Origin: Cohnella laeviribosi DSM 21336
Lineage (GTDB): Bacteria; Bacillota; Bacilli; Paenibacillales; Paenibacillaceae
NCBI RefSeq assembly: GCF_000378425.1
Contig: NZ_KB899825.1
Location: 1-64,000 of the forward strand
Direction of reading: 5' to 3'
DNA: 64,000 nt
Shown: piece after piece, positions 1 to 64,000 of the stretch
Layout of the letters: every line of letters begins with the position of its first letter
Numbering within the stretch: the first letter of the stretch is position 1
Notes under the pieces: generated by a model
Database searches by the model: none
Seen by the model: only the letters and a program-made list of their open reading frames with translations
Told to the model about the DNA's origin: nothing
Position numbers and translations under genes: made by a program

Positions 1-31
1 ACGGACGAGCATATAAGAAAGGAGCCTGAGC

Positions 32-1756
32 ATGGCTGCACTGAGCTACAAGGAGTTTATCGAAGAGGTACGGACGCGTATAAGCCGGTTTACGGAAGAT
101 GATTTCCGGAGTCTGATCTTGTACTGGGCCAGTGAGGAGCCTTCGTCCACAAGACAAGAGTTTCTGAACAAATTGATCCCTCGTGAGCGGGGGAAGCAAG
201 AAACTCTTCCGGATGCGACCGGACTGATTGAGGAGATAGATGCTTTTGCCCAAAGAGTGGAAGATGGCGATTATTGCGACGGATGGGGGTGGGATGAAGA
301 TATCCATGAAGAGCGGGACTGGGGCGACGAAAGCTGGGCGCGGGAAATGGACGTTTTTTTCCTGCAAACGAGAACCCTGCTGTTGCAAGAGGATTACGAG
401 TCCGCTGAAGAAGCTTATCTGAAACTATTCGGCATACTGGAGACGGGCGAGGAACCGGGACATCTTCCCGGCGCGGACTACGCAAACATGCTGGAGGTCG
501 ATCTGGACGAGCAGGTTGCCCTTTTTCTCCGCTGTGTATATATGAATTCAGCTCCAGAACAACGGCCGGCTTCGATTTTCGATGCCATGAACAAATACAG
601 GTATTTGGGTTCAGGTATGAAACTAAAAAGCATTACTGGTGCATTAGACGTTTCGCTGCCGGATTTTGACGTTTTTTTGGCAGATTGGATTGAATTTTTG
701 AAAAATCAAGATCACTGGCAGGTCAGCGAGTGGCTCAGGGAAGCGATCATCTTGAAAGGCGGCGTGCCGGCGATTTCCGAGTTTGCAAGGGAACATGCGG
801 AAAAGTATCCCTTGGCCTATATGGATTGGATTAGAGCCTTGGAGACGCAAGGCGACTCGGATGCCATCATCCGGGTGGCCAGAGAAGGGCTGAGCAGGAT
901 TCCACGCGACTACACCGTGAGAGCGGAGATCGCGGATGTCATTGCGAACATCGGGGAGAGCCGGGATGACCCGCAGTTAAAGCTGGAGGGGCACAAAGAG
1001 AGCTTTTATTCGTCGCCTTCTATGGAACGTCTGGTTGATCTGTATACGACGGCAATTGAATGCGGATGCTTTGAAGAGATACGCGAGGTAGCCGAGCAGA
1101 GGATGACGGAGCTTCGAAGCAGTAGCGGGACACTTTCGAACAATAGCTACAATCGCGAGCGGCATATGGCTTTTGTGCGTGACGGAGTCTTTTTCAATGC
1201 GTTGCTGTTAGCGGGAAAATACGAGGAGGTATTTGAAAATTGTCATAAGAAAGGCCCGCTCGGATGGAGCAGCAGTGACAATCCTAAGCCTGTATTTGTC
1301 GCTTTCATGATGATGCTATTGTCTAAAGGTGGAGATGACGCGAAGGTGCTGCTCAAGCAATGGGAGGATGCGATCGTACAAACGTGCTATAATGGCGGCA
1401 CGGAGTATGTCGGGAAGTATCGGAGCATTATAGAACATACGAAAACATCGATTGCGCTGACCGGAGAGCAGGAGCAGTTTTTTTTGAAATGGTGCATGGA
1501 TGAGGTCGGAAAAAGAGTGGACGCTATCGTGGGAAATCAGTATCGGGGGAGCTATCATAAAGCGGCGGGGCTGTTGGTCGCTATGGCCGAGACTTTGGCG
1601 AACAGGGGAGAGAAGCAAGCTGGCGCCAATCTGATTGAAAAGTATAGAAGCAATTATTCGCGGCATAGCGCTTTCAGAAACGAGGTTTCCGCGGCCATGC
1701 AAAGGTCGAAGATTTTCGAGTCGGGCGCATCGGCAAAAGGAACAAAGAAGAGATGA
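32..1756 (+). CDS. Large helical-repeat protein of unknown function
   Basis: The 574-residue acidic protein has no signal peptide or membrane segment, so it is probably cytoplasmic. It reads as mostly amphipathic helices, with TPR-like stretches in the middle and C-terminal half. I do not recognise a catalytic motif. The ATG start has a strong ribosome site (AAGAAAGGAG) at a good distance. Proteins of this look are often neighbours of SWIM zinc-finger proteins in Bacillales, but the upstream gene lies outside the window, so that link is inference. A small cysteine-rich gene follows within about 50 bp. The reading frame is intact, unlike several neighbours. Confidence 0.6.
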   Translation: MAALSYKEFIEEVRTRISRFTEDDFRSLILYWASEEPSSTRQEFLNKLIPRERGKQETLPDATGLIEEIDAFAQRVEDGDYCDGWGWDEDIHEERDWGDESWAREMDVFFLQTRTLLLQEDYESAEEAYLKLFGILETGEEPGHLPGADYANMLEVDLDEQVALFLRCVYMNSAPEQRPASIFDAMNKYRYLGSGMKLKSITGALDVSLPDFDVFLADWIEFLKNQDHWQVSEWLREAIILKGGVPAISEFAREHAEKYPLAYMDWIRALETQGDSDAIIRVAREGLSRIPRDYTVRAEIADVIANIGESRDDPQLKLEGHKESFYSSPSMERLVDLYTTAIECGCFEEIREVAEQRMTELRSSSGTLSNNSYNRERHMAFVRDGVFFNALLLAGKYEEVFENCHKKGPLGWSSSDNPKPVFVAFMMMLLSKGGDDAKVLLKQWEDAIVQTCYNGGTEYVGKYRSIIEHTKTSIALTGEQEQFFLKWCMDEVGKRVDAIVGNQYRGSYHKAAGLLVAMAETLANRGEKQAGANLIEKYRSNYSRHSAFRNEVSAAMQRSKIFESGASAKGTKKR

Positions 1757-1808
1757 TGAAGCAAGTTATCGTCAAAAATACATCGTCAATGAGGTGTTCA
1801 TTCAATCT

Positions 1809-2057
1809 ATGGTTCCTGTATCTATCGAAAAGTTCGTAGCGTTGTACATGAAAAACAATCCAAAAGAGAACAAAAAGAATCTCATCGAGAACTTGAAAGC
1901 ATCCGTTTCCGCGAAAGAAAATGGAGCTTGCTGCAGCCAATGCGGTCAACCGATTTGGGCGATTGGGACCGCTATTGCAGGATGGAATTCATGCTTTACT
2001 TGTTTGACGGGCGAAGCTGACGATTCTGTTGATTATGAAATCGATAAGGTTTGTTGA
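1809..2057 (+). CDS. Small cysteine-rich (putative zinc-binding) protein
   Basis: This is a short protein of about 82 residues. The N-terminal half is basic and helical (FVALYMKNNPKENKK). The C-terminal half carries two CxxC pairs (CSQCG and CFTC) that could hold one zinc ion. The frame is open further upstream, but that part overlaps the preceding gene and looks like read-through. The ATG at 1809 is preceded by GAGGTG, spaced a little long; GTG at 1794 is a possible alternative. No family is recognised with confidence. It lies directly after the helical-repeat gene and may be co-transcribed with it. Confidence 0.5.
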   Translation: MVPVSIEKFVALYMKNNPKENKKNLIENLKASVSAKENGACCSQCGQPIWAIGTAIAGWNSCFTCLTGEADDSVDYEIDKVC

Positions 2058-2104
2058 AATCAAGCCTTACTATTTGGAATTTTCGTAAAGGGAATGAACA
2101 AGGT

Positions 2105-2757
2105 ATGAGTGACAGCATTCGTTTTACTCAAGCGGCACAGCATTTCGTTTAGAAAAGGCGAAAAATCTGGCTTCGGTCCAGGAAGTGGTCCTGTGCGGTT
2201 CGATGGCAGCCGGCGATCCCTATCCCGGCGAGTTTGATCTGGCGGTCGTTTTGTCTAATCTGGACGAGCTTCCGCAACTTGCGCGGTTTTGTCGGCAAAT
2301 CTCATCCACCACGCATGCTTGGGAAGTATTCATATTTAACAAGGACAGAAAGTACCTTGGCCGAATTTGTCATAAACGCGAGTGCCCCGCTCGCTATCCT
2401 TGCGATGCGATGGACTGTGGCAGGACCCCTTATCTAAGAAATATTCGCGGGTTCCGCTTCGACAGGAGTTTGTTTCTCGCTCCCGAATTGAAGGTCCTGT
2501 GGAATCGTCATGAAGAAAGTGTGTTGCTTGCCTGGCGTAAAGAATTGAATCTGACAGCGCCGAGTCTTGAAACATACGAACCGGTACGGCTCAAATGCTG
2601 GGACTGCGGAAATCGGTTTGTTTTTGAAGCTTCGGAGCAAAAATATTTTGCTAAACGCGGATGGGACGATCCGAAGCGTTGTCCGGAATGTCGGGAGAAG
2701 CGATGGTCAGGCCGCATGGGGATCGGCTTTGAGGAAGATGTCGCCGATGATTTCTAA
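2105..2757 (+). pseudogene. Nucleotidyltransferase-like protein with C-terminal zinc ribbon, frameshifted
   Basis: The main open part (from about 2150) has a nucleotidyltransferase-like motif GSMAAGDPYPGEFDLAVVL, in which GS and DxA recall the pol-beta fold. It also has a middle cysteine cluster (CHKRECPARYPCDAMDC) and a C-terminal zinc ribbon (CWDCG...CPECR). It has no good start of its own. An ATG at 2105 opens MSDSIRFTQAAQHF and hits TAG at 2150. Adding one T to the TTT run at 2143-2145 joins the two parts smoothly into about 217 residues. The gene is therefore either a real -1 frameshift pseudogene or carries a homopolymer read error. Substrate is unknown. Confidence 0.55.
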
Positions 2758-2892
2758 TCAGGAAGAGCGGAAGCTGATATGGATTATGCCCGTGCTCGTT
2801 CGACAAGACAAGGGATGGCCTGAACAAGGTCGAATTTAAAAGATATGATTTAGCGGGCCATATGTTGTTGGGCGACAAGGGAGGGATGCTGT

Positions 2893-3270
2893 GTGGGTAT
2901 CAGGGCTAAAGATGATGAACGGGAAGAGAGAATTGCTATGGAAATTATCGTGGATGCATATGGCGAGGAAGAACAAGCAATGAGCTGGTACTATTACTTG
3001 GATGAAAAACTTCAATTTCCTTTCACAGCTCGTTGCATGCACGTTGAAGCCAAGTCGCCACTGCAAGCGGGAGAAGAGGTTGTCGTTTTGAACATGGCCC
3101 CTGAGAACGAATGTCGGGACAGCATGTGGGTTCAAGTGGAATAGCAGAGACGCAAGTTTGCTGTACCGCTGGCCCAATTGCTGCCGATCGAGACAGACGA
3201 GTCAACGCAGTCGGTCATAGATGATTGGTTATATTGGGTTGAACGCGGATATCTTTTTTTAAAGGATTCT
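2893..3270 (+). pseudogene. CcbP-type calcium-binding protein gene with in-frame amber codon
   Basis: The first 83 codons match what I know of the small calcium-binding CcbP family: an acidic N-terminus, the motif AYGEEEQAMSWYYYLDEKL, then FPFTARC and MAPENEC. The frame is cut by TAG at 3142-3144 just after WVQVE. Past the TAG the same frame continues with the family's usual ending (RRKFAVPLAQL...DDWLYWVERGY) up to about 3270. The TAG stands where the family normally has Trp (TGG), so one G-to-A change would explain it. The start is GTG at 2893 with GGGAGGG before it. The frame stays open to 3693, but that part overlaps the opu promoter and riboswitch and is not coding. Confidence 0.65.
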
Positions 3271-3411
3271 AATACCAGAAAAATCAACCGGCATTCAAAA
3301 CGGATGCAAAAAGAAAAGCGCTTACAAGGGAAGGGTTCTTTTCAAGTTCGCCATCCAGCATCCGAAAAAAGTGCCCACGCTAGCTTGACACTGACCACCG
3401 ATTGCGGAGAT

Positions 3412-3440
3412 TTGACATGGATCGCGTGTTATGGTACATT
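3412..3440 (+). promoter_or_regulatory. Promoter of the opuC operon
   Basis: The -35 box TTGACA (3412-3417) is followed by 17 bp and the -10 box TACATT (3435-3440), with TG one base before the -10 (extended -10). Transcription should begin near 3447, right at the 5' end of the riboswitch. A second TTGACA at 3385-3390 has no matching -10. Confidence 0.75.
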
Positions 3441-3444
3441 GAAA

Positions 3445-3605
3445 ATGTGCTTAATTCCCGGAATTGAAACCGGGAAACGGGGGAACCGAATATTGGGGCG
3501 AATCGGCGTTTCGGAAATTTGCGTCCGAAATGCCGTAGGAAACCATCTTTTCCGAGCCCGTCAGCTAACCTCGTCGGCAATAGATGGGTCATTTCACTCT
3601 CCTGC
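3445..3605 (+). promoter_or_regulatory. Cyclic-di-AMP riboswitch (ydaO/yuaA type)
   Basis: Conserved blocks of the ydaO/yuaA leader appear in order: GCTTAATTCCCGG, a stem closing with CCGGGAAACGGGGGAACC, TATTGGGGCGAATC, CCGTAGGAAACC, then CCGAGCCCGTCAGCTAACCT with GTCGGC. This class binds cyclic di-AMP and normally shuts off the downstream gene when ligand is high. Here it precedes an osmolyte importer, one of its known target types, and is followed by an intrinsic terminator at 3640. Exact ends need a covariance-model search; the identity rests on the conserved core. Confidence 0.88.
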
Positions 3606-3639
3606 TCTAAGCGTGCTTTTCGAAAACCAATCACCACAG

Positions 3640-3665
3640 GGACCCGTCGAGGGTTCTTTTTCTTT
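3640..3665 (+). terminator. Riboswitch expression-platform terminator
   Basis: Stem GGACCC (3640-3645), loop GTCGA, stem GGGTTC (3651-3656), then a run of T. It lies 35 bp after the riboswitch core and 118 bp before opuCA, as expected for transcription attenuation. Confidence 0.8.
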
Positions 3666-3782
3666 CCCCGGCCTTTTTTCCCCGCTTCTTTAGCTCCTCT
3701 CCACAACCTGTTTCCTCTGCCATCTGTTGTCGGCCGAATCGCTCCTTTAATCCCCCGCATTTTAAGCGATAAGGAGGTCATC

Positions 3783-4919
3783 ATGCTCAGATTCGAAAAT
3801 GTCGGCAAGACATACCCGGACGGTTTTCAGGCGGTCAAATCCCTGAGCTTTGAAATCAAACGGGGAGAATTCATCGTTCTGATCGGCCCGAGCGGTTGCG
3901 GCAAGACAACGACCATGAAGATGATCAACCGTCTGATCCCCCATACGGAAGGGATCATTACCATCAACGGCATTGACATTTCCAAAGAAGATCCTGTCGC
4001 GCTCCGCAGAAACATCGGCTATGTCATTCAGCAGGTCGGGCTTTTCCCCCATTTCACCATCGAGGAAAATATCGCGCTGTTGCCAACCCTGAAAGGATGG
4101 AACCGCCCGAAAAAAAGACAGCGGGTGGAAGAACTGCTGCACATGATCGGTCTCGACCCGGCCCTGTTTGCCAAACGATATCCCAAAGAACTTTCCGGGG
4201 GACAGCAGCAGAGAGTGGGGGTGGCGCGCGCACTGGCGGCAGACCCAGACATCGTGCTGATGGATGAACCTTTCGGCGCGCTGGATCCCATCACAAGAGA
4301 GCAATTGCAGGACGAACTGCTCTCGCTGCAGAGAAAAGTCAACAAGACGATCGTATTTGTGACCCACGACATGGACGAAGCGTTGAAAATGGGGGACCGG
4401 ATCGCCGTCATGAAAGACGGCACTCTCCTGCAGTTTGATACGCCCGACAAACTTCTGAAAGACCCGGCTCACGGTTTCGTGGAGCAATTTATCGGAAAAA
4501 AAAGAATTTACCAAAATCCCGAGTTTATACCGGTTGCCGACATTATGCGGAATAACCCCGCGACGGTGCTTTCGTTCCGCTCTCCGGCCCGGGCGTTGAC
4601 GCTGATGCGGCATCGAAGGACGGATACGCTGCTTGTCGAAGACGAAAACGGCCAACTAATCGGCATTGTCTCCGCTTACGATCTTCAGGCCCGGATGGAG
4701 GATATCGAAACGATCGCGGAGATCACGGTTCCCGTCGAGTCGGTTTTGGATCTGTCGGCTACGGCGAAAGACGCGTTGATCGCCATTGAACAGGCGAAGT
4801 TCGGCATCGTTCCCGTTGTTGGGACGGATCACAAAATCGCCGGGGTTGTAACGAAAGGAAGTTTGCTCACGGTGTTTTCAAAATACTGGACGGAAAGCAG
4901 AGGTGAGTCGGTTTTATGA
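3783..4919 (+). CDS. opuCA: Osmoprotectant (betaine/choline/carnitine) ABC transporter ATPase
   Basis: This 378-residue ATPase powers uptake of quaternary-amine osmolytes at the membrane. It shows Walker A GPSGCGKT (35-42), the signature LSGGQQQR (about 137-144), Walker B LMDEP (about 158-163) and the switch VTHDMDE. A C-terminal pair of CBS domains (about 250-372) is typical of OpuCA. In Listeria the CBS pair of OpuCA binds c-di-AMP directly; whether this one does is inference. The ATG at 3783 was chosen because AAGGAGG sits just before it; the frame is open upstream through the leader but that part is not coding. It overlaps the permease by ATGA. Confidence 0.95.
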   Translation: MLRFENVGKTYPDGFQAVKSLSFEIKRGEFIVLIGPSGCGKTTTMKMINRLIPHTEGIITINGIDISKEDPVALRRNIGYVIQQVGLFPHFTIEENIALLPTLKGWNRPKKRQRVEELLHMIGLDPALFAKRYPKELSGGQQQRVGVARALAADPDIVLMDEPFGALDPITREQLQDELLSLQRKVNKTIVFVTHDMDEALKMGDRIAVMKDGTLLQFDTPDKLLKDPAHGFVEQFIGKKRIYQNPEFIPVADIMRNNPATVLSFRSPARALTLMRHRRTDTLLVEDENGQLIGIVSAYDLQARMEDIETIAEITVPVESVLDLSATAKDALIAIEQAKFGIVPVVGTDHKIAGVVTKGSLLTVFSKYWTESRGESVL

Positions 4920-5569
4920 ACGGTTCGTTATGGGAGCAACTGATCAGGCAACTCGGCATGCGTTGGCAAGACTTGATTGTATCCGTAGTTCAACATATTG
5001 AACTTGTCTTTTTCTCCATGATCATCGCCATCGCCTTGGGCGTACCGCTGGGAATCCTTATCACACGCTTTCCGCGCCTGAGGAATTGGGTCCTGGGAAC
5101 GGCCGGCATTTTACAGACAATTCCGAGTCTCGCCCTGCTCGGATTTATGATCCCGTTGCTTGGAATCGGCACGCAAACCGCTGTTGCGGCGCTGTTTCTT
5201 TATTCTCTGCTTCCCATTATCCGAAACACATTTACCGGAATCCAGGATGTGGACAAATCCGTTATTGAGGCGGCCAGAGGGATGGGAATGACAGACCAGC
5301 AAATATTGTTCAAAGTCGAACTCCCCCTTGCTTTGTCGGTGATCATGGCCGGAATCAGGACCGCCACCGTCATCAACGTGGGAACGGCAACACTGGCCGC
5401 GTTTATCGGCGCAGGAGGTCTGGGGGATTTTATTTTTCTCGGGATATCCCGGAATATCGATTCCCTTGTGCTGATCGGCGCATTTCCCGCCGCTCTGCTC
5501 GCTCTGCTGTTCGACTTTGTTCTGGGGTTGCTGGAACGCTGGACAATACCGCGAGGCTTGAAAATATAA
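4916..5569 (+). CDS. opuCB: Osmoprotectant ABC transporter permease
   Basis: This 217-residue membrane permease has about five or six hydrophobic segments and the cytoplasmic EAA loop (EAARGMGMTDQQILFKVELP) that docks with the ATPase. It fits the OpuCB/OpuBB family in length and sequence. Its start overlaps the opuCA stop by four bases, so translation is probably coupled. Bacillus and Listeria OpuC operons normally carry a second permease, OpuCD, after the binding protein. None is present here, so this permease may act as a homodimer or pair with a product from elsewhere. Confidence 0.93.
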   Translation: MNGSLWEQLIRQLGMRWQDLIVSVVQHIELVFFSMIIAIALGVPLGILITRFPRLRNWVLGTAGILQTIPSLALLGFMIPLLGIGTQTAVAALFLYSLLPIIRNTFTGIQDVDKSVIEAARGMGMTDQQILFKVELPLALSVIMAGIRTATVINVGTATLAAFIGAGGLGDFIFLGISRNIDSLVLIGAFPAALLALLFDFVLGLLERWTIPRGLKI

Positions 5570-5608
5570 GGATCTATTTTTCATTCATTGGGAGGTTTAT
5601 GGATAAAA

Positions 5609-6499
5609 ATGAAAAAATGGCTGTTGGCACTTCTGGCGGTCGTTTCCTTGATTGGTTTAAGCGCTTGTAATTCAAATGGGAAAAACCAAGAAAAAATTAC
5701 GGTAGGTTCCAAAAACTTTACCGAAAATATCATTTTGGCGCATATGATGGCCGATATCATTGAAGCGAAGACCAGTCTAAAGGTAGAGAGGAAAGTCAAT
5801 CTCGGCGGATCCAATGTAGCGTGGAAAGCGTTGCAGAACAACGATATCCAACTGTATCCGGATTATACAGGAACCATCGTCGCCAATTATTATCAGGAAA
5901 AAACGGGGACGTCCCAGGAAACGTTGGACAAGACCCGGGAGCTTCTGAAGAAGGACAACCTGACGTTCACCGAACCATTCGGCTTCAACAACACGTATAC
6001 GTTGGCGGTGACGCAGGAAACGGCGGAAAAATACAACTTGAAAACCTTTAGCGATTTGGCCAAGGTGTCCAAGGACTTGATCCTGGGGTGCGAATTTGAA
6101 TTCGAGGACCGTCCCGACGGCTATCTCGGCCTGCAAAAGACATACAACATGACGTTCAAGGATGTTGTCGGAATGGATCATGGTATCATGTATCGCTCTC
6201 TGGCTGATAAAAAAGTGGATGTTATCGATGCTTATTCTACCGACGGACAGATCAAAGTTTACGATCTGCACATTTTGCAAGACGACAAGTCATTCTTCCC
6301 TCCTTATGACGCGGGGTCGCTCGTGCGTAACGACGTCCTGGAAAAATATCCGGAAATCGAAAGCGCGTTAAATGAGCTCGGAGGAATAATCAGCGAATCC
6401 GATATGCAGAATTTGAACGCGAAAGTGGATTCTGAAGGATTGAAAGCACAGGATGTTGCACACGACTTTTTGGTGGAAAAGGGCCTCATCGAAAACTAG
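5609..6499 (+). CDS. opuCC: Osmoprotectant-binding lipoprotein
   Basis: This 296-residue substrate-binding protein starts with a lipoprotein signal ending LIGLSAC (lipidated Cys20), so it should be anchored outside the membrane. The mature part begins KITVGSKNFTEN and contains VNLGGSNVAWKAL and LYPDYTGTIVANYY, hallmarks of the OpuAC-like quaternary-amine binders. The ATG at 5609 was chosen over an upstream in-frame TTG because it opens a canonical signal peptide (MKKWLLALLAVV) and GGGAGG lies upstream. It ends the opuC operon, which has no second permease. Confidence 0.93.
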   Translation: MKKWLLALLAVVSLIGLSACNSNGKNQEKITVGSKNFTENIILAHMMADIIEAKTSLKVERKVNLGGSNVAWKALQNNDIQLYPDYTGTIVANYYQEKTGTSQETLDKTRELLKKDNLTFTEPFGFNNTYTLAVTQETAEKYNLKTFSDLAKVSKDLILGCEFEFEDRPDGYLGLQKTYNMTFKDVVGMDHGIMYRSLADKKVDVIDAYSTDGQIKVYDLHILQDDKSFFPPYDAGSLVRNDVLEKYPEIESALNELGGIISESDMQNLNAKVDSEGLKAQDVAHDFLVEKGLIEN

Positions 6500-6862
6500 C
6501 ATGTTTGAAACAGGCAGGAGATCCCGGTACTATTTTTTCTGTAGTACCGAGCTCATGCCATCAGCCGATTGGTTTGAACCTGCTGTGTTTTCAAAAAAAA
6601 GCCGCGCTCATTCTGGAGATGCTGCAACAGGAGAATGCCTCTTTCCCACAATTATCCGTTTGGGGTCGGTTCGTTCTTCAAAGTGAGCGTCTCAGTATGA
6701 TTATATTCTGACAATATATCACACTACTGACGCGGAGAAGAGCTGTAAATGCGATCTATCTATTTTCCATGTATGTATAAATTGCAATGAGACGCTCCGC
6801 CGCGATGCTGGGAACAGTGCAGGGGTTGGGGAGCAGGACTTTTATCCGGGAGGTGATACAAC
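6500..6862 (+). other. Non-coding gap between opuCC and mscS
   Basis: No convincing gene. A perfect 8-bp inverted repeat CGGTACTA/TAGTACCG (6525-6532 and 6542-6549) with T-rich loop lies soon after opuCC and may end its transcript, though no T-run follows it. A TG-GTATAA-like -10 (TATAAA at 6776-6781) is a weak promoter candidate for mscS. Short open frames here show no recognisable protein. Confidence 0.4.
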
Positions 6863-7780
6863 TTGGAATGGGGGAGAGAATTGGGTATCCACGAATACTT
6901 TACCTGGGATTTCTGGGCGCCGCAAACTGTCCTTCTTTTAAAAAAGCTGGGTGCAGTCTCTTTAATCGTCGCACTCACATGGCTTGCTCTTCGCATTCGA
7001 AAAATTCTTATATCGCGTATTTTTGTGCTCACGCGATTGGACATCAAGCAAAAAAATACATTGGAGTCGCTGCTTCTCTCCTTGTCGAGATATGTGCTCT
7101 TTATTATTGCGTTTCTGATGTGCCTAAGCAATCTTGGACTAGAGGTGGGACCGATCATCGCCGGAGCCGGCGTCGTCGGTTTGGCAGTTGGATTCGGGGC
7201 GCAATCGCTAGTCAAGGATTTGATTACCGGCTTTTTCATCATTTTTGAAGATCAATTTTCCGTCGGCGATTATGTATCCATTAACAATGGACAAATAACC
7301 GGCACGGTGGTCAGTGTCGGCCTGCGCGCCACCAAAATCCGAACCTGGGCCCAACATGTCGTCGTCATTCAAAACTCGGAAATCCGCATCAGCGAAAACT
7401 ACAACCGCGAAAAAATGCGGGCGATCATCAACGTGACGGTTCCCTATGAAACGGATCCGGCAGATGTCGAAACTGCAGTGAATCGCATGTCCGAGCGACT
7501 GTTGAAGGAGATGCCCCACCTTTTTTTGCGCGACGCAGCCGGAAATGTGATTGAACCGCCGCAACTGTACGGCATTACTGATGTGGAAAACCAGGCGCTA
7601 GGTGCGAAATATACGGTTGTCAGCCTAGTGAATGACCAGCATTATTGGACGGCTTGCAAAGAAATCCGAAAATTGCTTTTGCATGAACTGAAAGAGCTCG
7701 GTATTCCGATCTCTTATCCCCGACGCATTGAGCGTATCGAAAATGAATTCAAATACGGTCACGTTTCATCGACTAGTTGA
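6863..7780 (+). CDS. Small-conductance mechanosensitive channel (MscS family)
   Basis: This 305-residue channel protein should open under membrane tension and release solutes on hypo-osmotic shock. It has an N-terminal membrane segment (about 24-45), a second near 78-98 and the glycine/alanine-rich pore helix IIAGAGVVGLAVGFGAQSL. The conserved start of the beta domain (FEDQFSVGDYV) and a C-terminal alpha/beta domain follow. The start is TTG at 6863, supported by an excellent GGGAGGTGAT site at the right distance. It lies next to an osmolyte importer, so the pair covers uptake and release. The frame is intact. Confidence 0.92.
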   Translation: MEWGRELGIHEYFTWDFWAPQTVLLLKKLGAVSLIVALTWLALRIRKILISRIFVLTRLDIKQKNTLESLLLSLSRYVLFIIAFLMCLSNLGLEVGPIIAGAGVVGLAVGFGAQSLVKDLITGFFIIFEDQFSVGDYVSINNGQITGTVVSVGLRATKIRTWAQHVVVIQNSEIRISENYNREKMRAIINVTVPYETDPADVETAVNRMSERLLKEMPHLFLRDAAGNVIEPPQLYGITDVENQALGAKYTVVSLVNDQHYWTACKEIRKLLLHELKELGIPISYPRRIERIENEFKYGHVSSTS

Positions 7781-8071
7781 ATTTTCCCCTTCTGTTCTTT
7801 AACAGGATGGCATGTGAATAAGTTGATGGTGCCCCATACTCGCGAGTCAAGTGTCCTTTTCGGAATGTCTCTTGGCGGCACGGATATTCGCAGCAACTGA
7901 CATGGATGTTTATTCAGCGACTACACTGAAAGCTTTGAACAAGAGATAAAAGGGCGTACAGGTCGGTCCGGCGATCGGGTGTGCGCCCAGGAAACTGCGC
8001 CTAGAATAAAAAGTGGACACCGCGTTAAGTGAACCTTGATAATAGGCATAACGATGAAAGAGGTGTCCATT

Positions 8072-8368
8072 ATGGGAGAGCAACGCCAGCACTACAATGA
8101 AGAATTCAAAAGGCAAGCCGTGAAGTATGTTCAAGAACAGACAAAGACTTTACCTGAGATCGCGGATGAATTGAACATCCCAGAAGGAACGTTGCGAAAT
8201 TGGATGACGAAATATCGTTCGTTTGAAAACGAGCCGATTGTCAATTCAGAAAAAGTCCGCCAACTGGAAGAACGTCTCAAGGCTGGTGAACGAGAGAAGC
8301 AAGACCTCGCGGAGGAGTTGGCCATCTTAAAAAAGGCGCTGCACATCTTCAGCAAAGAAAGGAACTAA
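8072..8368 (+). CDS. IS3-family transposase OrfA
   Basis: A 98-residue protein with the IS3 OrfA pattern: N-terminal helix-turn-helix (YNEEFKRQAVKYVQEQ... IPEGTLRNWMTKYR) and a C-terminal leucine-zipper-like coiled coil (RQLEERLKAGEREKQDLAEE). Length is typical. The ATG at 8072 follows GAAAGAGGTG. The end (ILKKALHIFSKERN) is where OrfA usually frameshifts into OrfB. Only the first OrfB residues follow, so the element is dead. Confidence 0.85.
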   Translation: MGEQRQHYNEEFKRQAVKYVQEQTKTLPEIADELNIPEGTLRNWMTKYRSFENEPIVNSEKVRQLEERLKAGEREKQDLAEELAILKKALHIFSKERN

Positions 8369-8369
8369 G

Positions 8370-8412
8370 GTTCCAATTTATCGAAAATCATCGCTCCGAA
8401 TTTCGATTGGAG
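8370..8412 (+). pseudogene. IS3 OrfB N-terminal stub
   Basis: Directly after orfA the sequence encodes FQFIENHRSEFRLE, the usual opening of an IS3 OrfB transposase (integrase-core protein). Similarity stops after about 14 residues at a break point, so the copy was truncated here. Confidence 0.55.
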
Positions 8413-8454
8413 AATCGCCGTATACCGTTTCTACCGTGGAATCCAGATCCAAGA

Positions 8455-8541
8455 TCAGTTCGGAGAAAGACGGTACATACGTTCGCATTGATTGGGCGTC
8501 ATGTACCCAATGGCAGAGTGAATCCGTTTCCCATTGTAGAA
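8455..8541 (-). pseudogene. IS3 OrfB C-terminal fragment, opposite strand
   Basis: The minus strand encodes FYNGKRIHSAIGYMTPNQCE followed by eight residues and a stop, the standard C-terminal end of an IS3-family OrfB. It points against the OrfA on the plus strand, so the two are ends of different copies or of one copy after inversion. Nothing upstream of FYNGK matches OrfB. Confidence 0.65.
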
Positions 8542-8697
8542 ACAAGGTCCAGCGCCCGCGCAAAGCGGGGTTCTCGTTGCGCTTCCAATATCGCGCTTTT
8601 GGTTCAGACACAACGGACGGGAAGGCGATCCGGTTTGAGCCGCTCTTACCGTTGCAGGTTCTGAAACCATAACTGCTTTTCATGTTCGGCTCGGATT

Positions 8698-9348
8698 TTG
8701 CTCTTCTTGCCTTTGGCCGGAATGCTCACACGAAAAGGGATCGGTTACGCGGGCAAGCTGAAGTGGACCGAACGTCTGGCGAAGGAAGCGGCGCGTTGCC
8801 GTTACTGGAAGCGATATGTCGAGGATGAGGAGTGGGTCATCGAGGGGATCACGCTTCTGTACAAGGCCACCTCGTGGAAGAAGTACCGGCAGGTGGTGAT
8901 GATCCGCAAGGCGCAGGTGGCCGATGACGGCCAGGGGCGGCTGATTTACGACGAGGACTGGCAGTATGAGGCGATCGTGACCAACCTGGAATGGGAACCG
9001 ATCGATCTTTGGCGTTTTTACAACCAGCGCTGCTGCATGGAAAATCACATCAAGGAAGCCAAGGACGGGTTTTCCATCGATCGGATTGCGACGGGAGATT
9101 TTGCGGCCAACGAGCTGGATCTGCTGATCAAACTATTGGCTTACAACCTCTATGAGCGGTTCAAGCGGGACTGTTGCGAGCCGGTTCATCAGGGTTATAC
9201 GATCGCCAGGTTTCGGCTGGAGTTTTTCCAATGTGCGGCGACGATCGTCCGGCACAGCCGCAGGCTTATCCTTAAACTGGCTTGTGACTTTCCGTACCGC
9301 CATGTGTGGAAGCGAATGGAGGCGCGGCTGGCGGCGATATCTGGATAG
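8698..9348 (+). pseudogene. IS1380-family transposase, 5'-truncated
   Basis: About 216 residues match the C-terminal half of an IS1380-type DDE transposase, including the catalytic-Glu region FYNQRCCMENHIKEAKDGFS and the following LLIKLLAYNLYERFK. A full protein is about 440 residues, so the N-terminal half with the first two Asp residues is missing. The left break lies near 8700, next to the IS3 remnant. The ATG is not a genuine start. Confidence 0.75.
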
Positions 9349-9530
9349 AGAATGCCACAATTTTACATGGAAAACGAAAAGCCTGGTGATGGGGAGGGGG
9401 GGAATTGTCTTTCTATGCAGATGAGGAGTTGTTTGACTGGATGATTTCCCTGTTATTTACAGAGTTCTCTGCCCTCATCACCTGTCAATTTGCCATAACA
9501 ACGGGCTTTCGAAATTTGGGTTCATACATC

Positions 9531-10638
9531 CTAGTTCATTTTTGTTTTACCGCCTGTATCCTTCAGGAACCACTTGAGCAGGGGAGGCACTACGACGGTT
9601 GTGATGACAATGACCAAAATGATCGTCGTGTACAACTCTGACGGAAGCAACCTGGAATTCAGGCCCAGCGCCGCAATAATCAGAGCGACTTCACCGCGCG
9701 AAACCATTCCCGAGCCGATCAGTTTGGATGCAATAGCCAAAACGGACAATATGAAAAGGGGCAGCAGTTGTTCAGACAATCCGTCGAACGAAACGGTCAG
9801 ACCGATACTGGCAAGAAAGACCGGGACAAATAACGTATAAGCAACAGATTCCATTTTTTCTCGATCTGCTGTTTGAATTCGGTTCTCGAAATCGCAAGTC
9901 CGGCAGCAAAAACGCCGATAATACCGGCAACTCCAAAATATTCCGCGGCGAAGGACAACATCAGACACAAAAATACGCTCATACTGAGGACAGGTTCGGT
10001 CACCCGCATATGGGCGGACTTCCGCAAGACAAAGGGAATGCCCTTCCAGACCATCATAACCACCAGGATTATAAATAAAATCTTCTTGCCAATCACCCAT
10101 GCCAGACTGATTTCGTTGGCTGTCAACAACCCAACCATAATCGTAAGACCGAACACGACCAGAATATCGTCAACAATCGCTGCCCCCAATACGGCATGCT
10201 TTCCCGGCTGTTCAATTTCCCCAGTTCCCGAAACGTTTGAACCGATATGCTCACGGACGTTGCAGAAAGCAGTAATCCGAGAAATATTGCATGTCCTTGT
10301 TCCATCCCAAGCCATATCCCGACGATATAACCCCCCGCAAGCGGAAACAGAATTCCTCCCACCGCCACAGCAACGGAGGCATTACGGTTTTCGTCCAATG
10401 CTTTCAGGTCAGTTTCCAGTCCAGCCAAAAACATTAATAGAAGAACGCCAATCTGGGCAAAAACCTCCACAATATCGGAGTGCTTTACCCAGCCCGCCAC
10501 GGCTGGACCAATCAATACGCCTGCCAAAAGTTTTCCCAAAACCGAAGGTTGCCCGAACCGGGCGGCAAGATCTCCTGCAAGTTTGGCGGCAACGAGAATA
10601 ATGGCCAACTCCAATAAGGATTCCATGGCATGATTCAT
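9531..10638 (-). pseudogene. CPA2-type Na+/H+ antiporter gene with two -1 frameshifts
   Basis: Joined across two breaks, the minus strand encodes about 369 residues of a Kef/GerN/NapA-like monovalent cation:proton antiporter. It starts MNHAMESLLELAII with AAAGGAGCG upstream and continues through FGQPSVLGKLLAGVLIGPA, LSATSVSISVQTFRELGKL, AAIVDDILVVFGL (the paired acidic residues expected for ion binding) and AGLAISRTEF, ending with a short charged tail. One A is missing (minus strand) in the AAA run at 10200-10202 and one in the A6 run at 9854-9859. Restoring each A gives a continuous, family-like protein. Either the gene is dead or the assembly has homopolymer errors. Confidence 0.8.
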
Positions 10639-10787
10639 TCTATCGCTCCTTTTGTATTTCCGGCTGAAATCTTGTCTCAGCCCCGTGAGACTTTGCATAG
10701 TAACGACCTTCGTGTTCTTGATACCTATTCTGAATAAACCATTCACTCTTCGATTCGTCGCAAGTTCGCAACCCCCCCTTCTGTCCG

Positions 10788-10831
10788 AAATAAAGAAAAA
10801 ATAAGAGAAGCCCGTCAATGACAGGCTCCTC
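10788..10831 (-). terminator. Intrinsic terminator in the antiporter leader
   Basis: On the minus strand, a 12-bp RNA stem (GAGGAGCCUGUC/GACGGGCUUCUC, two G-U pairs, 3-base loop) is followed by a U-rich run. It starts only about 30 bases after the predicted transcription start at about 10,863, so it could attenuate the antiporter transcript or end a short RNA. Confidence 0.7.
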
Positions 10832-10869
10832 CACATGAAACGGTATGAATTTTTCAATACACGAGAAAA

Positions 10870-10898
10870 ATTATAGGTTACTTTCCGTTTACAGTCAA
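10870..10898 (-). promoter_or_regulatory. Promoter facing the antiporter
   Basis: On the minus strand: -35 TTGACT (10898-10893), 17-bp spacer, -10 TATAAT (10875-10870). This near-consensus sigma-A promoter gives a leader of about 225 bases that contains the terminator at 10788-10831. Confidence 0.75.
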
Positions 10899-10946
10899 GG
10901 AAGATGAGAAAATCCATTTGCAATGCGTTGCCCACTTATCCACAAG

Positions 10947-11178
10947 TTATTCCCGGATCATCGCCAATAAATAAAACGCTCCGTCTTAGGCGGTGTACAC
11001 GCGACCAAAGTTGGGGAAGCTTTGCGCGGTGAGGAACAATCCCGTACAGAACCGGGATCATCCCTCCCAGCACGCCGACCCGGAGGGATCTGAATTCCCT
11101 CAACCACAGCCAGACCAGACATCCGCCGCCAATTTCCGCCAGTCCTGCCGCCAAAAACAAAACAATCGCCTTCGCCAT
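10947..11178 (-). pseudogene. YnfA/UPF0060-family membrane protein, broken
   Basis: The minus strand starts MAKAIVLFLAAGLAEIGGGC with the small UPF0060 membrane-protein pattern (about 108 residues, four helices expected). After LYGIVP the frame is lost. The family's next motif (QSFPNFGRVYTA) is found one frame over, and there a TAA at 10986-10988 replaces the usual Tyr before the last helix (DGAFYLLAMIRE). So the gene carries a frameshift and a nonsense codon and is dead. It lies just downstream of the thyA remnant. Confidence 0.7.
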
Positions 11179-11194
11179 GGTTTCCCCCTTGAAA

Positions 11195-11635
11195 TTAAAT
11201 GGCGACCGGCACCTTGATCGCCGGATGATGGCGGTAATCGACAAACCCGAAATCTTCGTACACATAATCGAATATGCTGGGCGGCTTCCGCTTGATGACG
11301 AGCCTCGGCAACGGAAACGGTTCGCGGCTCAACTGCAGTTTCGCCTGCTCCAGATGGTTACTGTACAGATGCACATCCCCGCCGGACCAGATGAGTTCGC
11401 CCGGTTCCAGATCGCATTGCTGCGCCATCATATGCGTCAGCAGCGCGTACTCGGCTATGTTAAAAGGCAACCCCAGAAACACATCCACCGAACGCATCGT
11501 CAGCATGCACGACAGTTTGCCCGCCGAAACGTAACACTGAAACAACACATGGCACGGCGGCAACTTCATCCGTTCGATGTCCGCCACTTTCCAGGCGCTT
11601 ACGATATGGCGGGAGGGAGATCCCCTGTTCATCAA
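11195..11635 (-). pseudogene. thyA: Thymidylate synthase, C-terminal half only
   Basis: This matches the last 140 or so residues of ThyA (usual length about 264). The active-site region [12 protein letters not shown] holds the catalytic Cys, and [17 protein letters not shown]-like, [12 protein letters not shown] and the end IKVPVAI are also present. The first about 125 residues are gone; upstream, in another frame, is the N-terminal part of a tyrosine recombinase. ThyA makes dTMP from dUMP with methylene-tetrahydrofolate. This fragment lacks the N-terminal arginine loop and should be inactive, so the cell must have another thymidylate synthase. The junction lies around 11,620-11,635. Confidence 0.85.
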
Positions 11636-11822
11636 ACATTTTTTTCATCCGGACCAGGTTCTCTTCGTAAAACTGAATTGTACGTCCAGATAAGTTTTTT
11701 GCCCGACATTCCGTAAGAAAGGACTTTACCAGATCCGCAAAATCGGCGGGGCGTTTCGGGATGGCGGTATTTACAGCGGCCGCTTTGACAATGTTTTTCC
11801 GACGCGTTACGGGCCTGTCCAT
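11620..11822 (-). pseudogene. Second tyrosine recombinase, only the N-terminal SAM-like domain left
   Basis: The minus strand starts MDRPVTRRKNIVK at 11822, four bases before the upstream recombinase ends, with GGGGAGGTG in the end of that gene. It encodes a phage-integrase SAM-like domain (FADLVKSFLTECRAKNLS... [17 protein letters not shown]), then runs into thyA sequence. No catalytic domain remains. The tight overlap shows that two recombinases once formed a translationally coupled pair, as in some Tn554-like and tandem-recombinase elements. Confidence 0.75.
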
Positions 11823-11823
11823 G

Positions 11824-12801
11824 TTATTGCACCTCCCCTTCCAAATCCTCGGCAAGATGTTCGACCGGGCTGCATTTTTCGTGCTGTTTGTGAAGGTCTT
11901 TGCTGAACAGTTCCACGTAATAACGGGTCATTTCCAACGTCGTATGCCCCAACAGATATTGCAGGGTAAAGATGTCGCCGCCGTTTATTAAAAAGAATTT
12001 CGCAAAAGTGTGGCGGAACGTATGGGCGGAACCTTGCACCCCTTTGATCCCGGCCTTTTGGCAGTGGCCGCTGATCATTTGGATGGTACCATACCGTTGG
12101 AAAGGTTGATGGAAGACGGTGACCCAGAGGCCATCAAACTCGTGTTCCCCCCGTTCCTCCAAATACTCCTTTAAGGCGTTCACACATGTTTGCTGAATGG
12201 GGACGACGCGGAACTTTCGTCCTTTGCCCATAGGAATGTGAATGGTTTTCTCCTCAAAGTCGATATGGGAAATTTTCATTTGCGTTAATTCATTGACCCG
12301 CATGCCCGTATCCAGCAAAACCAGCATCATGGTATAATCGCGCAGTCCGGTAAACGTTGTGCGATCCGGTTGGCGCAAGATGGCCTGGACTTGCTCTTCG
12401 GTGAAAGTGTGGACCATTTTGCGCTCACTTTTAATGGGTTTCAGACCTTCCGCGAGGTTTGCGTCCAAGATGCCTTCAAGATGGAGAAATTTGAAAAATT
12501 GCTGGCAAGTCCGTATTTTTCCGTTGATCGTATTCGGTTTGAATCCCTGTTCCAGCATTTCGTTGACCATCCGTACAGTGAGATCTTTTGGGGTGAGGGT
12601 ATTTAGGGAAAGCCCCCATTGGTCAAGATCGCGTTGCAGGGACCGTAAATACGTATGATAACCTTCGATGGTCATCGGAGAAAGATTTCGGAACCGGCAG
12701 TCCATCAGAAACAGGCGGACGGCTTCGCTGAATTGGGCCCGTGAGGAAACGTCGGCGGGCAAGGAAAGTTTTACACTGGCATCGGCTTTGTTCTTCGACA
12801 C
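11824..12801 (-). CDS. Tyrosine recombinase / integrase
   Basis: This 325-residue site-specific recombinase is complete. It has an N-terminal SAM-like DNA-binding domain (about 22-112) and a C-terminal catalytic domain with R168 (TGMRVNE), a GKGRK loop near 192-196, H260-x-x-R263 (AHTFRHTF), H286 (LLGHTT) and the nucleophile Y295 (RYYVEL). The GTG start at 12801 has GGGAGGTTG before it. It is followed by the truncated second recombinase. The 3' piece of a tRNA-Leu lies about 240 bp upstream, the usual place for an integrase beside its attachment site. The frame is intact, so it could be active. Confidence 0.9.
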   Translation of the reverse strand: MSKNKADASVKLSLPADVSSRAQFSEAVRLFLMDCRFRNLSPMTIEGYHTYLRSLQRDLDQWGLSLNTLTPKDLTVRMVNEMLEQGFKPNTINGKIRTCQQFFKFLHLEGILDANLAEGLKPIKSERKMVHTFTEEQVQAILRQPDRTTFTGLRDYTMMLVLLDTGMRVNELTQMKISHIDFEEKTIHIPMGKGRKFRVVPIQQTCVNALKEYLEERGEHEFDGLWVTVFHQPFQRYGTIQMISGHCQKAGIKGVQGSAHTFRHTFAKFFLINGGDIFTLQYLLGHTTLEMTRYYVELFSKDLHKQHEKCSPVEHLAEDLEGEVQ

Positions 12802-12845
12802 TTTTCGTCAACCTCCCGTTGGATTGGGAGTTTGGCGCGGTCAAA

Positions 12846-12881
12846 GTTGTGCGAAGCTGCGGGGGGTTGGCTTCGTACAAC
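12846..12881. repeat. 12-bp near-perfect inverted repeat upstream of the recombinase
   Basis: GTTGTGCGAAGC (12846-12857) and GCTTCGTACAAC (12870-12881) match as inverted repeats at 11 of 12 positions. The repeat lies 45 bp upstream of the recombinase start and may be an arm- or core-type binding site or part of a rearranged att region. Confidence 0.5.
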
Positions 12882-13037
12882 CCGGGGAAGTACGAGCGCA
12901 CAAAACCCTTCGCAAAATCGCGGGACGTATTTTTCGATTGGAAAAATTTACAATCCCTGAAATCCCTTATGTCACAAGGTTTCTCGGATTCTTGCGAACG
13001 TTTGTTCACCTCCTTGCACCTCCTCAAACTCAAAATC

Positions 13038-13079
13038 GCGTCCGAAAGGGTGTGGGTTCGAGTCCCTCCACCGGCACCA
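13038..13079 (+). pseudogene. 3' half of a tRNA-Leu gene (att-type fragment)
   Basis: The stretch holds a variable arm (GTCCGAAAGGGT), a T-loop GGGTTCGAGTCCC and the acceptor strand CACCGGC followed by ACCA. No 5' half precedes it. The acceptor strand is exactly complementary to GCCGGTG, the start of the tRNA-Leu 5' half at 18442, and the two pieces add up to about 85 bases. One T-stem pair is a U-U mismatch. It is the end of a tRNA gene left by integration or rearrangement. Confidence 0.8.
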
Positions 13080-13099
13080 TTACGTATATTGGATAACCC

Positions 13100-13119
13100 A
13101 GCCCGATGGGCTTTTTTTA
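13100..13119 (+). terminator. Terminator after the tRNA-Leu 3' half
   Basis: AGCCC (13100-13104), 3-base loop, GGGCT, then a T-run. It came along with the tRNA 3' half, which suggests this is the tRNA gene's natural downstream flank. Confidence 0.7.
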
Positions 13120-13224
13120 TTTTTAACCTTGTTTTCCCTAGAATGCTCGATACTGCAAACAGGAAATTGCCAGCATTTGTCGAAATATATCCGTGATTGA
13201 CGTAGAGGTTCGGGGGTTTGGGAA

Positions 13225-16200
13225 GTGAGCGGTAATCCGTCCGTGCATCATAAATTGGAGATAGCTCGACAAGAATTATTGGACCTTGGACTGAAGAATT
13301 CTTTGCTGAATTACCGTCTTTTGAAATCCCGTGGTTTGGAAGTGGTAGGCGGGTCACCGCTGGATGTTTTTGGGATTCTAGTTCGCAATCAAAAATCGGT
13401 CACCTTCATGCCCGTGGCGGAAGATGAAAACGAATTGCTGCCATCTGAAGCGGAAGCTGAAGAAACTGAAAACGAAATGCCGTCTTCGGAGGAGGATTTT
13501 TCGCTATCCCAACAGCGCGTTCCTGAATCCAAGTTGAAAACGAATTTGACCGAAAAACAATTGCAGGCAAGGTTGTTAAATACATATTACACAGCCCGGA
13601 CTTTTATCGAAGAACAGGGCGTTAACATTTTGTATATGGCTCTTGGAATGGTGCACTGGTACGAATCCGAAAGCAGTCAAGAGGTTCGAAAGGCTCCCCT
13701 TATTTTGATCCCGGTGAAACTGGAACGGACGAATGCGCGGGAACGGTTTAAGGTGTCTTATACCGAAGAAGACATCGGATCCAACTTGTCCCTGATTGCG
13801 AAAGCGAAAGCGGAATTCGGGATTTCCATTCCGCCTCTTCCGGAAGAAGAGGAGATCGATGTCGTCCAGTATTTCCTTCAGGTGGAAGAAGCCATTCAAA
13901 GCGAGCCTCGGTGGACGGTGGACAAACAGGCCATCGTTTTGGGGTTTTTTTCATTCGGCAAGTTTTTGATGTACCGGGATTTGGACGTAACGAACTGGCC
14001 GGAAGAAAGCAAACCTACCGATCATGCCATCCTGCTCAGTTTGTTAAATGACGGATTTTTGGAACCGGCTTCCGTCATTCAAGATGACGATTTTATGGAT
14101 CCGCATGTTTCATTTCATGATGTGTATCATGTGGTGGATGCGGACAGCTCGCAGTTGCAGGCCATCCTCGATGTGAACAGCGGCCGGAATTTGGTCATCC
14201 AAGGCCCTCCGGGAACGGGGAAATCGCAGACGATTACCAATATTATTGCCGAAGCGGTAGGCCGCGGGAAAACGGTGTTATTCGTTTCGGAGAAAATGGC
14301 TGCCCTGGAAGTGGTCAAACGGCGGCTGGATCATGTCGGATTGGGGGATGCCTGTCTCGAATTACACAGCCATAAGACCAACAAAAAAACGCTCCTCAGC
14401 GAATTGGCCAGAACGTTGGAATTGGGCAAACCGAAAGTGAAAGAGTTTGACGACCAGGTCAAAGTGCTGGAGGACTTTCGTCGACGGCTTAATGATTATT
14501 GCGCGGCGATTCATACACCGGTGGGGGAAAGCGGACTCACCCCTTATCAACTGTTAGGCGAACTGGTGCGGTTCAGGCACAAGATTGGTGACGACTTTAT
14601 TTTCCCCAGCCTGGGAATCAACGGGATGGAGAAATGGGATCGCTCTATGTTCCAACGCCGTCTTCTGCTCTTGGAGGAGCTCCAGAAACTGCTGGGCACG
14701 ATGGGAATTCCGAAAGAACATCCGTTTTGGGGAAGCAAGCGAACCGTTTTTTTGCCAACGGAAGAGGGCAAGTTACGGGAGACGGTGAACAAAGCGAGAC
14801 AGGCGTTCGAAACATTAAAGGAATCTTCCCGTGCGTTGGCGCAAATGCTGCATGTGGAAACTCCTCAGGACGTAAAAGAAGTCCAAATGGTCGGTGTTGT
14901 CGCAAGAAAAATTCTGGAAGCGCCGGATTTGCAAGGGGTCGAGATCGGTGCGGACGAATGGACGCAACAAGCTGAAGAAATCCAACGTCTCGTTTCGTCG
15001 GGTTTGAAATTTTCGGAATTACGGCACCGATATAGGGACATTCTGATTCCTGAAGCGTGGGATCAGAATCTGCTTGATGTCCGGCAAACGCTCATAATGT
15101 ATCAGAAAAAATGGTGGCGATGGTTTTCGGGATCTTATCGGAAAGCAAGGAATCAGCTGATTCGTTTATATAAGGATATCTCTTATCAAAAAAAACTGGA
15201 TGCCCTTCAAGTTGTGGAGGACATCATTGAAGCACGGCGTCAGCAACAATGTATTCAAAGCATGGATGCCTTGGGGGGATCCTGTTTTGGCGTGCACTGG
15301 AAGAAAGAACAATCGGATTGGGCTCGCATCAACGAGTGGGTTCAATGGTTGTGTCCATTGCATAAAGAGATCCAAACCGGCCGATTACCGGGCTGGATCA
15401 TTCCTTTGTTAACCGCACCCGTGGATCGTACGGAATTGGAAAACAGCATGGCGACAGTCAGACAACATTTGGAGCAGTTCCGGGAATGGGTTGCAGAGTT
15501 GGCCAACCTGTTGGAGTTCGACACCTCTATTGCATTCGGGAATTCTGAGCCACTCTCGGATCAACTGTTTCAAGAGTTGGATGAATGGTTTCAGCGTTGG
15601 ATGGACCATGCCGATTCGATACAAACGCTGGCTTCCTACAACTTGCTGTGCGACACATGCAGCAAGGAAGAGATGGGGGCCGTTGTGTCGCTGAGCCACA
15701 CTTGGGAACTCGCCTCGCAGCAATTAACCAATCTTTTTCGCTTTACATGGTATGAGGCGTTGATCAAGCGAGCCTTTCAGGAACGATCCGTATTGGCGCA
15801 GTTTGACGGGGATCGGCATTGCCATGTCGTGAAAACGTTTCAGGAATTGGATCGTACTCATTTGGAACATAACAAGATGAAACTGGCCGAAATCCATTGG
15901 AGAAGGATTCCGCAATATGATGCAGGAGGACAGCTAGGGGTCCTGAAACGCGAATTTGAAAAGAAAAGGGGACATTTGCCCATCCGCCGGCTCATGGAAA
16001 ATGCGGGTTATGCGATACAAGCCCTCAAACCGGTTTTTATGATGGGGCCACTCTCGATCGCGACATATCTTCCGCCGGGAAGTTTGAAGTTTGACCTGGT
16101 TATATTTGATGAAGCGAGTCAGGTCAAGCCTGTGGATGCGTTCGGAGCCATTCTTCGGGGCAAACAGGTGGTGGTCGTTGGTGACAGCAAACAAATGCCA

Positions 16201-17949
16201 CCGACCCATTTCTTCGACGCTCTCACCAAAGGGGAAGAAAACGAAGAGGATGACACCGTTGGCGATATGGAAAGTATCCTGGGGCTCTTTCTGGCTCAAA
16301 ATGCGCCGCGGCGGATGCTCCGTTGGCATTATCGAAGTCGGCACGAATCGTTAATCGCGGTTTCCAACTTGGAGTTTTACGATAACCGGCTCGTCGTTTT
16401 TCCAAGTCCTGACTTGCAAAAAGACCGTTTGGGCCTTGTGTTTCATTATCTGCCACACACCCGGTATGACCGGGGGCGCAGCCGAACCAATATGGAAGAA
16501 GCCAAAGCCGTCGCACAGGCGGTCATGGCGCATGCCAAGCGGAATCCCCATTTGACATTGGGTGTCGTCGCATTTAGTGTAGCGCAAATGCAGGCGATTC
16601 AAGATCAGCTGGAACTTTTGCGCCGGGAAAACCCGTCGTGCGAATCGTTTTTCCAAGCGCATCCCCATGAACCGTTCTTTGTGAAAAATTTGGAAAATGT
16701 CCAGGGCGACGAACGCGACGTGATGTTCATCAGCATCGGTTACGGCAAAACGGAAGACGGGTACGTATCCATGGATTTCGGAGCGCTGAATCGCAACGGA
16801 GGGGAGAGGAGACTGAACGTGCTGATCACCCGTGCTCGTTTGCGTTGCGAAGTGTTTACCAACATCACGGACGATGATATCGATTTAAGCCGCACGCAAG
16901 CCCAAGGAATGAAAGCCTTGAAAACATTCCTCAAATACGCCCGGACCGGAATCCTGGATATTCCCAAGGCCACGGACAGGGCGGCGGATTCGCCATTTGA
17001 GGAAGCGGTGGCGGAAGCGATCCTTTCGATGGGATATAAAGTCAGAAAACAGGTAGGATCCGGAGGATTTTACATTGACTTGGCTGTGGTGGATCCGGAA
17101 TCGCCTGGTCGATACGTGTTGGGTGTGGAATGCGATGGAGCTACCTATCACAGCGCCAGGTCAGCGCGGGATCGTGATCGGTTACGGCAACAAGTGCTGG
17201 AAGGACTGGGGTGGAACATTCACCGGATATGGAGTACAGACTGGTTCCGTCATCCGAACCGGGAACGAAAACGGCTAGCTGAAGCCATAGAGAAGGCTCG
17301 ACTCCATATAATATCAAATATTTCAAAGGAAGTTCGGAAAGAAGAAGCGAATGTTTTCTCTTTGGAACGGAACGAAAGCACGCGTAAAGAACAACAGGCT
17401 GTAACCCCTTATCAATGTGCCACTTTACGAATCGATACGGTCGGTTACGAATTTCATAAGATTCCAACCCACCAGATTGCTTCCTGGGTCTTGGAAGTGG
17501 TGAAAGTCGAGAGCCCTGTGCATATTCATGAAGTTCTAAAAAGAATTTGTGAGGCGGCGGGTATTAAACGGGCAGGCAATCGCATTCAGGAAGCTATCCA
17601 AAAGGCATGCAGATCGCTTGTCCGAACGGGAAAAGTTGTAATCAAAGAAGATTTTCTCTGGTTAGAAGCAATGAATCGTCCCGATATTCGGGACCGCAGC
17701 AACCTTCCTGCTTCATCCAAAAAACTGGAATTCGTTTCAACGGAGGAGATCCGGGTTGCCATCGAAAAGGTGATTTCCGATGCATTTGGCATGAAAGAAG
17801 ATGAAATCGCCCCTTCAGTTTGCAGATTATTCGGTTTTATGCGAGTAACGGAGGAGATGAGGACTCGAATCGAAAAAAATCTAGCCAAGATGATTGAAGA
17901 GAAATTAATTGATAAGCAAGGTAATTATTGCATGTTGAAAGAAACCTAG
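13225..17949 (+). CDS. DUF4011 / SF1 helicase / Vsr-like nuclease / DUF3320 protein, putative defence gene
   Basis: This 1574-residue protein has an N-terminal DUF4011-like region (about 1-300) with an early acidic stretch. The split SF1 helicase has Walker A GPPGTGKS (327-334), Walker B FDEAS (D962, E963), GDSKQMPP near 987 and LITRAR (from about 1200). A Vsr/MTES_1575-like nuclease has D1285 (YIDLAVVD) and E1302/D1304 (GVECDGATYH), then a DUF3320-like C-terminus. Such proteins are thought to unwind and cut DNA, and the architecture has been linked to phage defence; activity here is inference. The start is GTG with a G-rich site. It stands alone between the two tRNA-Leu halves, with A+T-rich composition unlike the core genome. 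Confidence 0.85.
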   Translation: MSGNPSVHHKLEIARQELLDLGLKNSLLNYRLLKSRGLEVVGGSPLDVFGILVRNQKSVTFMPVAEDENELLPSEAEAEETENEMPSSEEDFSLSQQRVPESKLKTNLTEKQLQARLLNTYYTARTFIEEQGVNILYMALGMVHWYESESSQEVRKAPLILIPVKLERTNARERFKVSYTEEDIGSNLSLIAKAKAEFGISIPPLPEEEEIDVVQYFLQVEEAIQSEPRWTVDKQAIVLGFFSFGKFLMYRDLDVTNWPEESKPTDHAILLSLLNDGFLEPASVIQDDDFMDPHVSFHDVYHVVDADSSQLQAILDVNSGRNLVIQGPPGTGKSQTITNIIAEAVGRGKTVLFVSEKMAALEVVKRRLDHVGLGDACLELHSHKTNKKTLLSELARTLELGKPKVKEFDDQVKVLEDFRRRLNDYCAAIHTPVGESGLTPYQLLGELVRFRHKIGDDFIFPSLGINGMEKWDRSMFQRRLLLLEELQKLLGTMGIPKEHPFWGSKRTVFLPTEEGKLRETVNKARQAFETLKESSRALAQMLHVETPQDVKEVQMVGVVARKILEAPDLQGVEIGADEWTQQAEEIQRLVSSGLKFSELRHRYRDILIPEAWDQNLLDVRQTLIMYQKKWWRWFSGSYRKARNQLIRLYKDISYQKKLDALQVVEDIIEARRQQQCIQSMDALGGSCFGVHWKKEQSDWARINEWVQWLCPLHKEIQTGRLPGWIIPLLTAPVDRTELENSMATVRQHLEQFREWVAELANLLEFDTSIAFGNSEPLSDQLFQELDEWFQRWMDHADSIQTLASYNLLCDTCSKEEMGAVVSLSHTWELASQQLTNLFRFTWYEALIKRAFQERSVLAQFDGDRHCHVVKTFQELDRTHLEHNKMKLAEIHWRRIPQYDAGGQLGVLKREFEKKRGHLPIRRLMENAGYAIQALKPVFMMGPLSIATYLPPGSLKFDLVIFDEASQVKPVDAFGAILRGKQVVVVGDSKQMPPTHFFDALTKGEENEEDDTVGDMESILGLFLAQNAPRRMLRWHYRSRHESLIAVSNLEFYDNRLVVFPSPDLQKDRLGLVFHYLPHTRYDRGRSRTNMEEAKAVAQAVMAHAKRNPHLTLGVVAFSVAQMQAIQDQLELLRRENPSCESFFQAHPHEPFFVKNLENVQGDERDVMFISIGYGKTEDGYVSMDFGALNRNGGERRLNVLITRARLRCEVFTNITDDDIDLSRTQAQGMKALKTFLKYARTGILDIPKATDRAADSPFEEAVAEAILSMGYKVRKQVGSGGFYIDLAVVDPESPGRYVLGVECDGATYHSARSARDRDRLRQQVLEGLGWNIHRIWSTDWFRHPNRERKRLAEAIEKARLHIISNISKEVRKEEANVFSLERNESTRKEQQAVTPYQCATLRIDTVGYEFHKIPTHQIASWVLEVVKVESPVHIHEVLKRICEAAGIKRAGNRIQEAIQKACRSLVRTGKVVIKEDFLWLEAMNRPDIRDRSNLPASSKKLEFVSTEEIRVAIEKVISDAFGMKEDEIAPSVCRLFGFMRVTEEMRTRIEKNLAKMIEEKLIDKQGNYCMLKET

Positions 17950-18010
17950 CTTGGAAGACTTGGTTTCATCGATTTTAGCACATCAAAATGGGCTGCGATT
18001 GTATTCCTAA

Positions 18011-18300
18011 CCCAACTTTCGACTCGAATGCCCGCAAACCTTTGATATGACTGGATTCATATTTTAACTTCGGTCACTACAACCTTCATTTTTCTTGGAA
18101 TTTCAGTGGTTTTTTTGCCGTTTCCAGTATCCCAGAATTTTCAGGGTTGTCAATGGAAAGGGCTGGGGATTTAGGACACTACATTTTAAAAATCACTAAA
18201 ATCAAAAACCTACCCCCAGTAAAATCAAGGGCTTTCGGGACTGAATTTCCCGGAATATGGGAAAAAATATTTTTTGGCTAAATTTTTGTCGAAAGTTGGG
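18011..18300. mobile_element. MITE-like element, 290 bp
   Basis: Perfect 13-bp terminal inverted repeats, CCCAACTTTCGAC (18011-18023) and GTCGAAAGTTGGG (18288-18300), are flanked by the 4-bp direct repeat CTAA (18007-18010 and 18301-18304). The interior is A+T-rich with no gene. This is the signature of a non-autonomous transposon. Ends beginning CC with a 4-bp target duplication fit the IS1380 family, whose transposase remnant lies at 8698-9348, but no matching end was found beside that remnant. Confidence 0.8.
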
Positions 18301-18441
18301 CTAAAAGACCAGATCGGTTGATGGGCGAAACTGGCCGTGCTGCCGGATATCGTGACGGGAAAGAGAATGACAATATTCGCCCGAATACACCTATTATTTG
18401 CGCCTGTAATAATTACCGTAGCGTTTTACGCCCGGTAATAT

Positions 18442-18487
18442 GCCGGTGTGGCGGAATTGGCAGACGCGCTGGATTCAGGTTTTAGCG
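18442..18487 (+). pseudogene. 5' half of a tRNA-Leu(CAG) gene
   Basis: The acceptor strand GCCGGTG, D arm (GCGGAATTGGCAGACGC) and complete anticodon arm are present: stem CTGGA (18469-18473), loop with anticodon CAG (18476-18478), stem TTTAG. After 18487 no variable arm, T arm or matching acceptor strand (CACCGGC) follows. The missing 3' half is at 13038-13079, to the left, so the gene is split and permuted. Confidence 0.85.
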
Positions 18488-18700
18488 AGGCTCGAATTCA
18501 ACGCGCCGAATGCCGAAGAAGCCGCACCACATAAGGCTTCTTGGGAAAATGCCACCGCGCTAGTCTCTTGCAAGCCGCACTTAACACGGATTTTTCGAGC
18601 CGTTTTTGATCCCCGCGCTTTTGTCGGTGATTAGCGCGGAAATATTTAGCGCGGCTCGTGTGTCGAGATTACCTCGACTAAATGAAAGCAGTCAAGTTAA
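18488..18700 (+). other. Hairpin-dense non-coding stretch between two tRNA-Leu sequences
   Basis: In about 200 bp there are three perfect hairpins: AAGAAGCC/GGCTTCTT (18516-18523, 18535-18542); an outer stem CGAGCCG/CGGCTCG (18596-18602, 18652-18658) enclosing CCGCGC/GCGCGG (18613-18618, 18634-18639); and GTCGAG/CTCGAC (18662-18667, 18673-18678). TTAGCGCGG is repeated at 18631 and 18647. No gene and no known RNA family is recognised. It could be the end of a mobile element, a recombination site or a structured RNA. Confidence 0.5.
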
Positions 18701-18710
18701 TATTTACCAT

Positions 18711-18798
18711 GCGGTTGTGGCGGAATTGGCAGACGCGCACGGTTCAGGTCCGTGTGGGCTAACACCCCGTGGAGGTTCGAGTCCTCTCAACCGCACCA
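18711..18798 (+). tRNA. tRNA-Leu(CAG)
   Basis: A complete class II tRNA: acceptor GCGGTTG/CAACCGC, D arm, anticodon stem CACGG/CCGTG with loop TTCAGGT (anticodon CAG at 18745-18747), long variable arm, T arm GGTTCGAGTCC, and encoded CCA. It reads CUG codons. Confidence 0.97.
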
Positions 18799-18812
18799 TA
18801 CATATTATTACG

Positions 18813-18842
18813 CCCTTCAAGTCTGGAGGGTTTTATTATATT
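18813..18842 (+). terminator. Terminator of tRNA-Leu(CAG)
   Basis: CCCTTC (18813-18818), loop AAGTCT, GGAGGG (18825-18830), then TTTTATTATATT. The T-rich end is itself the left arm of a perfect 10-bp inverted repeat, TTATTATATT/AATATAATAA (18833-18842, 18851-18860), which abuts the broken edge of yyaL. Confidence 0.75.
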
Positions 18843-18862
18843 CTTTGAACAATATAATAATG

Positions 18863-19664
18863 TGCCATTGGTGTCGCGTGATGGAACGCGAGTCGTTCGA
18901 GGACGAGGAAGTGGCCCGGCTGCTGAACGAATCGTTCGTATCGATCAAAGTCGACCGGGAGGAACGTCCGGATATCGACCATCTTTATATGGCGGTGTGC
19001 CAGGCGTTTACGGGGAGCGGGGGCTGGCCGCTGACCGTGGTGCTGACGCCGGACCAGCAGCCTTTTTTTGCCGGGACCTATTTTCCGAACCGGAGGACGA
19101 TGGGTCGGTACGGGCTGATGGAGATATTGGACCGGATCCGCGAGATGTGGAAGGAGAATCCGGACGAGCTGATCCGGTCCGGACGGGAGCTGGAGGAGGC
19201 GCTGAACAGGCGCCAGAAGGCGGGCATAGATGCGAAATGGGACGACCGGTTCGCGCACGTCACCTACGAAACGTATGCGAATTCGTTCGATTCGGAGTAT
19301 GGCGGGTTTGGGGGTGCGCCGAAATTCCCGTCGCCGCACAATCTTTTGTTCCTGATGGCGTACAGCCGGCGGTTCGGGGAGCGCAAGGCGCTGGACATGG
19401 CCCTTCGCACGCTGGACGCCATGGCGATGGGGGGCATCCGCGACCATATCGGCGGGGGCTTCGCGCGCGGGAGAAGAGGGAGAGGCGTTGCGGAAGGCGT
19501 TTCCGGCGCTGGCGGACAAAACCGCGCTGGACGGCAGGGCAACGGCCTACGCGTGCCGCAGCTTTGCCTGCCAGGCTCCCGTCCATACGGCCGAGCAATT
19601 GGCCGCGCAGCTTGACGAAGTGCCCATTCGTGCGGGGGATGCGGCGGGACCCTCAACCGGTTGA
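18863..19664 (+). pseudogene. yyaL: YyaL (thioredoxin-domain DUF255 protein), N-truncated with internal deletion
   Basis: The frame opens at the thioredoxin-like CHWC motif and runs through ESFEDEEVA, VDREERPDID, GGWPLTVVLTPDQQPFFAGT and APKFPSPHNLLFL to DHIGGGFAR. It then jumps, in another frame from about 19470, straight to the family's C-terminal end (YACRSFACQAPVHTAEQLAA), stopping at 19662-19664. About 45 N-terminal residues are lost at the tRNA-side break and roughly 300 or more in the middle, where the six-hairpin domain should be. YyaL homologues are about 680 residues. The remnant cannot be functional. Confidence 0.85.
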
Positions 19665-19777
19665 AATCCGTCGGATGCCGCCTTAAAGAAGTCGCCGTTC
19701 GACAACTTGCCCTCTTGATTCTGCATCCGATTCGCTTACAATGAAAGAGGATTCCGATTGGGAGAGGAGCGAAAGCA

Positions 19778-20758
19778 ATGAAGTACACTTATCTTGGACG
19801 ATCGGGCTTGAAGGTGAGCAAGCTGTGTCTGGGAACGATGAATTTCGGCGTCCATACGGACGAGAAGGAAGCGTTCCGGATTATGGACGCCGCGCTGGAT
19901 GCGGGCATCAACTTCTTCGATACGGCCAACGGGTACGGCGGTCGCGAGAATCCCGGAAGAACGGAAGAAATTATCGGACGCTGGTTCGCGCAGGGCGGCG
20001 GACGGCGGGAGAGAGTCGTGCTGGCAACCAAGTTCTACGGCACGATGTGGGATCCGCTCGACGGTCCCAACGACGAACGCGGGCTGTCGGCCTACAAGCT
20101 CCGGCGCCATCTGGAAGGATCGCTGCGCCGGCTGCAGACGGATCATGTAGAGTTGTATCAAATGCATCACGTCGACCGCAATGTCTCGTGGGACGAAATA
20201 TGGGAAGCTTACAGCGTGGCGCTTTATCAAGGCAAGATCGGATACGCGGGCTCGAGCAACTTTGCCGGCCGCGATCTGGTGAAGGCGCAGTATGAAGCGG
20301 CCAAACGCAATATGCTCGGTCTTGTGTCCGAGCAGCATAAATACAGTCTGCTCTGCAGGCTGCCGGAGCTGGAAGTGCTGCCGGCGGCTCAGGAGCTTGG
20401 CATCGGCGTAATCGCCTGGAGCCCGCTGGACGGCGGTTTGCTCAGCGGCAATGCGCTAAGGCCCGTGCCGGGTTCCCGCAGAGCGAACGATCCGGAGCGC
20501 ACGGCCAAGTATCGGGCGCAGCTGGAAGCGTTCGAGAAGCTGGCGCGGGAAATCGGGGAAAGCGAGGCGAACATCGCGCTTGCCTGGACCCTTCACCATC
20601 CGGCCATGACCGCCCCGATCATCGGGCCGCGGACGCTCGAGCAGCTGAACTCGGCTTTACGGGCCGTCGAAATCGAATTGGATGAAGAAACGCTGAAGCG
20701 GCTGGATGAAATTTTCCCCGGCCCCGGCGGCGAAGCGCCCCAAGCTTACGCTTGGTAA
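19778..20758 (+). CDS. Aldo/keto reductase
   Basis: A 326-residue NAD(P)H-dependent oxidoreductase of the AKR superfamily, with a TIM barrel starting MKYTYLGRSGLKVSKLCLGT. The catalytic Asp-Tyr region is FDTANGYGG, with Lys in LATKFYG and His in YQMHHVD; the cofactor end is PIIGPRTLEQL. It resembles the YghZ/YhdN-like group, and the physiological substrate is unknown. The start follows GGAGAGGAG. It is the first intact core-type gene right of the decayed region and ends at a strong terminator. Confidence 0.9.
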   Translation: MKYTYLGRSGLKVSKLCLGTMNFGVHTDEKEAFRIMDAALDAGINFFDTANGYGGRENPGRTEEIIGRWFAQGGGRRERVVLATKFYGTMWDPLDGPNDERGLSAYKLRRHLEGSLRRLQTDHVELYQMHHVDRNVSWDEIWEAYSVALYQGKIGYAGSSNFAGRDLVKAQYEAAKRNMLGLVSEQHKYSLLCRLPELEVLPAAQELGIGVIAWSPLDGGLLSGNALRPVPGSRRANDPERTAKYRAQLEAFEKLAREIGESEANIALAWTLHHPAMTAPIIGPRTLEQLNSALRAVEIELDEETLKRLDEIFPGPGGEAPQAYAW

Positions 20759-20804
20759 CCGGATTTCCTGTCGGCGCATGGGTTAAGCAAGACATAAGAC
20801 AAAG

Positions 20805-20832
20805 AAAGGACTGCCCAGCGGGGCAGTCCTTT
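20805..20832. terminator. Bidirectional terminator
   Basis: Perfect 12-bp stem AAAGGACTGCCC/GGGCAGTCCTTT with loop AGCG, flanked by T on one side and A on the other, between two convergent genes. Confidence 0.85.
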
Positions 20833-20872
20833 CTTTTGAGACGGCTATCGGCATTTAACCGGTGATTTGCAG

Positions 20873-21151
20873 TTAATCGGTAATCTCCGCCCACACCTCG
20901 TCATCGGCATAAAGCGTAATTTGAGAAGGGTATACGCGCTGATTGTACTCGGTCAGCATATAGCGCATAATCGCTTCCTTCAAGTTCGCTTCGACCAGGT
21001 AGCGGCTGCGGCCTTGAATCCATACCTCCGCCGTGAAGCCTTCGTGCTCTTCCCAGGACAGCTCGACTTCGATGGCCGTGACGGGAACCTCATACCTTTC
21101 GGCCATATGCAGGCAAACGGCGTTGACAATCTCGTCCATCGTAATGCGCAT
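20873..21151 (-). CDS. DUF2653 (YxcD-type) protein
   Basis: A 92-residue soluble protein starting MRITMDEIVNAVCLHMAERY and matching the small DUF2653/YxcD family of Bacillales in length and pattern. Function is unknown. It is encoded six bases downstream of a membrane protein gene on the same strand, so the two probably form an operon. A strong terminator shared with the convergent aldo/keto reductase follows. Confidence 0.75.
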   Translation of the reverse strand: MRITMDEIVNAVCLHMAERYEVPVTAIEVELSWEEHEGFTAEVWIQGRSRYLVEANLKEAIMRYMLTEYNQRVYPSQITLYADDEVWAEITD

Positions 21152-21157
21152 AGCGGA

Positions 21158-21604
21158 TTACCACCTGCGGACATCCTGCGGACGGCGTTGCTCCTCGCGA
21201 CGCTTGCGGATCGCCGCGAAGACGGCGCGGATAATCGCAACCAGGGCGATGATCGCCAGCACGTTGACCATCAGGCCGAGAATATCGCCGAAGAAGCCCA
21301 TTCCGCCAAACAGTCCTCCGAACAGCAACCCGGCCAGGCCGCCCACCATCAAGCCTTTCATAAAGCTTCCGCCGCTGAAAAAGCCGCGGCTGGTCGACGG
21401 GCTCGAAGTCGAGGTCGCCGACGTACTGGACGATTTGGAACTGGTGCTCGAACTGCTTTGCACGTTGTCTTGCGCTTTGGACGGGGTTTGCGTGAAAGAC
21501 TTCCTGCCGAACGATTTTCTCGCGGCGTCGGCAGAGTCAGCCGGAACGGTTACAGCGACCGTAAAGGCGAACAAACTGAGAACGAGCAGCAACTTTTTCC
21601 ACAT
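21158..21604 (-). CDS. Small exported/membrane protein, Tim44-like N-terminal pattern
   Basis: A 148-residue protein with a signal-like N-terminus (MWKKLLLVLSLFAFTVAVTV, then an ADSADA cleavage-like site), a Ser/Thr-rich linker, a Gly-rich hydrophobic segment and a second membrane helix (ILGLMVNVLAIIALVAII) before a basic tail. This layout is like the N-terminal part of bacterial Tim44-domain proteins, but the Tim44 domain itself is absent. The start at 21604 is the ATG of the signal peptide; the frame is open further up but that part is not protein-like. It is paired with the DUF2653 gene downstream. Confidence 0.7.
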   Translation of the reverse strand: MWKKLLLVLSLFAFTVAVTVPADSADAARKSFGRKSFTQTPSKAQDNVQSSSSTSSKSSSTSATSTSSPSTSRGFFSGGSFMKGLMVGGLAGLLFGGLFGGMGFFGDILGLMVNVLAIIALVAIIRAVFAAIRKRREEQRRPQDVRRW

Positions 21605-21762
21605 AGTACGGTGATTCCCCCTGCGACAATGATGTGTGGTGTACAGTCTATTTACGGCACAGGAAGACAGTGGTTTCATTTTTTTAAGATGCCGATTTCA
21701 TCCGTTTGCGATATGCTGTTTAATAAGGAAAGAACATTGCTCTTGAGGAGTTACAATACACA

Positions 21763-22305
21763 ATGGCCCACACGTATCCCGAAGCCTATATCGATTATTT
21801 GGCGGAATATTTCGGTTCCCGCGATTTTTTCGAGTGCCATGAAATTATGGAGGAATATTGGAAAAAAACGTCCGGTTCGGAGCTTTGGGGTTGCTGGCTT
21901 GTGCTCATCCGGATCGCGGTCGTGCAGTACCATGCGAGAAGAGGCAACGGAGCCGGGGCCTACAAGCTGTTGATCAAGGCGGCGGAAGAGATTCAGCCGC
22001 GGCTGATGGACAGGCTGGGCCTTGACGGCGAGCGCCTCGCCCGAATGCTGAAGGAAAGGGCGCAGGCGTGGGGCGGACCGGAAGGGGTCCGGTACGAGGA
22101 TTTCGAGCTGCCGATCGCCGATCCGGAGCTGCTGCGCCTTGCGCAAGCCCGCTGCGCGGAAAAAGGCTGGATTTGGGCGTCGCCGGGGCAACAGGCGCCT
22201 GGCGAGATCGTTCACCGCCATCTGACGCGGGACCGCACCGACGTCGTCGCCGCCCGCAAGGCGGCCGCCGCTTTTCGCGCCGCGTCCGGGGGGGAGCGGA
22301 AGTAA
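21763..22305 (+). CDS. DUF309 domain protein
   Basis: A 180-residue soluble protein whose N-terminal half carries the DUF309 pattern FECHEIMEEYWK, with a conserved H-E-x3-E-x-W, and RIAVVQYHARRGN. The family is all-helical and of unknown function; Bacillus YpuF is an example. The C-terminal 80 residues are less conserved and mention no motif. The ATG follows GAGGAG. It is transcribed alone, divergently from the Tim44-like gene. Confidence 0.8.
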   Translation: MAHTYPEAYIDYLAEYFGSRDFFECHEIMEEYWKKTSGSELWGCWLVLIRIAVVQYHARRGNGAGAYKLLIKAAEEIQPRLMDRLGLDGERLARMLKERAQAWGGPEGVRYEDFELPIADPELLRLAQARCAEKGWIWASPGQQAPGEIVHRHLTRDRTDVVAARKAAAAFRAASGGERK

Positions 22306-22674
22306 ATCCGCCGCGGCCGGAAACACGGCTATCCGTTTTCCGCGGCTTTTTGGCAGATATCGGTCTTTTGGCTTTCTACGGCGTTGCGCGCCGGCTTCTC
22401 GCGGTGTTTTTGCTCCGATTTCCCTTCTTTTATTGGGTATCCCTTTCCGTCAGGAAGGAAAAAGATGTGGAACCCGGGACATCCGTTCGGTAACGTACGA
22501 AATCAGAAAATCGGCGGCCGCCGTTCGAATCGTGCACATCCATAGCATGAGAGGTCGAAAATCGTCAGCAACGTTGGCACGATGTTCGTTGAGGTATTGA
22601 AGAGGCTGGGAGGGTTGCTTGCAACCAGCGTCACCCATCCCGGGACGGACCGCCCGCCCGTTGACCCCCGACCC

Positions 22675-22955
22675 GGCTGCCGGGCCCAAACTGAGCGAAG
22701 GGGATACCGGATAAAAGGGACGTGGAATGGGTCCTCTGCAGTGCGTCCACCTGGGCTGCCGGGCTTAATCTGAGTGGACGGGATATCGGATAAAAAGGAC
22801 ATAAAATGGGTCCTCTGCAGTGCTCCCCTCCTGGCTATCGGACTCAACCTGAGCGAACGGGATATCGGATAAAAGGGACGTAAAATGGGTCTTCTGCAGT
22901 GCTCCCACATGGCTATCGGACTCAACCTGAGTGAACGGGATACCGGATAAAAGCG
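22675..22955. repeat. 79-bp tandem repeat, about 3.5 copies
   Basis: Units begin with GGCTGCC/GGCTATC at 22675, 22754, 22833 and 22911 (spacing 79, 79, 78). Each contains CTGAG(C/T)G, GGATA(C/T)CGGATAAAA and GGGTC(C/T)TCTGCAGTGC. The copies diverge by several bases each. The last unit is partial. Confidence 0.85.
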
Positions 22956-23134
22956 AAAAAAGGGGCCGCCATGCCCGTAGGCCGGTTGCCCCATCCTTTT
23001 CCGCGTCCGGCTTCTGCCGCCGCTCCCCATATGGATAGCCGTCCGTTGCCGGCTCAAGCTCGCTCGTCGCCGGGGCTCTGATCAAGCCGGGCACCGGTGT
23101 CCCGGCGGCAGCAGCGGATGCTGGCGTATGCGAT

Positions 23135-23194
23135 CCACGCTGCTATCCATGCTGCTTTCCACGCTGCTTTCCACGCTGCTATCCGCGCTGTTTT
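23135..23194. repeat. 12-bp tandem repeat, five copies
   Basis: Five head-to-tail units of CCACGCTGCTAT with one or two changes per unit. No coding frame is supported through it. Confidence 0.8.
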
Positions 23195-23251
23195 CCACGT
23201 TCCCCCGAACGTTGTCGAAACCTTTAAGCCAGCGGAAGTAGTCCCTTTGCT

Positions 23252-23596
23252 CTAATTTGGAATCCGGGCGTTTCTGCGGTCGGTTACGCTCAGCCTGTCC
23301 GTATAAATCTGGCTGTCGCTCGCAAGCCGGAAACGGCGGTTAGCGGGATCGTAATCCACCCTTAACTCTTCGTCGAAAAACACCTCGTGACGCTTCTCGT
23401 ACCAGAGTTCGACCTGCCCGCTGTCCGCTTTCACGTCGTCCGGCCTCGGCGCTTCAATTGCCCACAGCGCAGGCACGCCGTTTACGGCACAGCCGCACCC
23501 TTCCGTATCGTACATCAGCTTCCATACCGTCGGTTCGGGTCCGAATTTCGCCCGCAGCGCCTCCAGGGCGCTGTCGCTCCAGCGGATTTTGATCAT
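23252..23596 (-). CDS. HesB/IscA-fold iron-sulfur biosynthesis family protein (YqkB-like)
   Basis: A 114-residue protein of the Fe-S_biosyn/HesB-like superfamily, YqkB branch: MIKIRWSDSALEAL at the start and a central LMYDTEGCGCAVNGVPALW with a GCGC cysteine pair. The C-terminal Cys-x-Cys of true IscA proteins is not seen, so a role as an iron-sulfur carrier is uncertain. The ATG at 23596 has GGGAGGTGCGCC before it. It is divergent from the carboxypeptidase gene. Confidence 0.75.
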   Translation of the reverse strand: MIKIRWSDSALEALRAKFGPEPTVWKLMYDTEGCGCAVNGVPALWAIEAPRPDDVKADSGQVELWYEKRHEVFFDEELRVDYDPANRRFRLASDSQIYTDRLSVTDRRNARIPN

Positions 23597-23726
23597 GGCG
23601 CACCTCCCGGTTTCTTGTACGCGGCGATAGCCGGTCAAGTCCATCAAGTCAATTATGTTGATTATAGAATTCCGGGGAGGTATGATCAAGGGGAAACAAA
23701 TATGACCCGGAAAGGATGGATCGAAT

Positions 23727-25253
23727 ATGGAAGCGGCAAGCGTTCAATCGGACGAACTGAAGCGGTTTCACGAGTTAACCCGCAAGGTGAAGCAGTACGA
23801 GGAAATTCTGGGCGTCGTTTATTGGGATATGAGGACGGGCGCTCCGCGCAAAGGAATTGAGCTGCGGTCCGAAGCCGTCGGAACGCTGTCCGCCGAAATA
23901 TTCCGCATCGCGACTTCGGACGAGATGGGCGAGCTGCTGAGCCGGTTGTCGGAGGAACATACATACAACAACTTAAGCCAAGCGGACAAACGGCTCGTGA
24001 AGGAGACGCTCAAGGAGTACGAACGCAACCGCAAGCTTCCGCCGGAACTGTACCGGGAATACGTCGTGCTTACCTCCCGTGCGGAATCGGCTTGGGAAGA
24101 AGCGAAAGCGAACAACGATTTTCCGGGATTCGCCCCTTATCTGGAGAAAATCGTAGACTACAACCGCCGGTTCATCGAGCTTTGGGGAGCCGGGCAAACG
24201 CCGTACGATACGCTGCTGGATATGTATGAGCCCGATATGACGACGGCCGAGCTGGACCGGTTGTTCGGCGAGCTTCGGGCAAGGCTTGTGCCGCTCGCGG
24301 AGGCGATCGCGACGCAGGGCGAACGTCCCGACACCTCGTTCCTGCAGGGAACCTTCCCGGTGGAGGCGCAAAAGCGGTTCAGCCTGTACATTTTGAAGGA
24401 AATGGGCTACGATTTCGAAGCCGGCCGGCTCGACGAGAGCGTTCACCCGTTCGCGACCGGCTTGAATCCGGGAGATGTGCGCATTACGACCCGGTATTTG
24501 CTGAACGATCCGACCAGCGCCTTGTTCGGGACCATCCACGAAGGCGGCCACGCGCTCTACGAGCAAAATATCGATCCTTCCCTTGCGGGAACGCCGCTGG
24601 CCGGCGGGACTTCGATGGGCATTCACGAGTCCCAGTCCCGGCTGTGGGAGAACATCGTCGGCCGCAGCCGGGGGTTCTGGCAGCGGTACTTCCCCGAGCT
24701 TCAGCGCCATTTTCCCGGACAGCTGGACGGGGTGAGCGCCGAGGCGTTCTATCGCGGCATCAATGTGGTGGAGCCGTCGCTCATTCGGATCGAAGCGGAC
24801 GAATTGACCTACAATCTGCATATCATGATCCGGTACGAGATCGAAAAAATGCTGTTTAACGAAAGTTTGCCGGTCCGCGACTTGCCCGAGGTCTGGAATG
24901 CCAAGTATAAGGAAGCGCTGGGCATCGTCCCGGACAGCGACGCGAATGGCGTGCTGCAGGATGTGCACTGGTCGGGCGGTTCGTTCGGCTATTTTCCTTC
25001 CTATTCGCTCGGAAATATGTACGCGGCCCAGATCATGAACACCGCAAAGCGCAAGCTGCCGGATTTGGACGAACGGATCGCCGCCGGGGATCTGCTGCCG
25101 CTCAAGGAATGGCTGACGGAACAGGTGTACCGGCACGGCAAGCTGCTTAAGCCGTCCGAGATTATCGAGCGCATCAGCGGCGAGCCGCTTCAATCTTCTT
25201 ATTTGTGCGATTATCTTGAAACGAAATACAAGGATATTTACCGGCTTGGTTAA
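23727..25253 (+). CDS. ypwA: M32-family metallocarboxypeptidase
   Basis: A 508-residue cytosolic zinc carboxypeptidase (Taq carboxypeptidase family), which trims C-terminal residues from peptides. It shows the zinc motif HEGGH (271-275), the downstream HESQSRLWEN helix with the third zinc ligand Glu, and YNLHIMIRYEIEKMLF and GSFGYFPSYSLGNMYAAQ, all typical of M32. Length matches the family. The ATG follows AAAGGATGG-type purines. A palindromic terminator follows the stop. Confidence 0.93.
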   Translation: MEAASVQSDELKRFHELTRKVKQYEEILGVVYWDMRTGAPRKGIELRSEAVGTLSAEIFRIATSDEMGELLSRLSEEHTYNNLSQADKRLVKETLKEYERNRKLPPELYREYVVLTSRAESAWEEAKANNDFPGFAPYLEKIVDYNRRFIELWGAGQTPYDTLLDMYEPDMTTAELDRLFGELRARLVPLAEAIATQGERPDTSFLQGTFPVEAQKRFSLYILKEMGYDFEAGRLDESVHPFATGLNPGDVRITTRYLLNDPTSALFGTIHEGGHALYEQNIDPSLAGTPLAGGTSMGIHESQSRLWENIVGRSRGFWQRYFPELQRHFPGQLDGVSAEAFYRGINVVEPSLIRIEADELTYNLHIMIRYEIEKMLFNESLPVRDLPEVWNAKYKEALGIVPDSDANGVLQDVHWSGGSFGYFPSYSLGNMYAAQIMNTAKRKLPDLDERIAAGDLLPLKEWLTEQVYRHGKLLKPSEIIERISGEPLQSSYLCDYLETKYKDIYRLG

Positions 25254-25260
25254 ACGAATC

Positions 25261-25305
25261 GGGACGCTTCACGCTCTTTGGGGGCGGGACGCGTCCCGTT
25301 CTTTT
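25261..25305 (+). terminator. Terminator after the M32 carboxypeptidase
   Basis: CGGGACGCGTCCCG (25285-25298) is a perfect palindrome followed by TTCTTTTT. The upstream GGGACGC at 25261 can pair alternatively with GCGTCCC. Confidence 0.75.
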
Positions 25306-25425
25306 TGCCTGAGGGGGGCCATAAAATGAAAACGAAGCCTGTGTGCGCGGATACTTTTTTGTCACTCTAGACGAATGTCCTGCATAGACTTAATTGACTT
25401 GAAACGTATGGAGGAGGTCTATCGA

Positions 25426-25986
25426 ATGGCTATTGCGGATAAACGGCTGCAGCGCAGGGAAATCATCACGAAAGCAGTTTGCGGCAAAGGCCGGAAATTT
25501 CAGGCAGTTACCCATACCGTGACGCCGCCGCATCATCCTTCCAGCATTCTGGGGGCATGGATCATCAATCATCAATACGAAGCGGTCAAATCGGGGGATG
25601 GCATCGAGGTCGTCGGGTCTTACGATATTAACATCTGGTATTCTTACAGCAAAAACTCGCAAACCGACGTAGCCAAAGAAACCGTCTCCTACGTGGAGCA
25701 TGTGCCGCTGTCGTACGTGGACCCGAAGCACCGCTCCTCGACGGAGGAAGTGTCCGCGGAAGCGACGCAGGAACCGAACTGCGTGGAAGCGACGATCAGT
25801 TCGAACGGCACGTCCGTGCTGATTCGGGTTGAACGCGAGTTTTCCGTCGAGATGATCGCCGAGACGAAAGTCGTGGTCATCGTCGATCCGAGCGGCTTTG
25901 AGGATGACGAGAAGGATGCCGACTTTGGGCACGCGGAAGGCGACTTCGACGATCTGGATTCGGATTTGCTGGAAGACGATTTGTAA
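25426..25986 (+). CDS. cotE: Outer spore coat morphogenetic protein CotE
   Basis: A 186-residue CotE, the scaffold for outer spore-coat assembly in the mother cell. The start MAIADKRLQRREIITKAVCG and the internal TPPHHPSSILGAWIINHQYEA, YDINIWYSYS and TKVVVIVDPSGFED are hallmarks, as is the very acidic C-terminal tail. The ATG at 25426 was chosen because GGAGGAGGT precedes it and it matches the family's N-terminus; an ATG 51 bases upstream is in frame but lacks a ribosome site. It should be expressed in sporulation. A putative amidoligase follows. Confidence 0.95.
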   Translation: MAIADKRLQRREIITKAVCGKGRKFQAVTHTVTPPHHPSSILGAWIINHQYEAVKSGDGIEVVGSYDINIWYSYSKNSQTDVAKETVSYVEHVPLSYVDPKHRSSTEEVSAEATQEPNCVEATISSNGTSVLIRVEREFSVEMIAETKVVVIVDPSGFEDDEKDADFGHAEGDFDDLDSDLLEDDL

Positions 25987-26234
25987 GCGGCCCGGATCAG
26001 GGCGGTACTTAAATCTATGCTTATGCGAGCGGATTGTCGAGGGCGGGTGCCCGGTCGGGAACAAATCGGCAGCCCATTTCAGGCCATGCGGTCAGCGCGC
26101 GGAATCCGGAACGCCGGTTCCGGAAAAGGGCGAACGGAGCGCATGAGGGGGCAAACAGGGAAGGGTCATCCGGTTTCGGCGTTTGTTCGCCGGCGGGACG
26201 GCCCTTCCCGTATTGCATCCGAAGGGGGAGAACC

Positions 26235-27683
26235 GTGAACGGGGACGGAGCGGCGGGAAAAGTATGGCTGAATGCAAGCCGGAAGCTGGTGGAACGGCTA
26301 TGCGGCGCCGGACTTTGCGCGTGGACGCCGGAGGAGCGGATCGGAGCGAACGATGCCGTCCTGACAATCGGGAAGCGGCCCGCAGGTCTGTTTGGACAAG
26401 CGAATGCGGCAAAGGGCGCGTGGATCTGGAACGAGCATGCGGAGGCGGTGTCGGCGCTCGGACGGCGGGAAATCGGCAGAAGGCTGCGCCGCGAAGGATT
26501 TCGCACGGCATGGGGTTCCGCCGAATCCGGAGACATTCCTGCACGTGACGGAGAAAGGCGCGGACCGAAGAGAGGGAGAGAGAGGGAGGACGGCCTTGCC
26601 CGCGCCAGCCGGCGTTTTGCCGTAACGGTCTTCGGGCTGGAGGCCGTCGATATGGACCCGTGGCCGGACGAGTCGGACGCCGGCAGGGAGCTGCGGCGCA
26701 GGTTGGCCCGTTCCTCCGCCCGCGCGCTTTATGCGCTGGGGCTGGACATGGGGACGGTGGGCTGGGAAGTGGATGCGAGAGGAAGAGAAGGCATGATCAC
26801 CCGCATCACGCCGGACGTGAAGCTCGGCTCGGCGTCGGCCGCCGATAGGGTTGCCGCGGCCGCGGCCGCGTTTGCGGCGGACTGGCGCCGGGAAACGGGG
26901 GCGGGCGCGCGCGCCACGCTTGGCGCCGATCCCGAGTTTGTGCTGTTGACTCCGCAGGGGAAACTGGTCCCTGCGGCGCGGTTTTTTCCGCCGCGCGGCG
27001 ACGTCGGCTGCGACAGCGTGGTGATCGGCGGCGTGCTGCGCTGGCCGCTCGCGGAACTGCGGCCCGCGCCGTCCGCGGAGCCGCGGGCCCTCGCCGCGAG
27101 GCTGCGGCGGTTGCTCGCCGAAGCTTCGCGGCGCACGTCCGGCGCGGCGCTTACGTTTCGCGCCGGCGCGCTGCCCGTCAGCGGCATTCCGCTGGGCGGG
27201 CACCTGCACTTCAGCGGCGTGGCGCTGACCGCCGAGCGGCTTCGCGCGCTCGACAACGCCGTCGCGCTGCCGCTTAGGCTGTTGGAGCCGCCGGCTGCCG
27301 CAAGGCGGCGGCCGCGCTACGGCGCGCTCGGCGATTTCCGCCCGAAGCCGTACGGCGGCTTCGAATACCGCGTGCCGCCGAGCTGGCTTGTCTCGCCGCT
27401 GCTCGCGCGCGGGACGCTGGCGCTCGCCAAAGTCGCCGCCGAATGCTCACGCGAATTGGCGCCTTACCGGCCGCTCGACGACGACGCGATGCGCGACGCG
27501 TTCTACGGCGGCGACCGGGCGCTTTTGCTCGCCGGCTTCGAGCGCATCCGCCGGGCGATCGCGGCGACAAGCGGCTACGCCCGCTACCGGGAAGATATCG
27601 ACCCGCTGTTTAGGGCAATCGCCGAAGGCAAGCGCTGGGACGAAAGCGCCGACCTGCGGGTCAAATGGAAGATCTTCACCTGA
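26235..27683 (+). CDS. Putative phage-type amidoligase (COOH-NH2 ligase fold)
   Basis: The protein is 482 residues. The C-terminal half matches the phiEco32-like carboxylate-amine/amidoligase family: LGADPEFVLLTPQGKLV, GCDSVVIGG, LPVSGIPLGGHLHFSGV, GDFRPKPYGGFEYRVPPSWL. These hold the expected Glu, His and Arg residues of a glutamine-synthetase-like fold. The N-terminal half is variable. Such enzymes may form isopeptide or amide bonds; here the target is unknown. It sits right after cotE, so a role in spore-coat modification is a reasonable guess. The start is GTG at 26235 with GAAGGGGGAG five bases before. Confidence 0.7.
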   Translation: MNGDGAAGKVWLNASRKLVERLCGAGLCAWTPEERIGANDAVLTIGKRPAGLFGQANAAKGAWIWNEHAEAVSALGRREIGRRLRREGFRTAWGSAESGDIPARDGERRGPKRGREREDGLARASRRFAVTVFGLEAVDMDPWPDESDAGRELRRRLARSSARALYALGLDMGTVGWEVDARGREGMITRITPDVKLGSASAADRVAAAAAAFAADWRRETGAGARATLGADPEFVLLTPQGKLVPAARFFPPRGDVGCDSVVIGGVLRWPLAELRPAPSAEPRALAARLRRLLAEASRRTSGAALTFRAGALPVSGIPLGGHLHFSGVALTAERLRALDNAVALPLRLLEPPAAARRRPRYGALGDFRPKPYGGFEYRVPPSWLVSPLLARGTLALAKVAAECSRELAPYRPLDDDAMRDAFYGGDRALLLAGFERIRRAIAATSGYARYREDIDPLFRAIAEGKRWDESADLRVKWKIFT

Positions 27684-27768
27684 GACGGACGGACACGGCG
27701 CGAACGGGAGCCCGGATGCGCGAACGGAAGGGATGCCAGCCCCGAAGCGGCGGACGACGGCGGGCGGA

Positions 27769-28899
27769 TCAACGCGTTGCGTTGCGCTCCGGTTCGCCGC
27801 CTTCAGCTAGCGGCATCGGTCCGGTATAGACCGACTGCGGCCGGAAGATGCGGTTGACGCTCGCCTGCTCCAGCAAATGGGCCGTCCACCCCGCCATTCG
27901 CCCCGCCGTAAAAGTGGGGGTAAACAGTTCGGCGGGAATCCGGACGGCGCGCAAAATCGCCGCGGCATAAAACTCCACGTTCGTATACAGCCGCCTGCCG
28001 GGCTTGTATTCTTCCAGCAGGCGAATGGCCGTTTGCTCGACAAAAACGGCGAGATCGAACGCCGGGTCCCGGCCGGTCAACCGCAGCGTCACTTCCCGAA
28101 GGGCTTCGGCGCGCGGATCTTTCGTTTTGTAAATCCGGTGGCCGAATCCCATCAGGCGTCCGCCGCGCTCCAGCACGCTTCGCATCCAGGGCTCGGCCCG
28201 CTCCTTGGTGCCGATCGCCTCCAGCATCGCGACGACTTCGGACGGCGCTCCGCCGTGCAGCGGGCCTTTCATCGCCCCGACCGCGCCGCATACGGCCGAG
28301 GTCATGTCCGACTGCGTCGACAGGATGACGCGGCCGGCAAAGGTCGAAGCGTTCAGGCCGTGCTCCATGCAGAGGATAAGGTAGGCGTTCAGCGCCTGAA
28401 CGTGCGCTTCTTCGGGGCGTCTGCCGGTCAGCATGTACAAATAATTGGCGGCATGGCCGAGCCGGGGTTCGGGCTGCACGGCCGGAAGCCCCTTCGCCTT
28501 GCGCGCCCAATAGGCGATGATCGTCGGCACGATGGCGGTGAGCCGTTCGGCCCGGGCGGCCGTCGGAGGCCATTGGTCGCCTTCCAGCGCGCCGAGGGCC
28601 GCGATCGCGGTTTGAAGCGCGCTCATGACCGGCGCCGCGGGGGGAAGCGCATCCAGGATGCGGGCAATCGGTTCGGGGAGCTCTCTATGCGTAGCCATTC
28701 GTTTTTCCGCTTGTTCGAGTTCGTCGCGTTCGGGCAGCCTGCCGTTCCATAGCAGAAAAGCGGCCTCCTCAAAACGTTTCGCAACCGCAAGCTCTTTGGC
28801 CCCATATCCCCGGTACACCAGGCGGCCGTTTTCTCCGTCCACCAGGCTGATATCCGTGTCGGCCGCCACAACGCCTTCCAATCCGGTTACGTTTGCCAT
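27769..28899 (-). CDS. Citrate synthase family protein
   Basis: A 376-residue citrate or 2-methylcitrate synthase, which condenses acetyl-CoA (or propionyl-CoA) with oxaloacetate. Conserved pieces are GLEGVVAADTDIS...YRGYGAKEL near the N-terminus, MEHGLNASTFAGRV (catalytic His), HGGAPSEVV, MGFGHRIYKTKDPRA (second His) and VEFYAAAILRA; the C-terminus ends FRPQSVYTGP. It resembles the Bacillus CitA/MmgD group rather than the main CitZ, so the preferred substrate is open. The ATG at 28899 was preferred to an upstream in-frame one by family alignment. Convergent with the amidoligase and divergent from mutS. Confidence 0.88.
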   Translation of the reverse strand: MANVTGLEGVVAADTDISLVDGENGRLVYRGYGAKELAVAKRFEEAAFLLWNGRLPERDELEQAEKRMATHRELPEPIARILDALPPAAPVMSALQTAIAALGALEGDQWPPTAARAERLTAIVPTIIAYWARKAKGLPAVQPEPRLGHAANYLYMLTGRRPEEAHVQALNAYLILCMEHGLNASTFAGRVILSTQSDMTSAVCGAVGAMKGPLHGGAPSEVVAMLEAIGTKERAEPWMRSVLERGGRLMGFGHRIYKTKDPRAEALREVTLRLTGRDPAFDLAVFVEQTAIRLLEEYKPGRRLYTNVEFYAAAILRAVRIPAELFTPTFTAGRMAGWTAHLLEQASVNRIFRPQSVYTGPMPLAEGGEPERNATR

Positions 28900-29222
28900 T
28901 TTTTTCGCCCTCTTTCGATTGGGAATGATTTTGATACGAGTATACGGCCAAAATGACATAATTGGAATTTATTATTTTCTTTAATGTTGAAAAATAAAAT
29001 TTATCAAACGCGCTTTGCGCCCGAAGGGAGAGGCGCTTGGAGCGAGGCGGAAAGCGATCGCTACTTTTCGGAAAAACGCGCGTACCATCTTAAGGGCCCA
29101 AGGGGAGCCCGGCCGCCGTTATCGCCGCGTCTGGAAGCCGGATCCGCAAGAAGCGGTCCGCATTCTTTTTTGCTATAATGATAGAATCGATTCGAATATG
29201 CCGTTATCCGCTGGAGGTTGCA

Positions 29223-31994
29223 ATGGCCGGATATACCCCAATGATGCAGCAGTATTTGTCCATCAAGGCGGAGGCGCAGGATGCGCTGCTGTTTTTCCGT
29301 CTGGGCGATTTCTATGAAATGTTCTTCGACGACGCGCTGATTGCGGCGCGCGAACTCGGCATTACGCTGACGGGACGCGACGGCGGCCAGGAAGAACGGA
29401 TTCCGATGTGCGGCGTTCCCCATCATTCCGCCGAGACCTACATAGTCAAGCTGGTGGAAAAAGGCTATAAAGTGGCGATTTGCGAACAGATGGAGGACCC
29501 CGCTACGACCAAAGGCATGGTGCGGCGAGAGATCGTCCGGATCGTCACGCCCGGCACCGTCATGGAGACGAAGTCGCTCGGCGAAGGCGTCAACAACTTC
29601 ATTGTCGGAGCCGCGGAGGAGGACGGAAAGTTCGGTCTGGCCGCCTGCGACCTGACGACGGGCGAGCTGTACGTGACCTCTTTCCCCGCAAGCGGGGAAA
29701 CCGTCAAAAACGAGCTGAACGTCTACCGTCCGCGCGAAGCGGTCGGAGACGAAGCGGCGCTTGCGCGCATGCGGGAAGCGTCCGCGGCCTCGGGCCGCTC
29801 GCTGTTGTGCACGGCTCTGCCGCAGGACGGAACGGAGCTGGAGGTGCTCCGCAACCAGTTCCCGCACGAGCAGTGGGACCGCCATGAACGGGTGCGAATG
29901 CTGGCGGTCGCCAAGCTGATCGCCTATCTCGGCGAGACGCAGAAGCGTTCGCTTGTCCATCTGCGGCAAATCAAGACGTACGAGCAGCAGCAGTATATGG
30001 CGCTCGATGCGTTTACGCGCCGCAACCTGGAACTGACCGAGACGGTCCGGGACCGCTCGCGCAACGGATCGCTGCTCTGGCTGCTGGACAAGACGCGAAC
30101 CTCGATGGGGGCGCGGCTGCTTCGGCGCTGGATCGACCAGCCGCTGCTCGACAAGCGCAAGCTCGAGGAACGGCTGGATGCGGTGGAGGCGCTGTACGGC
30201 AACTGGATGCTGCGCGAGGAATTGCGCCGCGAGCTCGCCGATGTATACGACCTGGAGCGGCTGGTCGGACGGATCGCCTACGGTTCGGCGAACGCCCGCG
30301 ATCTGAACGCGCTCAAGACGTCGCTGCAGAAGGTGCCGAACATCCGCGCGCTCTGCGGCCAGTTCGAATCGGGACCGCTAGCCCGGCTGGCCGAAGCGAT
30401 GGACCCTTGCGCGGACATCGCCGAGGCGATCGCCTCCACGATCGCCGACGACCCGCCCGTCGCGCTGCGCGAAGGCGGCCTCATTCGCCCGGGCTGCAAT
30501 GCCAAGCTGGACGAATTGCGCGAGGCGAGCGTCAACGGAAAGAAATGGATTGCCGAGCTTGAGCAGAAGGAACGGGAAGCGACCGGCATCAAATCGCTCA
30601 AAATCGGATTCAACAAAGTCTTCGGCTACTACCTGGAAGTGACGAAAGCGAACCTCGGCGCGCTGCCCGAAGGCCGGTACGAGCGGAAGCAGACGCTGGC
30701 GAACGCGGAGCGGTTCGTCACGCCGGAACTGAAGGAAAAAGAAGCGCTCATTCTCGAAGCCGAGGACCGGATGGTGGATCTCGAATACGAAATCTTTGTC
30801 GCGCTGCGCGACCGGATCGCCGGAGAGATCCCCCGGCTGCAGCGGCTCGCCGAGCAGCTGTCCGCACTGGACGTGCTGCAGTCGCTGGCCGAGGTGAGCG
30901 CGGAGCGCCGGTATTCAAGGCCGGTCTGGAACGACGGCTACGACCTGCGCATCGAAGAGGGCCGCCACCCCGTCGTCGAGGCGGTTGCCGAAGGCGCCGC
31001 GTTTATCGCCAACGATACGCTTCTGACCAAGGAAGACGGCTCGATCCTGCTCATTACCGGTCCGAATATGGCGGGCAAGAGCACGTACATGCGCCAGGTG
31101 GCCATGATCGTCATCATGGCGCAAATCGGCTGTTTCGTGCCGGCCAAGAGGGCGGAGCTGCCGCTGATCGACCGGATTTTCACCCGGATCGGCGCGGCCG
31201 ACGATCTGGTCGGCGGGCAGAGCACGTTCATGGTGGAAATGAAGGACATCCAAATCATGACCGAGCAGGCGACGGAGCGCAGCCTCGTCATCATCGACGA
31301 GCTCGGCCGGGGTACGTCGACCGACGAAGGAATGGCCATCGCGCAGGCGGTCATCGAATACGTGCACGACACGATCGGCTGCAAGGCGCTCGTGTCGACG
31401 CATTTTCACGAGCTGGCGCATCTGGAGCAGTCGCTTGCCGGACTGCGCAACGGCTGCATGGCGGTCAAGGAAAGCGCGGACGGCGTCACGTTTTTGCGGA
31501 AGCTGGTCGCGGGGGCGGCCGACTCCAGCTACGGCATTTATTGCGCGCAGCTTGCCGGCTTGCCGGAGTCGATCGTGTCGCGGGCGTACCGTCTGCTGGA
31601 GGCGGCCGGCTCGGCCGTAGGCGAAGCCCGGCTTGCCGGCCGGCAGGCGGCGCCCGCGCGGGAAGAAGGCGCCCGAACGGAGCACGCGTCCCGAACGGAG
31701 CACGCGTCCCGAACGGAGCCCGCGGACGCGGCGCGGCAGGAGGCCGCCGCTGAAGCGCCCGTGCGGCCGGAGGGAGCGAAGCCGGCGGAAGAAGACTTGG
31801 GCGAACCGGTTCAACTGACGATGTTCGCGGACGCCGAGCCTGCGCCGAGGCCGCGCAAACCGCTCCCGCCCAACGGAGAGAAAGTGCTCGATAAGCTCCG
31901 CAAGCTGGACGTGATGCGCATGACGCCGCTGCAGGCGCTGGAATGGCTGAACGATATCAAAAATCTGTTGGTAGAGAGCGGGGATTCACATTGA
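29223..31994 (+). CDS. mutS: DNA mismatch repair protein MutS
   Basis: A 923-residue mismatch-recognition ATPase. The N-terminal mismatch wedge motif F30-Y-E32 is in FFRLGDFYEMF, and the C-terminal ATPase has GPNMAGKST (about 613-621), IIDELGRGTST and STHFHELAHL. The ATG at 29223 has GGAGG before it; an ATG 45 bases upstream lacks a site. Before the conserved helix-turn-helix end, a linker carries three copies of a six-residue unit (RTEHAS/RTEPAD), encoded by an 18-bp direct repeat. The next gene begins inside its stop. Confidence 0.97.
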   Translation: MAGYTPMMQQYLSIKAEAQDALLFFRLGDFYEMFFDDALIAARELGITLTGRDGGQEERIPMCGVPHHSAETYIVKLVEKGYKVAICEQMEDPATTKGMVRREIVRIVTPGTVMETKSLGEGVNNFIVGAAEEDGKFGLAACDLTTGELYVTSFPASGETVKNELNVYRPREAVGDEAALARMREASAASGRSLLCTALPQDGTELEVLRNQFPHEQWDRHERVRMLAVAKLIAYLGETQKRSLVHLRQIKTYEQQQYMALDAFTRRNLELTETVRDRSRNGSLLWLLDKTRTSMGARLLRRWIDQPLLDKRKLEERLDAVEALYGNWMLREELRRELADVYDLERLVGRIAYGSANARDLNALKTSLQKVPNIRALCGQFESGPLARLAEAMDPCADIAEAIASTIADDPPVALREGGLIRPGCNAKLDELREASVNGKKWIAELEQKEREATGIKSLKIGFNKVFGYYLEVTKANLGALPEGRYERKQTLANAERFVTPELKEKEALILEAEDRMVDLEYEIFVALRDRIAGEIPRLQRLAEQLSALDVLQSLAEVSAERRYSRPVWNDGYDLRIEEGRHPVVEAVAEGAAFIANDTLLTKEDGSILLITGPNMAGKSTYMRQVAMIVIMAQIGCFVPAKRAELPLIDRIFTRIGAADDLVGGQSTFMVEMKDIQIMTEQATERSLVIIDELGRGTSTDEGMAIAQAVIEYVHDTIGCKALVSTHFHELAHLEQSLAGLRNGCMAVKESADGVTFLRKLVAGAADSSYGIYCAQLAGLPESIVSRAYRLLEAAGSAVGEARLAGRQAAPAREEGARTEHASRTEHASRTEPADAARQEAAAEAPVRPEGAKPAEEDLGEPVQLTMFADAEPAPRPRKPLPPNGEKVLDKLRKLDVMRMTPLQALEWLNDIKNLLVESGDSH

Positions 31995-33418
31995 AGCCGA
32001 TTAAGCTAATGCGCCGCATCGCAGCCTTGCTGCTCGCGTCGGCCTTGTTGACGGGAGCGTCCGCTTCCGCATTCGCGGAAAGCTCGGCGCAAGCCGATGA
32101 AGTTCGCAAATTGTTGGAGCAGTACCACATCAGCAAGCCTTCGGAATCTTCGCTCGACGAAGCGGCCATCAAGGGGATGGTCGAGTCGTTAAACGATCCG
32201 TATACGGAATATTTTACGCAGGAGGAATGGTCCCTTTTTTCGAGCGGACTGGAACAGAAGTTCGTCGGCGTCGGCATCCGGATGGTGCAGGAGAACGGCG
32301 CGGTTTACGTCGAAGACGTCATTGCGGGCAGCCCTGCCGAGCAGGCCGGACTGCGCGCCGGCGACAAAATCGTCTCCGTCAACGGCAAATCGGCCCTCAA
32401 CATGGGGATGGCCGAGCTGCAGGGGCAGCTGCTGGGCGAGGAGGGAACGAGCGTCTCGATCGGCATTACGCGTAGCACCGGCTCGCACGTGTTCACGATG
32501 GTCCGCAAATCGATCCAGCTGCCGACGGCGACGGGCATTTGGATGGGCGACGGCATCGGCTACCTGAAGCTGGAAGGCTTCACCTCGGACGCCTACGACA
32601 AGTTCGCGGCCGAGCTCGGCAAGCTCGAACGGAAGGGGATAAAGGGACTTGTCATCGATCTGCGGGACAACGGCGGCGGCTACATCGATCAGGCGAAAGA
32701 GATTGCCGGACTGTTCATCCAAAACGGCGTGCTGGCCCACTTGATCGACCGGGACGGCAAGGATCAGTCGCTAACGGTTCAAGGCCAGAGCAAAAACTAT
32801 ACCGTTCGCATTCTCGTCAACGGCAACAGCGCCAGCGCCTCGGAGCTGTTCGCCGGCGCTTTGCAGGACTACGGCATCGCGAAGCTGATCGGCACCCGGA
32901 CGTACGGCAAGGGCGTCGTCCAGCAGTTGATTCCCCTGTCCTCCGGCGGCGTGCTCAAGGTGACGATCGAGGAATATTACACGCCGAACGGACGCAAGGT
33001 GAACGGGACGGGCCTTACGCCCGATATGGCGGTCGCGGGCACCGCGGAGCAGCTGATCGCCGCTTACCGCTCGGCGGGCGGCAAAAAGCTGGCGCTTGCC
33101 GTCGGCAACGGCGCGGTGACCGTCAACAACGTGCGGATGGGGCAGCCGCTTGCGGCCGTCCAGCGCAAAGGGACCTGGTACGTCGGCACGAAGCTGGCGG
33201 CGGCGCTTGTGGGCGCAAGCCTTCGCTACGATGCGGCGTCCAAAACCGTATGGTGGACGTCCGGCGGGACCGTTCACAAGGTGAACGTTTCCGATTCGCG
33301 CCTGCTGAACGAGAACGGCTCGACCTATATCGATGTCAGGCTGCTGGCGAAGTGGTATCCCGGCTTGACCTTTTCTTCCGGCGGCGGGACGCTGAAGCTG
33401 GGCTACGCGGGAGCATGA
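31991..33418 (+). CDS. S41-family C-terminal processing peptidase with stalk-like C-terminal domain
   Basis: A 475-residue exported serine protease of the CtpA/CtpB type. It has a signal sequence (LLLASALLTGASASAFA), a PDZ domain (about 85-165; IAGSPAEQAGLRAGDKIVSVNG) and the protease core with nucleophile Ser in NGNSASASELFAGAL and general-base Lys in RTYGKGVVQ. The last about 110 residues resemble a copper-amine-oxidase-N-like stalk domain. The start is TTG at 31991, overlapping the mutS stop, which suggests translational coupling; ATG 32009 is an alternative. Its place between mutS and mutL is unusual. The substrate is unknown. Confidence 0.85.
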   Translation: MKPIKLMRRIAALLLASALLTGASASAFAESSAQADEVRKLLEQYHISKPSESSLDEAAIKGMVESLNDPYTEYFTQEEWSLFSSGLEQKFVGVGIRMVQENGAVYVEDVIAGSPAEQAGLRAGDKIVSVNGKSALNMGMAELQGQLLGEEGTSVSIGITRSTGSHVFTMVRKSIQLPTATGIWMGDGIGYLKLEGFTSDAYDKFAAELGKLERKGIKGLVIDLRDNGGGYIDQAKEIAGLFIQNGVLAHLIDRDGKDQSLTVQGQSKNYTVRILVNGNSASASELFAGALQDYGIAKLIGTRTYGKGVVQQLIPLSSGGVLKVTIEEYYTPNGRKVNGTGLTPDMAVAGTAEQLIAAYRSAGGKKLALAVGNGAVTVNNVRMGQPLAAVQRKGTWYVGTKLAAALVGASLRYDAASKTVWWTSGGTVHKVNVSDSRLLNENGSTYIDVRLLAKWYPGLTFSSGGGTLKLGYAGA

Positions 33419-33498
33419 TCTAGCGGCGGGCAACCCGCTCGGATACGAACGATTGCCATTATCATATATCTTATCGGTTAGAAAAGGGGGAGTGCGGC

Positions 33499-35577
33499 AT
33501 GGGCGTCATTCGGCTGCTGGACGACCATCTGGCGAACCAGATCGCCGCGGGCGAAGTGGTCGAAAGACCGTCCTCCGTCCTGAAGGAACTGATCGAAAAC
33601 GCGGTGGACGCCGGCGCCACCACCATCGACGTGACCGCGGAAGAGGGCGGCCTTGCGCTGCTGCGGATCGTGGACAACGGCTCCGGCATTTTGCCCGAGG
33701 ATTTGCCGACGGCGTTCGAACGTCACGCCACGAGCAAAATCGCAAGCGGCAAAGACCTGTTCCAGATCGCCACGCTCGGCTTTCGCGGCGAGGCGCTGCC
33801 GAGCATCGCGGCCGTCGCCAAAGTCCGCTGCCTCAGCGCGACGGATTCGAGCGGCCTCGGCCGCGTGCTGGAAATCGAAGGCGGCGTGATCAAGCGCCAC
33901 GAGGACGCCGCGGCGCCCAAGGGCACGGATATGACGGTGCGCGAGCTGTTTTACAACACGCCCGCGCGGTTGAAATACATGAAGACGGTTCAGACGGAGC
34001 TGAGCCATTTGTCGGACGTAATGTACCGCCAGGCGCTGGCCCGTCCCGACATTGCCTTTACTTTCACCCACAACGGCTCGACGCTGCTTCGCACGCCGGG
34101 CAACGGGGACTTGCGCCAGGTCGTCGCCGCCATCTACGGCACCGCTGCGGCCAAGGCGATGGTGCCGCTGTCCGCCGAGCATCCCGACTACGCGCTCGGC
34201 GGACTGACGGCGATGCCCGTGGAGACCCGGTCGAACCGCAATGCGATCACCGTGCTGGTGAACGGCCGCTATATCCGCAGCGCCGCGATCGTTCAGCCGC
34301 TGCTGCAGGCGTACCATACGCTGCTGCCGGTCAACCGGTATCCGCTGGCCGTGCTTCATCTGCGGATGCATCCGTCTTTGCTGGATGTCAACGTCCATCC
34401 GTCCAAGATGGAAGTTCGCTTCAGCAAGGAGCACGAACTGCGCGCGTTCGTGGAGGAGGCCGTGCGGAAGGCGCTCGGCGAGCGGGCGTACATTCCGTCC
34501 GGAACGGCGGTGCGGCAGACGAAGACGCCTCCGTGGGTGCAGGAGCAGCTTCGCTTCCGCGATGCGGCCGCAAGCGATGCGAACGATGCGGTCGGTGCGG
34601 GAGGCACGGGCGGTACGCGCGGTACGGGCGGTTTGGGCGGTTTGGGCGGCGCGGCGGGCCCTTCGGCAGCCGCGCCGGCTGCGGCCGGGGCCGCATCGAT
34701 CGGGGCGTCGCCCGGGGAGCGGCCGGGGGCCGATGCCGGCGAAGCCGTCCGCCGGAATGCGGACGCCCCGCTGGTGCGCGAGGCCGGCGGGAGGCTCGCC
34801 TACGGAACCGGCCCGGCCGCGCGGGAAGCCGCCGCGGGCAGGCCGTACGGCTGGCCCGCCGGGCCGCAGCCTTCGGGAGCCGTTCCGGCCGGCGGAAACG
34901 GCTCCTTCGCGGCGGAAGGCAGGCCGGCGAGCCCGCCCGACCGGCGGGTATGGGAAGCGGCCTATGCGCCGCCCGATTCGGAGCCGAAGGCGGAATTTCC
35001 CGAGCTGCACTGGATCGGCCAACTGCACGGGACGTACATTGTGGCCCAGAACGAAAACGGATTGTACCTGATCGACCAGCACGCCGCGCACGAGCGGATC
35101 AACTACGAGTATTTTTTCGATAAATTTGGACGCCCCCAGGATGCGAGCCAGGAGCTGCTGCTGCCCGTTACGCTTTCGTTCGCGCCCGACGAATTCGCCC
35201 TGCTGCGGACCCGCCTCCACCTTTTCGAGCAGGTCGGCGTATACATGGAGGAATTTGGTGGGAATACCTTAATCGTACGGGCCGTGCCCCACTGGTTTCC
35301 GGAAGGGGACGAGGGGGATATCGTGCGGGAGATGGCCGAGTGGATTTTGAAGGAGCGGTCCGTCGATCTTCGCAAGCTGCGGGAGAAAGCGTCGATCCTG
35401 ACCTCGTGCAAGGCGTCGATCAAGGCGAACCAGTCGCTGACGCGCGAGTCGGGAGAAGCGCTGCTTAGGCGGCTGGCCGGCTGCCGCCAGCCGTTCACGT
35501 GTCCGCACGGCAGACCGATCGTCGTCAGCTTCAGCACCTACGAACTGGAGAAAATGTTCAAGCGGGTGATGTCGTGA
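33499..35577 (+). CDS. mutL: DNA mismatch repair protein MutL
   Basis: A 692-residue MutL: N-terminal GHKL ATPase (RIAxGEV-type IAAGEVVERP, ELIENAVDAG, DNGSGI, GFRGEALPSI), a long Gly/Ala-rich linker (about 350-490), and a C-terminal dimerisation/endonuclease domain. The nuclease motif DQHAAHERINYE (from about 526) fits DQHA(x)2E(x)4E. Organisms with this motif nick the new strand without MutH. The linker contains short GT and GG repeats. The ATG follows GGGGGAGTG. Its stop overlaps the next gene's GTG. Confidence 0.97.
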   Translation: MGVIRLLDDHLANQIAAGEVVERPSSVLKELIENAVDAGATTIDVTAEEGGLALLRIVDNGSGILPEDLPTAFERHATSKIASGKDLFQIATLGFRGEALPSIAAVAKVRCLSATDSSGLGRVLEIEGGVIKRHEDAAAPKGTDMTVRELFYNTPARLKYMKTVQTELSHLSDVMYRQALARPDIAFTFTHNGSTLLRTPGNGDLRQVVAAIYGTAAAKAMVPLSAEHPDYALGGLTAMPVETRSNRNAITVLVNGRYIRSAAIVQPLLQAYHTLLPVNRYPLAVLHLRMHPSLLDVNVHPSKMEVRFSKEHELRAFVEEAVRKALGERAYIPSGTAVRQTKTPPWVQEQLRFRDAAASDANDAVGAGGTGGTRGTGGLGGLGGAAGPSAAAPAAAGAASIGASPGERPGADAGEAVRRNADAPLVREAGGRLAYGTGPAAREAAAGRPYGWPAGPQPSGAVPAGGNGSFAAEGRPASPPDRRVWEAAYAPPDSEPKAEFPELHWIGQLHGTYIVAQNENGLYLIDQHAAHERINYEYFFDKFGRPQDASQELLLPVTLSFAPDEFALLRTRLHLFEQVGVYMEEFGGNTLIVRAVPHWFPEGDEGDIVREMAEWILKERSVDLRKLREKASILTSCKASIKANQSLTRESGEALLRRLAGCRQPFTCPHGRPIVVSFSTYELEKMFKRVMS

Positions 35578-36368
35578 TCGTGACGACAACCGAGCGGCCG
35601 GACGGGCGGCTTGTCGCCAGGGCGCGGCGGCTCGCCGCGGAATTTTCGTGCCGCTATGCGGAAAGAAGGCGCGACACGCTGGCCGGCATGAGGCGCAAAT
35701 ACGCGGATGCCGCGGACGGCGTGCTCGTCGTCGGCAACGAGGGGCTGCGGTTTGTTGCGGACGGGGCGCCCCCGTTGTTTTACCATCCGAGCATGGCGCT
35801 GATTCGCATCAAGCGACTGCGCGAAGGAGGCGGCGACGCGCTCGTCGAAGCGGCGGGAGCGAAGGAGGGCGACCGGGTGCTGGACTGCACGGCGGGGCTC
35901 GGCTCCGATTCGCTCGTGCTGTCCTATGCCGTCGGCGAACGGGGGCGGGTGACGGCGTTGGAGGCTTCGCCGCTGCTGCATGCGATCGTGCGCGAAGGCT
36001 TGAGCGAATACGAGACGGAGCTTCCGGACGTCAACGCCGCCATGCGGAGGATCGAAACGGTTTGCGCCGATCATTTCTCGTATTTGTCGGCCTTGCCGGA
36101 CAACAGCGTCGACATCGTGTATTTCGATCCGATGTTTACGATCCCCGTGCTATCTTCGAGCTCGCTGGAGCCGCTCCGGGCGCACGCCAAGGACGAGCCC
36201 TTGACGGAGGAAGCGGTGCGCGAGGCGCGCAGGGCGGCCCGCAAGCGCGTCGTCCTCAAAGAGCATCGCGGCAGCGGGCAGTTCGAACGGCTCGGATTTC
36301 GCCGCGTCCGGCATTCCGGCTCCGCGGTGGCATATGGAGTGATAGACATACATGACGACAACGATTGA
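35574..36368 (+). CDS. Class I SAM-dependent methyltransferase (RsmJ-like)
   Basis: A 264-residue methyltransferase with SAM motif LDCTAGLGSDSLVLSYAVG, the acidic residue ALEASPL, and the catalytic-type motif YFDPMFTIP. This resembles RsmJ, which methylates guanine in 16S rRNA, but the rRNA target is inference. It starts at GTG 35574, four bases into the mutL stop (GTGA), and its 3' end overlaps miaA by 17 bases, so mutL, this gene and miaA are translationally coupled. Confidence 0.78.
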   Translation: MIVTTTERPDGRLVARARRLAAEFSCRYAERRRDTLAGMRRKYADAADGVLVVGNEGLRFVADGAPPLFYHPSMALIRIKRLREGGGDALVEAAGAKEGDRVLDCTAGLGSDSLVLSYAVGERGRVTALEASPLLHAIVREGLSEYETELPDVNAAMRRIETVCADHFSYLSALPDNSVDIVYFDPMFTIPVLSSSSLEPLRAHAKDEPLTEEAVREARRAARKRVVLKEHRGSGQFERLGFRRVRHSGSAVAYGVIDIHDDND

Positions 36369-37356
36369 CCGCGAAGCCGGCCGGGATACGCGCCCGCCGC
36401 TGCTGGCGCTTGTCGGTCCGACCGCGGTAGGCAAAACCGACCTGAGCCTGAGGATCGCCCGGGCGTTCAACTGCGAAATCATCAGCGGCGATTCGATGCA
36501 GGTGTACCGCGGGATGGACATCGGCACCGCCAAGCTGGCGCCGGAGCTTCGCCGCGGCATCCCGCACCATCTGCTGGATATCCTCGATCCTGCCGAGCCG
36601 TTTTCGGTGGCCGATTTCAAGGCTCGCTGCGAGGAGGCGATACGGGACATTTACGCGCGCGGCAAGCTGCCGTTCATCGTGGGAGGGACCGGGCTGTACG
36701 TCGAATCGGTCTGCTACGGCTACGCCTTCAGCGAGGAAGGCGGGAACCTTGCGCTGAGGGAGAAGCTGAAGCGCTGGGCGGAAGAGCATGGCGCGGAGGC
36801 CCTCCACGAGCGGCTGTCCGGCGTGGATCCGGAGACGGCAGCCAGGCTGCATCCGAATGACGTCCGCCGGGTCGTACGCGCGCTGGAAGTCTATGAAACG
36901 GCCGGCGTGCCTTTCTCGCAGCTTCAGAGCCAGAGAAGAGGAGACGAAAAGACGTCCCCGTATAAGCTTTGCCTCATCGGCCTGACGATGGATCGGGCGG
37001 AGCTGTATCGCCGCATCAATTTGAGAGTCGACCAAATGCTTGAGCAGGGGCTCGTAGACGAGGTGTCCCGGCTGCTCGAAGCGGGCGTGCGGCGCGACGC
37101 AGTGGCGATGCAGGGGCTCGGCTACAAGGAGATCGCGGCTTATCTGGCGGGCGAGACGGACCTGGACACCGCGGTTGAGCTGCTGAAGCGCGATACGCGC
37201 CGGTTCGCCAAGCGCCAGCTGTCCTGGTTCCGCCGCATGAAGGACCTGACGTGGGTCCATGCGGACGCCCGCGAAAAAGACGGCAATCTTTTCGAGGAGA
37301 TTTGTGCTATAATAGCAGGAAAGTTTCGTTGCGATCTTGAATATACTTGTCAATAA
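36352..37356 (+). CDS. miaA: tRNA dimethylallyltransferase MiaA
   Basis: A 334-residue enzyme that adds the isopentenyl group to A37 of tRNAs reading UNN codons. Motifs are P-loop GPTAVGKTD (22-30), [41 protein letters not shown] and [12 protein letters not shown]; the C-terminal [17 protein letters not shown] is typical. The ATG overlaps the preceding methyltransferase gene. The hfq promoter lies within its last 50 bases. Confidence 0.97.
37305..37313 (+). promoter_or_regulatory. Extended -10 promoter for hfq
   Basis: TGCTATAAT (37305-37313) is an extended -10 box inside the miaA 3' end, about 65 bases before the hfq start. No clear -35 is seen. Confidence 0.6.
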
Positions 37357-37384
37357 TCTTTTATGGCGATGGGGGTTACCGGTA

Positions 37385-37627
37385 ATGAACAAGTCCATTA
37401 ACATCCAGGATACGTTTCTGAATCAGCTTCGCAAAGACAGTATTCCGGTTACGGTCTATTTGACCAACGGATTTCAAATCCGCGGCGTGGTGCGCGCTTT
37501 TGACAATTTTACGATTGTCATTGACAGCGAAGGCCGTCAACAGATGGTCTACAAGCATGCCATCAGCACGTTTACGCCGCAGCGCAACGTATCCTTGCAA
37601 CAGCAGGACTCGGGTTCGGAAGCCTGA
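37385..37627 (+). CDS. hfq: RNA chaperone Hfq
   Basis: An 80-residue Sm-like hexameric RNA-binding protein. Sm1 region: [19 protein letters not shown] with [13 protein letters not shown]; Sm2 motif YKHAIST. The ATG at 37385 is preceded by GGGGGTTACCGGT; the frame is open upstream but that overlaps miaA. Order miaA-hfq is conserved in Bacillales. It has its own promoter in miaA and a strong terminator after it. Confidence 0.97.
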
Positions 37628-37701
37628 TCGGGCCTCCGTTCACGGCGGAAAATGAAACTTTTCGCCCCCACACTACGTCTAACCTGAATAGACCGGCCAC
37701 C

Positions 37702-37733
37702 GAGCAACCCCTAGGCGGGTTGCTCCTTCTTTT
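37702..37733 (+). terminator. Terminator after hfq
   Basis: Perfect 9-bp stem GAGCAACCC/GGGTTGCTC (37702-37710, 37717-37725) then CTTCTTTT. Confidence 0.85.
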
Positions 37734-37788
37734 GAGCCGTGCGGGCAACAGCAGAGAAACCGACTGTGAATAAAGGGGGAAATACTCC

Positions 37789-40434
37789 ATGAGAAAGACA
37801 GCTTCGCCCGGAAAAGCCGGGAAACGCCCCGCAAAGTCCCGTTCCAAACAAAAACGAAGAATCGGCCTGATCTGGCTGTTGTTCGTCATTTTGTTCGCAG
37901 CCGTCTGCGCCGTCGTCGGATACTTGCTGGTCATCCTGAACGGCGAGCGCATCCTCAGCCAGAATATAGACAAGCTGAACAATATGGACAAGGCTTCGAT
38001 CATCGTGGACGCAAACGGCAATGAACTGGCCAAGATGTACGTCTCCGAGGGCAACCGGGAATATGTGCCGATCAGCAAAATCCCGAAGCTCGTGCAGCAG
38101 GCGTTCATCGCGACCGAGGACAAGCGGTTCTACGAGCATAGCGGCGTCGATCTGTTCGGGATTGCGCGCGCGCTCGTCAAGGACGTGATCGCCCGCAGCG
38201 CCGTCGAGGGCGCCAGCACGATTACGCAGCAGCTTGCGAGAAACATTTTCCTGAGTTCGGACAAGACGCTGTTCCGCAAAGGAACGGAGGCGTCGATCGC
38301 GCTCGCGCTTGAAAACCACAAGTCGAAAGACGAAATTCTGGAAATGTATTTGAACCGGATTTATTTCGGCAGAGGCCAGTACGGCATCAAGACGGCCGCC
38401 AAATATTATTTCGGCGTCGACGACTTGGAAGATTTGAAGCTGTGGCAAATCGCCACGCTGGCCGGCATGCCGAAGGCGCCCAACACCTACAACCCGTTGA
38501 AAAATCCGGAAAAATCGAAAGAACGCCGCGCCGTCGTGCTCTCCTTGATGGAGGAGCAAGGCTACATCACCGAAGCGCAGAAGCAGGAGGCGATGGCCGC
38601 GGAATACGATCCGAGCGTCGTGCCGGAGAAAAGCTCCCGTTACGCCGCGTTCGTCGACTACGTCGTCGACGAGGCGCAGCAAGTGCTGGGCATTAGCGAG
38701 GAAGAGCTGCTTGCGGGCGGCTACACGATCAAGGCGACGATCGATACGAAGGCTCAGGAAGCGATTGAGGATGCGTTTGCCGATCCCGACAATTTCGAGA
38801 AAAGCGTAGACGACATCCCGATGCAGGGCTCGATGGTGATTCTGAACCAGCATGACGGTTCGATCGTCGCGATAGCCGGGGGACGCGATTACAGCACGAA
38901 GAACCTGAACCGGGTCACCAGCCAGCGCCAGCCGGGCTCCTCGTTCAAGCCGATCGTTTCCTACGGTCCGGCGATCGAAACGGGCGACTGGTTCCCCTGG
39001 TCGACGCTGCGGGACGACAAAGTCTGCTACGACAACGGAAAATATTGCCCGACCGACTCCAACGCGAGAAAATATATCGGACCGGTCAGCATGAAGGAAG
39101 CGATCCGCGAATCCCGCAACCAGCCGGCCGTCTGGCTGCTCAACGAGATCGGCGTCCAGACCGGGGTCGAATTTGCCGGCAGGCTCGGCATCGAGCTCGG
39201 ACCGGACGACCGCAACCTCGCCATCGCGCTCGGCGGCCTTACGCACGGCGTCACGCCGATCCAAATGGCGCGGGCCTATGCCGCCTTCGCCAACGGAGGA
39301 TTGCTGCCGACGCCGCACAGCATATCGGAAATTACGGACGCTTCCGGCGATATCGTATACGAGTTTAAACCGCCCAAAAACAACCGCGTCATGAAAGAAG
39401 AGACCGCTTATTACGTGACGGACATTTTGAAAGGCGTCGTCGAGGGCGGCACCGGCAAGCGGGCGAAAATCAGCGGACGCACGGTTGCCGGCAAGACGGG
39501 AACGACGCAGCTTGGGCTGAAGGGCATCAAAGATTCCGCGGGCAACCGCGACGTCTGGTTCGTCGGCTATACGCCGGAGCTGACCGCCGCCGTGTGGATG
39601 GGGTACGACAAGACGGACAAGGACCATTACGTAAAGAACAGCAGCGGCCAGGCCGCCGCCTTGTTCTCCAAGGTTATGTCCAAGGTGCTCAAAAACTACG
39701 AGAAGCAATCGTTCCCCGAGCCGAGCGGCATTCAGAAGGAAGCGCAAGGCCCCGGAGCCGTCACCGGGCTTACGGCGAACTACAATTCGCAGCAGGTGTC
39801 CGTCGAGCTTAGCTGGAACGCGGTCGAGGGGGATGGCATCACCTACAAAATTTACCGCAAGGAAGCGAGCGAAGCCGGCTTCAGCCTGCTGGCCGAAACG
39901 GCCGAGCCCGCGTACGAGGATATGGCGATCTTGCCGGAGATGACGTATACGTACTACGTCAAAGCTTATTCGTCGGCGCTGAACCTGGAAGGCAAGCCGT
40001 CGGCCGGCGTTACCGTCAAGGTGACGACCGAGCTGGATACGTCGCCGGAGCCCAGTCCGGACGAAGGGACGGGGCTTCCGTCCGACAACCCGGATGAAGG
40101 CAACGGCACCGGAGACGGCACCATAACCGACGGAACCGGCAACAACAACGGGGAAATCGGCAACGGCGGCGGCAACGCGATCGGAAATCCGAGCGGCAAC
40201 GAGAACGGAATCGACCGAGGCAACGGCCGCGGGAACGGCCGCGGGAACCGCGGAGACGGCAACGGACGCGGCAACGGCGGCGGCAATGCCGGCGGAAACG
40301 GCCAGGAATGGGGAGATATTTCGAACAGTCCTTCCCCGGAACCGGGCTCCGTTTCCCCGTCTCCCGCGCAGCCTTCCGTTCCGGCGACGAATTCGGAAGG
40401 GCAGGCGGTCCCGCTTCCCGGCCAAACGCCCTGA
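37789..40434 (+). CDS. Class A penicillin-binding protein 1A
   Basis: An 881-residue bifunctional murein synthase, anchored by one membrane helix (about 23-46). The glycosyltransferase domain has the catalytic Glu in EDKRFYEHSGVD (about E110) and GASTITQQLARN. The transpeptidase domain has S384-x-x-K387 (SSFK), SRN (in ESRNQPAVW) and KTGT (from K569). A fibronectin-III-like domain (about 655-745) follows, then a low-complexity tail rich in Gly, Asn and Arg (RGNGRGN repeats) and Pro/Ser. It polymerises and crosslinks peptidoglycan outside the membrane. It stands alone between two terminators; the ATG follows GGGGGAAA. Confidence 0.95.
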   Translation: MRKTASPGKAGKRPAKSRSKQKRRIGLIWLLFVILFAAVCAVVGYLLVILNGERILSQNIDKLNNMDKASIIVDANGNELAKMYVSEGNREYVPISKIPKLVQQAFIATEDKRFYEHSGVDLFGIARALVKDVIARSAVEGASTITQQLARNIFLSSDKTLFRKGTEASIALALENHKSKDEILEMYLNRIYFGRGQYGIKTAAKYYFGVDDLEDLKLWQIATLAGMPKAPNTYNPLKNPEKSKERRAVVLSLMEEQGYITEAQKQEAMAAEYDPSVVPEKSSRYAAFVDYVVDEAQQVLGISEEELLAGGYTIKATIDTKAQEAIEDAFADPDNFEKSVDDIPMQGSMVILNQHDGSIVAIAGGRDYSTKNLNRVTSQRQPGSSFKPIVSYGPAIETGDWFPWSTLRDDKVCYDNGKYCPTDSNARKYIGPVSMKEAIRESRNQPAVWLLNEIGVQTGVEFAGRLGIELGPDDRNLAIALGGLTHGVTPIQMARAYAAFANGGLLPTPHSISEITDASGDIVYEFKPPKNNRVMKEETAYYVTDILKGVVEGGTGKRAKISGRTVAGKTGTTQLGLKGIKDSAGNRDVWFVGYTPELTAAVWMGYDKTDKDHYVKNSSGQAAALFSKVMSKVLKNYEKQSFPEPSGIQKEAQGPGAVTGLTANYNSQQVSVELSWNAVEGDGITYKIYRKEASEAGFSLLAETAEPAYEDMAILPEMTYTYYVKAYSSALNLEGKPSAGVTVKVTTELDTSPEPSPDEGTGLPSDNPDEGNGTGDGTITDGTGNNNGEIGNGGGNAIGNPSGNENGIDRGNGRGNGRGNRGDGNGRGNGGGNAGGNGQEWGDISNSPSPEPGSVSPSPAQPSVPATNSEGQAVPLPGQTP

Positions 40435-40490
40435 CCGGGGCGCAGCGGCGACGCGCTTGCCGCGCTTGGCCGGCGAATACGCCGAATATC

Positions 40491-40514
40491 GGGAACAAGC
40501 GTACGCTTGTTCCC
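40491..40514 (+). terminator. Terminator after the PBP gene (24-bp palindrome)
   Basis: GGGAACAAGCGT (40491-40502) and ACGCTTGTTCCC (40503-40514) form a perfect palindrome followed by TTT. Confidence 0.75.
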
Positions 40515-40560
40515 TTTCCATGCTTTTCGAACCTTTTTAATGGACAAGGAGCCGTGAGCC

Positions 40561-41001
40561 ATGAAATGCGTGAAAGTGACGAACGAAGCGCAATTGAACG
40601 ATTGCCTTCGCATACGCAAGACCGTATTTGTGGAGGAGCAGGGCGTTCCCGAGGACCTGGAGCTGGATGAATACGACACCGTCGACGGCTCCTGCCGCCA
40701 CTGGCTTGTCCTTAGCGAGGGGAAAGCCGTTGCGGCGGGGCGCTGGCGCGAATACGAGCCCGGAACGGCCAAATTTCAGCGGATCGCCGTTTTGCTGCCC
40801 TTCAGGGGCCTAGGCGTCGGCAGAAAGCTGATTGAAGCGATGGAAGAGGACGCGAAAGCGTCCGGCTACGGAAAAGCCGTGCTGGACAGCCAGTGCGCCG
40901 CGGAACGGTTTTACCGCAAGCTCGGTTATGTCACGGTCTCCGCGGAGCCATTTTACGACGCGAATATTTTGCATGTCCGGATGGAAAAAAGCTTGCGCTG
41001 A
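40561..41001 (+). CDS. GNAT-family N-acetyltransferase
   Basis: A 146-residue acetyltransferase of the GNAT fold, ElaA/YjcF-like: RIRKTVFVEEQGVPEDLELDE near the start, acetyl-CoA loop VLLPFRGLGVGRKLIEAM, then LDSQCAAERFYRKLGY. It moves an acetyl group from acetyl-CoA to an unknown amine. The ATG follows AAGGAGCC. A DUF402 gene begins 98 bases downstream. Confidence 0.88.
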   Translation: MKCVKVTNEAQLNDCLRIRKTVFVEEQGVPEDLELDEYDTVDGSCRHWLVLSEGKAVAAGRWREYEPGTAKFQRIAVLLPFRGLGVGRKLIEAMEEDAKASGYGKAVLDSQCAAERFYRKLGYVTVSAEPFYDANILHVRMEKSLR

Positions 41002-41099
41002 AGAAAGCGGCGGAAGCGGAAGATCGCCCCGTTCGCTGGTGGCTGAAGGTAAGTTGTGGTAAGCTTTGTTTAAATCTGCTTACCGGGGACGAATAAGAG

Positions 41100-41672
41100 A
41101 TGAAACGTAAATTTTCGGACCGGGCCAACTGGCGCCGGATCTTAAAGAAGAGCTATGCTTGTTTTACGCTGGACGAACCGTCGTTTCGGGGGTTTGTCAC
41201 CTTTTACAAAATTCACGAACTGCGCGATCCGCTATGGAAGGAATATAACGGCCGGCGCATGTGCCTTGCGGACAAAGGGTATTTGTGGATGCAGCACTTT
41301 CCGCGGGGGGAACATTATGTGGTGACGACGATGTTCGACGACAAGGGCCAGGTCGTGCAATGGTATATCGACGTCTGCAAAACGCAAGGGATGACCGAAC
41401 AGCAGGTGCCGTGGTTCGACGATCTGTATTTGGACATCGTGGTGCTGCCGACCGGCGAGACGCTGCTGCTGGACGAAGACGAGCTGGAGGAAGCGCTCGA
41501 CGACGGACTCATTACCGAGCGCGACTCGGCTCTCGCCCAGCGTACGGCGGACAAGGTACTCGCCATGATCCGGCACAAGCGGTTTCCTTATTTCGAGTTA
41601 AGCCGGGAGCATCGCCGGACGATGCTTCCGCGGCTGGGGTGGGAGCTTGGAAAAGATGAACGGAAGCGCTGA
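41100..41672 (+). CDS. DUF402 nucleoside tri-/diphosphatase family protein
   Basis: A 190-residue DUF402 protein. Conserved pieces are HYVVTTMFDDKGQVVQWYIDVCK, VPWFDDLYLDIVVLP and LLLDEDELEEALDDGLI, which include the acidic metal ligands. The Staphylococcus homologue hydrolyses nucleoside tri- and diphosphates; activity here follows by homology. Its last 17 bases overlap the start of the DUF218 gene, so the two are coupled. Confidence 0.85.
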   Translation: MKRKFSDRANWRRILKKSYACFTLDEPSFRGFVTFYKIHELRDPLWKEYNGRRMCLADKGYLWMQHFPRGEHYVVTTMFDDKGQVVQWYIDVCKTQGMTEQQVPWFDDLYLDIVVLPTGETLLLDEDELEEALDDGLITERDSALAQRTADKVLAMIRHKRFPYFELSREHRRTMLPRLGWELGKDERKR

Positions 41673-42339
41673 AGAGGTGCGGGAGCCGTCTGCCAATCCG
41701 TCCCGGCTTTCCGCCGGACGCAGGCGCAGACGCCTGCTGCGGGCCGCTTGGCGGCTCGCGCTGCCGGGCGCCGCGGCGCTCGCGGCCTGGTGTCTGACGC
41801 TGCTGGCCGTCATTATGCGGTACGAGGGACAGCCGGCCGCGGGCATCCGGGGGACATCCGATGTCGCGATCGTGCTTGGCGCAAGCTTGTGGAACAACGT
41901 GCCGAGTCCGGGCCTTCGGGAAAGGCTGGATCACGCGCTTGCGCTGTACCGGTCCGGAGCCGTTCGCCATTTGCTGCTGACGGGAGGTCTCGACGCGAAC
42001 GGCGCGACGTTGACCGAAGCGGAAGGCATGCGCAATTACTTGCTCGAACGCGGCGTTCCGGCAGAAGCGATGGAGCTGGAGACCGAGTCCACGAGCACGT
42101 ACGAGAATTTGAAATTCGCCAAACGCATCATGGAGCGCCGGGGCTGGACAAGCGCTGTCATCGTTACCCATCAATACCACGGCTCCCGGGCGGGCGACAT
42201 CGCCGCGTATCTCGGCTACGATCCGGTTCAGGTCAGCGTGACGGAGAGCCGCGTGCTGAACATGCCATACCACCGGACCCGCGAAGTCCTTGCCTATACG
42301 AAGTGGCTGGCCCAGAAGTGGCTGTTGCATGGAGGATGA
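41656..42339 (+). CDS. YdcF/SanA-like DUF218 membrane protein
   Basis: A 227-residue protein with a basic N-terminus, one membrane helix (about 35-55) and a DUF218 domain: DVAIVLGASLWNNVPSPGLRERLDHAL, LLTGG, TEAEGMRNYLLERGV, ESTSTYENLKFAK, VTHQYHGSRA. The family is linked to envelope maintenance (SanA, ElyC) with unknown chemistry. The ATG at 41656 was chosen because GGGAG lies at a workable distance; a TTG nine bases upstream is the alternative. It is coupled to DUF402. Confidence 0.83.
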   Translation: MNGSAEEVREPSANPSRLSAGRRRRRLLRAAWRLALPGAAALAAWCLTLLAVIMRYEGQPAAGIRGTSDVAIVLGASLWNNVPSPGLRERLDHALALYRSGAVRHLLLTGGLDANGATLTEAEGMRNYLLERGVPAEAMELETESTSTYENLKFAKRIMERRGWTSAVIVTHQYHGSRAGDIAAYLGYDPVQVSVTESRVLNMPYHRTREVLAYTKWLAQKWLLHGG

Positions 42340-42402
42340 TTCGCCCGAATAGATTGGAATAGCGGCGAATCTGCCGACTTTGGCGGGGGCGGAGGGATAG
42401 CG

Positions 42403-43392
42403 TTGAATCCGAGAGCGGGAACATCCGAGATGAGGCAAGCGGCCGCCGCAAGGCCGTCCCGGCAAATCAACGTCGTGCTGCGCCAGCCCGACGCGTCCGT
42501 GCCGGTAAGCGCGAGCGTTCCGGAAGCTTCGGCGCGGCCGTTGCCGACAAGCGGTCCTTGGCTCGAGTTTCAGAAGGAGCTTGACGCGATGGTCGGCCTC
42601 GACAACGTCAAGGAACTCGTCTACGAAATTTACGCCCTGCTGCAAATTGCCCAACTTCGCTCGGACGCGGGCTTGCAGAGTACGGCGCATGTGTACCACA
42701 TGATTTTCAAAGGCAATCCCGGAACGGGGAAAACGACGGTGGCGAGGCTGCTCGCGAAGCTGTTTCAGGGCATGGGGCTGCTTTCCAAAGGCCATCTCGT
42801 CGAAGTGGAGCGCGCCGACCTTGTCGGCGAATACATCGGCCACACCGCGCAAAAAACGCGCGATCTGGTCAAGAAAGCGCTCGGCGGCGTGCTCTTCGTC
42901 GACGAGGCCTACAGCCTGGCGCGCGGAGGGGAGAAGGATTTCGGCAAGGAAGCGATCGATACGCTGGTCAAGGCGATGGAGGACTACAAAAACCAGTTCA
43001 TTCTGATCTTGGCCGGATATACGGCGGAAATCGACCTGTTTCTGATGACCAATCCCGGGTTGCCGTCGCGGTTTCCGATCCGGATCGAGTTTCCCGATTA
43101 TTCCATCGACCAACTGATCCAAATCGCGGAAACGATGGCCAGGCAGCGCGACTACGCGTGGATGCCGCAGACATTGTTCAAGCTGAGGCAGCTGCTGGTG
43201 AAGGAGAAGGAGGAATCGCCTTATCATTTCAGCAATGCGCGATTCGTGCGCAATATGCTGGAACGGGCGATCCGCAATCAGGCGGTCCGGCTGCTGTCCC
43301 AGTATCCGAACGGATCGCCCGGCCGCCAGGAGCTGATGTCGCTGCGGCCGGAAGATTTGCGCGCGGAGGCGGGAGGCGGAGGCGCGATGTAA
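42403..43392 (+). CDS. spoVK: Stage V sporulation protein K (AAA ATPase)
   Basis: A 329-residue AAA+ ATPase of the CbbX/SpoVK type, needed in late sporulation in Bacillus. It shows Walker A GNPGTGKTTVARLLAKLF, Walker B VLFVDEAYSLARGG, sensor FILILAGYT and the arginine region NPGLPSRFPIRIEFPDYS. The TTG start at 42403 has GGAGGGAT. It is followed by hflX and ynbB as in B. subtilis, and a 10-bp inverted repeat lies after the stop. Confidence 0.93.
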   Translation: MNPRAGTSEMRQAAAARPSRQINVVLRQPDASVPVSASVPEASARPLPTSGPWLEFQKELDAMVGLDNVKELVYEIYALLQIAQLRSDAGLQSTAHVYHMIFKGNPGTGKTTVARLLAKLFQGMGLLSKGHLVEVERADLVGEYIGHTAQKTRDLVKKALGGVLFVDEAYSLARGGEKDFGKEAIDTLVKAMEDYKNQFILILAGYTAEIDLFLMTNPGLPSRFPIRIEFPDYSIDQLIQIAETMARQRDYAWMPQTLFKLRQLLVKEKEESPYHFSNARFVRNMLERAIRNQAVRLLSQYPNGSPGRQELMSLRPEDLRAEAGGGGAM

Positions 43393-43416
43393 CGCGCCGT
43401 ATCGATTCCCGGCGAA

Positions 43417-43442
43417 GTCCGATTCGCCGGGACGGATCTTTC
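43417..43442 (+). terminator. Hairpin between spoVK and hflX
   Basis: Perfect 10-bp inverted repeat TCCCGGCGAA/TTCGCCGGGA with loop GTCCGA. The tract after it (CGGATCTTT) is only weakly T-rich, so termination may be partial. Confidence 0.55.
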
Positions 43443-43471
43443 CGGCCGGCATATTAAGCGAAAATGGAGGA

Positions 43472-44839
43472 ATGGCGGGTTCGATGAAACCGAGTACATA
43501 CGAAACCGGAGCCGGCGGACGCGAACGCGCGCTGCTGGTCAGCCTGGTGACCGACGACGTGCGGAGAAGCGGCGCCGATCCGGAGCATTCGCTGGCGGAG
43601 CTGGTGAATTTGGCCGAGACCGCCGGCGTCGAAGTGGCCGGCACGATCGTCCAGTATCGGGACGTGCCGGATTCCAAATGGTTTGTGGGCAAAGGCAAAG
43701 CCGAAGAAATGAAGGCGCGAATCGCCCAAGGCGACATTCATACGGCGATCTTCGACCAGGAGCTGTCGGGCGCGCAGGTTCGGAACCTGGAGGACGCGCT
43801 GGATGTCAAAATTATCGACCGCACGCAGCTTATCCTGGACATTTTCGCAAGACGGGCCAAAACGCGCGAAGGCATTTTGCAGGTGGAGCTGGCTCAGCTT
43901 ACGTATCTGCTGCCGCGGCTTTCCGGCCACGGCAAAAACCTGTCCCGGCTCGGCGGCGGCATCGGTACGCGCGGGCCGGGCGAAACGAAGTTGGAGACGG
44001 ACCGCCGCCATATCCGGAACCGGATCGGCGAGCTGAAACGCCAGCTCAAAGACGTAGCCGCGCACCGAAACCTGCACCGCGAGCGGCGGAAAAAAGCCGG
44101 CGTCGTGCAGGTCGCGCTTGTCGGCTATACGAATGCGGGCAAATCGACGCTGCTGCGGCAGTTGACGGACGCGGACGTCCTCGCGGAGGACAAGCTGTTC
44201 GCGACGCTCGATCCGACGACGAGGCAGCTCAGGCTGCCGGGCGGCAAAGAGGTGCTGCTGACCGATACGGTCGGCTTTATCCAGAACTTGCCGCACGATC
44301 TGGTCGCCGCGTTCCGCGCGACGCTGGAAGAAGCGGGCGAAGCGGACTTGCTGCTGCATGTGGTGGACGCTTCCTCGCCGATGAGAGACCGGCAGCGCGC
44401 CGTCGTGGAGCAGGTGCTGGCCGAGCTGGGGGCGGCGGCGAAGCCGACCTTGCTCGTGTACAACAAGATCGACGCTTGCCCGCCCGAATCGTTGGCGTTG
44501 CTGGGCGGGGGAGAAGAGGCGCTGCGCATCAGCGCCTGGAACGAGCGGGATTTGAACAGGCTCCTGCACCGCATCGAGGAGTTGCTGCTTGAAGGCGTGT
44601 GCCGCCTTCGCCTTCCCGCCTCGCGGGGGGATTTGGCGGCGCTCGCTTACCGGATCGGCGATGTAACGGAACAAAAGACGGAGGAAGACTGGCTGCTTCT
44701 GACCGTGCGGGTGAATCCGGCGGATATGGCCAAATGGGGCGGCCCGCTGCTGCCCTATCGCTTGGAAGGCGCGGCGGAACCGCCGGAGACCGTGAGCGAA
44801 CGGGCGGAAACCGAAGATCGCGGCGCGGGATCGGACTAA
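43472..44839 (+). CDS. hflX: GTPase HflX
   Basis: A 455-residue translation-associated GTPase that splits stalled ribosomes. The N-terminal HflX domain contains SKWFVGKGKAEEM and IFDQELSGAQVRNLE. A coiled-coil follows (GETKLETDRRHIRNRIGEL), then the G domain with G1 GYTNAGKST (about 217-225), G3 DTVGFIQNLP and G4 YNKID. The ATG follows ATGGAGGA. It is conserved next to spoVK and ynbB. Confidence 0.95.
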   Translation: MAGSMKPSTYETGAGGRERALLVSLVTDDVRRSGADPEHSLAELVNLAETAGVEVAGTIVQYRDVPDSKWFVGKGKAEEMKARIAQGDIHTAIFDQELSGAQVRNLEDALDVKIIDRTQLILDIFARRAKTREGILQVELAQLTYLLPRLSGHGKNLSRLGGGIGTRGPGETKLETDRRHIRNRIGELKRQLKDVAAHRNLHRERRKKAGVVQVALVGYTNAGKSTLLRQLTDADVLAEDKLFATLDPTTRQLRLPGGKEVLLTDTVGFIQNLPHDLVAAFRATLEEAGEADLLLHVVDASSPMRDRQRAVVEQVLAELGAAAKPTLLVYNKIDACPPESLALLGGGEEALRISAWNERDLNRLLHRIEELLLEGVCRLRLPASRGDLAALAYRIGDVTEQKTEEDWLLLTVRVNPADMAKWGGPLLPYRLEGAAEPPETVSERAETEDRGAGSD

Positions 44840-44915
44840 CCGTTATTTTTCGGCTTGGGATACAGAACAAAATAAAAGATTGGGTTTTGAACTGAAGATT
44901 GGAGAGCAATGGCGA

Positions 44916-46169
44916 ATGGCACAATGGAATGGAGATTGGGAAAAACTGGAGAGGTCTGCGGAAGAAATGGCCGCAAGCAAACTCCGGGAGGCGGATGAAA
45001 TCGCGCAGCGCAACCAGTGGAAAGTGATTCGGGCGTTTCAGCGGCGCAAGGTGAGCGATTTTCATTTCGCGGGTTCGACCGGTTACGGGTATAACGATCG
45101 GGGGAGGGAGACGCTGGACGAGGTTTACGCGGATGTGTTCGGGACCGAAGCGGCCCTCGTCCGTCCGCATCTCGTATCCGGCACCCACACGATCGCGACG
45201 GCGTTGTTCGGAATCGTCAGGCCGGGGGACGAGATCGTGTTCGTCACGGGCAAGCCGTACGACACGCTGCACAAGGTGATCGGCAAGCCGGAAGACGGGA
45301 CGGGCTCGCTTGCCGACTGGGGCGTCCGCTCGGCCGTGGCCCCGCTTCATCCGGACGGCAGCGTCGATTGGGAGACCGTCTCCGCCTTGACGACGGAGCG
45401 GACGAAGGTGTTCGCCATCCAGCGTTCGCGAGGCTACGACTTTCGGCCGTCGTTTACGGTGGACGAGATCGGCGAGATGGTCCGCCGCCTGAAGGCGATC
45501 AAGCCGGATGCGGTCGTGTTCGTAGACAACTGCTACGGCGAGTTTACGGAGGAACGGGAACCGACGGAAGCGGGCGCGGACCTGATCGCGGGCTCGCTGA
45601 TCAAAAATCCGGGCGGAGGGCTTGCGGCGAGCGGCGGCTATATCGCCGGCAAGCGCCGTTTGGTGGAGCTGGCTTCCTACCGGCTGACGGCGCCGGGCAT
45701 CGGCGGAGAAGTCGGCGCGATGCTCGGCACGACGCGTTCGATTTTCCAGGGCTTGTATCTGGCTCCGTTGCTCGTCAGTCAGGCGGTGAAGGGCAGCATT
45801 TTCGCGGCGGCCGTGTTCGCGCAGCTCGGATTCGAGACGCATCCCGCCTGGAACGACCCGCGTACGGATCTCATTCAGGCGATCAAGTTCTCCTCGGCCG
45901 AACATCTGATTACGTTTGTACAAGCCGTCCAGAAAGCGGCGGCGGTGGACGCCCACGTCGTTCCCGAGCCGTGGGACATGCCCGGGTATGAGCATCCGGT
46001 CATCATGGCCGCCGGAACGTTCATCCAGGGAGGGAGCCTGGAGCTTTCCGCCGACGCGCCCATTCGCGAACCTTACATCGCGTTTATGCAGGGCGGCCTG
46101 ACTTACGCCCATGTCAAACTGGCTGTTCATCAGGCGTTATCGGACTTGCGGGAGCGCGGCTTGCTGTAA
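44916..46169 (+). CDS. ynbB: Aluminium-resistance / methionine gamma-lyase family PLP enzyme (YnbB)
   Basis: A 417-residue PLP-dependent protein of the YnbB family. It shows RPHLVSGTHTIATALFGI, FIQGGSLELSADAPIREPY and a PLP-lysine region AGSLIKNPGGGLAASGGYIAG. The family is named aluminium-resistance or methionine gamma-lyase family protein; the true substrate is not known. The ATG at 44916 follows GGAGAG; an earlier in-frame ATG at 44880 lacks a site. It is directly upstream of glnR, as in Bacillus. Confidence 0.9.
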   Translation: MAQWNGDWEKLERSAEEMAASKLREADEIAQRNQWKVIRAFQRRKVSDFHFAGSTGYGYNDRGRETLDEVYADVFGTEAALVRPHLVSGTHTIATALFGIVRPGDEIVFVTGKPYDTLHKVIGKPEDGTGSLADWGVRSAVAPLHPDGSVDWETVSALTTERTKVFAIQRSRGYDFRPSFTVDEIGEMVRRLKAIKPDAVVFVDNCYGEFTEEREPTEAGADLIAGSLIKNPGGGLAASGGYIAGKRRLVELASYRLTAPGIGGEVGAMLGTTRSIFQGLYLAPLLVSQAVKGSIFAAAVFAQLGFETHPAWNDPRTDLIQAIKFSSAEHLITFVQAVQKAAAVDAHVVPEPWDMPGYEHPVIMAAGTFIQGGSLELSADAPIREPYIAFMQGGLTYAHVKLAVHQALSDLRERGLL

Positions 46170-46228
46170 GTTTCGGCGCGGTCTTGCCCTCGTGTGCGGT
46201 CCCAAAACCGCACTAAACCTTACACGCC

Positions 46229-46257
46229 TTGACATGTATTTGTGAAGACGATACAAT
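46229..46257 (+). promoter_or_regulatory. Promoter of glnR-glnA
   Basis: TTGACA (46229-46234), 17-bp spacer, TACAAT (46252-46257). The interrupted repeat TGTAT...ATACA (46235-46255) overlaps the spacer and -10 and may be a diverged GlnR site, though it does not fit the TGTNA-N7-TNACA rule exactly. Confidence 0.75.
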
Positions 46258-46302
46258 GGAAGTGTTTACAAAATCTATGCTTGATGATGGAAGGTTGATG
46301 TT

Positions 46303-46719
46303 ATGGCTGGGGACGAGATACGCAGGAATATGGCGCTGTTTCCGATCGGCATCGTCATGAAGTTGACGGACCTGACGGCCCGGCAAATCCGATATTACGA
46401 ACAGCACGAACTGATCCAACCGGCCCGGACGGCAGGCAACCAACGCTTGTTCTCGTTTAACGATGTGGAGCGTCTGCTGGAAATCAAGGCGCTTATCGAG
46501 AAAGGCGTCAATATCGCCGGAATCAAGCAGGTCATGAATCCGGTCGGAGAAGACAGCGACGACAGAACGATCATCAATGAGCATACCGAAGTCAAACGCC
46601 GCGAATTGTCGGATTCGCAGCTGCACCGGATCCTGAAGCAGCAGTTGATGCAGGCGAAGCGTCCTGGGCAAGTGTCGCTTATTCAGGGCGAACTGTCGCG
46701 GTTTTTCAAAACCAAATAA
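46303..46719 (+). CDS. glnR: Nitrogen-regulation repressor GlnR (MerR family)
   Basis: A 138-residue MerR-type repressor. The winged helix-turn-helix FPIGIVMKLTDLTARQIRYY and QRLFSFNDVERLLEIKALIEKGVNIAGIKQV is clear; the C-terminal part that senses feedback-inhibited glutamine synthetase is present. It represses glnRA under nitrogen excess in Bacilli. The ATG follows GGAAGG. glnA begins 31 bases after. Confidence 0.95.
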   Translation: MAGDEIRRNMALFPIGIVMKLTDLTARQIRYYEQHELIQPARTAGNQRLFSFNDVERLLEIKALIEKGVNIAGIKQVMNPVGEDSDDRTIINEHTEVKRRELSDSQLHRILKQQLMQAKRPGQVSLIQGELSRFFKTK

Positions 46720-46749
46720 GTTTTTTAATACGACCATTGGGAGGTTCTC

Positions 46750-48078
46750 ATGAGCTATACGCGAGAGGATATTTTGCGGATTGCAAAGGAAGAGAACGTG
46801 CGTTTTATTCGTTTGCAATTTACCGACTTGATGGGAATCATCAAAAACGTCGAAATTCCGGTAAGCCAGCTCGAGAAGGCGCTCGACAACAAAATGATGT
46901 TCGACGGTTCGTCCATCGAGGGCTACGTCCGGATCGAAGAGTCCGACATGTATTTGTACCCGGACCTCAGCACGTGGGTCGTGTTCCCGTGGGTGACGGA
47001 GGACAAGGTGGCCCGCCTGATTTGCGACGTTTACATGCCGGACGGAACGCCGTTCGCCGGCGACCCGCGCGGCATTCTCAAACGGGTGCTGCAGGAAGCG
47101 GCGGAAATGGGCTTTACGGCGATGAACGTCGGACCGGAGCCGGAATTTTTCCTCTTCCAGACCGACGACAGGGGCAATCCGACGACCGAGCTCAACGACA
47201 ACGGCGGCTACTTCGATCTGGCGCCGACGGATCTGGGCGAGAACTGCCGCCGGGACATCGTGCTTACGCTCGAGGAAATGGGCTTTGAAATCGAGGCTTC
47301 CCACCATGAGGTCGCTCCGGGTCAGCACGAAATCGACTTCAAGTATGCGGACGCCGTCCGCGCGGCCGACCAGATTCAGACGTTCAAGCTGGTCGTCAAG
47401 ACGATCGCCCGCCAGCACGGCCTGCATGCGACGTTTATGCCGAAGCCGATTTTCGGCATCAACGGTTCCGGCATGCACTGCCATCAATCGTTGTTCCGCG
47501 GCTCGGAGAACGCGTTCTACGACGAGAACGACAAGCTTGGCTTGAGCGCGGTCGCGCGCCACTACATGGCCGGCATTTTGCACCACGCGCGCGGGCTGGC
47601 GGTGATCACCAACCCGACGATCAACTCGTACAAGCGGCTTGTACCCGGTTACGAGGCGCCCTGCTACGTCGCTTGGTCGGCTAGCAACCGTAGCCCGATG
47701 ATCCGGATTCCGGCTTCCCGCGGTCTCAGCACGCGCATCGAGGTCCGCAACCCCGATCCGGCCGCCAACCCTTATCTGGCTTTGGCCGTGATGCTGAAAG
47801 CCGGTTTGGACGGCATCAAGAAGAAGCTGCCGCTTCCGGCTCCGGTCGACCGCAACATCTATGTCATGAGCGACGAGGAGCGGATCGAAGCGGGCATTCC
47901 GAGCCTGCCGGTCGATTTGAACGAAGCGCTGAACGAGCTTATGCGCGACGAGGTCATCTGCGAGGCGCTGGGCGAGCATGCGCTCAGCCACTTCTACGAG
48001 CTGAAAGCGATCGAGTGGGATATGTACCGCACTCAGGTTCACCAATGGGAGCGGGACCAGTATTTGACGATGTATTGA
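46750..48078 (+). CDS. glnA: Glutamine synthetase, type I
   Basis: A 442-residue glutamine synthetase (GSI-alpha), making glutamine from glutamate, ammonia and ATP. Conserved pieces are [59 protein letters not shown] (glutamate loop) and [18 protein letters not shown]. There is no adenylation-type insertion, as usual in Bacillales. The ATG follows GGGAGG. It is co-transcribed with glnR; a terminator follows. Confidence 0.97.
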
Positions 48079-48104
48079 TGGGGTAGAACCCACCATTATA
48101 AAAT

Positions 48105-48133
48105 GAGTCCGTCGTTTTGGCGGGCTCTTTTTA
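48105..48133 (+). terminator. Terminator of glnRA
   Basis: GAGTCCGTC (48105-48113) pairs with GGCGGGCTC (48119-48127), allowing G-U pairs, followed by TTTTTATT. Confidence 0.8.
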
Positions 48134-48193
48134 TTACGGTAGATCATGATACAATCCCGCATGGTAGCTGTGCCGGCAGGGAAGGTGGAGCCA

Positions 48194-48234
48194 AAACAAA
48201 AAAAGCCCATCGCGCTCCACGGAGCTTGATGGGC
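48194..48234 (-). terminator. Terminator of the YjcZ-type gene
   Basis: On the minus strand, GCCCATC (48234-48228) and GATGGGC (48211-48205) form a 7-bp stem with an inner hairpin, then TTTTTTTGTTTT. Confidence 0.75.
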
Positions 48235-48257
48235 AGACAATCAAGGGTTGTGATGGC

Positions 48258-48368
48258 TTAGAAAATCCCGATTCCCGCTCTGAGGATGATAACCAGCAGA
48301 ATGAAAAGCACGAGAACGAATGCAGCCGCACGGAGGCCGCCGCCATATCCGTCGACAGGATAGCTCAT
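48258..48368 (-). CDS. YjcZ-family small sporulation protein
   Basis: A 36-residue protein: MSYPVDGYGGGLRAAAF followed by one membrane helix (VLVLFILLVIILRAGIGIF). It fits the YjcZ/SscA family of tiny Gly/Tyr-rich N-terminus plus one helix, some of which help spore-coat assembly. The ATG at 48368 has GGGGGTGAT before it, and a terminator follows. The gene points against glnA. Confidence 0.8.
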   Translation of the reverse strand: MSYPVDGYGGGLRAAAFVLVLFILLVIILRAGIGIF

Positions 48369-48507
48369 GAAATCACCCCCTGTTTTCTTATTCGTGATTG
48401 TCCATCACACTTATAGTATATGAACGGATCATCTTACGGACAGTGCATTCGCGTAGATACGCGAACATTTCTATGACAGCCTTTTGGGGAGCCCCTTAGC
48501 CGTTTCG

Positions 48508-48606
48508 TTACATAGGGCGGTGTCTTTTTTTCTTATGCTTACAAATGACAATGGCTTTTTCGCCAGGGCGAAGTTTCACGACAATGACTTTTTTCCGTTT
48601 GGACAT
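48508..48606 (-). CDS. Very small basic protein
   Basis: A 32-residue, strongly basic protein (MSKRKKVIVVKLRPGEKA, then IVICKHKKKRHRPM) with a single Cys. An AGGTGGT site precedes the ATG at good spacing. I do not recognise the family. It lies between the YjcZ gene and lexA, so it might be a spore-related small protein, but that is only position. Confidence 0.5.
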   Translation of the reverse strand: MSKRKKVIVVKLRPGEKAIVICKHKKKRHRPM

Positions 48607-48948
48607 TCTCGCACCACCTTTCCTGCGGTGTTTTACAGTTTATGATCGGCAGACCGAGCTTGCCTGGACAAATATAGATATTAAATAAAAAACCGGCGCA
48701 GCGCTGCGGGCTCAAGCGGAAAGAGGATGCCGATAACCTGCGAACAGGGGATCGGAGAATCTTCAACGTCCGCGGACAAAACTCGGGAAGAGGAAGGCAG
48801 AAGCGGGGAAAGGCGGCGGGGAATGGCTTTGAACTCGGATAAAAAACGCCGCCCTGGCTAACCGGATATCCGGACCAGGGCAATCGGATGCCAGAAGAGC
48901 GAGCGGCTTGGCAGGCGGCGAGGCTGCAGCAGCATTCGCGCGGCGCTG
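48607..48948. other. Non-coding gap upstream of the small protein and downstream of lexA
   Basis: No gene supported. It contains the inverted repeat GCCCTGG/CCAGGGC around 48860-48885, which may act with the lexA 3' end. An open frame across it on the minus strand is compositionally unlike protein. Confidence 0.5.
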
Positions 48949-49572
48949 TCAGTGAAATTTGCGGATCAGTCCGATCACTTTGCCGAGGATCGTGACGTTC
49001 TTGAGCCGCAGCGGCTCCATGGCGCTGTTCTCCGGCTGAAGCCGGATATGGTCTTTCTCCTTGTAAAACGTCTTGACGGTCGCTTCGTCGTCTTCGGTCA
49101 TGGCCACGACGATGTCGCCGTTGCTTGCGGTCGGCTGTTGGCGGACAATGACGTAATCGCCGTTCAAAATGCCGGCTTCAATCATGCTGTCCCCCATAAC
49201 CGAAAGCATAAACACCGGTTGGTCTCCCACCATATGAACCGGCAGCGGGTAATATTCCTCGATGTTCTCGGTCGCCGTAATCGGAACGCCGGCCGTTACC
49301 TTGCCGACGACCGGAACCTGGCGGACCGTGCGGGGGAAACGTTCGTTCTTGTCCTCGTCGTCCACCAGCACCTCGATCGCGCGCGGCTTCGTCGGGTCGC
49401 GCCGGATGAGCCCTTTCTTCTCCAGGCGGTCCAAATGACCGTGAACCGTGGAGCTGGAAGCGAGCCCGACGGCTTCCCCGATTTCGCGGACGGAAGGCGG
49501 ATATCCCTTCTCCCGCACTTCGTTTTTGATAAATTCCAAAATCGCTGTCTGGCGATTCGACATCTTCGACAC
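48949..49572 (-). CDS. lexA: SOS repressor LexA
   Basis: A 207-residue LexA. The N-terminal winged helix-turn-helix ([33 protein letters not shown]) binds SOS boxes. The self-cleavage site lies in [12 protein letters not shown] (Ala-Gly), with catalytic Ser in [15 protein letters not shown] and Lys in [10 protein letters not shown]. The GTG at 49572 has GGGGAGGG at proper spacing and matches the Bacillus N-terminus; ATG 49563 is an alternative. It is divergent from yneA across a cluster of SOS boxes. Confidence 0.97.
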
Positions 49573-49639
49573 GCCGCAGCCCTCCCCGAAATGGATAATT
49601 TCATCTTTAGTAAATCATAACATAGAACCGGAGTTCGCA

Positions 49640-49728
49640 CAAACATTCGTTCCCTGCGAACAAATGTTCCGAAATCCGCTTGATTCAAACGTATGTTCGT
49701 GTTATGCTCATACAAGAACATGTGTTTG
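49640..49728. promoter_or_regulatory. LexA (SOS) box cluster between lexA and yneA
   Basis: Compared with CGAACRNRYGTTYC: box at 49657-49670 (CGAACAAATGTTCC) is a full match. Boxes at 49640-49653 (CAAACATTCGTTCC), 49686-49699 (CAAACGTATGTTCG) and 49715-49728 (AGAACATGTGTTTG) each match 12 of 14. They should control both divergent genes. Confidence 0.85.
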
Positions 49729-49740
49729 GGGTGAAGCGCA

Positions 49741-50136
49741 ATGGTTCATATATGGGTGCTCAATTCCGCTAACGGACATGCAGACGGAGGGCGTTCCGGC
49801 AGAGGTTCCGCAAGCCGGCGCGGCTTGCCGTCTTTGCCGATGAGGAGGACGGCCCGGATGCTGTTTTTGATCCTGTCTTTTCTCATCCTGTTTGCCGGTT
49901 TCAGCTTTTTACGTTCGTTCGCCGTGACCGATTCCGTTCCGGCTGCCGATGGCTCGGAGAAGACCGTGATCGCGGATGCGGGGGACACGCTGTGGTCGAT
50001 TGCCGCCGAAGTCAAGCGGGACGGCATGGACACCCGTCAGGCCGTTCATCGCATCATGAAACGGAACGGTCTCGCCTCCGCCTCGATCGGCAGCGGCCAG
50101 AGACTGGTCATTCCCGCCGACGTGTTTTCCGGGTAA
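49741..50136 (+). CDS. yneA: YneA-like SOS cell-division suppressor (LysM)
   Basis: A 131-residue protein with a variable basic N-terminus, one membrane helix (MLFLILSFLILFAGFSFL) and a C-terminal LysM domain (ADAGDTLWSIAAEVKRDG...QRLVIPADV). This is the layout of YneA, which delays division during the SOS response. The position divergent from lexA with SOS boxes supports it. An internal ATG at 49840 would give the more usual length but lacks a ribosome site. Confidence 0.82.
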   Translation: MVHIWVLNSANGHADGGRSGRGSASRRGLPSLPMRRTARMLFLILSFLILFAGFSFLRSFAVTDSVPAADGSEKTVIADAGDTLWSIAAEVKRDGMDTRQAVHRIMKRNGLASASIGSGQRLVIPADVFSG

Positions 50137-50163
50137 GTTTGCTACCTATACCTATACATACGG

Positions 50164-50197
50164 GTCAGCCTGCAGCATGCGGGTTGGCCTTTTTTTG
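50164..50197 (+). terminator. Terminator after yneA
   Basis: GTCAGCCTGC (50164-50173) pairs with GCGGGTTGGC (50179-50188), with G-U pairs, followed by CTTTTTTTT. It separates yneA from ynzC. Confidence 0.8.
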
Positions 50198-50287
50198 ACG
50201 ATTCGGAACGTCGGCTTGACAGGGGACAACCGAAAATGTCACATTAGAAGAGGATTTCGGACAGGCAGAAGGAGAGGGAGAGCGCAG

Positions 50288-50479
50288 ATGCAGAAATTGA
50301 TCGCCAGAATCAACGAGTTGTCTCGTAAACATAAGACAGTCGGGCTGACGGACGACGAGAAGGCCGAACGCGAGAAACTGCGGCGTCAGTATTTGAGCAA
50401 TATCCGGCAGCAGTTCCGTCAGCAGCTGGACAGCATCGAATGGGTCGACGAGCCGCCGCGCCAATCGATCAAGCATTAG
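50288..50479 (+). CDS. ynzC: DUF896 protein YnzC
   Basis: A 63-residue helical hairpin protein matching DUF896/YnzC: MQKLIARINELSRKHKTVGL, TDDEKAEREKLRRQYL and a polar tail. In Bacillus it belongs to the SOS locus with yneA and yneB; the recombinase-like yneB is absent here. The ATG follows GGAGAGGGAG. Function unknown. Confidence 0.9.
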   Translation: MQKLIARINELSRKHKTVGLTDDEKAEREKLRRQYLSNIRQQFRQQLDSIEWVDEPPRQSIKH

Positions 50480-50519
50480 GTTCGCATCCGGAACACAAGC
50501 AGCCGAAGGAGGATCCCGC

Positions 50520-51041
50520 ATGTCCCGTTCTTGGGAGAGAATGGTCGAACGCAACACGAAGCAATTAAACAAACGCCGCAAAAAGGAAGGCAAGCAAGCC
50601 TTGTCCGTCTCCGGCGCACGCGTGGAGGTGTTCAAGGGCCGCAGCTATATCGTGCCGATCCTGCTGCTGCTTGTCGCGGCATTGTTTGTCGTCATTTCGG
50701 GCCCCTGGTCCAATACGTACGAATACAGCGAAACGCTGTTTTGGGTAACGGTAGGCTGTTATCTGCTGCTGGCGCTGGTTTATTTCTTGCGCAGGCCGTA
50801 TTTGTCGATCAGCAGGGACACGCTGGAAACCCGGCGGTTTACCGGCTACAAAAGGCTGAAGCCGCTCGAAATCCGCAAAATCGTCCAGCAGCCCGGGTAT
50901 ATCGTGATCGAAACCGTAAAAGGCGGCAACTGGGTGTTTTCCAAGTGGATGAACCGTTTTCCGGTTGAAGCGATGGGGGAAAGGCTGCAGGAATACGCCA
51001 AAACGCACCGCATCGAATGGGAGCATAGAACCGGCAAATAA
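50520..51041 (+). CDS. Two-helix membrane protein of unknown function
   Basis: A 173-residue protein with a basic N-terminus, two membrane helices (about 43-61 and 72-89) and a C-terminal cytoplasmic part of PH-like appearance (LSISRDTLETRRFTGYKRL, then IVQQPGYIVIETVKGGNW). No family is recognised with confidence. AAGGAGGATC precedes the ATG. It lies between ynzC and a HAD phosphatase, all on the same strand. Confidence 0.65.
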   Translation: MSRSWERMVERNTKQLNKRRKKEGKQALSVSGARVEVFKGRSYIVPILLLLVAALFVVISGPWSNTYEYSETLFWVTVGCYLLLALVYFLRRPYLSISRDTLETRRFTGYKRLKPLEIRKIVQQPGYIVIETVKGGNWVFSKWMNRFPVEAMGERLQEYAKTHRIEWEHRTGK

Positions 51042-51076
51042 GCCGGGAGAGAACAATTGGGGGAAGAGGCCGCAAC

Positions 51077-51871
51077 ATGACGATAAAAGCCGTATTGTTC
51101 GATTTGGACGACACGCTGCTGTGGGACGAACGCAGCGTCAAGGAAGCGTTTGAGGCAACCGCCCGCCACGGGGCAAGCGCCGCCGGGGTCGACGCCGACG
51201 CGCTGGAAGCGGCGGTTCGCCAGGAAGCGCGGGCGCTTTATGAAAGCTATGATACGTACGCTTTTACGCAAATGATCGGAATCAATCCGTTCGAAGGGCT
51301 GTGGGGGAATTTTACCGGAGGGGAGCACCCGATGTTCCGCAGGCTGCAGGAAATCGCGCCGCGTTACCGCCGCGACGCGTGGACCCGCGGGCTGGCGGCG
51401 CTGGGCGTCGACAACGCCGCGCTCGGCGCGGAGCTCGGAGAACGGTTTGCGTCCGAACGGCGCATGCGCTCCCATATTTATGAAGAGACGTTCGAAGTGC
51501 TGGACGAGCTTAAGGGCCGGTACCGTCTGCTGCTGCTGACGAACGGTTCGCCCGATTTGCAGCAGGAGAAGCTTGACGGCGCGCCGGAACTGGTTCCTTA
51601 TTTCGACGAAATCGTCATTTCCGGCCAATTCGGGGAAGGCAAGCCTTCGCCCAAGCTGTTTGCGTTTGCGCTGGATCGTCTGGGCATCGGCCCGGAAGAA
51701 GGCGTCATGGTCGGCGACAAGCTGACGACGGACATTAAGGGCGCCAACGGAATCGGCATGACGTCGGTCTGGATTAACCGCCATGGGGCGGCCCGCAGCG
51801 GCGAGATTGTACCCGCGCACGAAATCGCAAGCCTGCGGGAATTGCCCGGGCTGCTGAAACGTTTGTCCTAA
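51077..51871 (+). CDS. HAD-superfamily hydrolase
   Basis: A 264-residue HAD phosphatase, subfamily IA: nucleophile motif VLFDLDDTLLW, motif II LLLTNGS, Lys in EGKPSPKLF, and motif IV GVMVGDKLTTDIKGAN. The cap domain between motifs I and II suggests a small phosphorylated substrate, not identified. The start follows GGGGGAAGAGG. Convergent with mtnD over a hairpin (about 51877-51937, CGGAAA...TTTCCG) that may end both. Confidence 0.88.
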   Translation: MTIKAVLFDLDDTLLWDERSVKEAFEATARHGASAAGVDADALEAAVRQEARALYESYDTYAFTQMIGINPFEGLWGNFTGGEHPMFRRLQEIAPRYRRDAWTRGLAALGVDNAALGAELGERFASERRMRSHIYEETFEVLDELKGRYRLLLLTNGSPDLQQEKLDGAPELVPYFDEIVISGQFGEGKPSPKLFAFALDRLGIGPEEGVMVGDKLTTDIKGANGIGMTSVWINRHGAARSGEIVPAHEIASLRELPGLLKRLS

Positions 51872-51977
51872 AGCGAAACGGAAAATTCCCGGTTTCGCTC
51901 GAACCTGACGGTTCGGCGGCCGGGGACTTTCCGTTTGAACGTTGCTTAAATGGCGATGATGCTTTCAGGATGGCGGT

Positions 51978-52517
51978 TTACTTGACGAAGGTAGGGTCTT
52001 CGTACGGATGCGCGATCCAGCCTTCCGTTTCGATGAACAGGCGTACGGCCACGACTTTGCGCAAGTCCGTCAGCGTGAAGAAATGGGGGTTTCCTTCCGG
52101 AACCGAGATGACGTCGCCTTCGCTCAGGATCACGTCGAAATAGCCGACGGAATCGTCGCCTTTGATAATGAAGATGCCTTCGCCGGCCGTAATGGCGCGG
52201 ACCTCGTCTTCGGTGTGCGTATGCACTTGCTCGAATTTTTTGAGCAATTCCTCGATGTTCGGCGTTGCGTCCGAGAGGGCGACGATGTCCCACGTCCGGT
52301 AGCCGCGGCGGCTTGCCAGATCGCGGATTTCGGCATCGTACGTCGTCAGGATTTCCTGCTTCTCTTCATCGGTGAGGACAAATTTGTCCTTCAGATGCGC
52401 CGGCAGCTTGGACGTATCCCAGTGTTCATACAGCACTTGCTGCTTCTCCAGGAAGGAGCGGACGTTTTCTTCCCCTTCGATCAGCTGACCGGTGTTGCGG
52501 ATGCGAATTTTTGCCAT
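51978..52517 (-). CDS. mtnD: Acireductone dioxygenase-like cupin
   Basis: A 179-residue cupin of the acireductone dioxygenase family (methionine salvage). Metal-ligand motif HTHTEDEVRAITAG and the later NPHFFTL fit. The N-terminal part KIRIRNTGQLIEGEENVRSF is typical of the Bacillus type. It would convert the aci-reductone and O2 to the keto-acid precursor of methionine, which suits its place beside metH. No other mtn genes are nearby and no S-box leader is seen. The ATG at 52517 follows AAGGAATT. Confidence 0.85.
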   Translation of the reverse strand: MAKIRIRNTGQLIEGEENVRSFLEKQQVLYEHWDTSKLPAHLKDKFVLTDEEKQEILTTYDAEIRDLASRRGYRTWDIVALSDATPNIEELLKKFEQVHTHTEDEVRAITAGEGIFIIKGDDSVGYFDVILSEGDVISVPEGNPHFFTLTDLRKVVAVRLFIETEGWIAHPYEDPTFVK

Positions 52518-52555
52518 CGGTAATTCCTTCTTTCCCAATATGAATTCGTGATTTA

Positions 52556-52584
52556 ATTATAATCCAAACTTCGCCGTCTGTCGA
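52556..52584 (-). promoter_or_regulatory. Promoter of mtnD
   Basis: On the minus strand: TCGACA (52584-52579), 17-bp spacer, TATAAT (52561-52556), about 40 bases before the start codon. Confidence 0.7.
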
Positions 52585-52672
52585 CGGGGAAACGCAGACA
52601 TCTTTCCGAGAACATCAGATTCTGGTAGTATAAAATTTAACGATTTTTTCGATGGAGGAAAGGCGTCTAATC

Positions 52673-55600
52673 ATGACTTTAACGTATACGAAGCCGTCTT
52701 TGCAAGAGGAGATGGCCAAGCGCATCCTGATTCTGGACGGCGCGATGGGCACGATGATCCAGCAGGCGAACTTGACGGCCGCCGATTTCGGCGGCGAGGA
52801 GCTCGAGGGCTGCAACGAGATGCTGGTGCTCACGCGGCCGGATGTCATTTCCGGAATCCACGCCGCTTATTTGGAAGCGGGCTCCGATATTATCGAGACG
52901 AATACGTTCGGCGCGACAAGCATCGTGCTGGCGGAATACGGCATCCCCGAAAAGGCGCGCGAGATCAACCTCGCGGCCGCAAGGCTCGCCAAAGAAGCTT
53001 GCGAGCGCTATTCCACGCCCGACAAGCCCCGCTACGTCGCGGGTGCGCTCGGCCCCACGACCAAGACGCTGTCGGTGACGGGCGGCGTCACGTTCGACCA
53101 GCTCGTGGAGGCCTACCGCGAGCAGGCGGAAGCGCTGCTTGAGGGCGGCGTGGACGTGCTGCTGATCGAAACGTGCCAGGACACGCTGAACGTCAAAGCG
53201 GCCGGCATCGGCGTCCGCCAGGCGTTCGAGCGGGTAGGCCGCGAAGTGCCCGTTATGATCAGCGGCACCATCGAGCCGATGGGGACGACGCTCGCCGGCC
53301 AAAATATCGAATCGTTTTACATTTCGCTCGAGCACCTGAATCCGATTTCGGTCGGTCTGAACTGCGCGACAGGGCCGGAATTCATGCGGGACCATATCCG
53401 CACGCTGTCCGGCATCGCGAACCGGGCGGTCAGCTGCTACCCGAACGCGGGCCTTCCGGACGAAAACGGAAAGTACCACGAGTCTCCGGAATCGCTGGCG
53501 AAGAAGCTGCGCGCTTTTGCCGAGCAGGGCTGGCTGAACGTGGCGGGCGGCTGCTGCGGCACGACGCCGGCCCATATCGCCGCCATCGCGGAGGCGATGC
53601 GCGGCGTCCCGCCGCGCAAGCCCGAAGGCCGGCACGCGCCAGCCGTTTCCGGTATCGAAACGGTATACGTGGAGGATGCGGGCCGCCCTTACATGGTGGG
53701 CGAGCGGACGAACGTGCTCGGCTCGCGCAAATTCAAGCGCCTGATCGCGGAAGGCAAGTACGAGGAAGCGTCGGAAATCGCCCGGGCGCAGGTTAAGAAC
53801 GGCGCGCAGGTGATCGACATCTGCGTGCAGGACCCGGACCGCAACGAAGCGGAAGACATGAGGCGGTTCCTCGAGTTCGTCACGAAAAAAGTCAAAGCGC
53901 CGCTGATGATCGACACGACCGATCCGGCCGTGATCGAACTGGCGCTGAAATACATCCAGGGCAAGGCGATCATCAACTCGATCAATCTGGAAGACGGAGA
54001 AGAAAAGTTCGAAAAGGTGCTGCCGATCATTCACCGGTACGGCGCGGCCGTCGTTGTCGGAACCATCGACGAGCGCGGCCAGGCGATCAAGCGGGAAGAC
54101 AAGCTTCAGGTCGCCCTTCGTTCCCGCGATTTGCTGGTGAACAAATACGGCCTGAAGGAAGAGGATATTATTTTCGACCCGCTCGTTTTTCCCGTCGGCA
54201 CCGGAGACGAGCAATACATCGGCTCCGCCAAGGAGACGATCGAAGGCATCCGCCTGATCAAGGAAGCGATGCCGAAGTGCCATACGATTCTGGGCCTGAG
54301 CAACATTTCGTTCGGCTTGCCGGATGCGGGGCGCGAAGTGCTGAACTCCGTTTTCCTGTACGAGTGCACGAAAGCCGGCCTCGATTATGCGATCGTCAAT
54401 ACCGAAAAGCTGGAGCGCTACGCCTCCATTCCCGAGGAGGAGCGGCGGCTGGCGGAAGATCTGCTGTACAATACAAACGACGAGACGCTGGCGGCTTTCG
54501 TGGCGGCGTTCCGCGACAAGAAGGTCGAGAAAAAGGCGAAACCCGACAACCTTACGCTCGAGGAACGGCTTGCCGGTTATGTGGTGGAGGGCAGCAAAGA
54601 CGGGCTGTTTGAGGATCTCGATCTGGCGCTGGCCAAATACAGCCCGCTGGACATTATTAACGGGCCGCTGATGGCGGGCATGGAAGAAGTCGGCCGGCTC
54701 TTCAACAACAACGAGCTGATCGTGGCGGAAGTGCTGCAGAGCGCGGAGGTCATGAAGGCGTCGGTCGCGTATCTCGAACCGCATATGGAGAAAACCGATT
54801 CCGCCGTCAAAGGGAAAATCCTCCTGGCGACCGTCAAGGGCGACGTCCACGACATCGGCAAAAACCTGGTCGAAATCATTCTGTCCAACAACGGCTACCG
54901 GATCGTCAATCTCGGCATCAAAGTGCCGCCGGAACAGCTCATTGAAGCTTATAAGGAAGAGAAGCCGGATGCCATCGGGCTGTCCGGACTGCTGGTCAAA
55001 TCCGCGCAGCAGATGGTGCTGACCGCGCAGGATTTGCGCAACGCCGGCATCGACGTGCCGATCCTGGTGGGCGGCGCGGCGCTGACGCGGAAGTTCACGA
55101 AAACGCGCATCGCGCCGGAATACGACGGTCTTGTGCTGTACGCTAAGGACGCGATGGACGGACTTGATTTGGCCAACAAGCTGAGCGACCCGGAACAGCG
55201 GGAACGGCTTCTGGAAGAGCATCGGGCGTCGCTTGCGGCGCTAGCGGCGGAGGTCGAGGAAAACAATAAGATGCCGGAGCTCACCCGCGCGCGCAGGTCG
55301 AACATCTCCCAGGACGCGCCGGTGTTTACGCCGCCGGATTACGAGCGGCACGTCATTCGCGATTATCCGCTGTCGCACATTTTGCCTTATGTGAATATGC
55401 AGATGCTGATGGGCCATCACCTCGGTCTGAAAGGCAACGTCGAAGAGCTGCTTGCCAAGGGCGACGAAAAGGCGCTGCAGCTGAAGGAGACCGTCGACAG
55501 CATCCTGCTGAATGCGGAAAAAGAAGGCTGGATGAAGCCGCAGGCGATGTACCGCTTCTTTCCCGCGCAGTCGGAAGGGGACGATATCCTCATTTACGAT

Positions 55601-56125
55601 CCGCAGGACCAATCGCGCATCCTGCACCGGTTTACGTTTCCGCGCCAGCGGGTGGAGCCGTATTTGTGCCTTGCGGATTTCCTGAAGTCCGTCGACAGCG
55701 GCATTATGGATTCGGTAGCCTTTATGGTCGTGACGGCCGGGCCGGGCGCCCGCGAGCAGGCGGAAGCCTGGAAGGAAAGCGGAGATTACCTCCGTTCCCA
55801 CGTCCTGTCGGCTGCCGCTCTGGAAGTCGCCGAAGGGCTCGCCGAGCGCGTGCATCAGATGATCCGGGATTTGTGGGGCTTCCCCGATCCGGCCGAGATG
55901 ACGATGAAGCAGCGGTTCGGCGCCAGGTACCAGGGCATCCGCGTATCGTTCGGCTATCCGGCCTGCCCCGATCTGGAGGATCAAGGGCCGCTCTTCGCCC
56001 TGATGAAGCCCGAGGATATCGGCGTCCATTTGACGGAGGGCTTTATGATGGAGCCGGAAGCGTCGGTATCCGCTATGGTGTTCGCGCATCCGGAGGCCAA
56101 GTACTTTAATGTCGATAAAAATTAA
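52673..56125 (+). CDS. metH: Cobalamin-dependent methionine synthase MetH
   Basis: A 1150-residue four-module enzyme that moves the methyl group from methyl-tetrahydrofolate to homocysteine through methylcobalamin. Homocysteine domain: DGAMGTMIQQ (from D22), zinc Cys in GLNCATG and GGCCGTTP. Pterin domain: VGERTNVLGSRKFKRLI. Cobalamin domain: GDVHDIGKN with the cobalt-ligand His at about 726, then GLSGLLVKSAQQM. Activation domain: RFGARYQGIRVSFGYPACPD. Length is slightly below E. coli MetH. The ATG at 52673 has GGAGGAAAGG before it. Confidence 0.97.
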   Translation: MTLTYTKPSLQEEMAKRILILDGAMGTMIQQANLTAADFGGEELEGCNEMLVLTRPDVISGIHAAYLEAGSDIIETNTFGATSIVLAEYGIPEKAREINLAAARLAKEACERYSTPDKPRYVAGALGPTTKTLSVTGGVTFDQLVEAYREQAEALLEGGVDVLLIETCQDTLNVKAAGIGVRQAFERVGREVPVMISGTIEPMGTTLAGQNIESFYISLEHLNPISVGLNCATGPEFMRDHIRTLSGIANRAVSCYPNAGLPDENGKYHESPESLAKKLRAFAEQGWLNVAGGCCGTTPAHIAAIAEAMRGVPPRKPEGRHAPAVSGIETVYVEDAGRPYMVGERTNVLGSRKFKRLIAEGKYEEASEIARAQVKNGAQVIDICVQDPDRNEAEDMRRFLEFVTKKVKAPLMIDTTDPAVIELALKYIQGKAIINSINLEDGEEKFEKVLPIIHRYGAAVVVGTIDERGQAIKREDKLQVALRSRDLLVNKYGLKEEDIIFDPLVFPVGTGDEQYIGSAKETIEGIRLIKEAMPKCHTILGLSNISFGLPDAGREVLNSVFLYECTKAGLDYAIVNTEKLERYASIPEEERRLAEDLLYNTNDETLAAFVAAFRDKKVEKKAKPDNLTLEERLAGYVVEGSKDGLFEDLDLALAKYSPLDIINGPLMAGMEEVGRLFNNNELIVAEVLQSAEVMKASVAYLEPHMEKTDSAVKGKILLATVKGDVHDIGKNLVEIILSNNGYRIVNLGIKVPPEQLIEAYKEEKPDAIGLSGLLVKSAQQMVLTAQDLRNAGIDVPILVGGAALTRKFTKTRIAPEYDGLVLYAKDAMDGLDLANKLSDPEQRERLLEEHRASLAALAAEVEENNKMPELTRARRSNISQDAPVFTPPDYERHVIRDYPLSHILPYVNMQMLMGHHLGLKGNVEELLAKGDEKALQLKETVDSILLNAEKEGWMKPQAMYRFFPAQSEGDDILIYDPQDQSRILHRFTFPRQRVEPYLCLADFLKSVDSGIMDSVAFMVVTAGPGAREQAEAWKESGDYLRSHVLSAAALEVAEGLAERVHQMIRDLWGFPDPAEMTMKQRFGARYQGIRVSFGYPACPDLEDQGPLFALMKPEDIGVHLTEGFMMEPEASVSAMVFAHPEAKYFNVDKN

Positions 56126-56139
56126 TGCCGTAAAATAAA

Positions 56140-56238
56140 GCGGCCGTCTCTGTCGGCCGCAAACGTTTTGCGGAAAGCCCCGCCGTTTGCAGCCTCGAAT
56201 TCGCCTTGGGAGCGGAGCGGCAAACGGGCGGGGGCTTT
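56140..56238 (+). terminator. Hairpins after metH
   Basis: GCGGCCG/CGGCCGC (56140-56146, 56154-56160) is a short perfect stem. A longer imperfect repeat follows: AAAGCCCCGCCGTTTGC (from 56174) pairs with GCAAACGGGCGGGGGCTTT (56220-56238) with two bulges. Neither has a clean T-run. Confidence 0.55.
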
Positions 56239-56378
56239 CATCGTTACGGGGCGTTAACGTTCCCGTAATGTTGCCTGAACAGTCAAGAGGTATAGTGAAC
56301 GTGGCGGCGTCCTTGAAAAGGTATAAAAAGGCGGCGCCAAGCCATCATAACTTGCTGGAAAGGCAGGAGAGGGAAGCG

Positions 56379-57359
56379 ATGGATACCGTTTCGCATTTGC
56401 TGTTCGGGGCCACCCTGGCCGGCATGGCGCATCTTCAGCCGGAGGTTGCCGCAGACCCGGCGCTGTCCGCGGCTATTCTGACGGCCGCGCTGATCGGGTC
56501 GCACGCCCCCGATTTCGATTCGGCGCTTCGCCTGAAGGGTCCGGACGCCTACGTCAAGCATCACCGCGGCTTCAGCCATTCGATTCCCGCGCTGCTGGTT
56601 TGGCCCTTTCTGATCGGCGGGCCGTCGTCCTGGCTGTGGGGGGCGGGCGAACATGCCGCGCTCGTGTGCGCGTGGACATTCGCCGCCGTCGTCCTTCACG
56701 TGCTGTTCGATCTGACCAACGCGTACGGCGTGCAGTGCCTGTGGCCGTTCCGGCGCAAATGGCTGCATTTGGACGCGCTATGCCTGACCGATATTGCGCT
56801 TGTGCTGCTGCACGGCATAGCGGCCGGCGGCTGGGCGCTCGGGGTATGGGCCGATCCCGGGGCGGTCTGTCTGGCCGCATGGGTGGCGACGGCCGTTTAC
56901 GCCGTATGGAGAACGGTTCACCACGCGATCGTCGTCCGGCGCGTCAAAAGGCGGTTCGGGCGGCCGCTGGCCGTTCACGTTTTGCCGGGCTTATGGTGGT
57001 TTAACTGGCAGTACGTCGTGCAGGCCGACACCGGCGAATTCCATCTGGGCGTCATCCAGGGCAGGCGGATGCTGCCTTTCGATACGCTGCCCAAGCCCCA
57101 GGACGCGGAGGAGCACGCGTGCGTCCGCGTTTCCCGCGGCACGGCCAACGTACAGGCGCTGCTCCGGTTTGCGAAACGGGTTTACGTCAAATGGCAGGCG
57201 CAGCAGGACGGGGGATTTCTCGTCACCTGGACGGATCTGCGGTTCTGGAGGGACAAAGACTGGCCGTTCCGCGCGGAGGTCCGGCTCGATGACAAGCTGA
57301 ACGTGGTGGAGCAGCGCATCGGCTGGCACAAAAAGGCGTGGGAACCGCCGTATGTATAA
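56379..57359 (+). CDS. YdjM-type DUF457 membrane protein (metal-dependent hydrolase family)
   Basis: A 326-residue membrane protein starting MDTVSHLLFGATLAGM. The N-terminal DUF457 domain has conserved His/Asp motifs HAPDFDSALRLKG and HHRGFSHSIPALL, then several membrane helices (about 70-195). The C-terminal part is soluble. The family is annotated as a metal-dependent hydrolase; some members are SOS-induced, but no SOS box is seen here. The ATG at 56379 has AGGAGAGGGA; the frame is open upstream but non-coding. Confidence 0.83.
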   Translation: MDTVSHLLFGATLAGMAHLQPEVAADPALSAAILTAALIGSHAPDFDSALRLKGPDAYVKHHRGFSHSIPALLVWPFLIGGPSSWLWGAGEHAALVCAWTFAAVVLHVLFDLTNAYGVQCLWPFRRKWLHLDALCLTDIALVLLHGIAAGGWALGVWADPGAVCLAAWVATAVYAVWRTVHHAIVVRRVKRRFGRPLAVHVLPGLWWFNWQYVVQADTGEFHLGVIQGRRMLPFDTLPKPQDAEEHACVRVSRGTANVQALLRFAKRVYVKWQAQQDGGFLVTWTDLRFWRDKDWPFRAEVRLDDKLNVVEQRIGWHKKAWEPPYV

Positions 57360-57361
57360 AA

Positions 57362-57409
57362 CAATAGGCTGTCTCCCTAGCAGAAACCCTGCATGGAGAC
57401 AGCCTATTG
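57362..57409. terminator. Strong terminator between convergent genes
   Basis: Perfect 15-bp inverted repeat CAATAGGCTGTCTCC/GGAGACAGCCTATTG (57362-57376, 57395-57409) with an 18-base loop. It lies 94 bases from the tlp stop on the other strand. Confidence 0.75.
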
Positions 57410-57502
57410 CGTTTCAAGGCCGCGCTACGCTCAGCTTCTGTTCCGGTTCGGGTCGTTGCCGCGCTTCCCTTTGGTCCGGCGTTCAAGCCCGGAAGGGCCA
57501 GG

Positions 57503-57727
57503 TTACTCCTCGCCAGCTCCGGCTTCGTCCTTGATTTCGTTCCGGAACTTTTCGATGCTGTGGCGGCGGCGCTCATTTTTGTCCGCGATCGCTTCGGCTT
57601 CGGCCGGGCTGATTTCGTCCGCGTGCTCGTCGAGATAGTCCTCGGCCTCGCGCAAATTGCCGATCGTGTTCTGCACCGCCTCTTGCAAATGCTCCACGTT
57701 ATCGGAGCGGTCGTCCGGTTTTGCCAT
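57503..57727 (-). CDS. tlp: Small acid-soluble spore protein Tlp
   Basis: A 74-residue Tlp: AKPDDRSDNVEHLQEAVQNT at the start, then IGNLREAEDYLDEHADEISP and KNERRRHSIEKFRNEIKDEA, a helical acidic protein of the spore core. The family name (thioredoxin-like) is historical. The ATG follows GGGAGGATT. It should be made in the forespore, though a clear sigma-G promoter was not identified. Confidence 0.92.
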   Translation of the reverse strand: MAKPDDRSDNVEHLQEAVQNTIGNLREAEDYLDEHADEISPAEAEAIADKNERRRHSIEKFRNEIKDEAGAGEE

Positions 57728-58092
57728 CTTTTCGAATCCTCCCGTTTTCGCAGTTCGTGTTCAGGAGCCTTAAGCTCTCGTGGATAGGATGACAACCGAT
57801 CCGCCGTTCTATACGGACGCAGGAAACCGAAAAAGGCCGCGCAATGCGGATTGCCGGTATACAGCGGAGTACAAGCCTGAATCCCAAGGGAAGACCGGGC
57901 TGCGGAACGGGATGAAACTTTCCCGGGAAAGCGCACAAGCCGACACGGGTTGTCGGAATAGTCGGAAAATAGAACGAATTTACGCCCGAATTGCGGCCAT
58001 CTGTCGCCGGGGACGCCCGATTCGACAACGTTTTCGTTCCGCTCCGCCATTGCGGGAGCGCTGCGGCCGGTTTTTTCCAACGTTTATATGCG
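57728..58092. other. Non-coding gap between tlp and mrfA
   Basis: No gene supported. A perfect 14-bp palindrome CTTTCCCGGGAAAG lies at 57918-57931. The frames through this stretch have no protein-like features. Confidence 0.5.
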
Positions 58093-58121
58093 TTGCCGTG
58101 CGAACGTATATTCTGTACAAT
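58093..58121 (+). promoter_or_regulatory. mrfA promoter with LexA-like box
   Basis: TTGCCG (58093-58098), 17-bp spacer, TACAAT (58116-58121). CGAACGTATATTCT (58101-58114), lying in the spacer, matches the Bacillus LexA consensus at 12 of 14 positions. A LexA role is inference. Confidence 0.55.
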
Positions 58122-58161
58122 GGGAAATATCGAATCCACGAACGGCGGGGGAGAGGGAATC

Positions 58162-60447
58162 GTGAATCCATGGACGGGGAAAGCGGCGACGGTCGAGGAA
58201 TGGCTGGACATGCTGCGCAGCCGCCCCGAAATGATGGCGAACGTTACCTATTGGCACACGGAGCCGGCGCGTCCGGCCCGTACGGTGCCGATGCCGGAAG
58301 AGCTGGACGACAGGCTGAAACGGGCGCTTGCAAGCAAGGGCATCGAGCGGCTGTACACGCATCAGGCGTCTTCCTACCGCGCGGTCAGGGAAGGCAAGCA
58401 CGTCGTGACCGTGACGCCGACGGCATCGGGCAAGACGCTCTGCTACAATTTGCCGGTGCTTCAGCATCTGCTGGCCGACGACAGCGCTAGGGCGCTGTAT
58501 CTGTTTCCGACCAAGGCGCTGGCGCAGGATCAGGTGGCGGAGCTTCAGGAGCTGGCCGACCTGATGGAAGCCAACATCAAGACGCATACTTACGACGGGG
58601 ATACGCCGCCCACGGTGCGCCAGGCGATCCGCAACGCCGGCCATATCGTGGTGACCAATCCGGACATGCTGCATTCGGCGATTTTGCCGCATCATACGAA
58701 ATGGGTCAAGCTGTTCGAGAACGTGCGCTATATCGTGATCGACGAGCTGCACGCATACCGCGGCGTATTCGGCAGCCATGTCGCCAACGTCATCCGGCGG
58801 CTCAAGCGGATTTGCCGGTTTTACGGGAGCAATCCGCAGTTTTTGTGCGCTTCGGCGACGATCCGCAATCCGCAGGAGCATGCGCAGCGGCTCATCGGCG
58901 AGCCGGTTGCGCTCGTGGACGACAACGGCGCGCCTTCGGGCGAAAAGCACATGGTATTCTACAACCCGCCCGTCGTCAACCGGCAGCTCGGCATCCGCAG
59001 ATCCAGCGTGCTCGAATCGCAGAAACTGGCCGCGCTGCTCTTGAAAAGCGGCATTCAGACGATCGTTTTCGCCCGCAGCCGGGTGCGGGTGGAGATTTTG
59101 CTTACATACCTGCAAGACTTGGTCAAGCACGAGCTCGGCGCGAAGTCGATCCGCGGCTACCGCGGAGGCTATCTTCCGAAGCTGCGGCGGGAAATCGAGC
59201 GGGGACTGCGCAGCGGCGAAATCCGCGGCGTCGTCAGCACGAACGCGCTTGAGCTGGGCATCGACATCGGGCAGCTTCAGGCTTGCGTCCTGAACGGCTA
59301 CCCCGGCTCGATCGCAAGCACCTGGCAGCAGTCCGGCCGGGCCGGCCGCCGCCACTCCAGCTCGGTGACGTTTCTGGTCGCCAGCAGCAATCCGCTCGAT
59401 CAGTATTTGATCCAGAACCCGGATTATTTTTTCGGACGGCCGCCGGAGGAAGCGAGAATTCACCCGGACAATCTGCTGATTTTGCTCGATCACGTCAAAT
59501 GCGCGGCATATGAGCTTCCGTTCGAAGCCGGCGAACAGTTCGGCGGCGAGAAGCTGGAGGATCTGCTCGAATTTCTCGCCGAGGAGAAGGTGCTGCATCG
59601 GTCGGGCGACCGCTGGTACTGGATGGAGCAGGCGTTTCCGGCAAACAACATCTCGCTCCGGTCCGCCGCGCAGGAGAACTTCGTCATCATCGACACGACC
59701 GACGGCCACCGCGTCATCGGCGAGGTCGACCGCTTCAGCGCGCCGACGCTGATTCACGAAGAAGCGATTTATTTGCACGAAGGGGTCCAGTATCAGGTCG
59801 AGAAGCTCGATTACCCGGAGAAAAAGGCTTACGTGCGCCAGGTCAACGTCGACTACTTTACGGACGCCAACATGGCGGTGGAGCTGAAGGTGCTCCACGT
59901 CGACCGGGAGGACCGGTCCGGCGCGCTCCTGCGCCAGTACGGAGAGCTCACGGTGACCGCCAGGCCGACCATTTTCAAAAAAATCCGCTTGCGCACGCAC
60001 GAAAATATCGGTTCCGGACCGATCCATCTGCCGGAAGAAAATCTGCATACGAGCGGCTACTGGTTCTCGTTCTCCGAGGAAGCGGAGGAGGGCATGACCG
60101 CAAACGACATGCAGATGGCGCTGCTCGGCCTCGCCAACGTGCTCGTGCATCTCGCGCCGCTGCACCTGATGTGCGACCCTCTGGACATCCGCGTGGTGCC
60201 GCAGGTGAAATCGACGTTCTCGAAGCGTCCGACCATTTACTTCTACGACCGGTATCCGGGCGGCATCGGGCTTAGCCAAAGGCTGTACGAAATTCACGAC
60301 GAGCTGATGGCCGAGGCGGGGCGGCTCATCTCCGGCTGCGGCTGTTTGAGCGGCTGTCCGGCTTGCGTCGGCCCGATCGAGGAAGTCGGCCTGCTGGGCA
60401 AGGAGCTCGCGCGGAAGCTGCTTGACCGCGCCGGAGGCCGCCTATGA
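58162..60447 (+). CDS. mrfA: DEAD/DEAH-box DNA-repair helicase MrfA (YprA)
   Basis: A 761-residue SF2 helicase: motif I TPTASGKTLCYN, DELH box IDELHAYRGVFG, motif III CASATI, motif VI QQSGRAGRRHSS, and a C-terminal DUF1998-like zinc cluster (CGCLSGCPACVGP). In B. subtilis MrfA works with MrfB to repair mitomycin-C damage. The start is GTG 58162 with GGGGGAGAGGG; an ATG at 58120 is inside the predicted -10 box and so unlikely. It overlaps mrfB by four bases. Confidence 0.93.
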   Translation: MNPWTGKAATVEEWLDMLRSRPEMMANVTYWHTEPARPARTVPMPEELDDRLKRALASKGIERLYTHQASSYRAVREGKHVVTVTPTASGKTLCYNLPVLQHLLADDSARALYLFPTKALAQDQVAELQELADLMEANIKTHTYDGDTPPTVRQAIRNAGHIVVTNPDMLHSAILPHHTKWVKLFENVRYIVIDELHAYRGVFGSHVANVIRRLKRICRFYGSNPQFLCASATIRNPQEHAQRLIGEPVALVDDNGAPSGEKHMVFYNPPVVNRQLGIRRSSVLESQKLAALLLKSGIQTIVFARSRVRVEILLTYLQDLVKHELGAKSIRGYRGGYLPKLRREIERGLRSGEIRGVVSTNALELGIDIGQLQACVLNGYPGSIASTWQQSGRAGRRHSSSVTFLVASSNPLDQYLIQNPDYFFGRPPEEARIHPDNLLILLDHVKCAAYELPFEAGEQFGGEKLEDLLEFLAEEKVLHRSGDRWYWMEQAFPANNISLRSAAQENFVIIDTTDGHRVIGEVDRFSAPTLIHEEAIYLHEGVQYQVEKLDYPEKKAYVRQVNVDYFTDANMAVELKVLHVDREDRSGALLRQYGELTVTARPTIFKKIRLRTHENIGSGPIHLPEENLHTSGYWFSFSEEAEEGMTANDMQMALLGLANVLVHLAPLHLMCDPLDIRVVPQVKSTFSKRPTIYFYDRYPGGIGLSQRLYEIHDELMAEAGRLISGCGCLSGCPACVGPIEEVGLLGKELARKLLDRAGGRL

Positions 60448-61916
60448 GCGGAGGGCTGAGAGAGCGTCTGCTGCGGCTGCGTTCGGCGGCCGATCCGCAG
60501 GCCGAACCGGCAGCGGCCGTAAAGCCGGTAGCGCCGTCTGCGTCCGGCGCGCCGCAGGATCCGCCGGCGGCTGCGGGTGCCGCTGACGCGCAGACGGCTC
60601 CGGCCGATCCGGCGGCGGATGCCCCGGCCGAAGCGGAGCCGGGCCATCCCGCGTTCGTCCGGCTCGGGGTCCGGACGAAGAGCAACGCCTACGGCAGCTT
60701 TCTGCTGCGTACGGTCGAATACCCGCTCGAGCACCGTCACGGGCGGTACGCGCTCGGCGAGCTGTTGGAGCGGGCAAAGCATCTGGCCCCGGTATCCGCG
60801 CGTCAAAACAAGGGGAACGATTCGGCGCTCCGCCTTCCGGTTGAGCCGGAGCGGCTGCTGTTTCTCGACACGGAAACGACGGGCCTTGGGGTGGGCGCCG
60901 GCAACGTGCCGTTCATGATCGGCATCGGCTGGATTGCGCCCGGCCAAGGCCGGTTCGTGGTGGAGCAGACGCTGATCCGCCATCCGGGCGAGGAGCGGGC
61001 GATGCTCGCGCATTTGCTGGCCCGGATGGCCGAACGCACGCATTTGGTCACGTACAACGGGCGAACCTTCGACTGGCCGGTGCTGGTCAACCGGTTTATC
61101 TTGAACGGATGGCGGCGCGCCGGACCTGAGCCGGGCCACCTCGATTTTCTTCACCCGTCCCGCGCCCTCTGGCGCAATACGTTGGAATCGTGCCGCCTGA
61201 GCCATGTCGAGGAAGAACGGCTCGGCATCGTCAGGGAAGGGGACGTTCCGGGATCGCTGGCGCCGGAGCTGTACATGCGGTTTTTGAACGACGGAGACGC
61301 GGACGGCCTGGAGGGCGTCTACCGGCACAACGAGCGGGATGTGCTGACGCTGGCCGCGCTGGCGATTCATTTCGGAACGCTGCTGTCTCCGTTGACGAGG
61401 GAAGATCCGCGCGGCCAGGAGGTGCCGGAAGGAGCCGAGGAGCTGTACCGGACGGCCGTGTGGCTCGAAGCCCACGGGGCGTTGGACAAGGCGGAGCGGT
61501 TGTTCGCGCTGCTTGCCGCCCGCGAGGAAGCGCAGGCGGTCCGCTGGTGGCTTCCCGTCGCCGCCCGTTACAAGCGCCTCGGGCGGCTGGACTTGGCCGT
61601 GCCGCTATGGCGGCGCGCCGCCGAACGGGCGGAGCGGGCGGCCGTTCCTTTCCTTGACGCGCATATCGAGCTGGCGATGCATTACGAGCACCGCGTCAAG
61701 GATGTGGCGGAAGCGCTCCGCCTGGCCGAACGCGCGCTCGAGCTTGCGCTGAGGCGCCCGCCCTCGCGAAGCGACCCGCTGCGCGCGCGGCAGCTGAGAG
61801 AGGCGCTGCAGCGGCGAATCGAACGCCTGAGACGCAAAGCGGGCTCGCGCTCGTTTGACCAACCGGCCGGACCGGAAGACGGCGAAGACGACCTGTTCGC
61901 CCTTCGGCAAGGCTGA
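60444..61916 (+). CDS. mrfB: MrfB (YprB) RNase H-like exonuclease
   Basis: A 490-residue protein. After an Ala/Pro-rich N-terminal stretch (about 10-65), an RNase H-like exonuclease domain has Asp and Glu in FLDTETTGLGVGAGNVP, Asp in LVTYNGRTFDWPVLVNRF, and the last acidic group in YRHNERDVLTLAALA. The C-terminal half carries TPR-like helices. MrfB is the nuclease partner of MrfA in mitomycin repair. The start overlaps the mrfA stop (ATGA), so the two are coupled. Confidence 0.92.
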   Translation: MSGGLRERLLRLRSAADPQAEPAAAVKPVAPSASGAPQDPPAAAGAADAQTAPADPAADAPAEAEPGHPAFVRLGVRTKSNAYGSFLLRTVEYPLEHRHGRYALGELLERAKHLAPVSARQNKGNDSALRLPVEPERLLFLDTETTGLGVGAGNVPFMIGIGWIAPGQGRFVVEQTLIRHPGEERAMLAHLLARMAERTHLVTYNGRTFDWPVLVNRFILNGWRRAGPEPGHLDFLHPSRALWRNTLESCRLSHVEEERLGIVREGDVPGSLAPELYMRFLNDGDADGLEGVYRHNERDVLTLAALAIHFGTLLSPLTREDPRGQEVPEGAEELYRTAVWLEAHGALDKAERLFALLAAREEAQAVRWWLPVAARYKRLGRLDLAVPLWRRAAERAERAAVPFLDAHIELAMHYEHRVKDVAEALRLAERALELALRRPPSRSDPLRARQLREALQRRIERLRRKAGSRSFDQPAGPEDGEDDLFALRQG

Positions 61917-62106
61917 CGCGCCCGATCCGTTTCGAGCCGACCCAATTTCCCGGCGCTCGACTGCCGGGTTTTTGCTTGTCAATTTTCCCGCAATCGGGGT
62001 ATTGTATGAAGAACGGGCCCGTTTTTTGCCGAAGTTTGGGCCGAAGAACGGCCGATTTCCGGATACGGCACCCCGAATGGATACGGATAAAGGAGAGACG
62101 GGCATC

Positions 62107-62970
62107 ATGACGGTATTGACGCTTCGCGAGTCGGGATGGACGGCGCCCAAGGCGCTGCTGCTCGATCTGGACGGCACGCTTTATAAAGGGGACACGCCGA
62201 TTCCGGGGGCGGACAAGCTGATCGAGGAGATGACGGCGCGGGGAGTGCCCTGCTGGTTCGTCACCAACAATTCGACGCGAACGCCCGCGCAGGTTGCCGA
62301 ACATTTGCATAAAATGAACATTCCGGCCTCGCCCGGGCAAGTGATTACGTCGGCGCAGGCGGCGGCCGAATACGCCAAGAGGAACTTCCCCGGCGCTTCG
62401 GTTTACCTGATCGGGGAGCACGGCATCCGCGAAGCGCTTCGGGAAGCGGGGCTCAGCCTGGCGGACGATCGCGAAGACGCCGCCGCCGACCTCGTCGTCC
62501 AGGGCATCGACCGCGGCCTTACATACGAGCGGCTGACCGCCGCCGTGCGCCATCTGCTGCGCGGCGCGTCCTACCTGCTGACCAATCCGGACCGCCTTCT
62601 TCCGACGGGGGACGGGTACCTTCCCGGCGCAGGCAGCATCGCGGCGCTGCTCGAAGCCGCCTCCGGCGTGACGCCCACCGTGATCGGCAAGCCTTCGCCG
62701 ATTCTGATGAACTATGCGCTGGAGCGCGCCGGCGTGGCCGCTGCGGACGCCTGGGTCGTCGGCGACAACCCGCATACGGACATTGCGGCGGGCCAATCGG
62801 CGGGCAGCCCGACCGTGCTGGTGCTGACCGGCTTGTGCACGGAAGCGGACTGGCGGCAGCGCTGCGAAGCCGCGGGCGCGCTCCCCGACGCGGTTTGCCC
62901 GGGCCTTGAGGACATTGTTGAATGGATTACATACGGCAAAAATCAACGCGAACAACATTGGAAGGGATGA
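62107..62970 (+). CDS. NagD-type HAD phosphatase
   Basis: A 287-residue HAD-IIA phosphatase: ALLLDLDGTLYKGDTPI (nucleophile), VTNNSTRTPAQVAEHL, VIGKPSPILMNYAL and VVGDNPHTDIAAG. It is similar to Bacillus AraL/YutF sugar-phosphate or p-nitrophenyl phosphatases; the substrate is unknown. The ATG at 62107 has AAAGGAGAGACG before it; the frame is open upstream but overlaps mrfB. Its stop lies six bases before the glycosylase start. Confidence 0.88.
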   Translation: MTVLTLRESGWTAPKALLLDLDGTLYKGDTPIPGADKLIEEMTARGVPCWFVTNNSTRTPAQVAEHLHKMNIPASPGQVITSAQAAAEYAKRNFPGASVYLIGEHGIREALREAGLSLADDREDAAADLVVQGIDRGLTYERLTAAVRHLLRGASYLLTNPDRLLPTGDGYLPGAGSIAALLEAASGVTPTVIGKPSPILMNYALERAGVAAADAWVVGDNPHTDIAAGQSAGSPTVLVLTGLCTEADWRQRCEAAGALPDAVCPGLEDIVEWITYGKNQREQHWKG

Positions 62971-62975
62971 CCAGA

Positions 62976-63794
62976 ATGCCGGAATGGCCGGAAATGGAGA
63001 CGTATCGACAACAGCTTTCGCCGCTTGTTTGCGGACTGACGATTCGACATGTTGACGTAAACCGGGAAAAGACGATCAACGAGCCGGCGGAGGCGTTTCA
63101 AGCCGCGCTCACGGGCCGCAAAATCATGTTCGTGGAACGCCGCGGCAAGCATTTGCTGTTCCATCTGGACGACGGCAACCGGCTGCTGCTCCACCTGATG
63201 CTGGGCGGCTACCTGTATTACGGGCCGCACGCGGAAAAAGACGAATCGCGGTTCCAGGTGATTTTTACGTTCGAGGACGGCAACAAGCTGTTTTTCGGCG
63301 GCCTGCGGCTCGGCTATTTGCACCGGATTACGGCCAAAACGGCGCTGGAGAGATTTCGCGAGATCGGACCGGAGCCGTTCGATCCGCGCCTGACGGAAGA
63401 GGCGTTTGTCGCCATGCTGGACAAAAAACGCGGCAAGCTGAAGCCGGCGCTGGTCGATCAGAAGTGGATCGCCGGCATCGGCAACTTCTACTCGGACGAA
63501 ATTTGCTTCGAGGCCGGCGTCGTGCCGTTCGCCGATATCCCGTCCCTGTCGGACGGAACGAAGCGGAATGTGTACCGCGCCATGCGCAAGGTGCTGACGG
63601 AGGCGGCCGAGGCGGGAGGGTACATGGACCAAAAGCTGACGGCGGCGGATACGTTCACCGGCGGCTTCGCCGAGCGCTGCCGGGTTTACGGCCGCGAAGG
63701 GGAACCCTGTTCCCGCTGCGGCGGCACGATCCGGATGGAGACGGTCTCCTCGCGCAAAATGTTTTACTGCCCAAGCTGCCAGGGAACGAATTAG
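62976..63794 (+). CDS. Fpg/Nei-family DNA glycosylase
   Basis: A 272-residue base-excision glycosylase/AP lyase. The N-terminus is MPEWPEMETYR: after Met removal Pro is the catalytic amine and the next Glu assists. The conserved Lys is in RRGKHLLFHL, the H2TH region in KWIAGIGNFYSDEICFEAG and the zinc finger in CSRCGG...CPSCQ. The start must be 62976 because Pro has to be residue 2; an ATG nine bases upstream would block it. Trp at position 4 replaces the usual Leu (MPELPEVET), seen in a sub-branch. It sits between two repair or phosphatase genes. Confidence 0.9.
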   Translation: MPEWPEMETYRQQLSPLVCGLTIRHVDVNREKTINEPAEAFQAALTGRKIMFVERRGKHLLFHLDDGNRLLLHLMLGGYLYYGPHAEKDESRFQVIFTFEDGNKLFFGGLRLGYLHRITAKTALERFREIGPEPFDPRLTEEAFVAMLDKKRGKLKPALVDQKWIAGIGNFYSDEICFEAGVVPFADIPSLSDGTKRNVYRAMRKVLTEAAEAGGYMDQKLTAADTFTGGFAERCRVYGREGEPCSRCGGTIRMETVSSRKMFYCPSCQGTN

Positions 63795-63797
63795 CCC

Positions 63798-64000
63798 ATG
63801 TGGATCGGAAGCCATGTCAGCACGAGGCGCGGCTACCGCGAAGCGGCCCGGTTCGCGCAGGCGATCGGCGGCAACGCGTTTCAATATTTTCCCAAAAACC
63901 CCCGCAGCCTCCAGCTTAAATCTTTCGATCGCGCCGATGCCGAAAGATGCGCCCGGTGGTGCCGGGACAACGGCGTCGTCTCCGTCGCCCACGGCCCGTA
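63798..64000 (+). CDS. nfo: Endonuclease IV, N-terminal part (runs off the window)
   Basis: The first 67 codons are MWIGSHVSTRRGYREAARFA, then FQYFPKNPRSLQLK and VVSVAHGPY. This is the start of an AP endonuclease IV TIM barrel, with the zinc-ligand His residues in SHVS and AHGPY. The ATG lies three bases after the glycosylase stop, so glycosylase and AP endonuclease form a base-excision repair pair. The rest is beyond 64,000. Confidence 0.88.
   Translation, partial: MWIGSHVSTRRGYREAARFAQAIGGNAFQYFPKNPRSLQLKSFDRADAERCARWCRDNGVVSVAHGP

Follow-up and report, generated by a model that had tools for sequence, protein, structure and literature searches.

The stretch of DNA that we analysed (the window, positions 1 to 64,000 of contig NZ_KB899825.1 of Cohnella laeviribosi DSM 21336) contains, between positions 13,038 and 18,487, one large gene flanked by two tRNA-Leu halves. 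This gene (13225..17949, plus strand) encodes a 1574-aa protein with DUF4011, SF1 helicase, MTES_1575 nuclease and DUF3320 domains (Pfam, PADLOC, NCBIfam), and it is the sole gene of the segment, as the initial annotation had stated. The protein matches the PADLOC profile PDC-S37 nearly end to end (2083.6 bits, profile positions 5-1542 of 1550) and exceeds the cut-off of 1500 for the ProA model NF058533 (1687.1 bits, covering positions 355-1903 of the model's 1903); the cut-off for Hhe (NF042953) is missed, with 1088.9 of 2000. Judged by score and domain set, it is a member of the ProA/PDC-S37 anti-phage family. The segment also holds, as had been noticed, a MITE-like insertion (18008..18303), with 16-nt inverted ends that are 94% complementary and without a second copy in the same genome at E≤0.001. 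The description of the cargo as A+T-rich holds relative to the window (49.1% G+C for the helicase gene, 57.5% for the window) but not relative to the left flank, which is similar (49.5%).

The left edge is, as first read, a tRNA-Leu 3' half with its CCA and terminator. This tRNA-Leu(CAA) 3' half (13029..13079, plus strand) begins with the 7-nt anticodon loop CTCAAAA (13029..13035) and agrees at every position, up to and including CCA, with the tRNA-Leu(CAA) of C66 and C79, two loci of the same genome (at C66, 52 identical nt over 13028-13079, E 2e-20). Its 3' flank carries a terminator-like hairpin (13080..13125, plus strand) and resembles that at C43 (83% over 13028-13123). Beside this edge lies the intact tyrosine recombinase that had also been reported, here called int1 (11824..12801, minus strand; PF00589, E 1.7e-35), whose residues R168, K193, H260, R263, H286 and Y295, which we take to be the catalytic set, are invariant in an alignment of four sequences. 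Between int1 and the tRNA half lies the right end (RE, 12802..13028) of an integrative element, element A, on its integrase side. The corresponding region of C15, with 93.6% identity, adjoins a different tRNA-Leu 3' half. The loop marks the RE/tRNA boundary and the putative crossover point of element A; this boundary was placed by eye at the window, C15 and C66. On its other side int1 is followed by a truncated second tandem recombinase, int2, represented by a 70-aa N-terminal fragment (11613..11822, minus strand; residues 1-70 of C15 int2, 90% identity by tblastn). The fragment adjoins the C-terminal part of thyA (11195-11635), and DNA similarity to C15 stops at 11616. Element A would have kept int1 and RE and lost its remainder at the thyA junction.

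The right edge is the 5' half of a tRNA-Leu(CAG) (18442..18480, plus strand), again as initially annotated, which is matched by tRNA-Leu 5' halves of relatives and ends with the loop TTCAGGT (18474-18480). Directly 3' of this loop, TTTAGCG starts a conserved element end, the left end (LE, ~230 bp, 18481..18710, plus strand) of an element B, which aligns with the LE of C66 (67% identity), C. fermenti, G118, G052, G127 and G317. It leads into an intact tRNA-Leu(CAG) (18711..18798, plus strand; ARAGORN; Rfam RF00005, 50.6 bits), the putative replacement tRNA of element B, whose 3' part recurs at C79 (206-263, 98%). The first DNA after this tRNA and its terminator is a gene remnant with a missing N-terminus (18857..19612, plus strand; PF03190 DUF255, profile positions 47-162 of 163, E 1.7e-50), presumably yyaL-like. 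The right flank finds matches in 32 of 37 genus genomes, our own included; those listed for relatives cover the aldo/keto reductase and none of them the yyaL-like remnant, so that no empty site is shown for the window itself. No partner 3' half was found for the window's tRNA-Leu(CAG) 5' half. Element B would comprise LE and tRNA-Leu(CAG), the rest being lost or unrecognised, and would have inserted into a tRNA-Leu(CAG) behind the helicase gene. Neither element is whole in the window.

The order 3' half, gene, 5' half had been explained by a single circle, opened by recombination within a tRNA-Leu(CAG) of its own and carrying the helicase alone as a minimal mobile defence unit. The acceptor strands are indeed complementary, and ARAGORN accepts the halves joined at their shared GCG as a tRNA-Leu(CAG). 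However, the two other joins that we tried are also accepted, so ARAGORN cannot decide between them, and the acceptor match says little because the intact tRNA-Leu(CAA) of C66 and C79, with which the left half is identical, carry the same GCCGGTG/CACCGGC. The halves do not come from one tRNA-Leu(CAG) as claimed: their loops are CTCAAAA (CAA) and TTCAGGT (CAG), and the anticodon-stem strands CTGGA and TCGCG pair at only 3 of 5 positions. Since the halves represent two isoacceptors whose crossover loops differ, and since the element end at each edge also occurs elsewhere on its own, the single-circle reading is unsupported, and we regard it as extremely unlikely. The fallback that had been offered with it, two insertions breaking two tRNA-Leu genes, fits both edges; of the two intact genes it calls for, the left tRNA stands intact elsewhere in the same genome (C66, C79), but no relative with both edges intact was found. 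The suspected link between mobile defence and recombination inside tRNA-Leu was right, although 13038-18487 is not itself the mobile unit. A group I intron or spliced tRNA was also considered and rejected: at E≤1 over 12900-18850, Rfam returned tRNA and one mir-2 match, the latter below the gathering score and taken for chance.

What, then, are the two ends? We consider it likely that the window's junctions belong to one family of integrative elements in Cohnella and Paenibacillus relatives, and that the segment is the DNA between two insertions. The order within this family is LE (about 220-290 bp), a complete tRNA-Leu, cargo, int2 and int1 (minus strand), and RE. The junctions join a tRNA 5' half to LE and RE to a tRNA 3' half, and the target tRNA is not rebuilt. 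The target core is the 7-nt anticodon loop CTCAAAA, TTCAGGT or CTTAGGA, the exceptions being TTCAAGT at C79 and CTTAAAA, with a CAA-like 3' half, at P. cymbidii. A complete 6.6-kb element at C66 consists of LE, tRNA, IetA, IetS, int2, int1 and RE; IetA, IetS, int2 and int1 are its large ORFs, and it has no further conserved gene beside the recombinase pair. The tandem int1 and int2 also occur at C15, C46 and in relatives. The C66 RE has no BLAST similarity to others, but int1 adjoins it; the C79 end, counted as RE, likewise shows no similarity to other RE and lies on a 3.7-kb contig without a recombinase. Elements are stacked in several contigs. In C. fermenti contig 32, LE-tRNA-TOTE-recombinases-RE is followed directly by LE-tRNA-Wadjet-recombinases-RE, with cores at 50043, 56420 and 69678. 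Defence or conflict genes follow five of the seven carried tRNAs inspected (no control set). The cargo of the family includes IetAS, TOTE and Wadjet and, probably, the ProA/PDC-S37 helicase of the window.

When rejoined, the outer halves of split genes gave a normal tRNA-Leu in five of five genomes. The best intact matches of the rejoined tRNAs among the fetched loci were 97.7% for our own genome (C66 and C15), 100% for G127, G118 and C. fermenti, and 95% for G052; the G118 join is uninformative because carried and native tRNA hardly differ there, and in G127 the two halves are separated by 119 kb, an interval that may comprise more than a single element. ARAGORN is too permissive to test such joins, and its approval adds little. 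The attachment site lies within a host tRNA-Leu gene, as these five split genes with rejoining halves demonstrate. In relatives, a tRNA cluster ends in Arg(ACG) and an intact Leu(CAA), i.e. an empty site (in the 8 of 29 loci inspected); in our genome the same cluster ends in Arg(ACG), a 5' half, LE and tRNA. Downstream of the native tRNA-Leu(CAA), synteny amounted to one weak match. The LE core and the tRNA that follows share their anticodon in all 11 LE with a readable tRNA (10 intact, one broken again); a twelfth, older LE at C79 is followed by decayed remains only. No intact tRNA-Leu(CAA) of native type was found in our genome, and in G052 no tRNA-Leu(TAG) was found besides the carried copy; in either genome a divergent gene could be missed.

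These junctions bear on two other readings of the family. Of the 21 remoter int relatives (L152-L172), 15 have an intact tRNA-Leu next to them, which would suit ordinary tRNA-targeting islands that rebuild their target, with LE and tRNA being part of a native tandem tRNA pair. Yet each native half is found at a junction of its own, and a whole gene results only when the two are joined across the element; the native and carried 3' halves differ at the junctions of one insertion (the C66 tRNA versus the C15 half). Beyond the tRNA part, moreover, the C66 LE is found by BLAST only in its own genome among 60 relatives (one of these, C. fermenti, has a diverged LE). We therefore hold rebuilding islands to be very improbable. 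Much the same low credence goes to LE as a separate mini-element (~270 bp) that repairs the tRNA by supplying its 5' part, so that an element 5' half is combined with a chromosomal 3' half. LE does stand directly before the tRNA, and the C66 LE contains, by eye, a promoter-like TTGATT-17-TATAAT before it, although a promoter scan of the window's LE found none. However, the 3' half behind the C66 LE is unlike the native one, which stands behind RE at C15, and junctions of RE with LE in C. fermenti and G171 place LE at the end of larger elements.

The distribution of LE argues against both of these readings as well. A motif built from LE gave eight matches in 7 of 392 genomes, with no match in the backward control among those listed. 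All seven are among the 29 genomes in which int1 was found at E≤1e-75, as compared with none of the 363 others (p 6e-9; four of the seven genomes served to build the motif). The eight matches all lie upstream of tRNA-Leu: seven are followed within 80 bp by an intact tRNA-Leu, and the eighth (P. timonensis) by a broken 5' half at that place, with an intact tRNA-Leu 194 bp on. A tRNA-Leu 5' half lies 219-223 bp upstream of six; the other two are the RE-LE junction of G171 and the older LE with decayed remains at C79. The LE of G127 and G317 are identical and hence not independent.

Returning to the family of integrative elements, we propose a circular form in which RE would meet LE at a 7-nt overlap that has the sequence of the target's anticodon loop, with the anticodon stem possibly acting as the flanking inverted repeat of the crossover. 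Integration would leave the tRNA 5' half with LE on one side and RE with the tRNA 3' half on the other, and the carried tRNA, if expressed, would stand in for the broken gene with the same anticodon. With the same loop, the carried tRNA is itself a target, so later elements can insert into or beside it and elements stack. RE-side 3' halves are 92-100% identical to a carried tRNA in 6 of 12 cases: the window, C79, C. fermenti L151, P. cymbidii, MAG L146 and the uninformative G118. On balance we favour the view that these non-phage elements destroy tRNA-Leu at the anticodon loop, make the cell depend on the carried replacement and reuse it as a landing site, so that IetAS, TOTE, Wadjet, SIR2-like and ProA helicase genes come to be stacked in a hard-to-lose array. 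If this is true, the array is an addiction made of tRNA instead of toxin.

In the window, element A would have inserted into a tRNA-Leu(CAA) of the carried type, downstream of which the ProA/PDC-S37 helicase is the first gene. Because of this position, with element B inserted behind it, the helicase is probably the defence cargo of an older family member. That it is instead an unrelated gene, caught by chance between two tRNA-Leu genes with tRNA-replacing elements as its flanks, we hold to be possible but doubtful. The left tRNA half is not preceded by an LE, and 490 bp and the MITE-like piece separate the gene from the right half. The earlier expectation that the helicase recurs beside tRNA-Leu sequence was not borne out: none of 29 other homologue loci (flanks of ~1.5 kb or less each) has a tRNA-Leu half or related recombinase nearby, and the same holds for 34 kb of sequence surrounding the closest homologue (G008, 53%). 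On the other hand, the left half derives from a carried-type tRNA, the gene passes an anti-phage family cut-off, and defence or conflict genes follow most carried tRNAs of the inspected set described above. A phage or plasmid origin was rejected: all matches of int1 to phages and plasmids, and of the helicase to plasmids, are below 60% identity, the best plasmid match of int1 being that of Cohnella herbarum (45%).

The nearest known system is tRNA-dependent lysogeny, reported for mycobacteriophage Fionnbharth and others (Guerrero-Bustamante and Hatfull 2024, PMC10865867). It shares with our family a tyrosine integrase, an attB inside a host tRNA gene, a short core, a tRNA that is not rebuilt and an element tRNA of the same isotype that substitutes; the need for the carried tRNA is shown for the phage and is presumed in our family. 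Our family differs in its two tandem recombinases, crossover at the 7-nt anticodon loop, tRNA adjoining the LE attachment end, anti-phage cargo and reuse of carried tRNAs as targets. Nor do the elements look like temperate phages: apart from the gene content of C66, the LE motif has no match in viral contigs, where int relatives number three, at 26-28%. Judged by its large ORFs, the C66 element is not a phage. Host tRNA replacement by element-borne tRNAs, as here, has been described for prophages, in Sinorhizobium meliloti (PMC11476347) and for Lj965 of Lactobacillus johnsonii (as cited in PMC10865867). Islander tRNA-targeting islands (PMC4383910) likewise use a tyrosine recombinase and a tDNA target, with a displaced fragment marking an end, but they restore the tRNA gene and the present family does not. 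Tn554, RIT, GInt and SE (PMC10214605) resemble it in having two or more tyrosine recombinases and target specificity; the C66 element lacks a third gene beside the pair, and the word tRNA occurs 0 times in the main text of that paper. In Acidithiobacillus ICEs (Castillo 2018), which are conjugative, anticodon stem-loop DNA sets the recombination site, to go by the title. Among the matches listed from the open-licence literature, titles and abstract openings disclosed no non-phage element of the present kind.

A tRNA-replacing insertion described so far for some bacterial viruses would here be used by elements that carry anti-virus genes, extending tRNA-dependent integration from phages to defence-carrying islands. 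It offers a concrete route of island growth, in which each insertion provides the next target, and a clean test of a tRNA as an addiction module. LE with tRNA-Leu, and RE with a tRNA half, are sequence handles for new defence genes behind carried tRNAs, and the recombinases may yield an integration tool in which a 7-nt loop defines the target. Programs that search for islands may overlook such elements if they rely on a rebuilt tRNA. A third recombinase, on the other strand, occurs at C15, C46, G127 and others, and another kind of site ends about half (8 of 18) of the strongest int1 loci.

The helicase gene (window 13225..17949, plus strand), which encodes a DUF4011-helicase-MTES_1575-DUF3320 protein of the ProA/PDC-S37 anti-phage family, is indeed bordered by two tRNA-Leu fragments, as the initial annotation had noticed, the left one (13029-13079) being a 3' half and the right one (18442-18480) a 5' half. 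However, these are not permuted halves of one tRNA-Leu(CAG), as had been proposed: the 3' half begins at the loop CTCAAAA of a tRNA-Leu(CAA) whereas the last bases of the 5' half are TTCAGGT, the loop of a tRNA-Leu(CAG), and the anticodon stem formed by joining them pairs at only 3 of 5 positions. Rejoining at the shared GCG is accepted by ARAGORN, but so, equally, are two alternative joins. Elsewhere in the genome (4.48 Mb assembled in 102 contigs) stands an intact tRNA-Leu(CAA) that the 3' half matches over 52 nt without a difference, and the sole ARAGORN tRNA call in the window is a tRNA-Leu(CAG) at 18711-18798. Contig C43 holds a chimeric-looking tRNA-Leu(CAA) (L056, 6140-6222), in which the 5' acceptor GCTGTCG pairs incompletely with the 3' acceptor CACCGGC.

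Judged from sequence, the two edges are opposite ends of elements of one family, in which a left end (LE) is followed by a complete, carried tRNA-Leu, cargo, two tyrosine recombinase genes (int2 and int1) and a right end (RE). The entire series occupies 6.6 kb on the minus strand of contig C66 of the same genome: LE, tRNA-Leu(CAA), IetA, IetS, int2, int1, RE. IetA and IetS match PADLOC models (4.5e-90 and 6.7e-114) and score less than NCBIfam requires (238.5 of 510 and 108.1 of 900).

The left edge carries int1 (11824-12801), which together with the preceding 230 bp recurs on contig C15 with 93.5% identity across 11616-13080; the C15 copy adjoins another tRNA-Leu(CAA) 3' half, with acceptor CACCAGC. 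On C66, int1 lies ∼250 bp from yet another tRNA-Leu 3' half. On C79 a CAG-type 3' half stands behind 205 bp of presumed RE, a stretch without BLAST similarity to other RE on a contig without a visible recombinase. The int1-int2 tandem is found on C66, C15 and C46, and the window int2 is truncated after 70 residues, directly adjoining a thyA fragment.

The right edge is best understood from C66, where a ...Gly-Cys-Arg(ACG) tRNA cluster runs into a tRNA-Leu(CAA) 5' half, which a spacer of ∼290 bp separates from an intact tRNA-Leu(CAA) whose sequence differs. That spacer shares 94% identity with part of C79 and 67% with window 18438-18701. In the 8 loci of relatives looked at, out of 29, the Gly-Cys-Arg(ACG) cluster closes with an intact tRNA-Leu(CAA), and joining the C66 5' half to the C15 3' half gives a tRNA 97.7% identical to intact genes of relatives; therefore the native tRNA-Leu(CAA) of this genome is split, with its pieces on two contigs. 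The same ∼78 nt stand behind two different tRNA-Leu 3' ends, at the end of C79 (L054, 3635-3712) and inside C66 (L053, 485-562), which may be overlapping assembly ends, a duplicated stretch or the sign of a mixed population.

Of 392 genomes of the order, 29 carry int1-type recombinases (E≤1e-75). Of the 18 best-scoring loci (E as low as 5.3e-129), nine have RE adjoining a tRNA-Leu 3' half (own contigs C15, C18, whose first 64,000 bases are the window, and C66; G317, P. cymbidii G222, P. timonensis G154, G127, G052 and G118), and eight end instead in a GTATAAC... inverted-repeat site without tRNA-Leu (own C46, G108 twice, with the site's beginning alone visible, G057, G246, G224, G372 and G074); the last, in G171, runs off its contig. 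By eye, the inverted-repeat site looks like an integron attC site. Further cases of RE with a tRNA-Leu 3' half lie outside this search, in C. fermenti (G020, of the same genus; L149 and L151) and in L146, a contig of a Bdellovibrio-labelled MAG with a Paenibacillus-like element end, which is probably mis-binned. The species names given to G020, G154 and G222 rest on sequence identity.

Members with the attC-like end share the int1/int2 pair and form a sister class (C46, L138/L139; L259-L262, L264, L265, L270, L271); several of them have a third recombinase on the opposite strand, and the C46 copy adjoins PbeA/PbeC-type genes and methyltransferases. Among more distant recombinases (L152-L172, ∼31-41% to int1), 15 of 21 loci have an intact tRNA-Leu (CAA, GAG, TAA or CAG) no further than ∼300 bp from the recombinase start; here, in contrast to the LE/RE family, tRNA and recombinase share a strand, and these loci are perhaps a tRNA-rebuilding sister group.

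An inner-LE motif, derived from C66, G118, G052 and G127 while the LE of the window and C. fermenti were also considered, gave 8 matches in 7 of the 392 genomes; its backward control gave 0 among the matches listed. The motif occurs in 7 of the 29 int1 genomes vs 0 of 363 others (p = 6e-9), although four of the seven are not independent because the motif was drawn from them; G317 had been seen beforehand, and G154 and G171 are new. The window LE, with a longer spacer, escapes the motif, and C. fermenti is outside the sample. An intact tRNA-Leu begins within 80 bp downstream in 7 of 8 matches; P. timonensis has a broken 5' half in that place and the intact gene 194 bp further. A tRNA-Leu 5' half lies 219-223 bp upstream in 6 of 8, the others being G171, which reads as an RE|LE junction around CTTAGGA, and C79, where an older LE stands with decayed remnants. 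LE is followed by tRNA-Leu in G118 (CAG), G052 (TAG), G127 and G317 (CAA), C. fermenti (CAG, twice), P. timonensis (CAA) and G171 (TAG). In G118 (L286, 1495-1623, on C24), a broken tRNA-Leu(CAG) 5' half and an intact tRNA-Leu(CAG) also stand nearly side by side, the intact one downstream and LE absent between them.

Outer halves, when joined, match intact genes elsewhere at 100% in G127, G118 and C. fermenti and 95% in G052, the G118 join saying little because its native and carried tRNAs are nearly identical. In G127 they lie on one contig in correct orientation, 119 kb apart; in the other four genomes (own, G118, G052, C. fermenti) they are on two contigs. The G127 interval between its tRNA-Leu(CAA) halves (C1:2455850-2574958; L255, L305-L310) contains a single group of three recombinases, close to one of its ends.

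From an alignment of 7 LE, together with RE sequences read by eye, we locate the crossover within the 7-nt anticodon loop. The anticodon of the core before LE equals that of the tRNA behind it in all 11 cases where that tRNA can be read (window, C66, C79, G118, G052, G127, G317, C. fermenti twice, G154, G171); two RE-side loops are exceptions, TTCAAGT (C79) and CTTAAAA (P. cymbidii). Carried tRNAs are themselves insertion targets: of the 12 RE-side 3' halves, 6 share 92-100% identity with a carried tRNA (those of the window, C79, C. fermenti L151, P. cymbidii and MAG L146, besides the uninformative G118). P. timonensis shows the series 5' half, LE, broken carried 5' half, ∼100 bp, intact tRNA, and C. 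fermenti has two tandem members joined RE|LE (cores at 50043, 56420 and 69678), the first with a fragmented int1.

We surveyed the genes behind seven carried tRNAs and in two intervals that begin with a 3' half. Defence or conflict genes follow 5 of the 7, a count made without a native tRNA-Leu comparison set: IetA-IetS (C66), TOTE primase-helicase (C. fermenti element 2 and G052), which we take to be defence-like by its Pfam name, Wadjet JetD and JetC (C. fermenti element 1), and SIR2-like and HATPase genes (G118; partial PADLOC matches, best 68 bits). The others are an ORF that matches no Pfam family (G317) and a yyaL remnant (right-edge window element). The intervals headed by 3' halves hold the ProA/PDC-S37 helicase (window) and a DUF5677 gene with an ORF (C79), neither with a PADLOC match.

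A notional excision of both window elements would yield the order tRNA-Leu(CAA), helicase, MITE and tRNA-Leu(CAG). Because the left tRNA-Leu(CAA) is of carried type, an older family member probably had the helicase as its first cargo gene. Against this cargo reading, LE is absent before the left tRNA half, and the recurrence between tRNA-Leu halves in related genomes that the initial annotation had suggested looking for did not appear: the short flanks of 29 of 29 other, mostly distant, homologue loci, and 34 kb around a 53% homologue in G008, contain no tRNA-Leu half or related recombinase. Two homologue loci (L031, 2450-7912 region, and L045; G017 C36 and G002 C49) are flanked by a tmRNA-like 3' end, as expected of islands in ssrA.

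Phages that break a host tRNA while bringing their own are described by Guerrero-Bustamante and Hatfull (PMC10865867), who raise as a question how frequent such replacement is beyond Actinobacteria phages, and tRNA replacement via prophages is described for Sinorhizobium in PMC11476347. Among the papers listed in open-licence literature searches, titles and abstract openings describe no non-phage, defence-carrying counterpart.

A scan with one D-arm pattern (three mismatches allowed, so that a divergent gene could escape) found three intact tRNA-Leu(CAA) in the own genome (C43, C66, C79), all with the carried-type 3' half and 0 of 3 native-type; in G052 the carried copy is the sole tRNA-Leu(TAG) it found. 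Gene remnants (thyA, Na/H exchanger, yyaL) lie on both flanks, G+C is 49.5% over 1-11600 and 48-49% in the helicase interval before rising to 61% rightward (1-18850 vs 18850-64000), and a c-di-AMP riboswitch (ydaO/yuaA leader, 82.5 bits) lies at 3438-3594.
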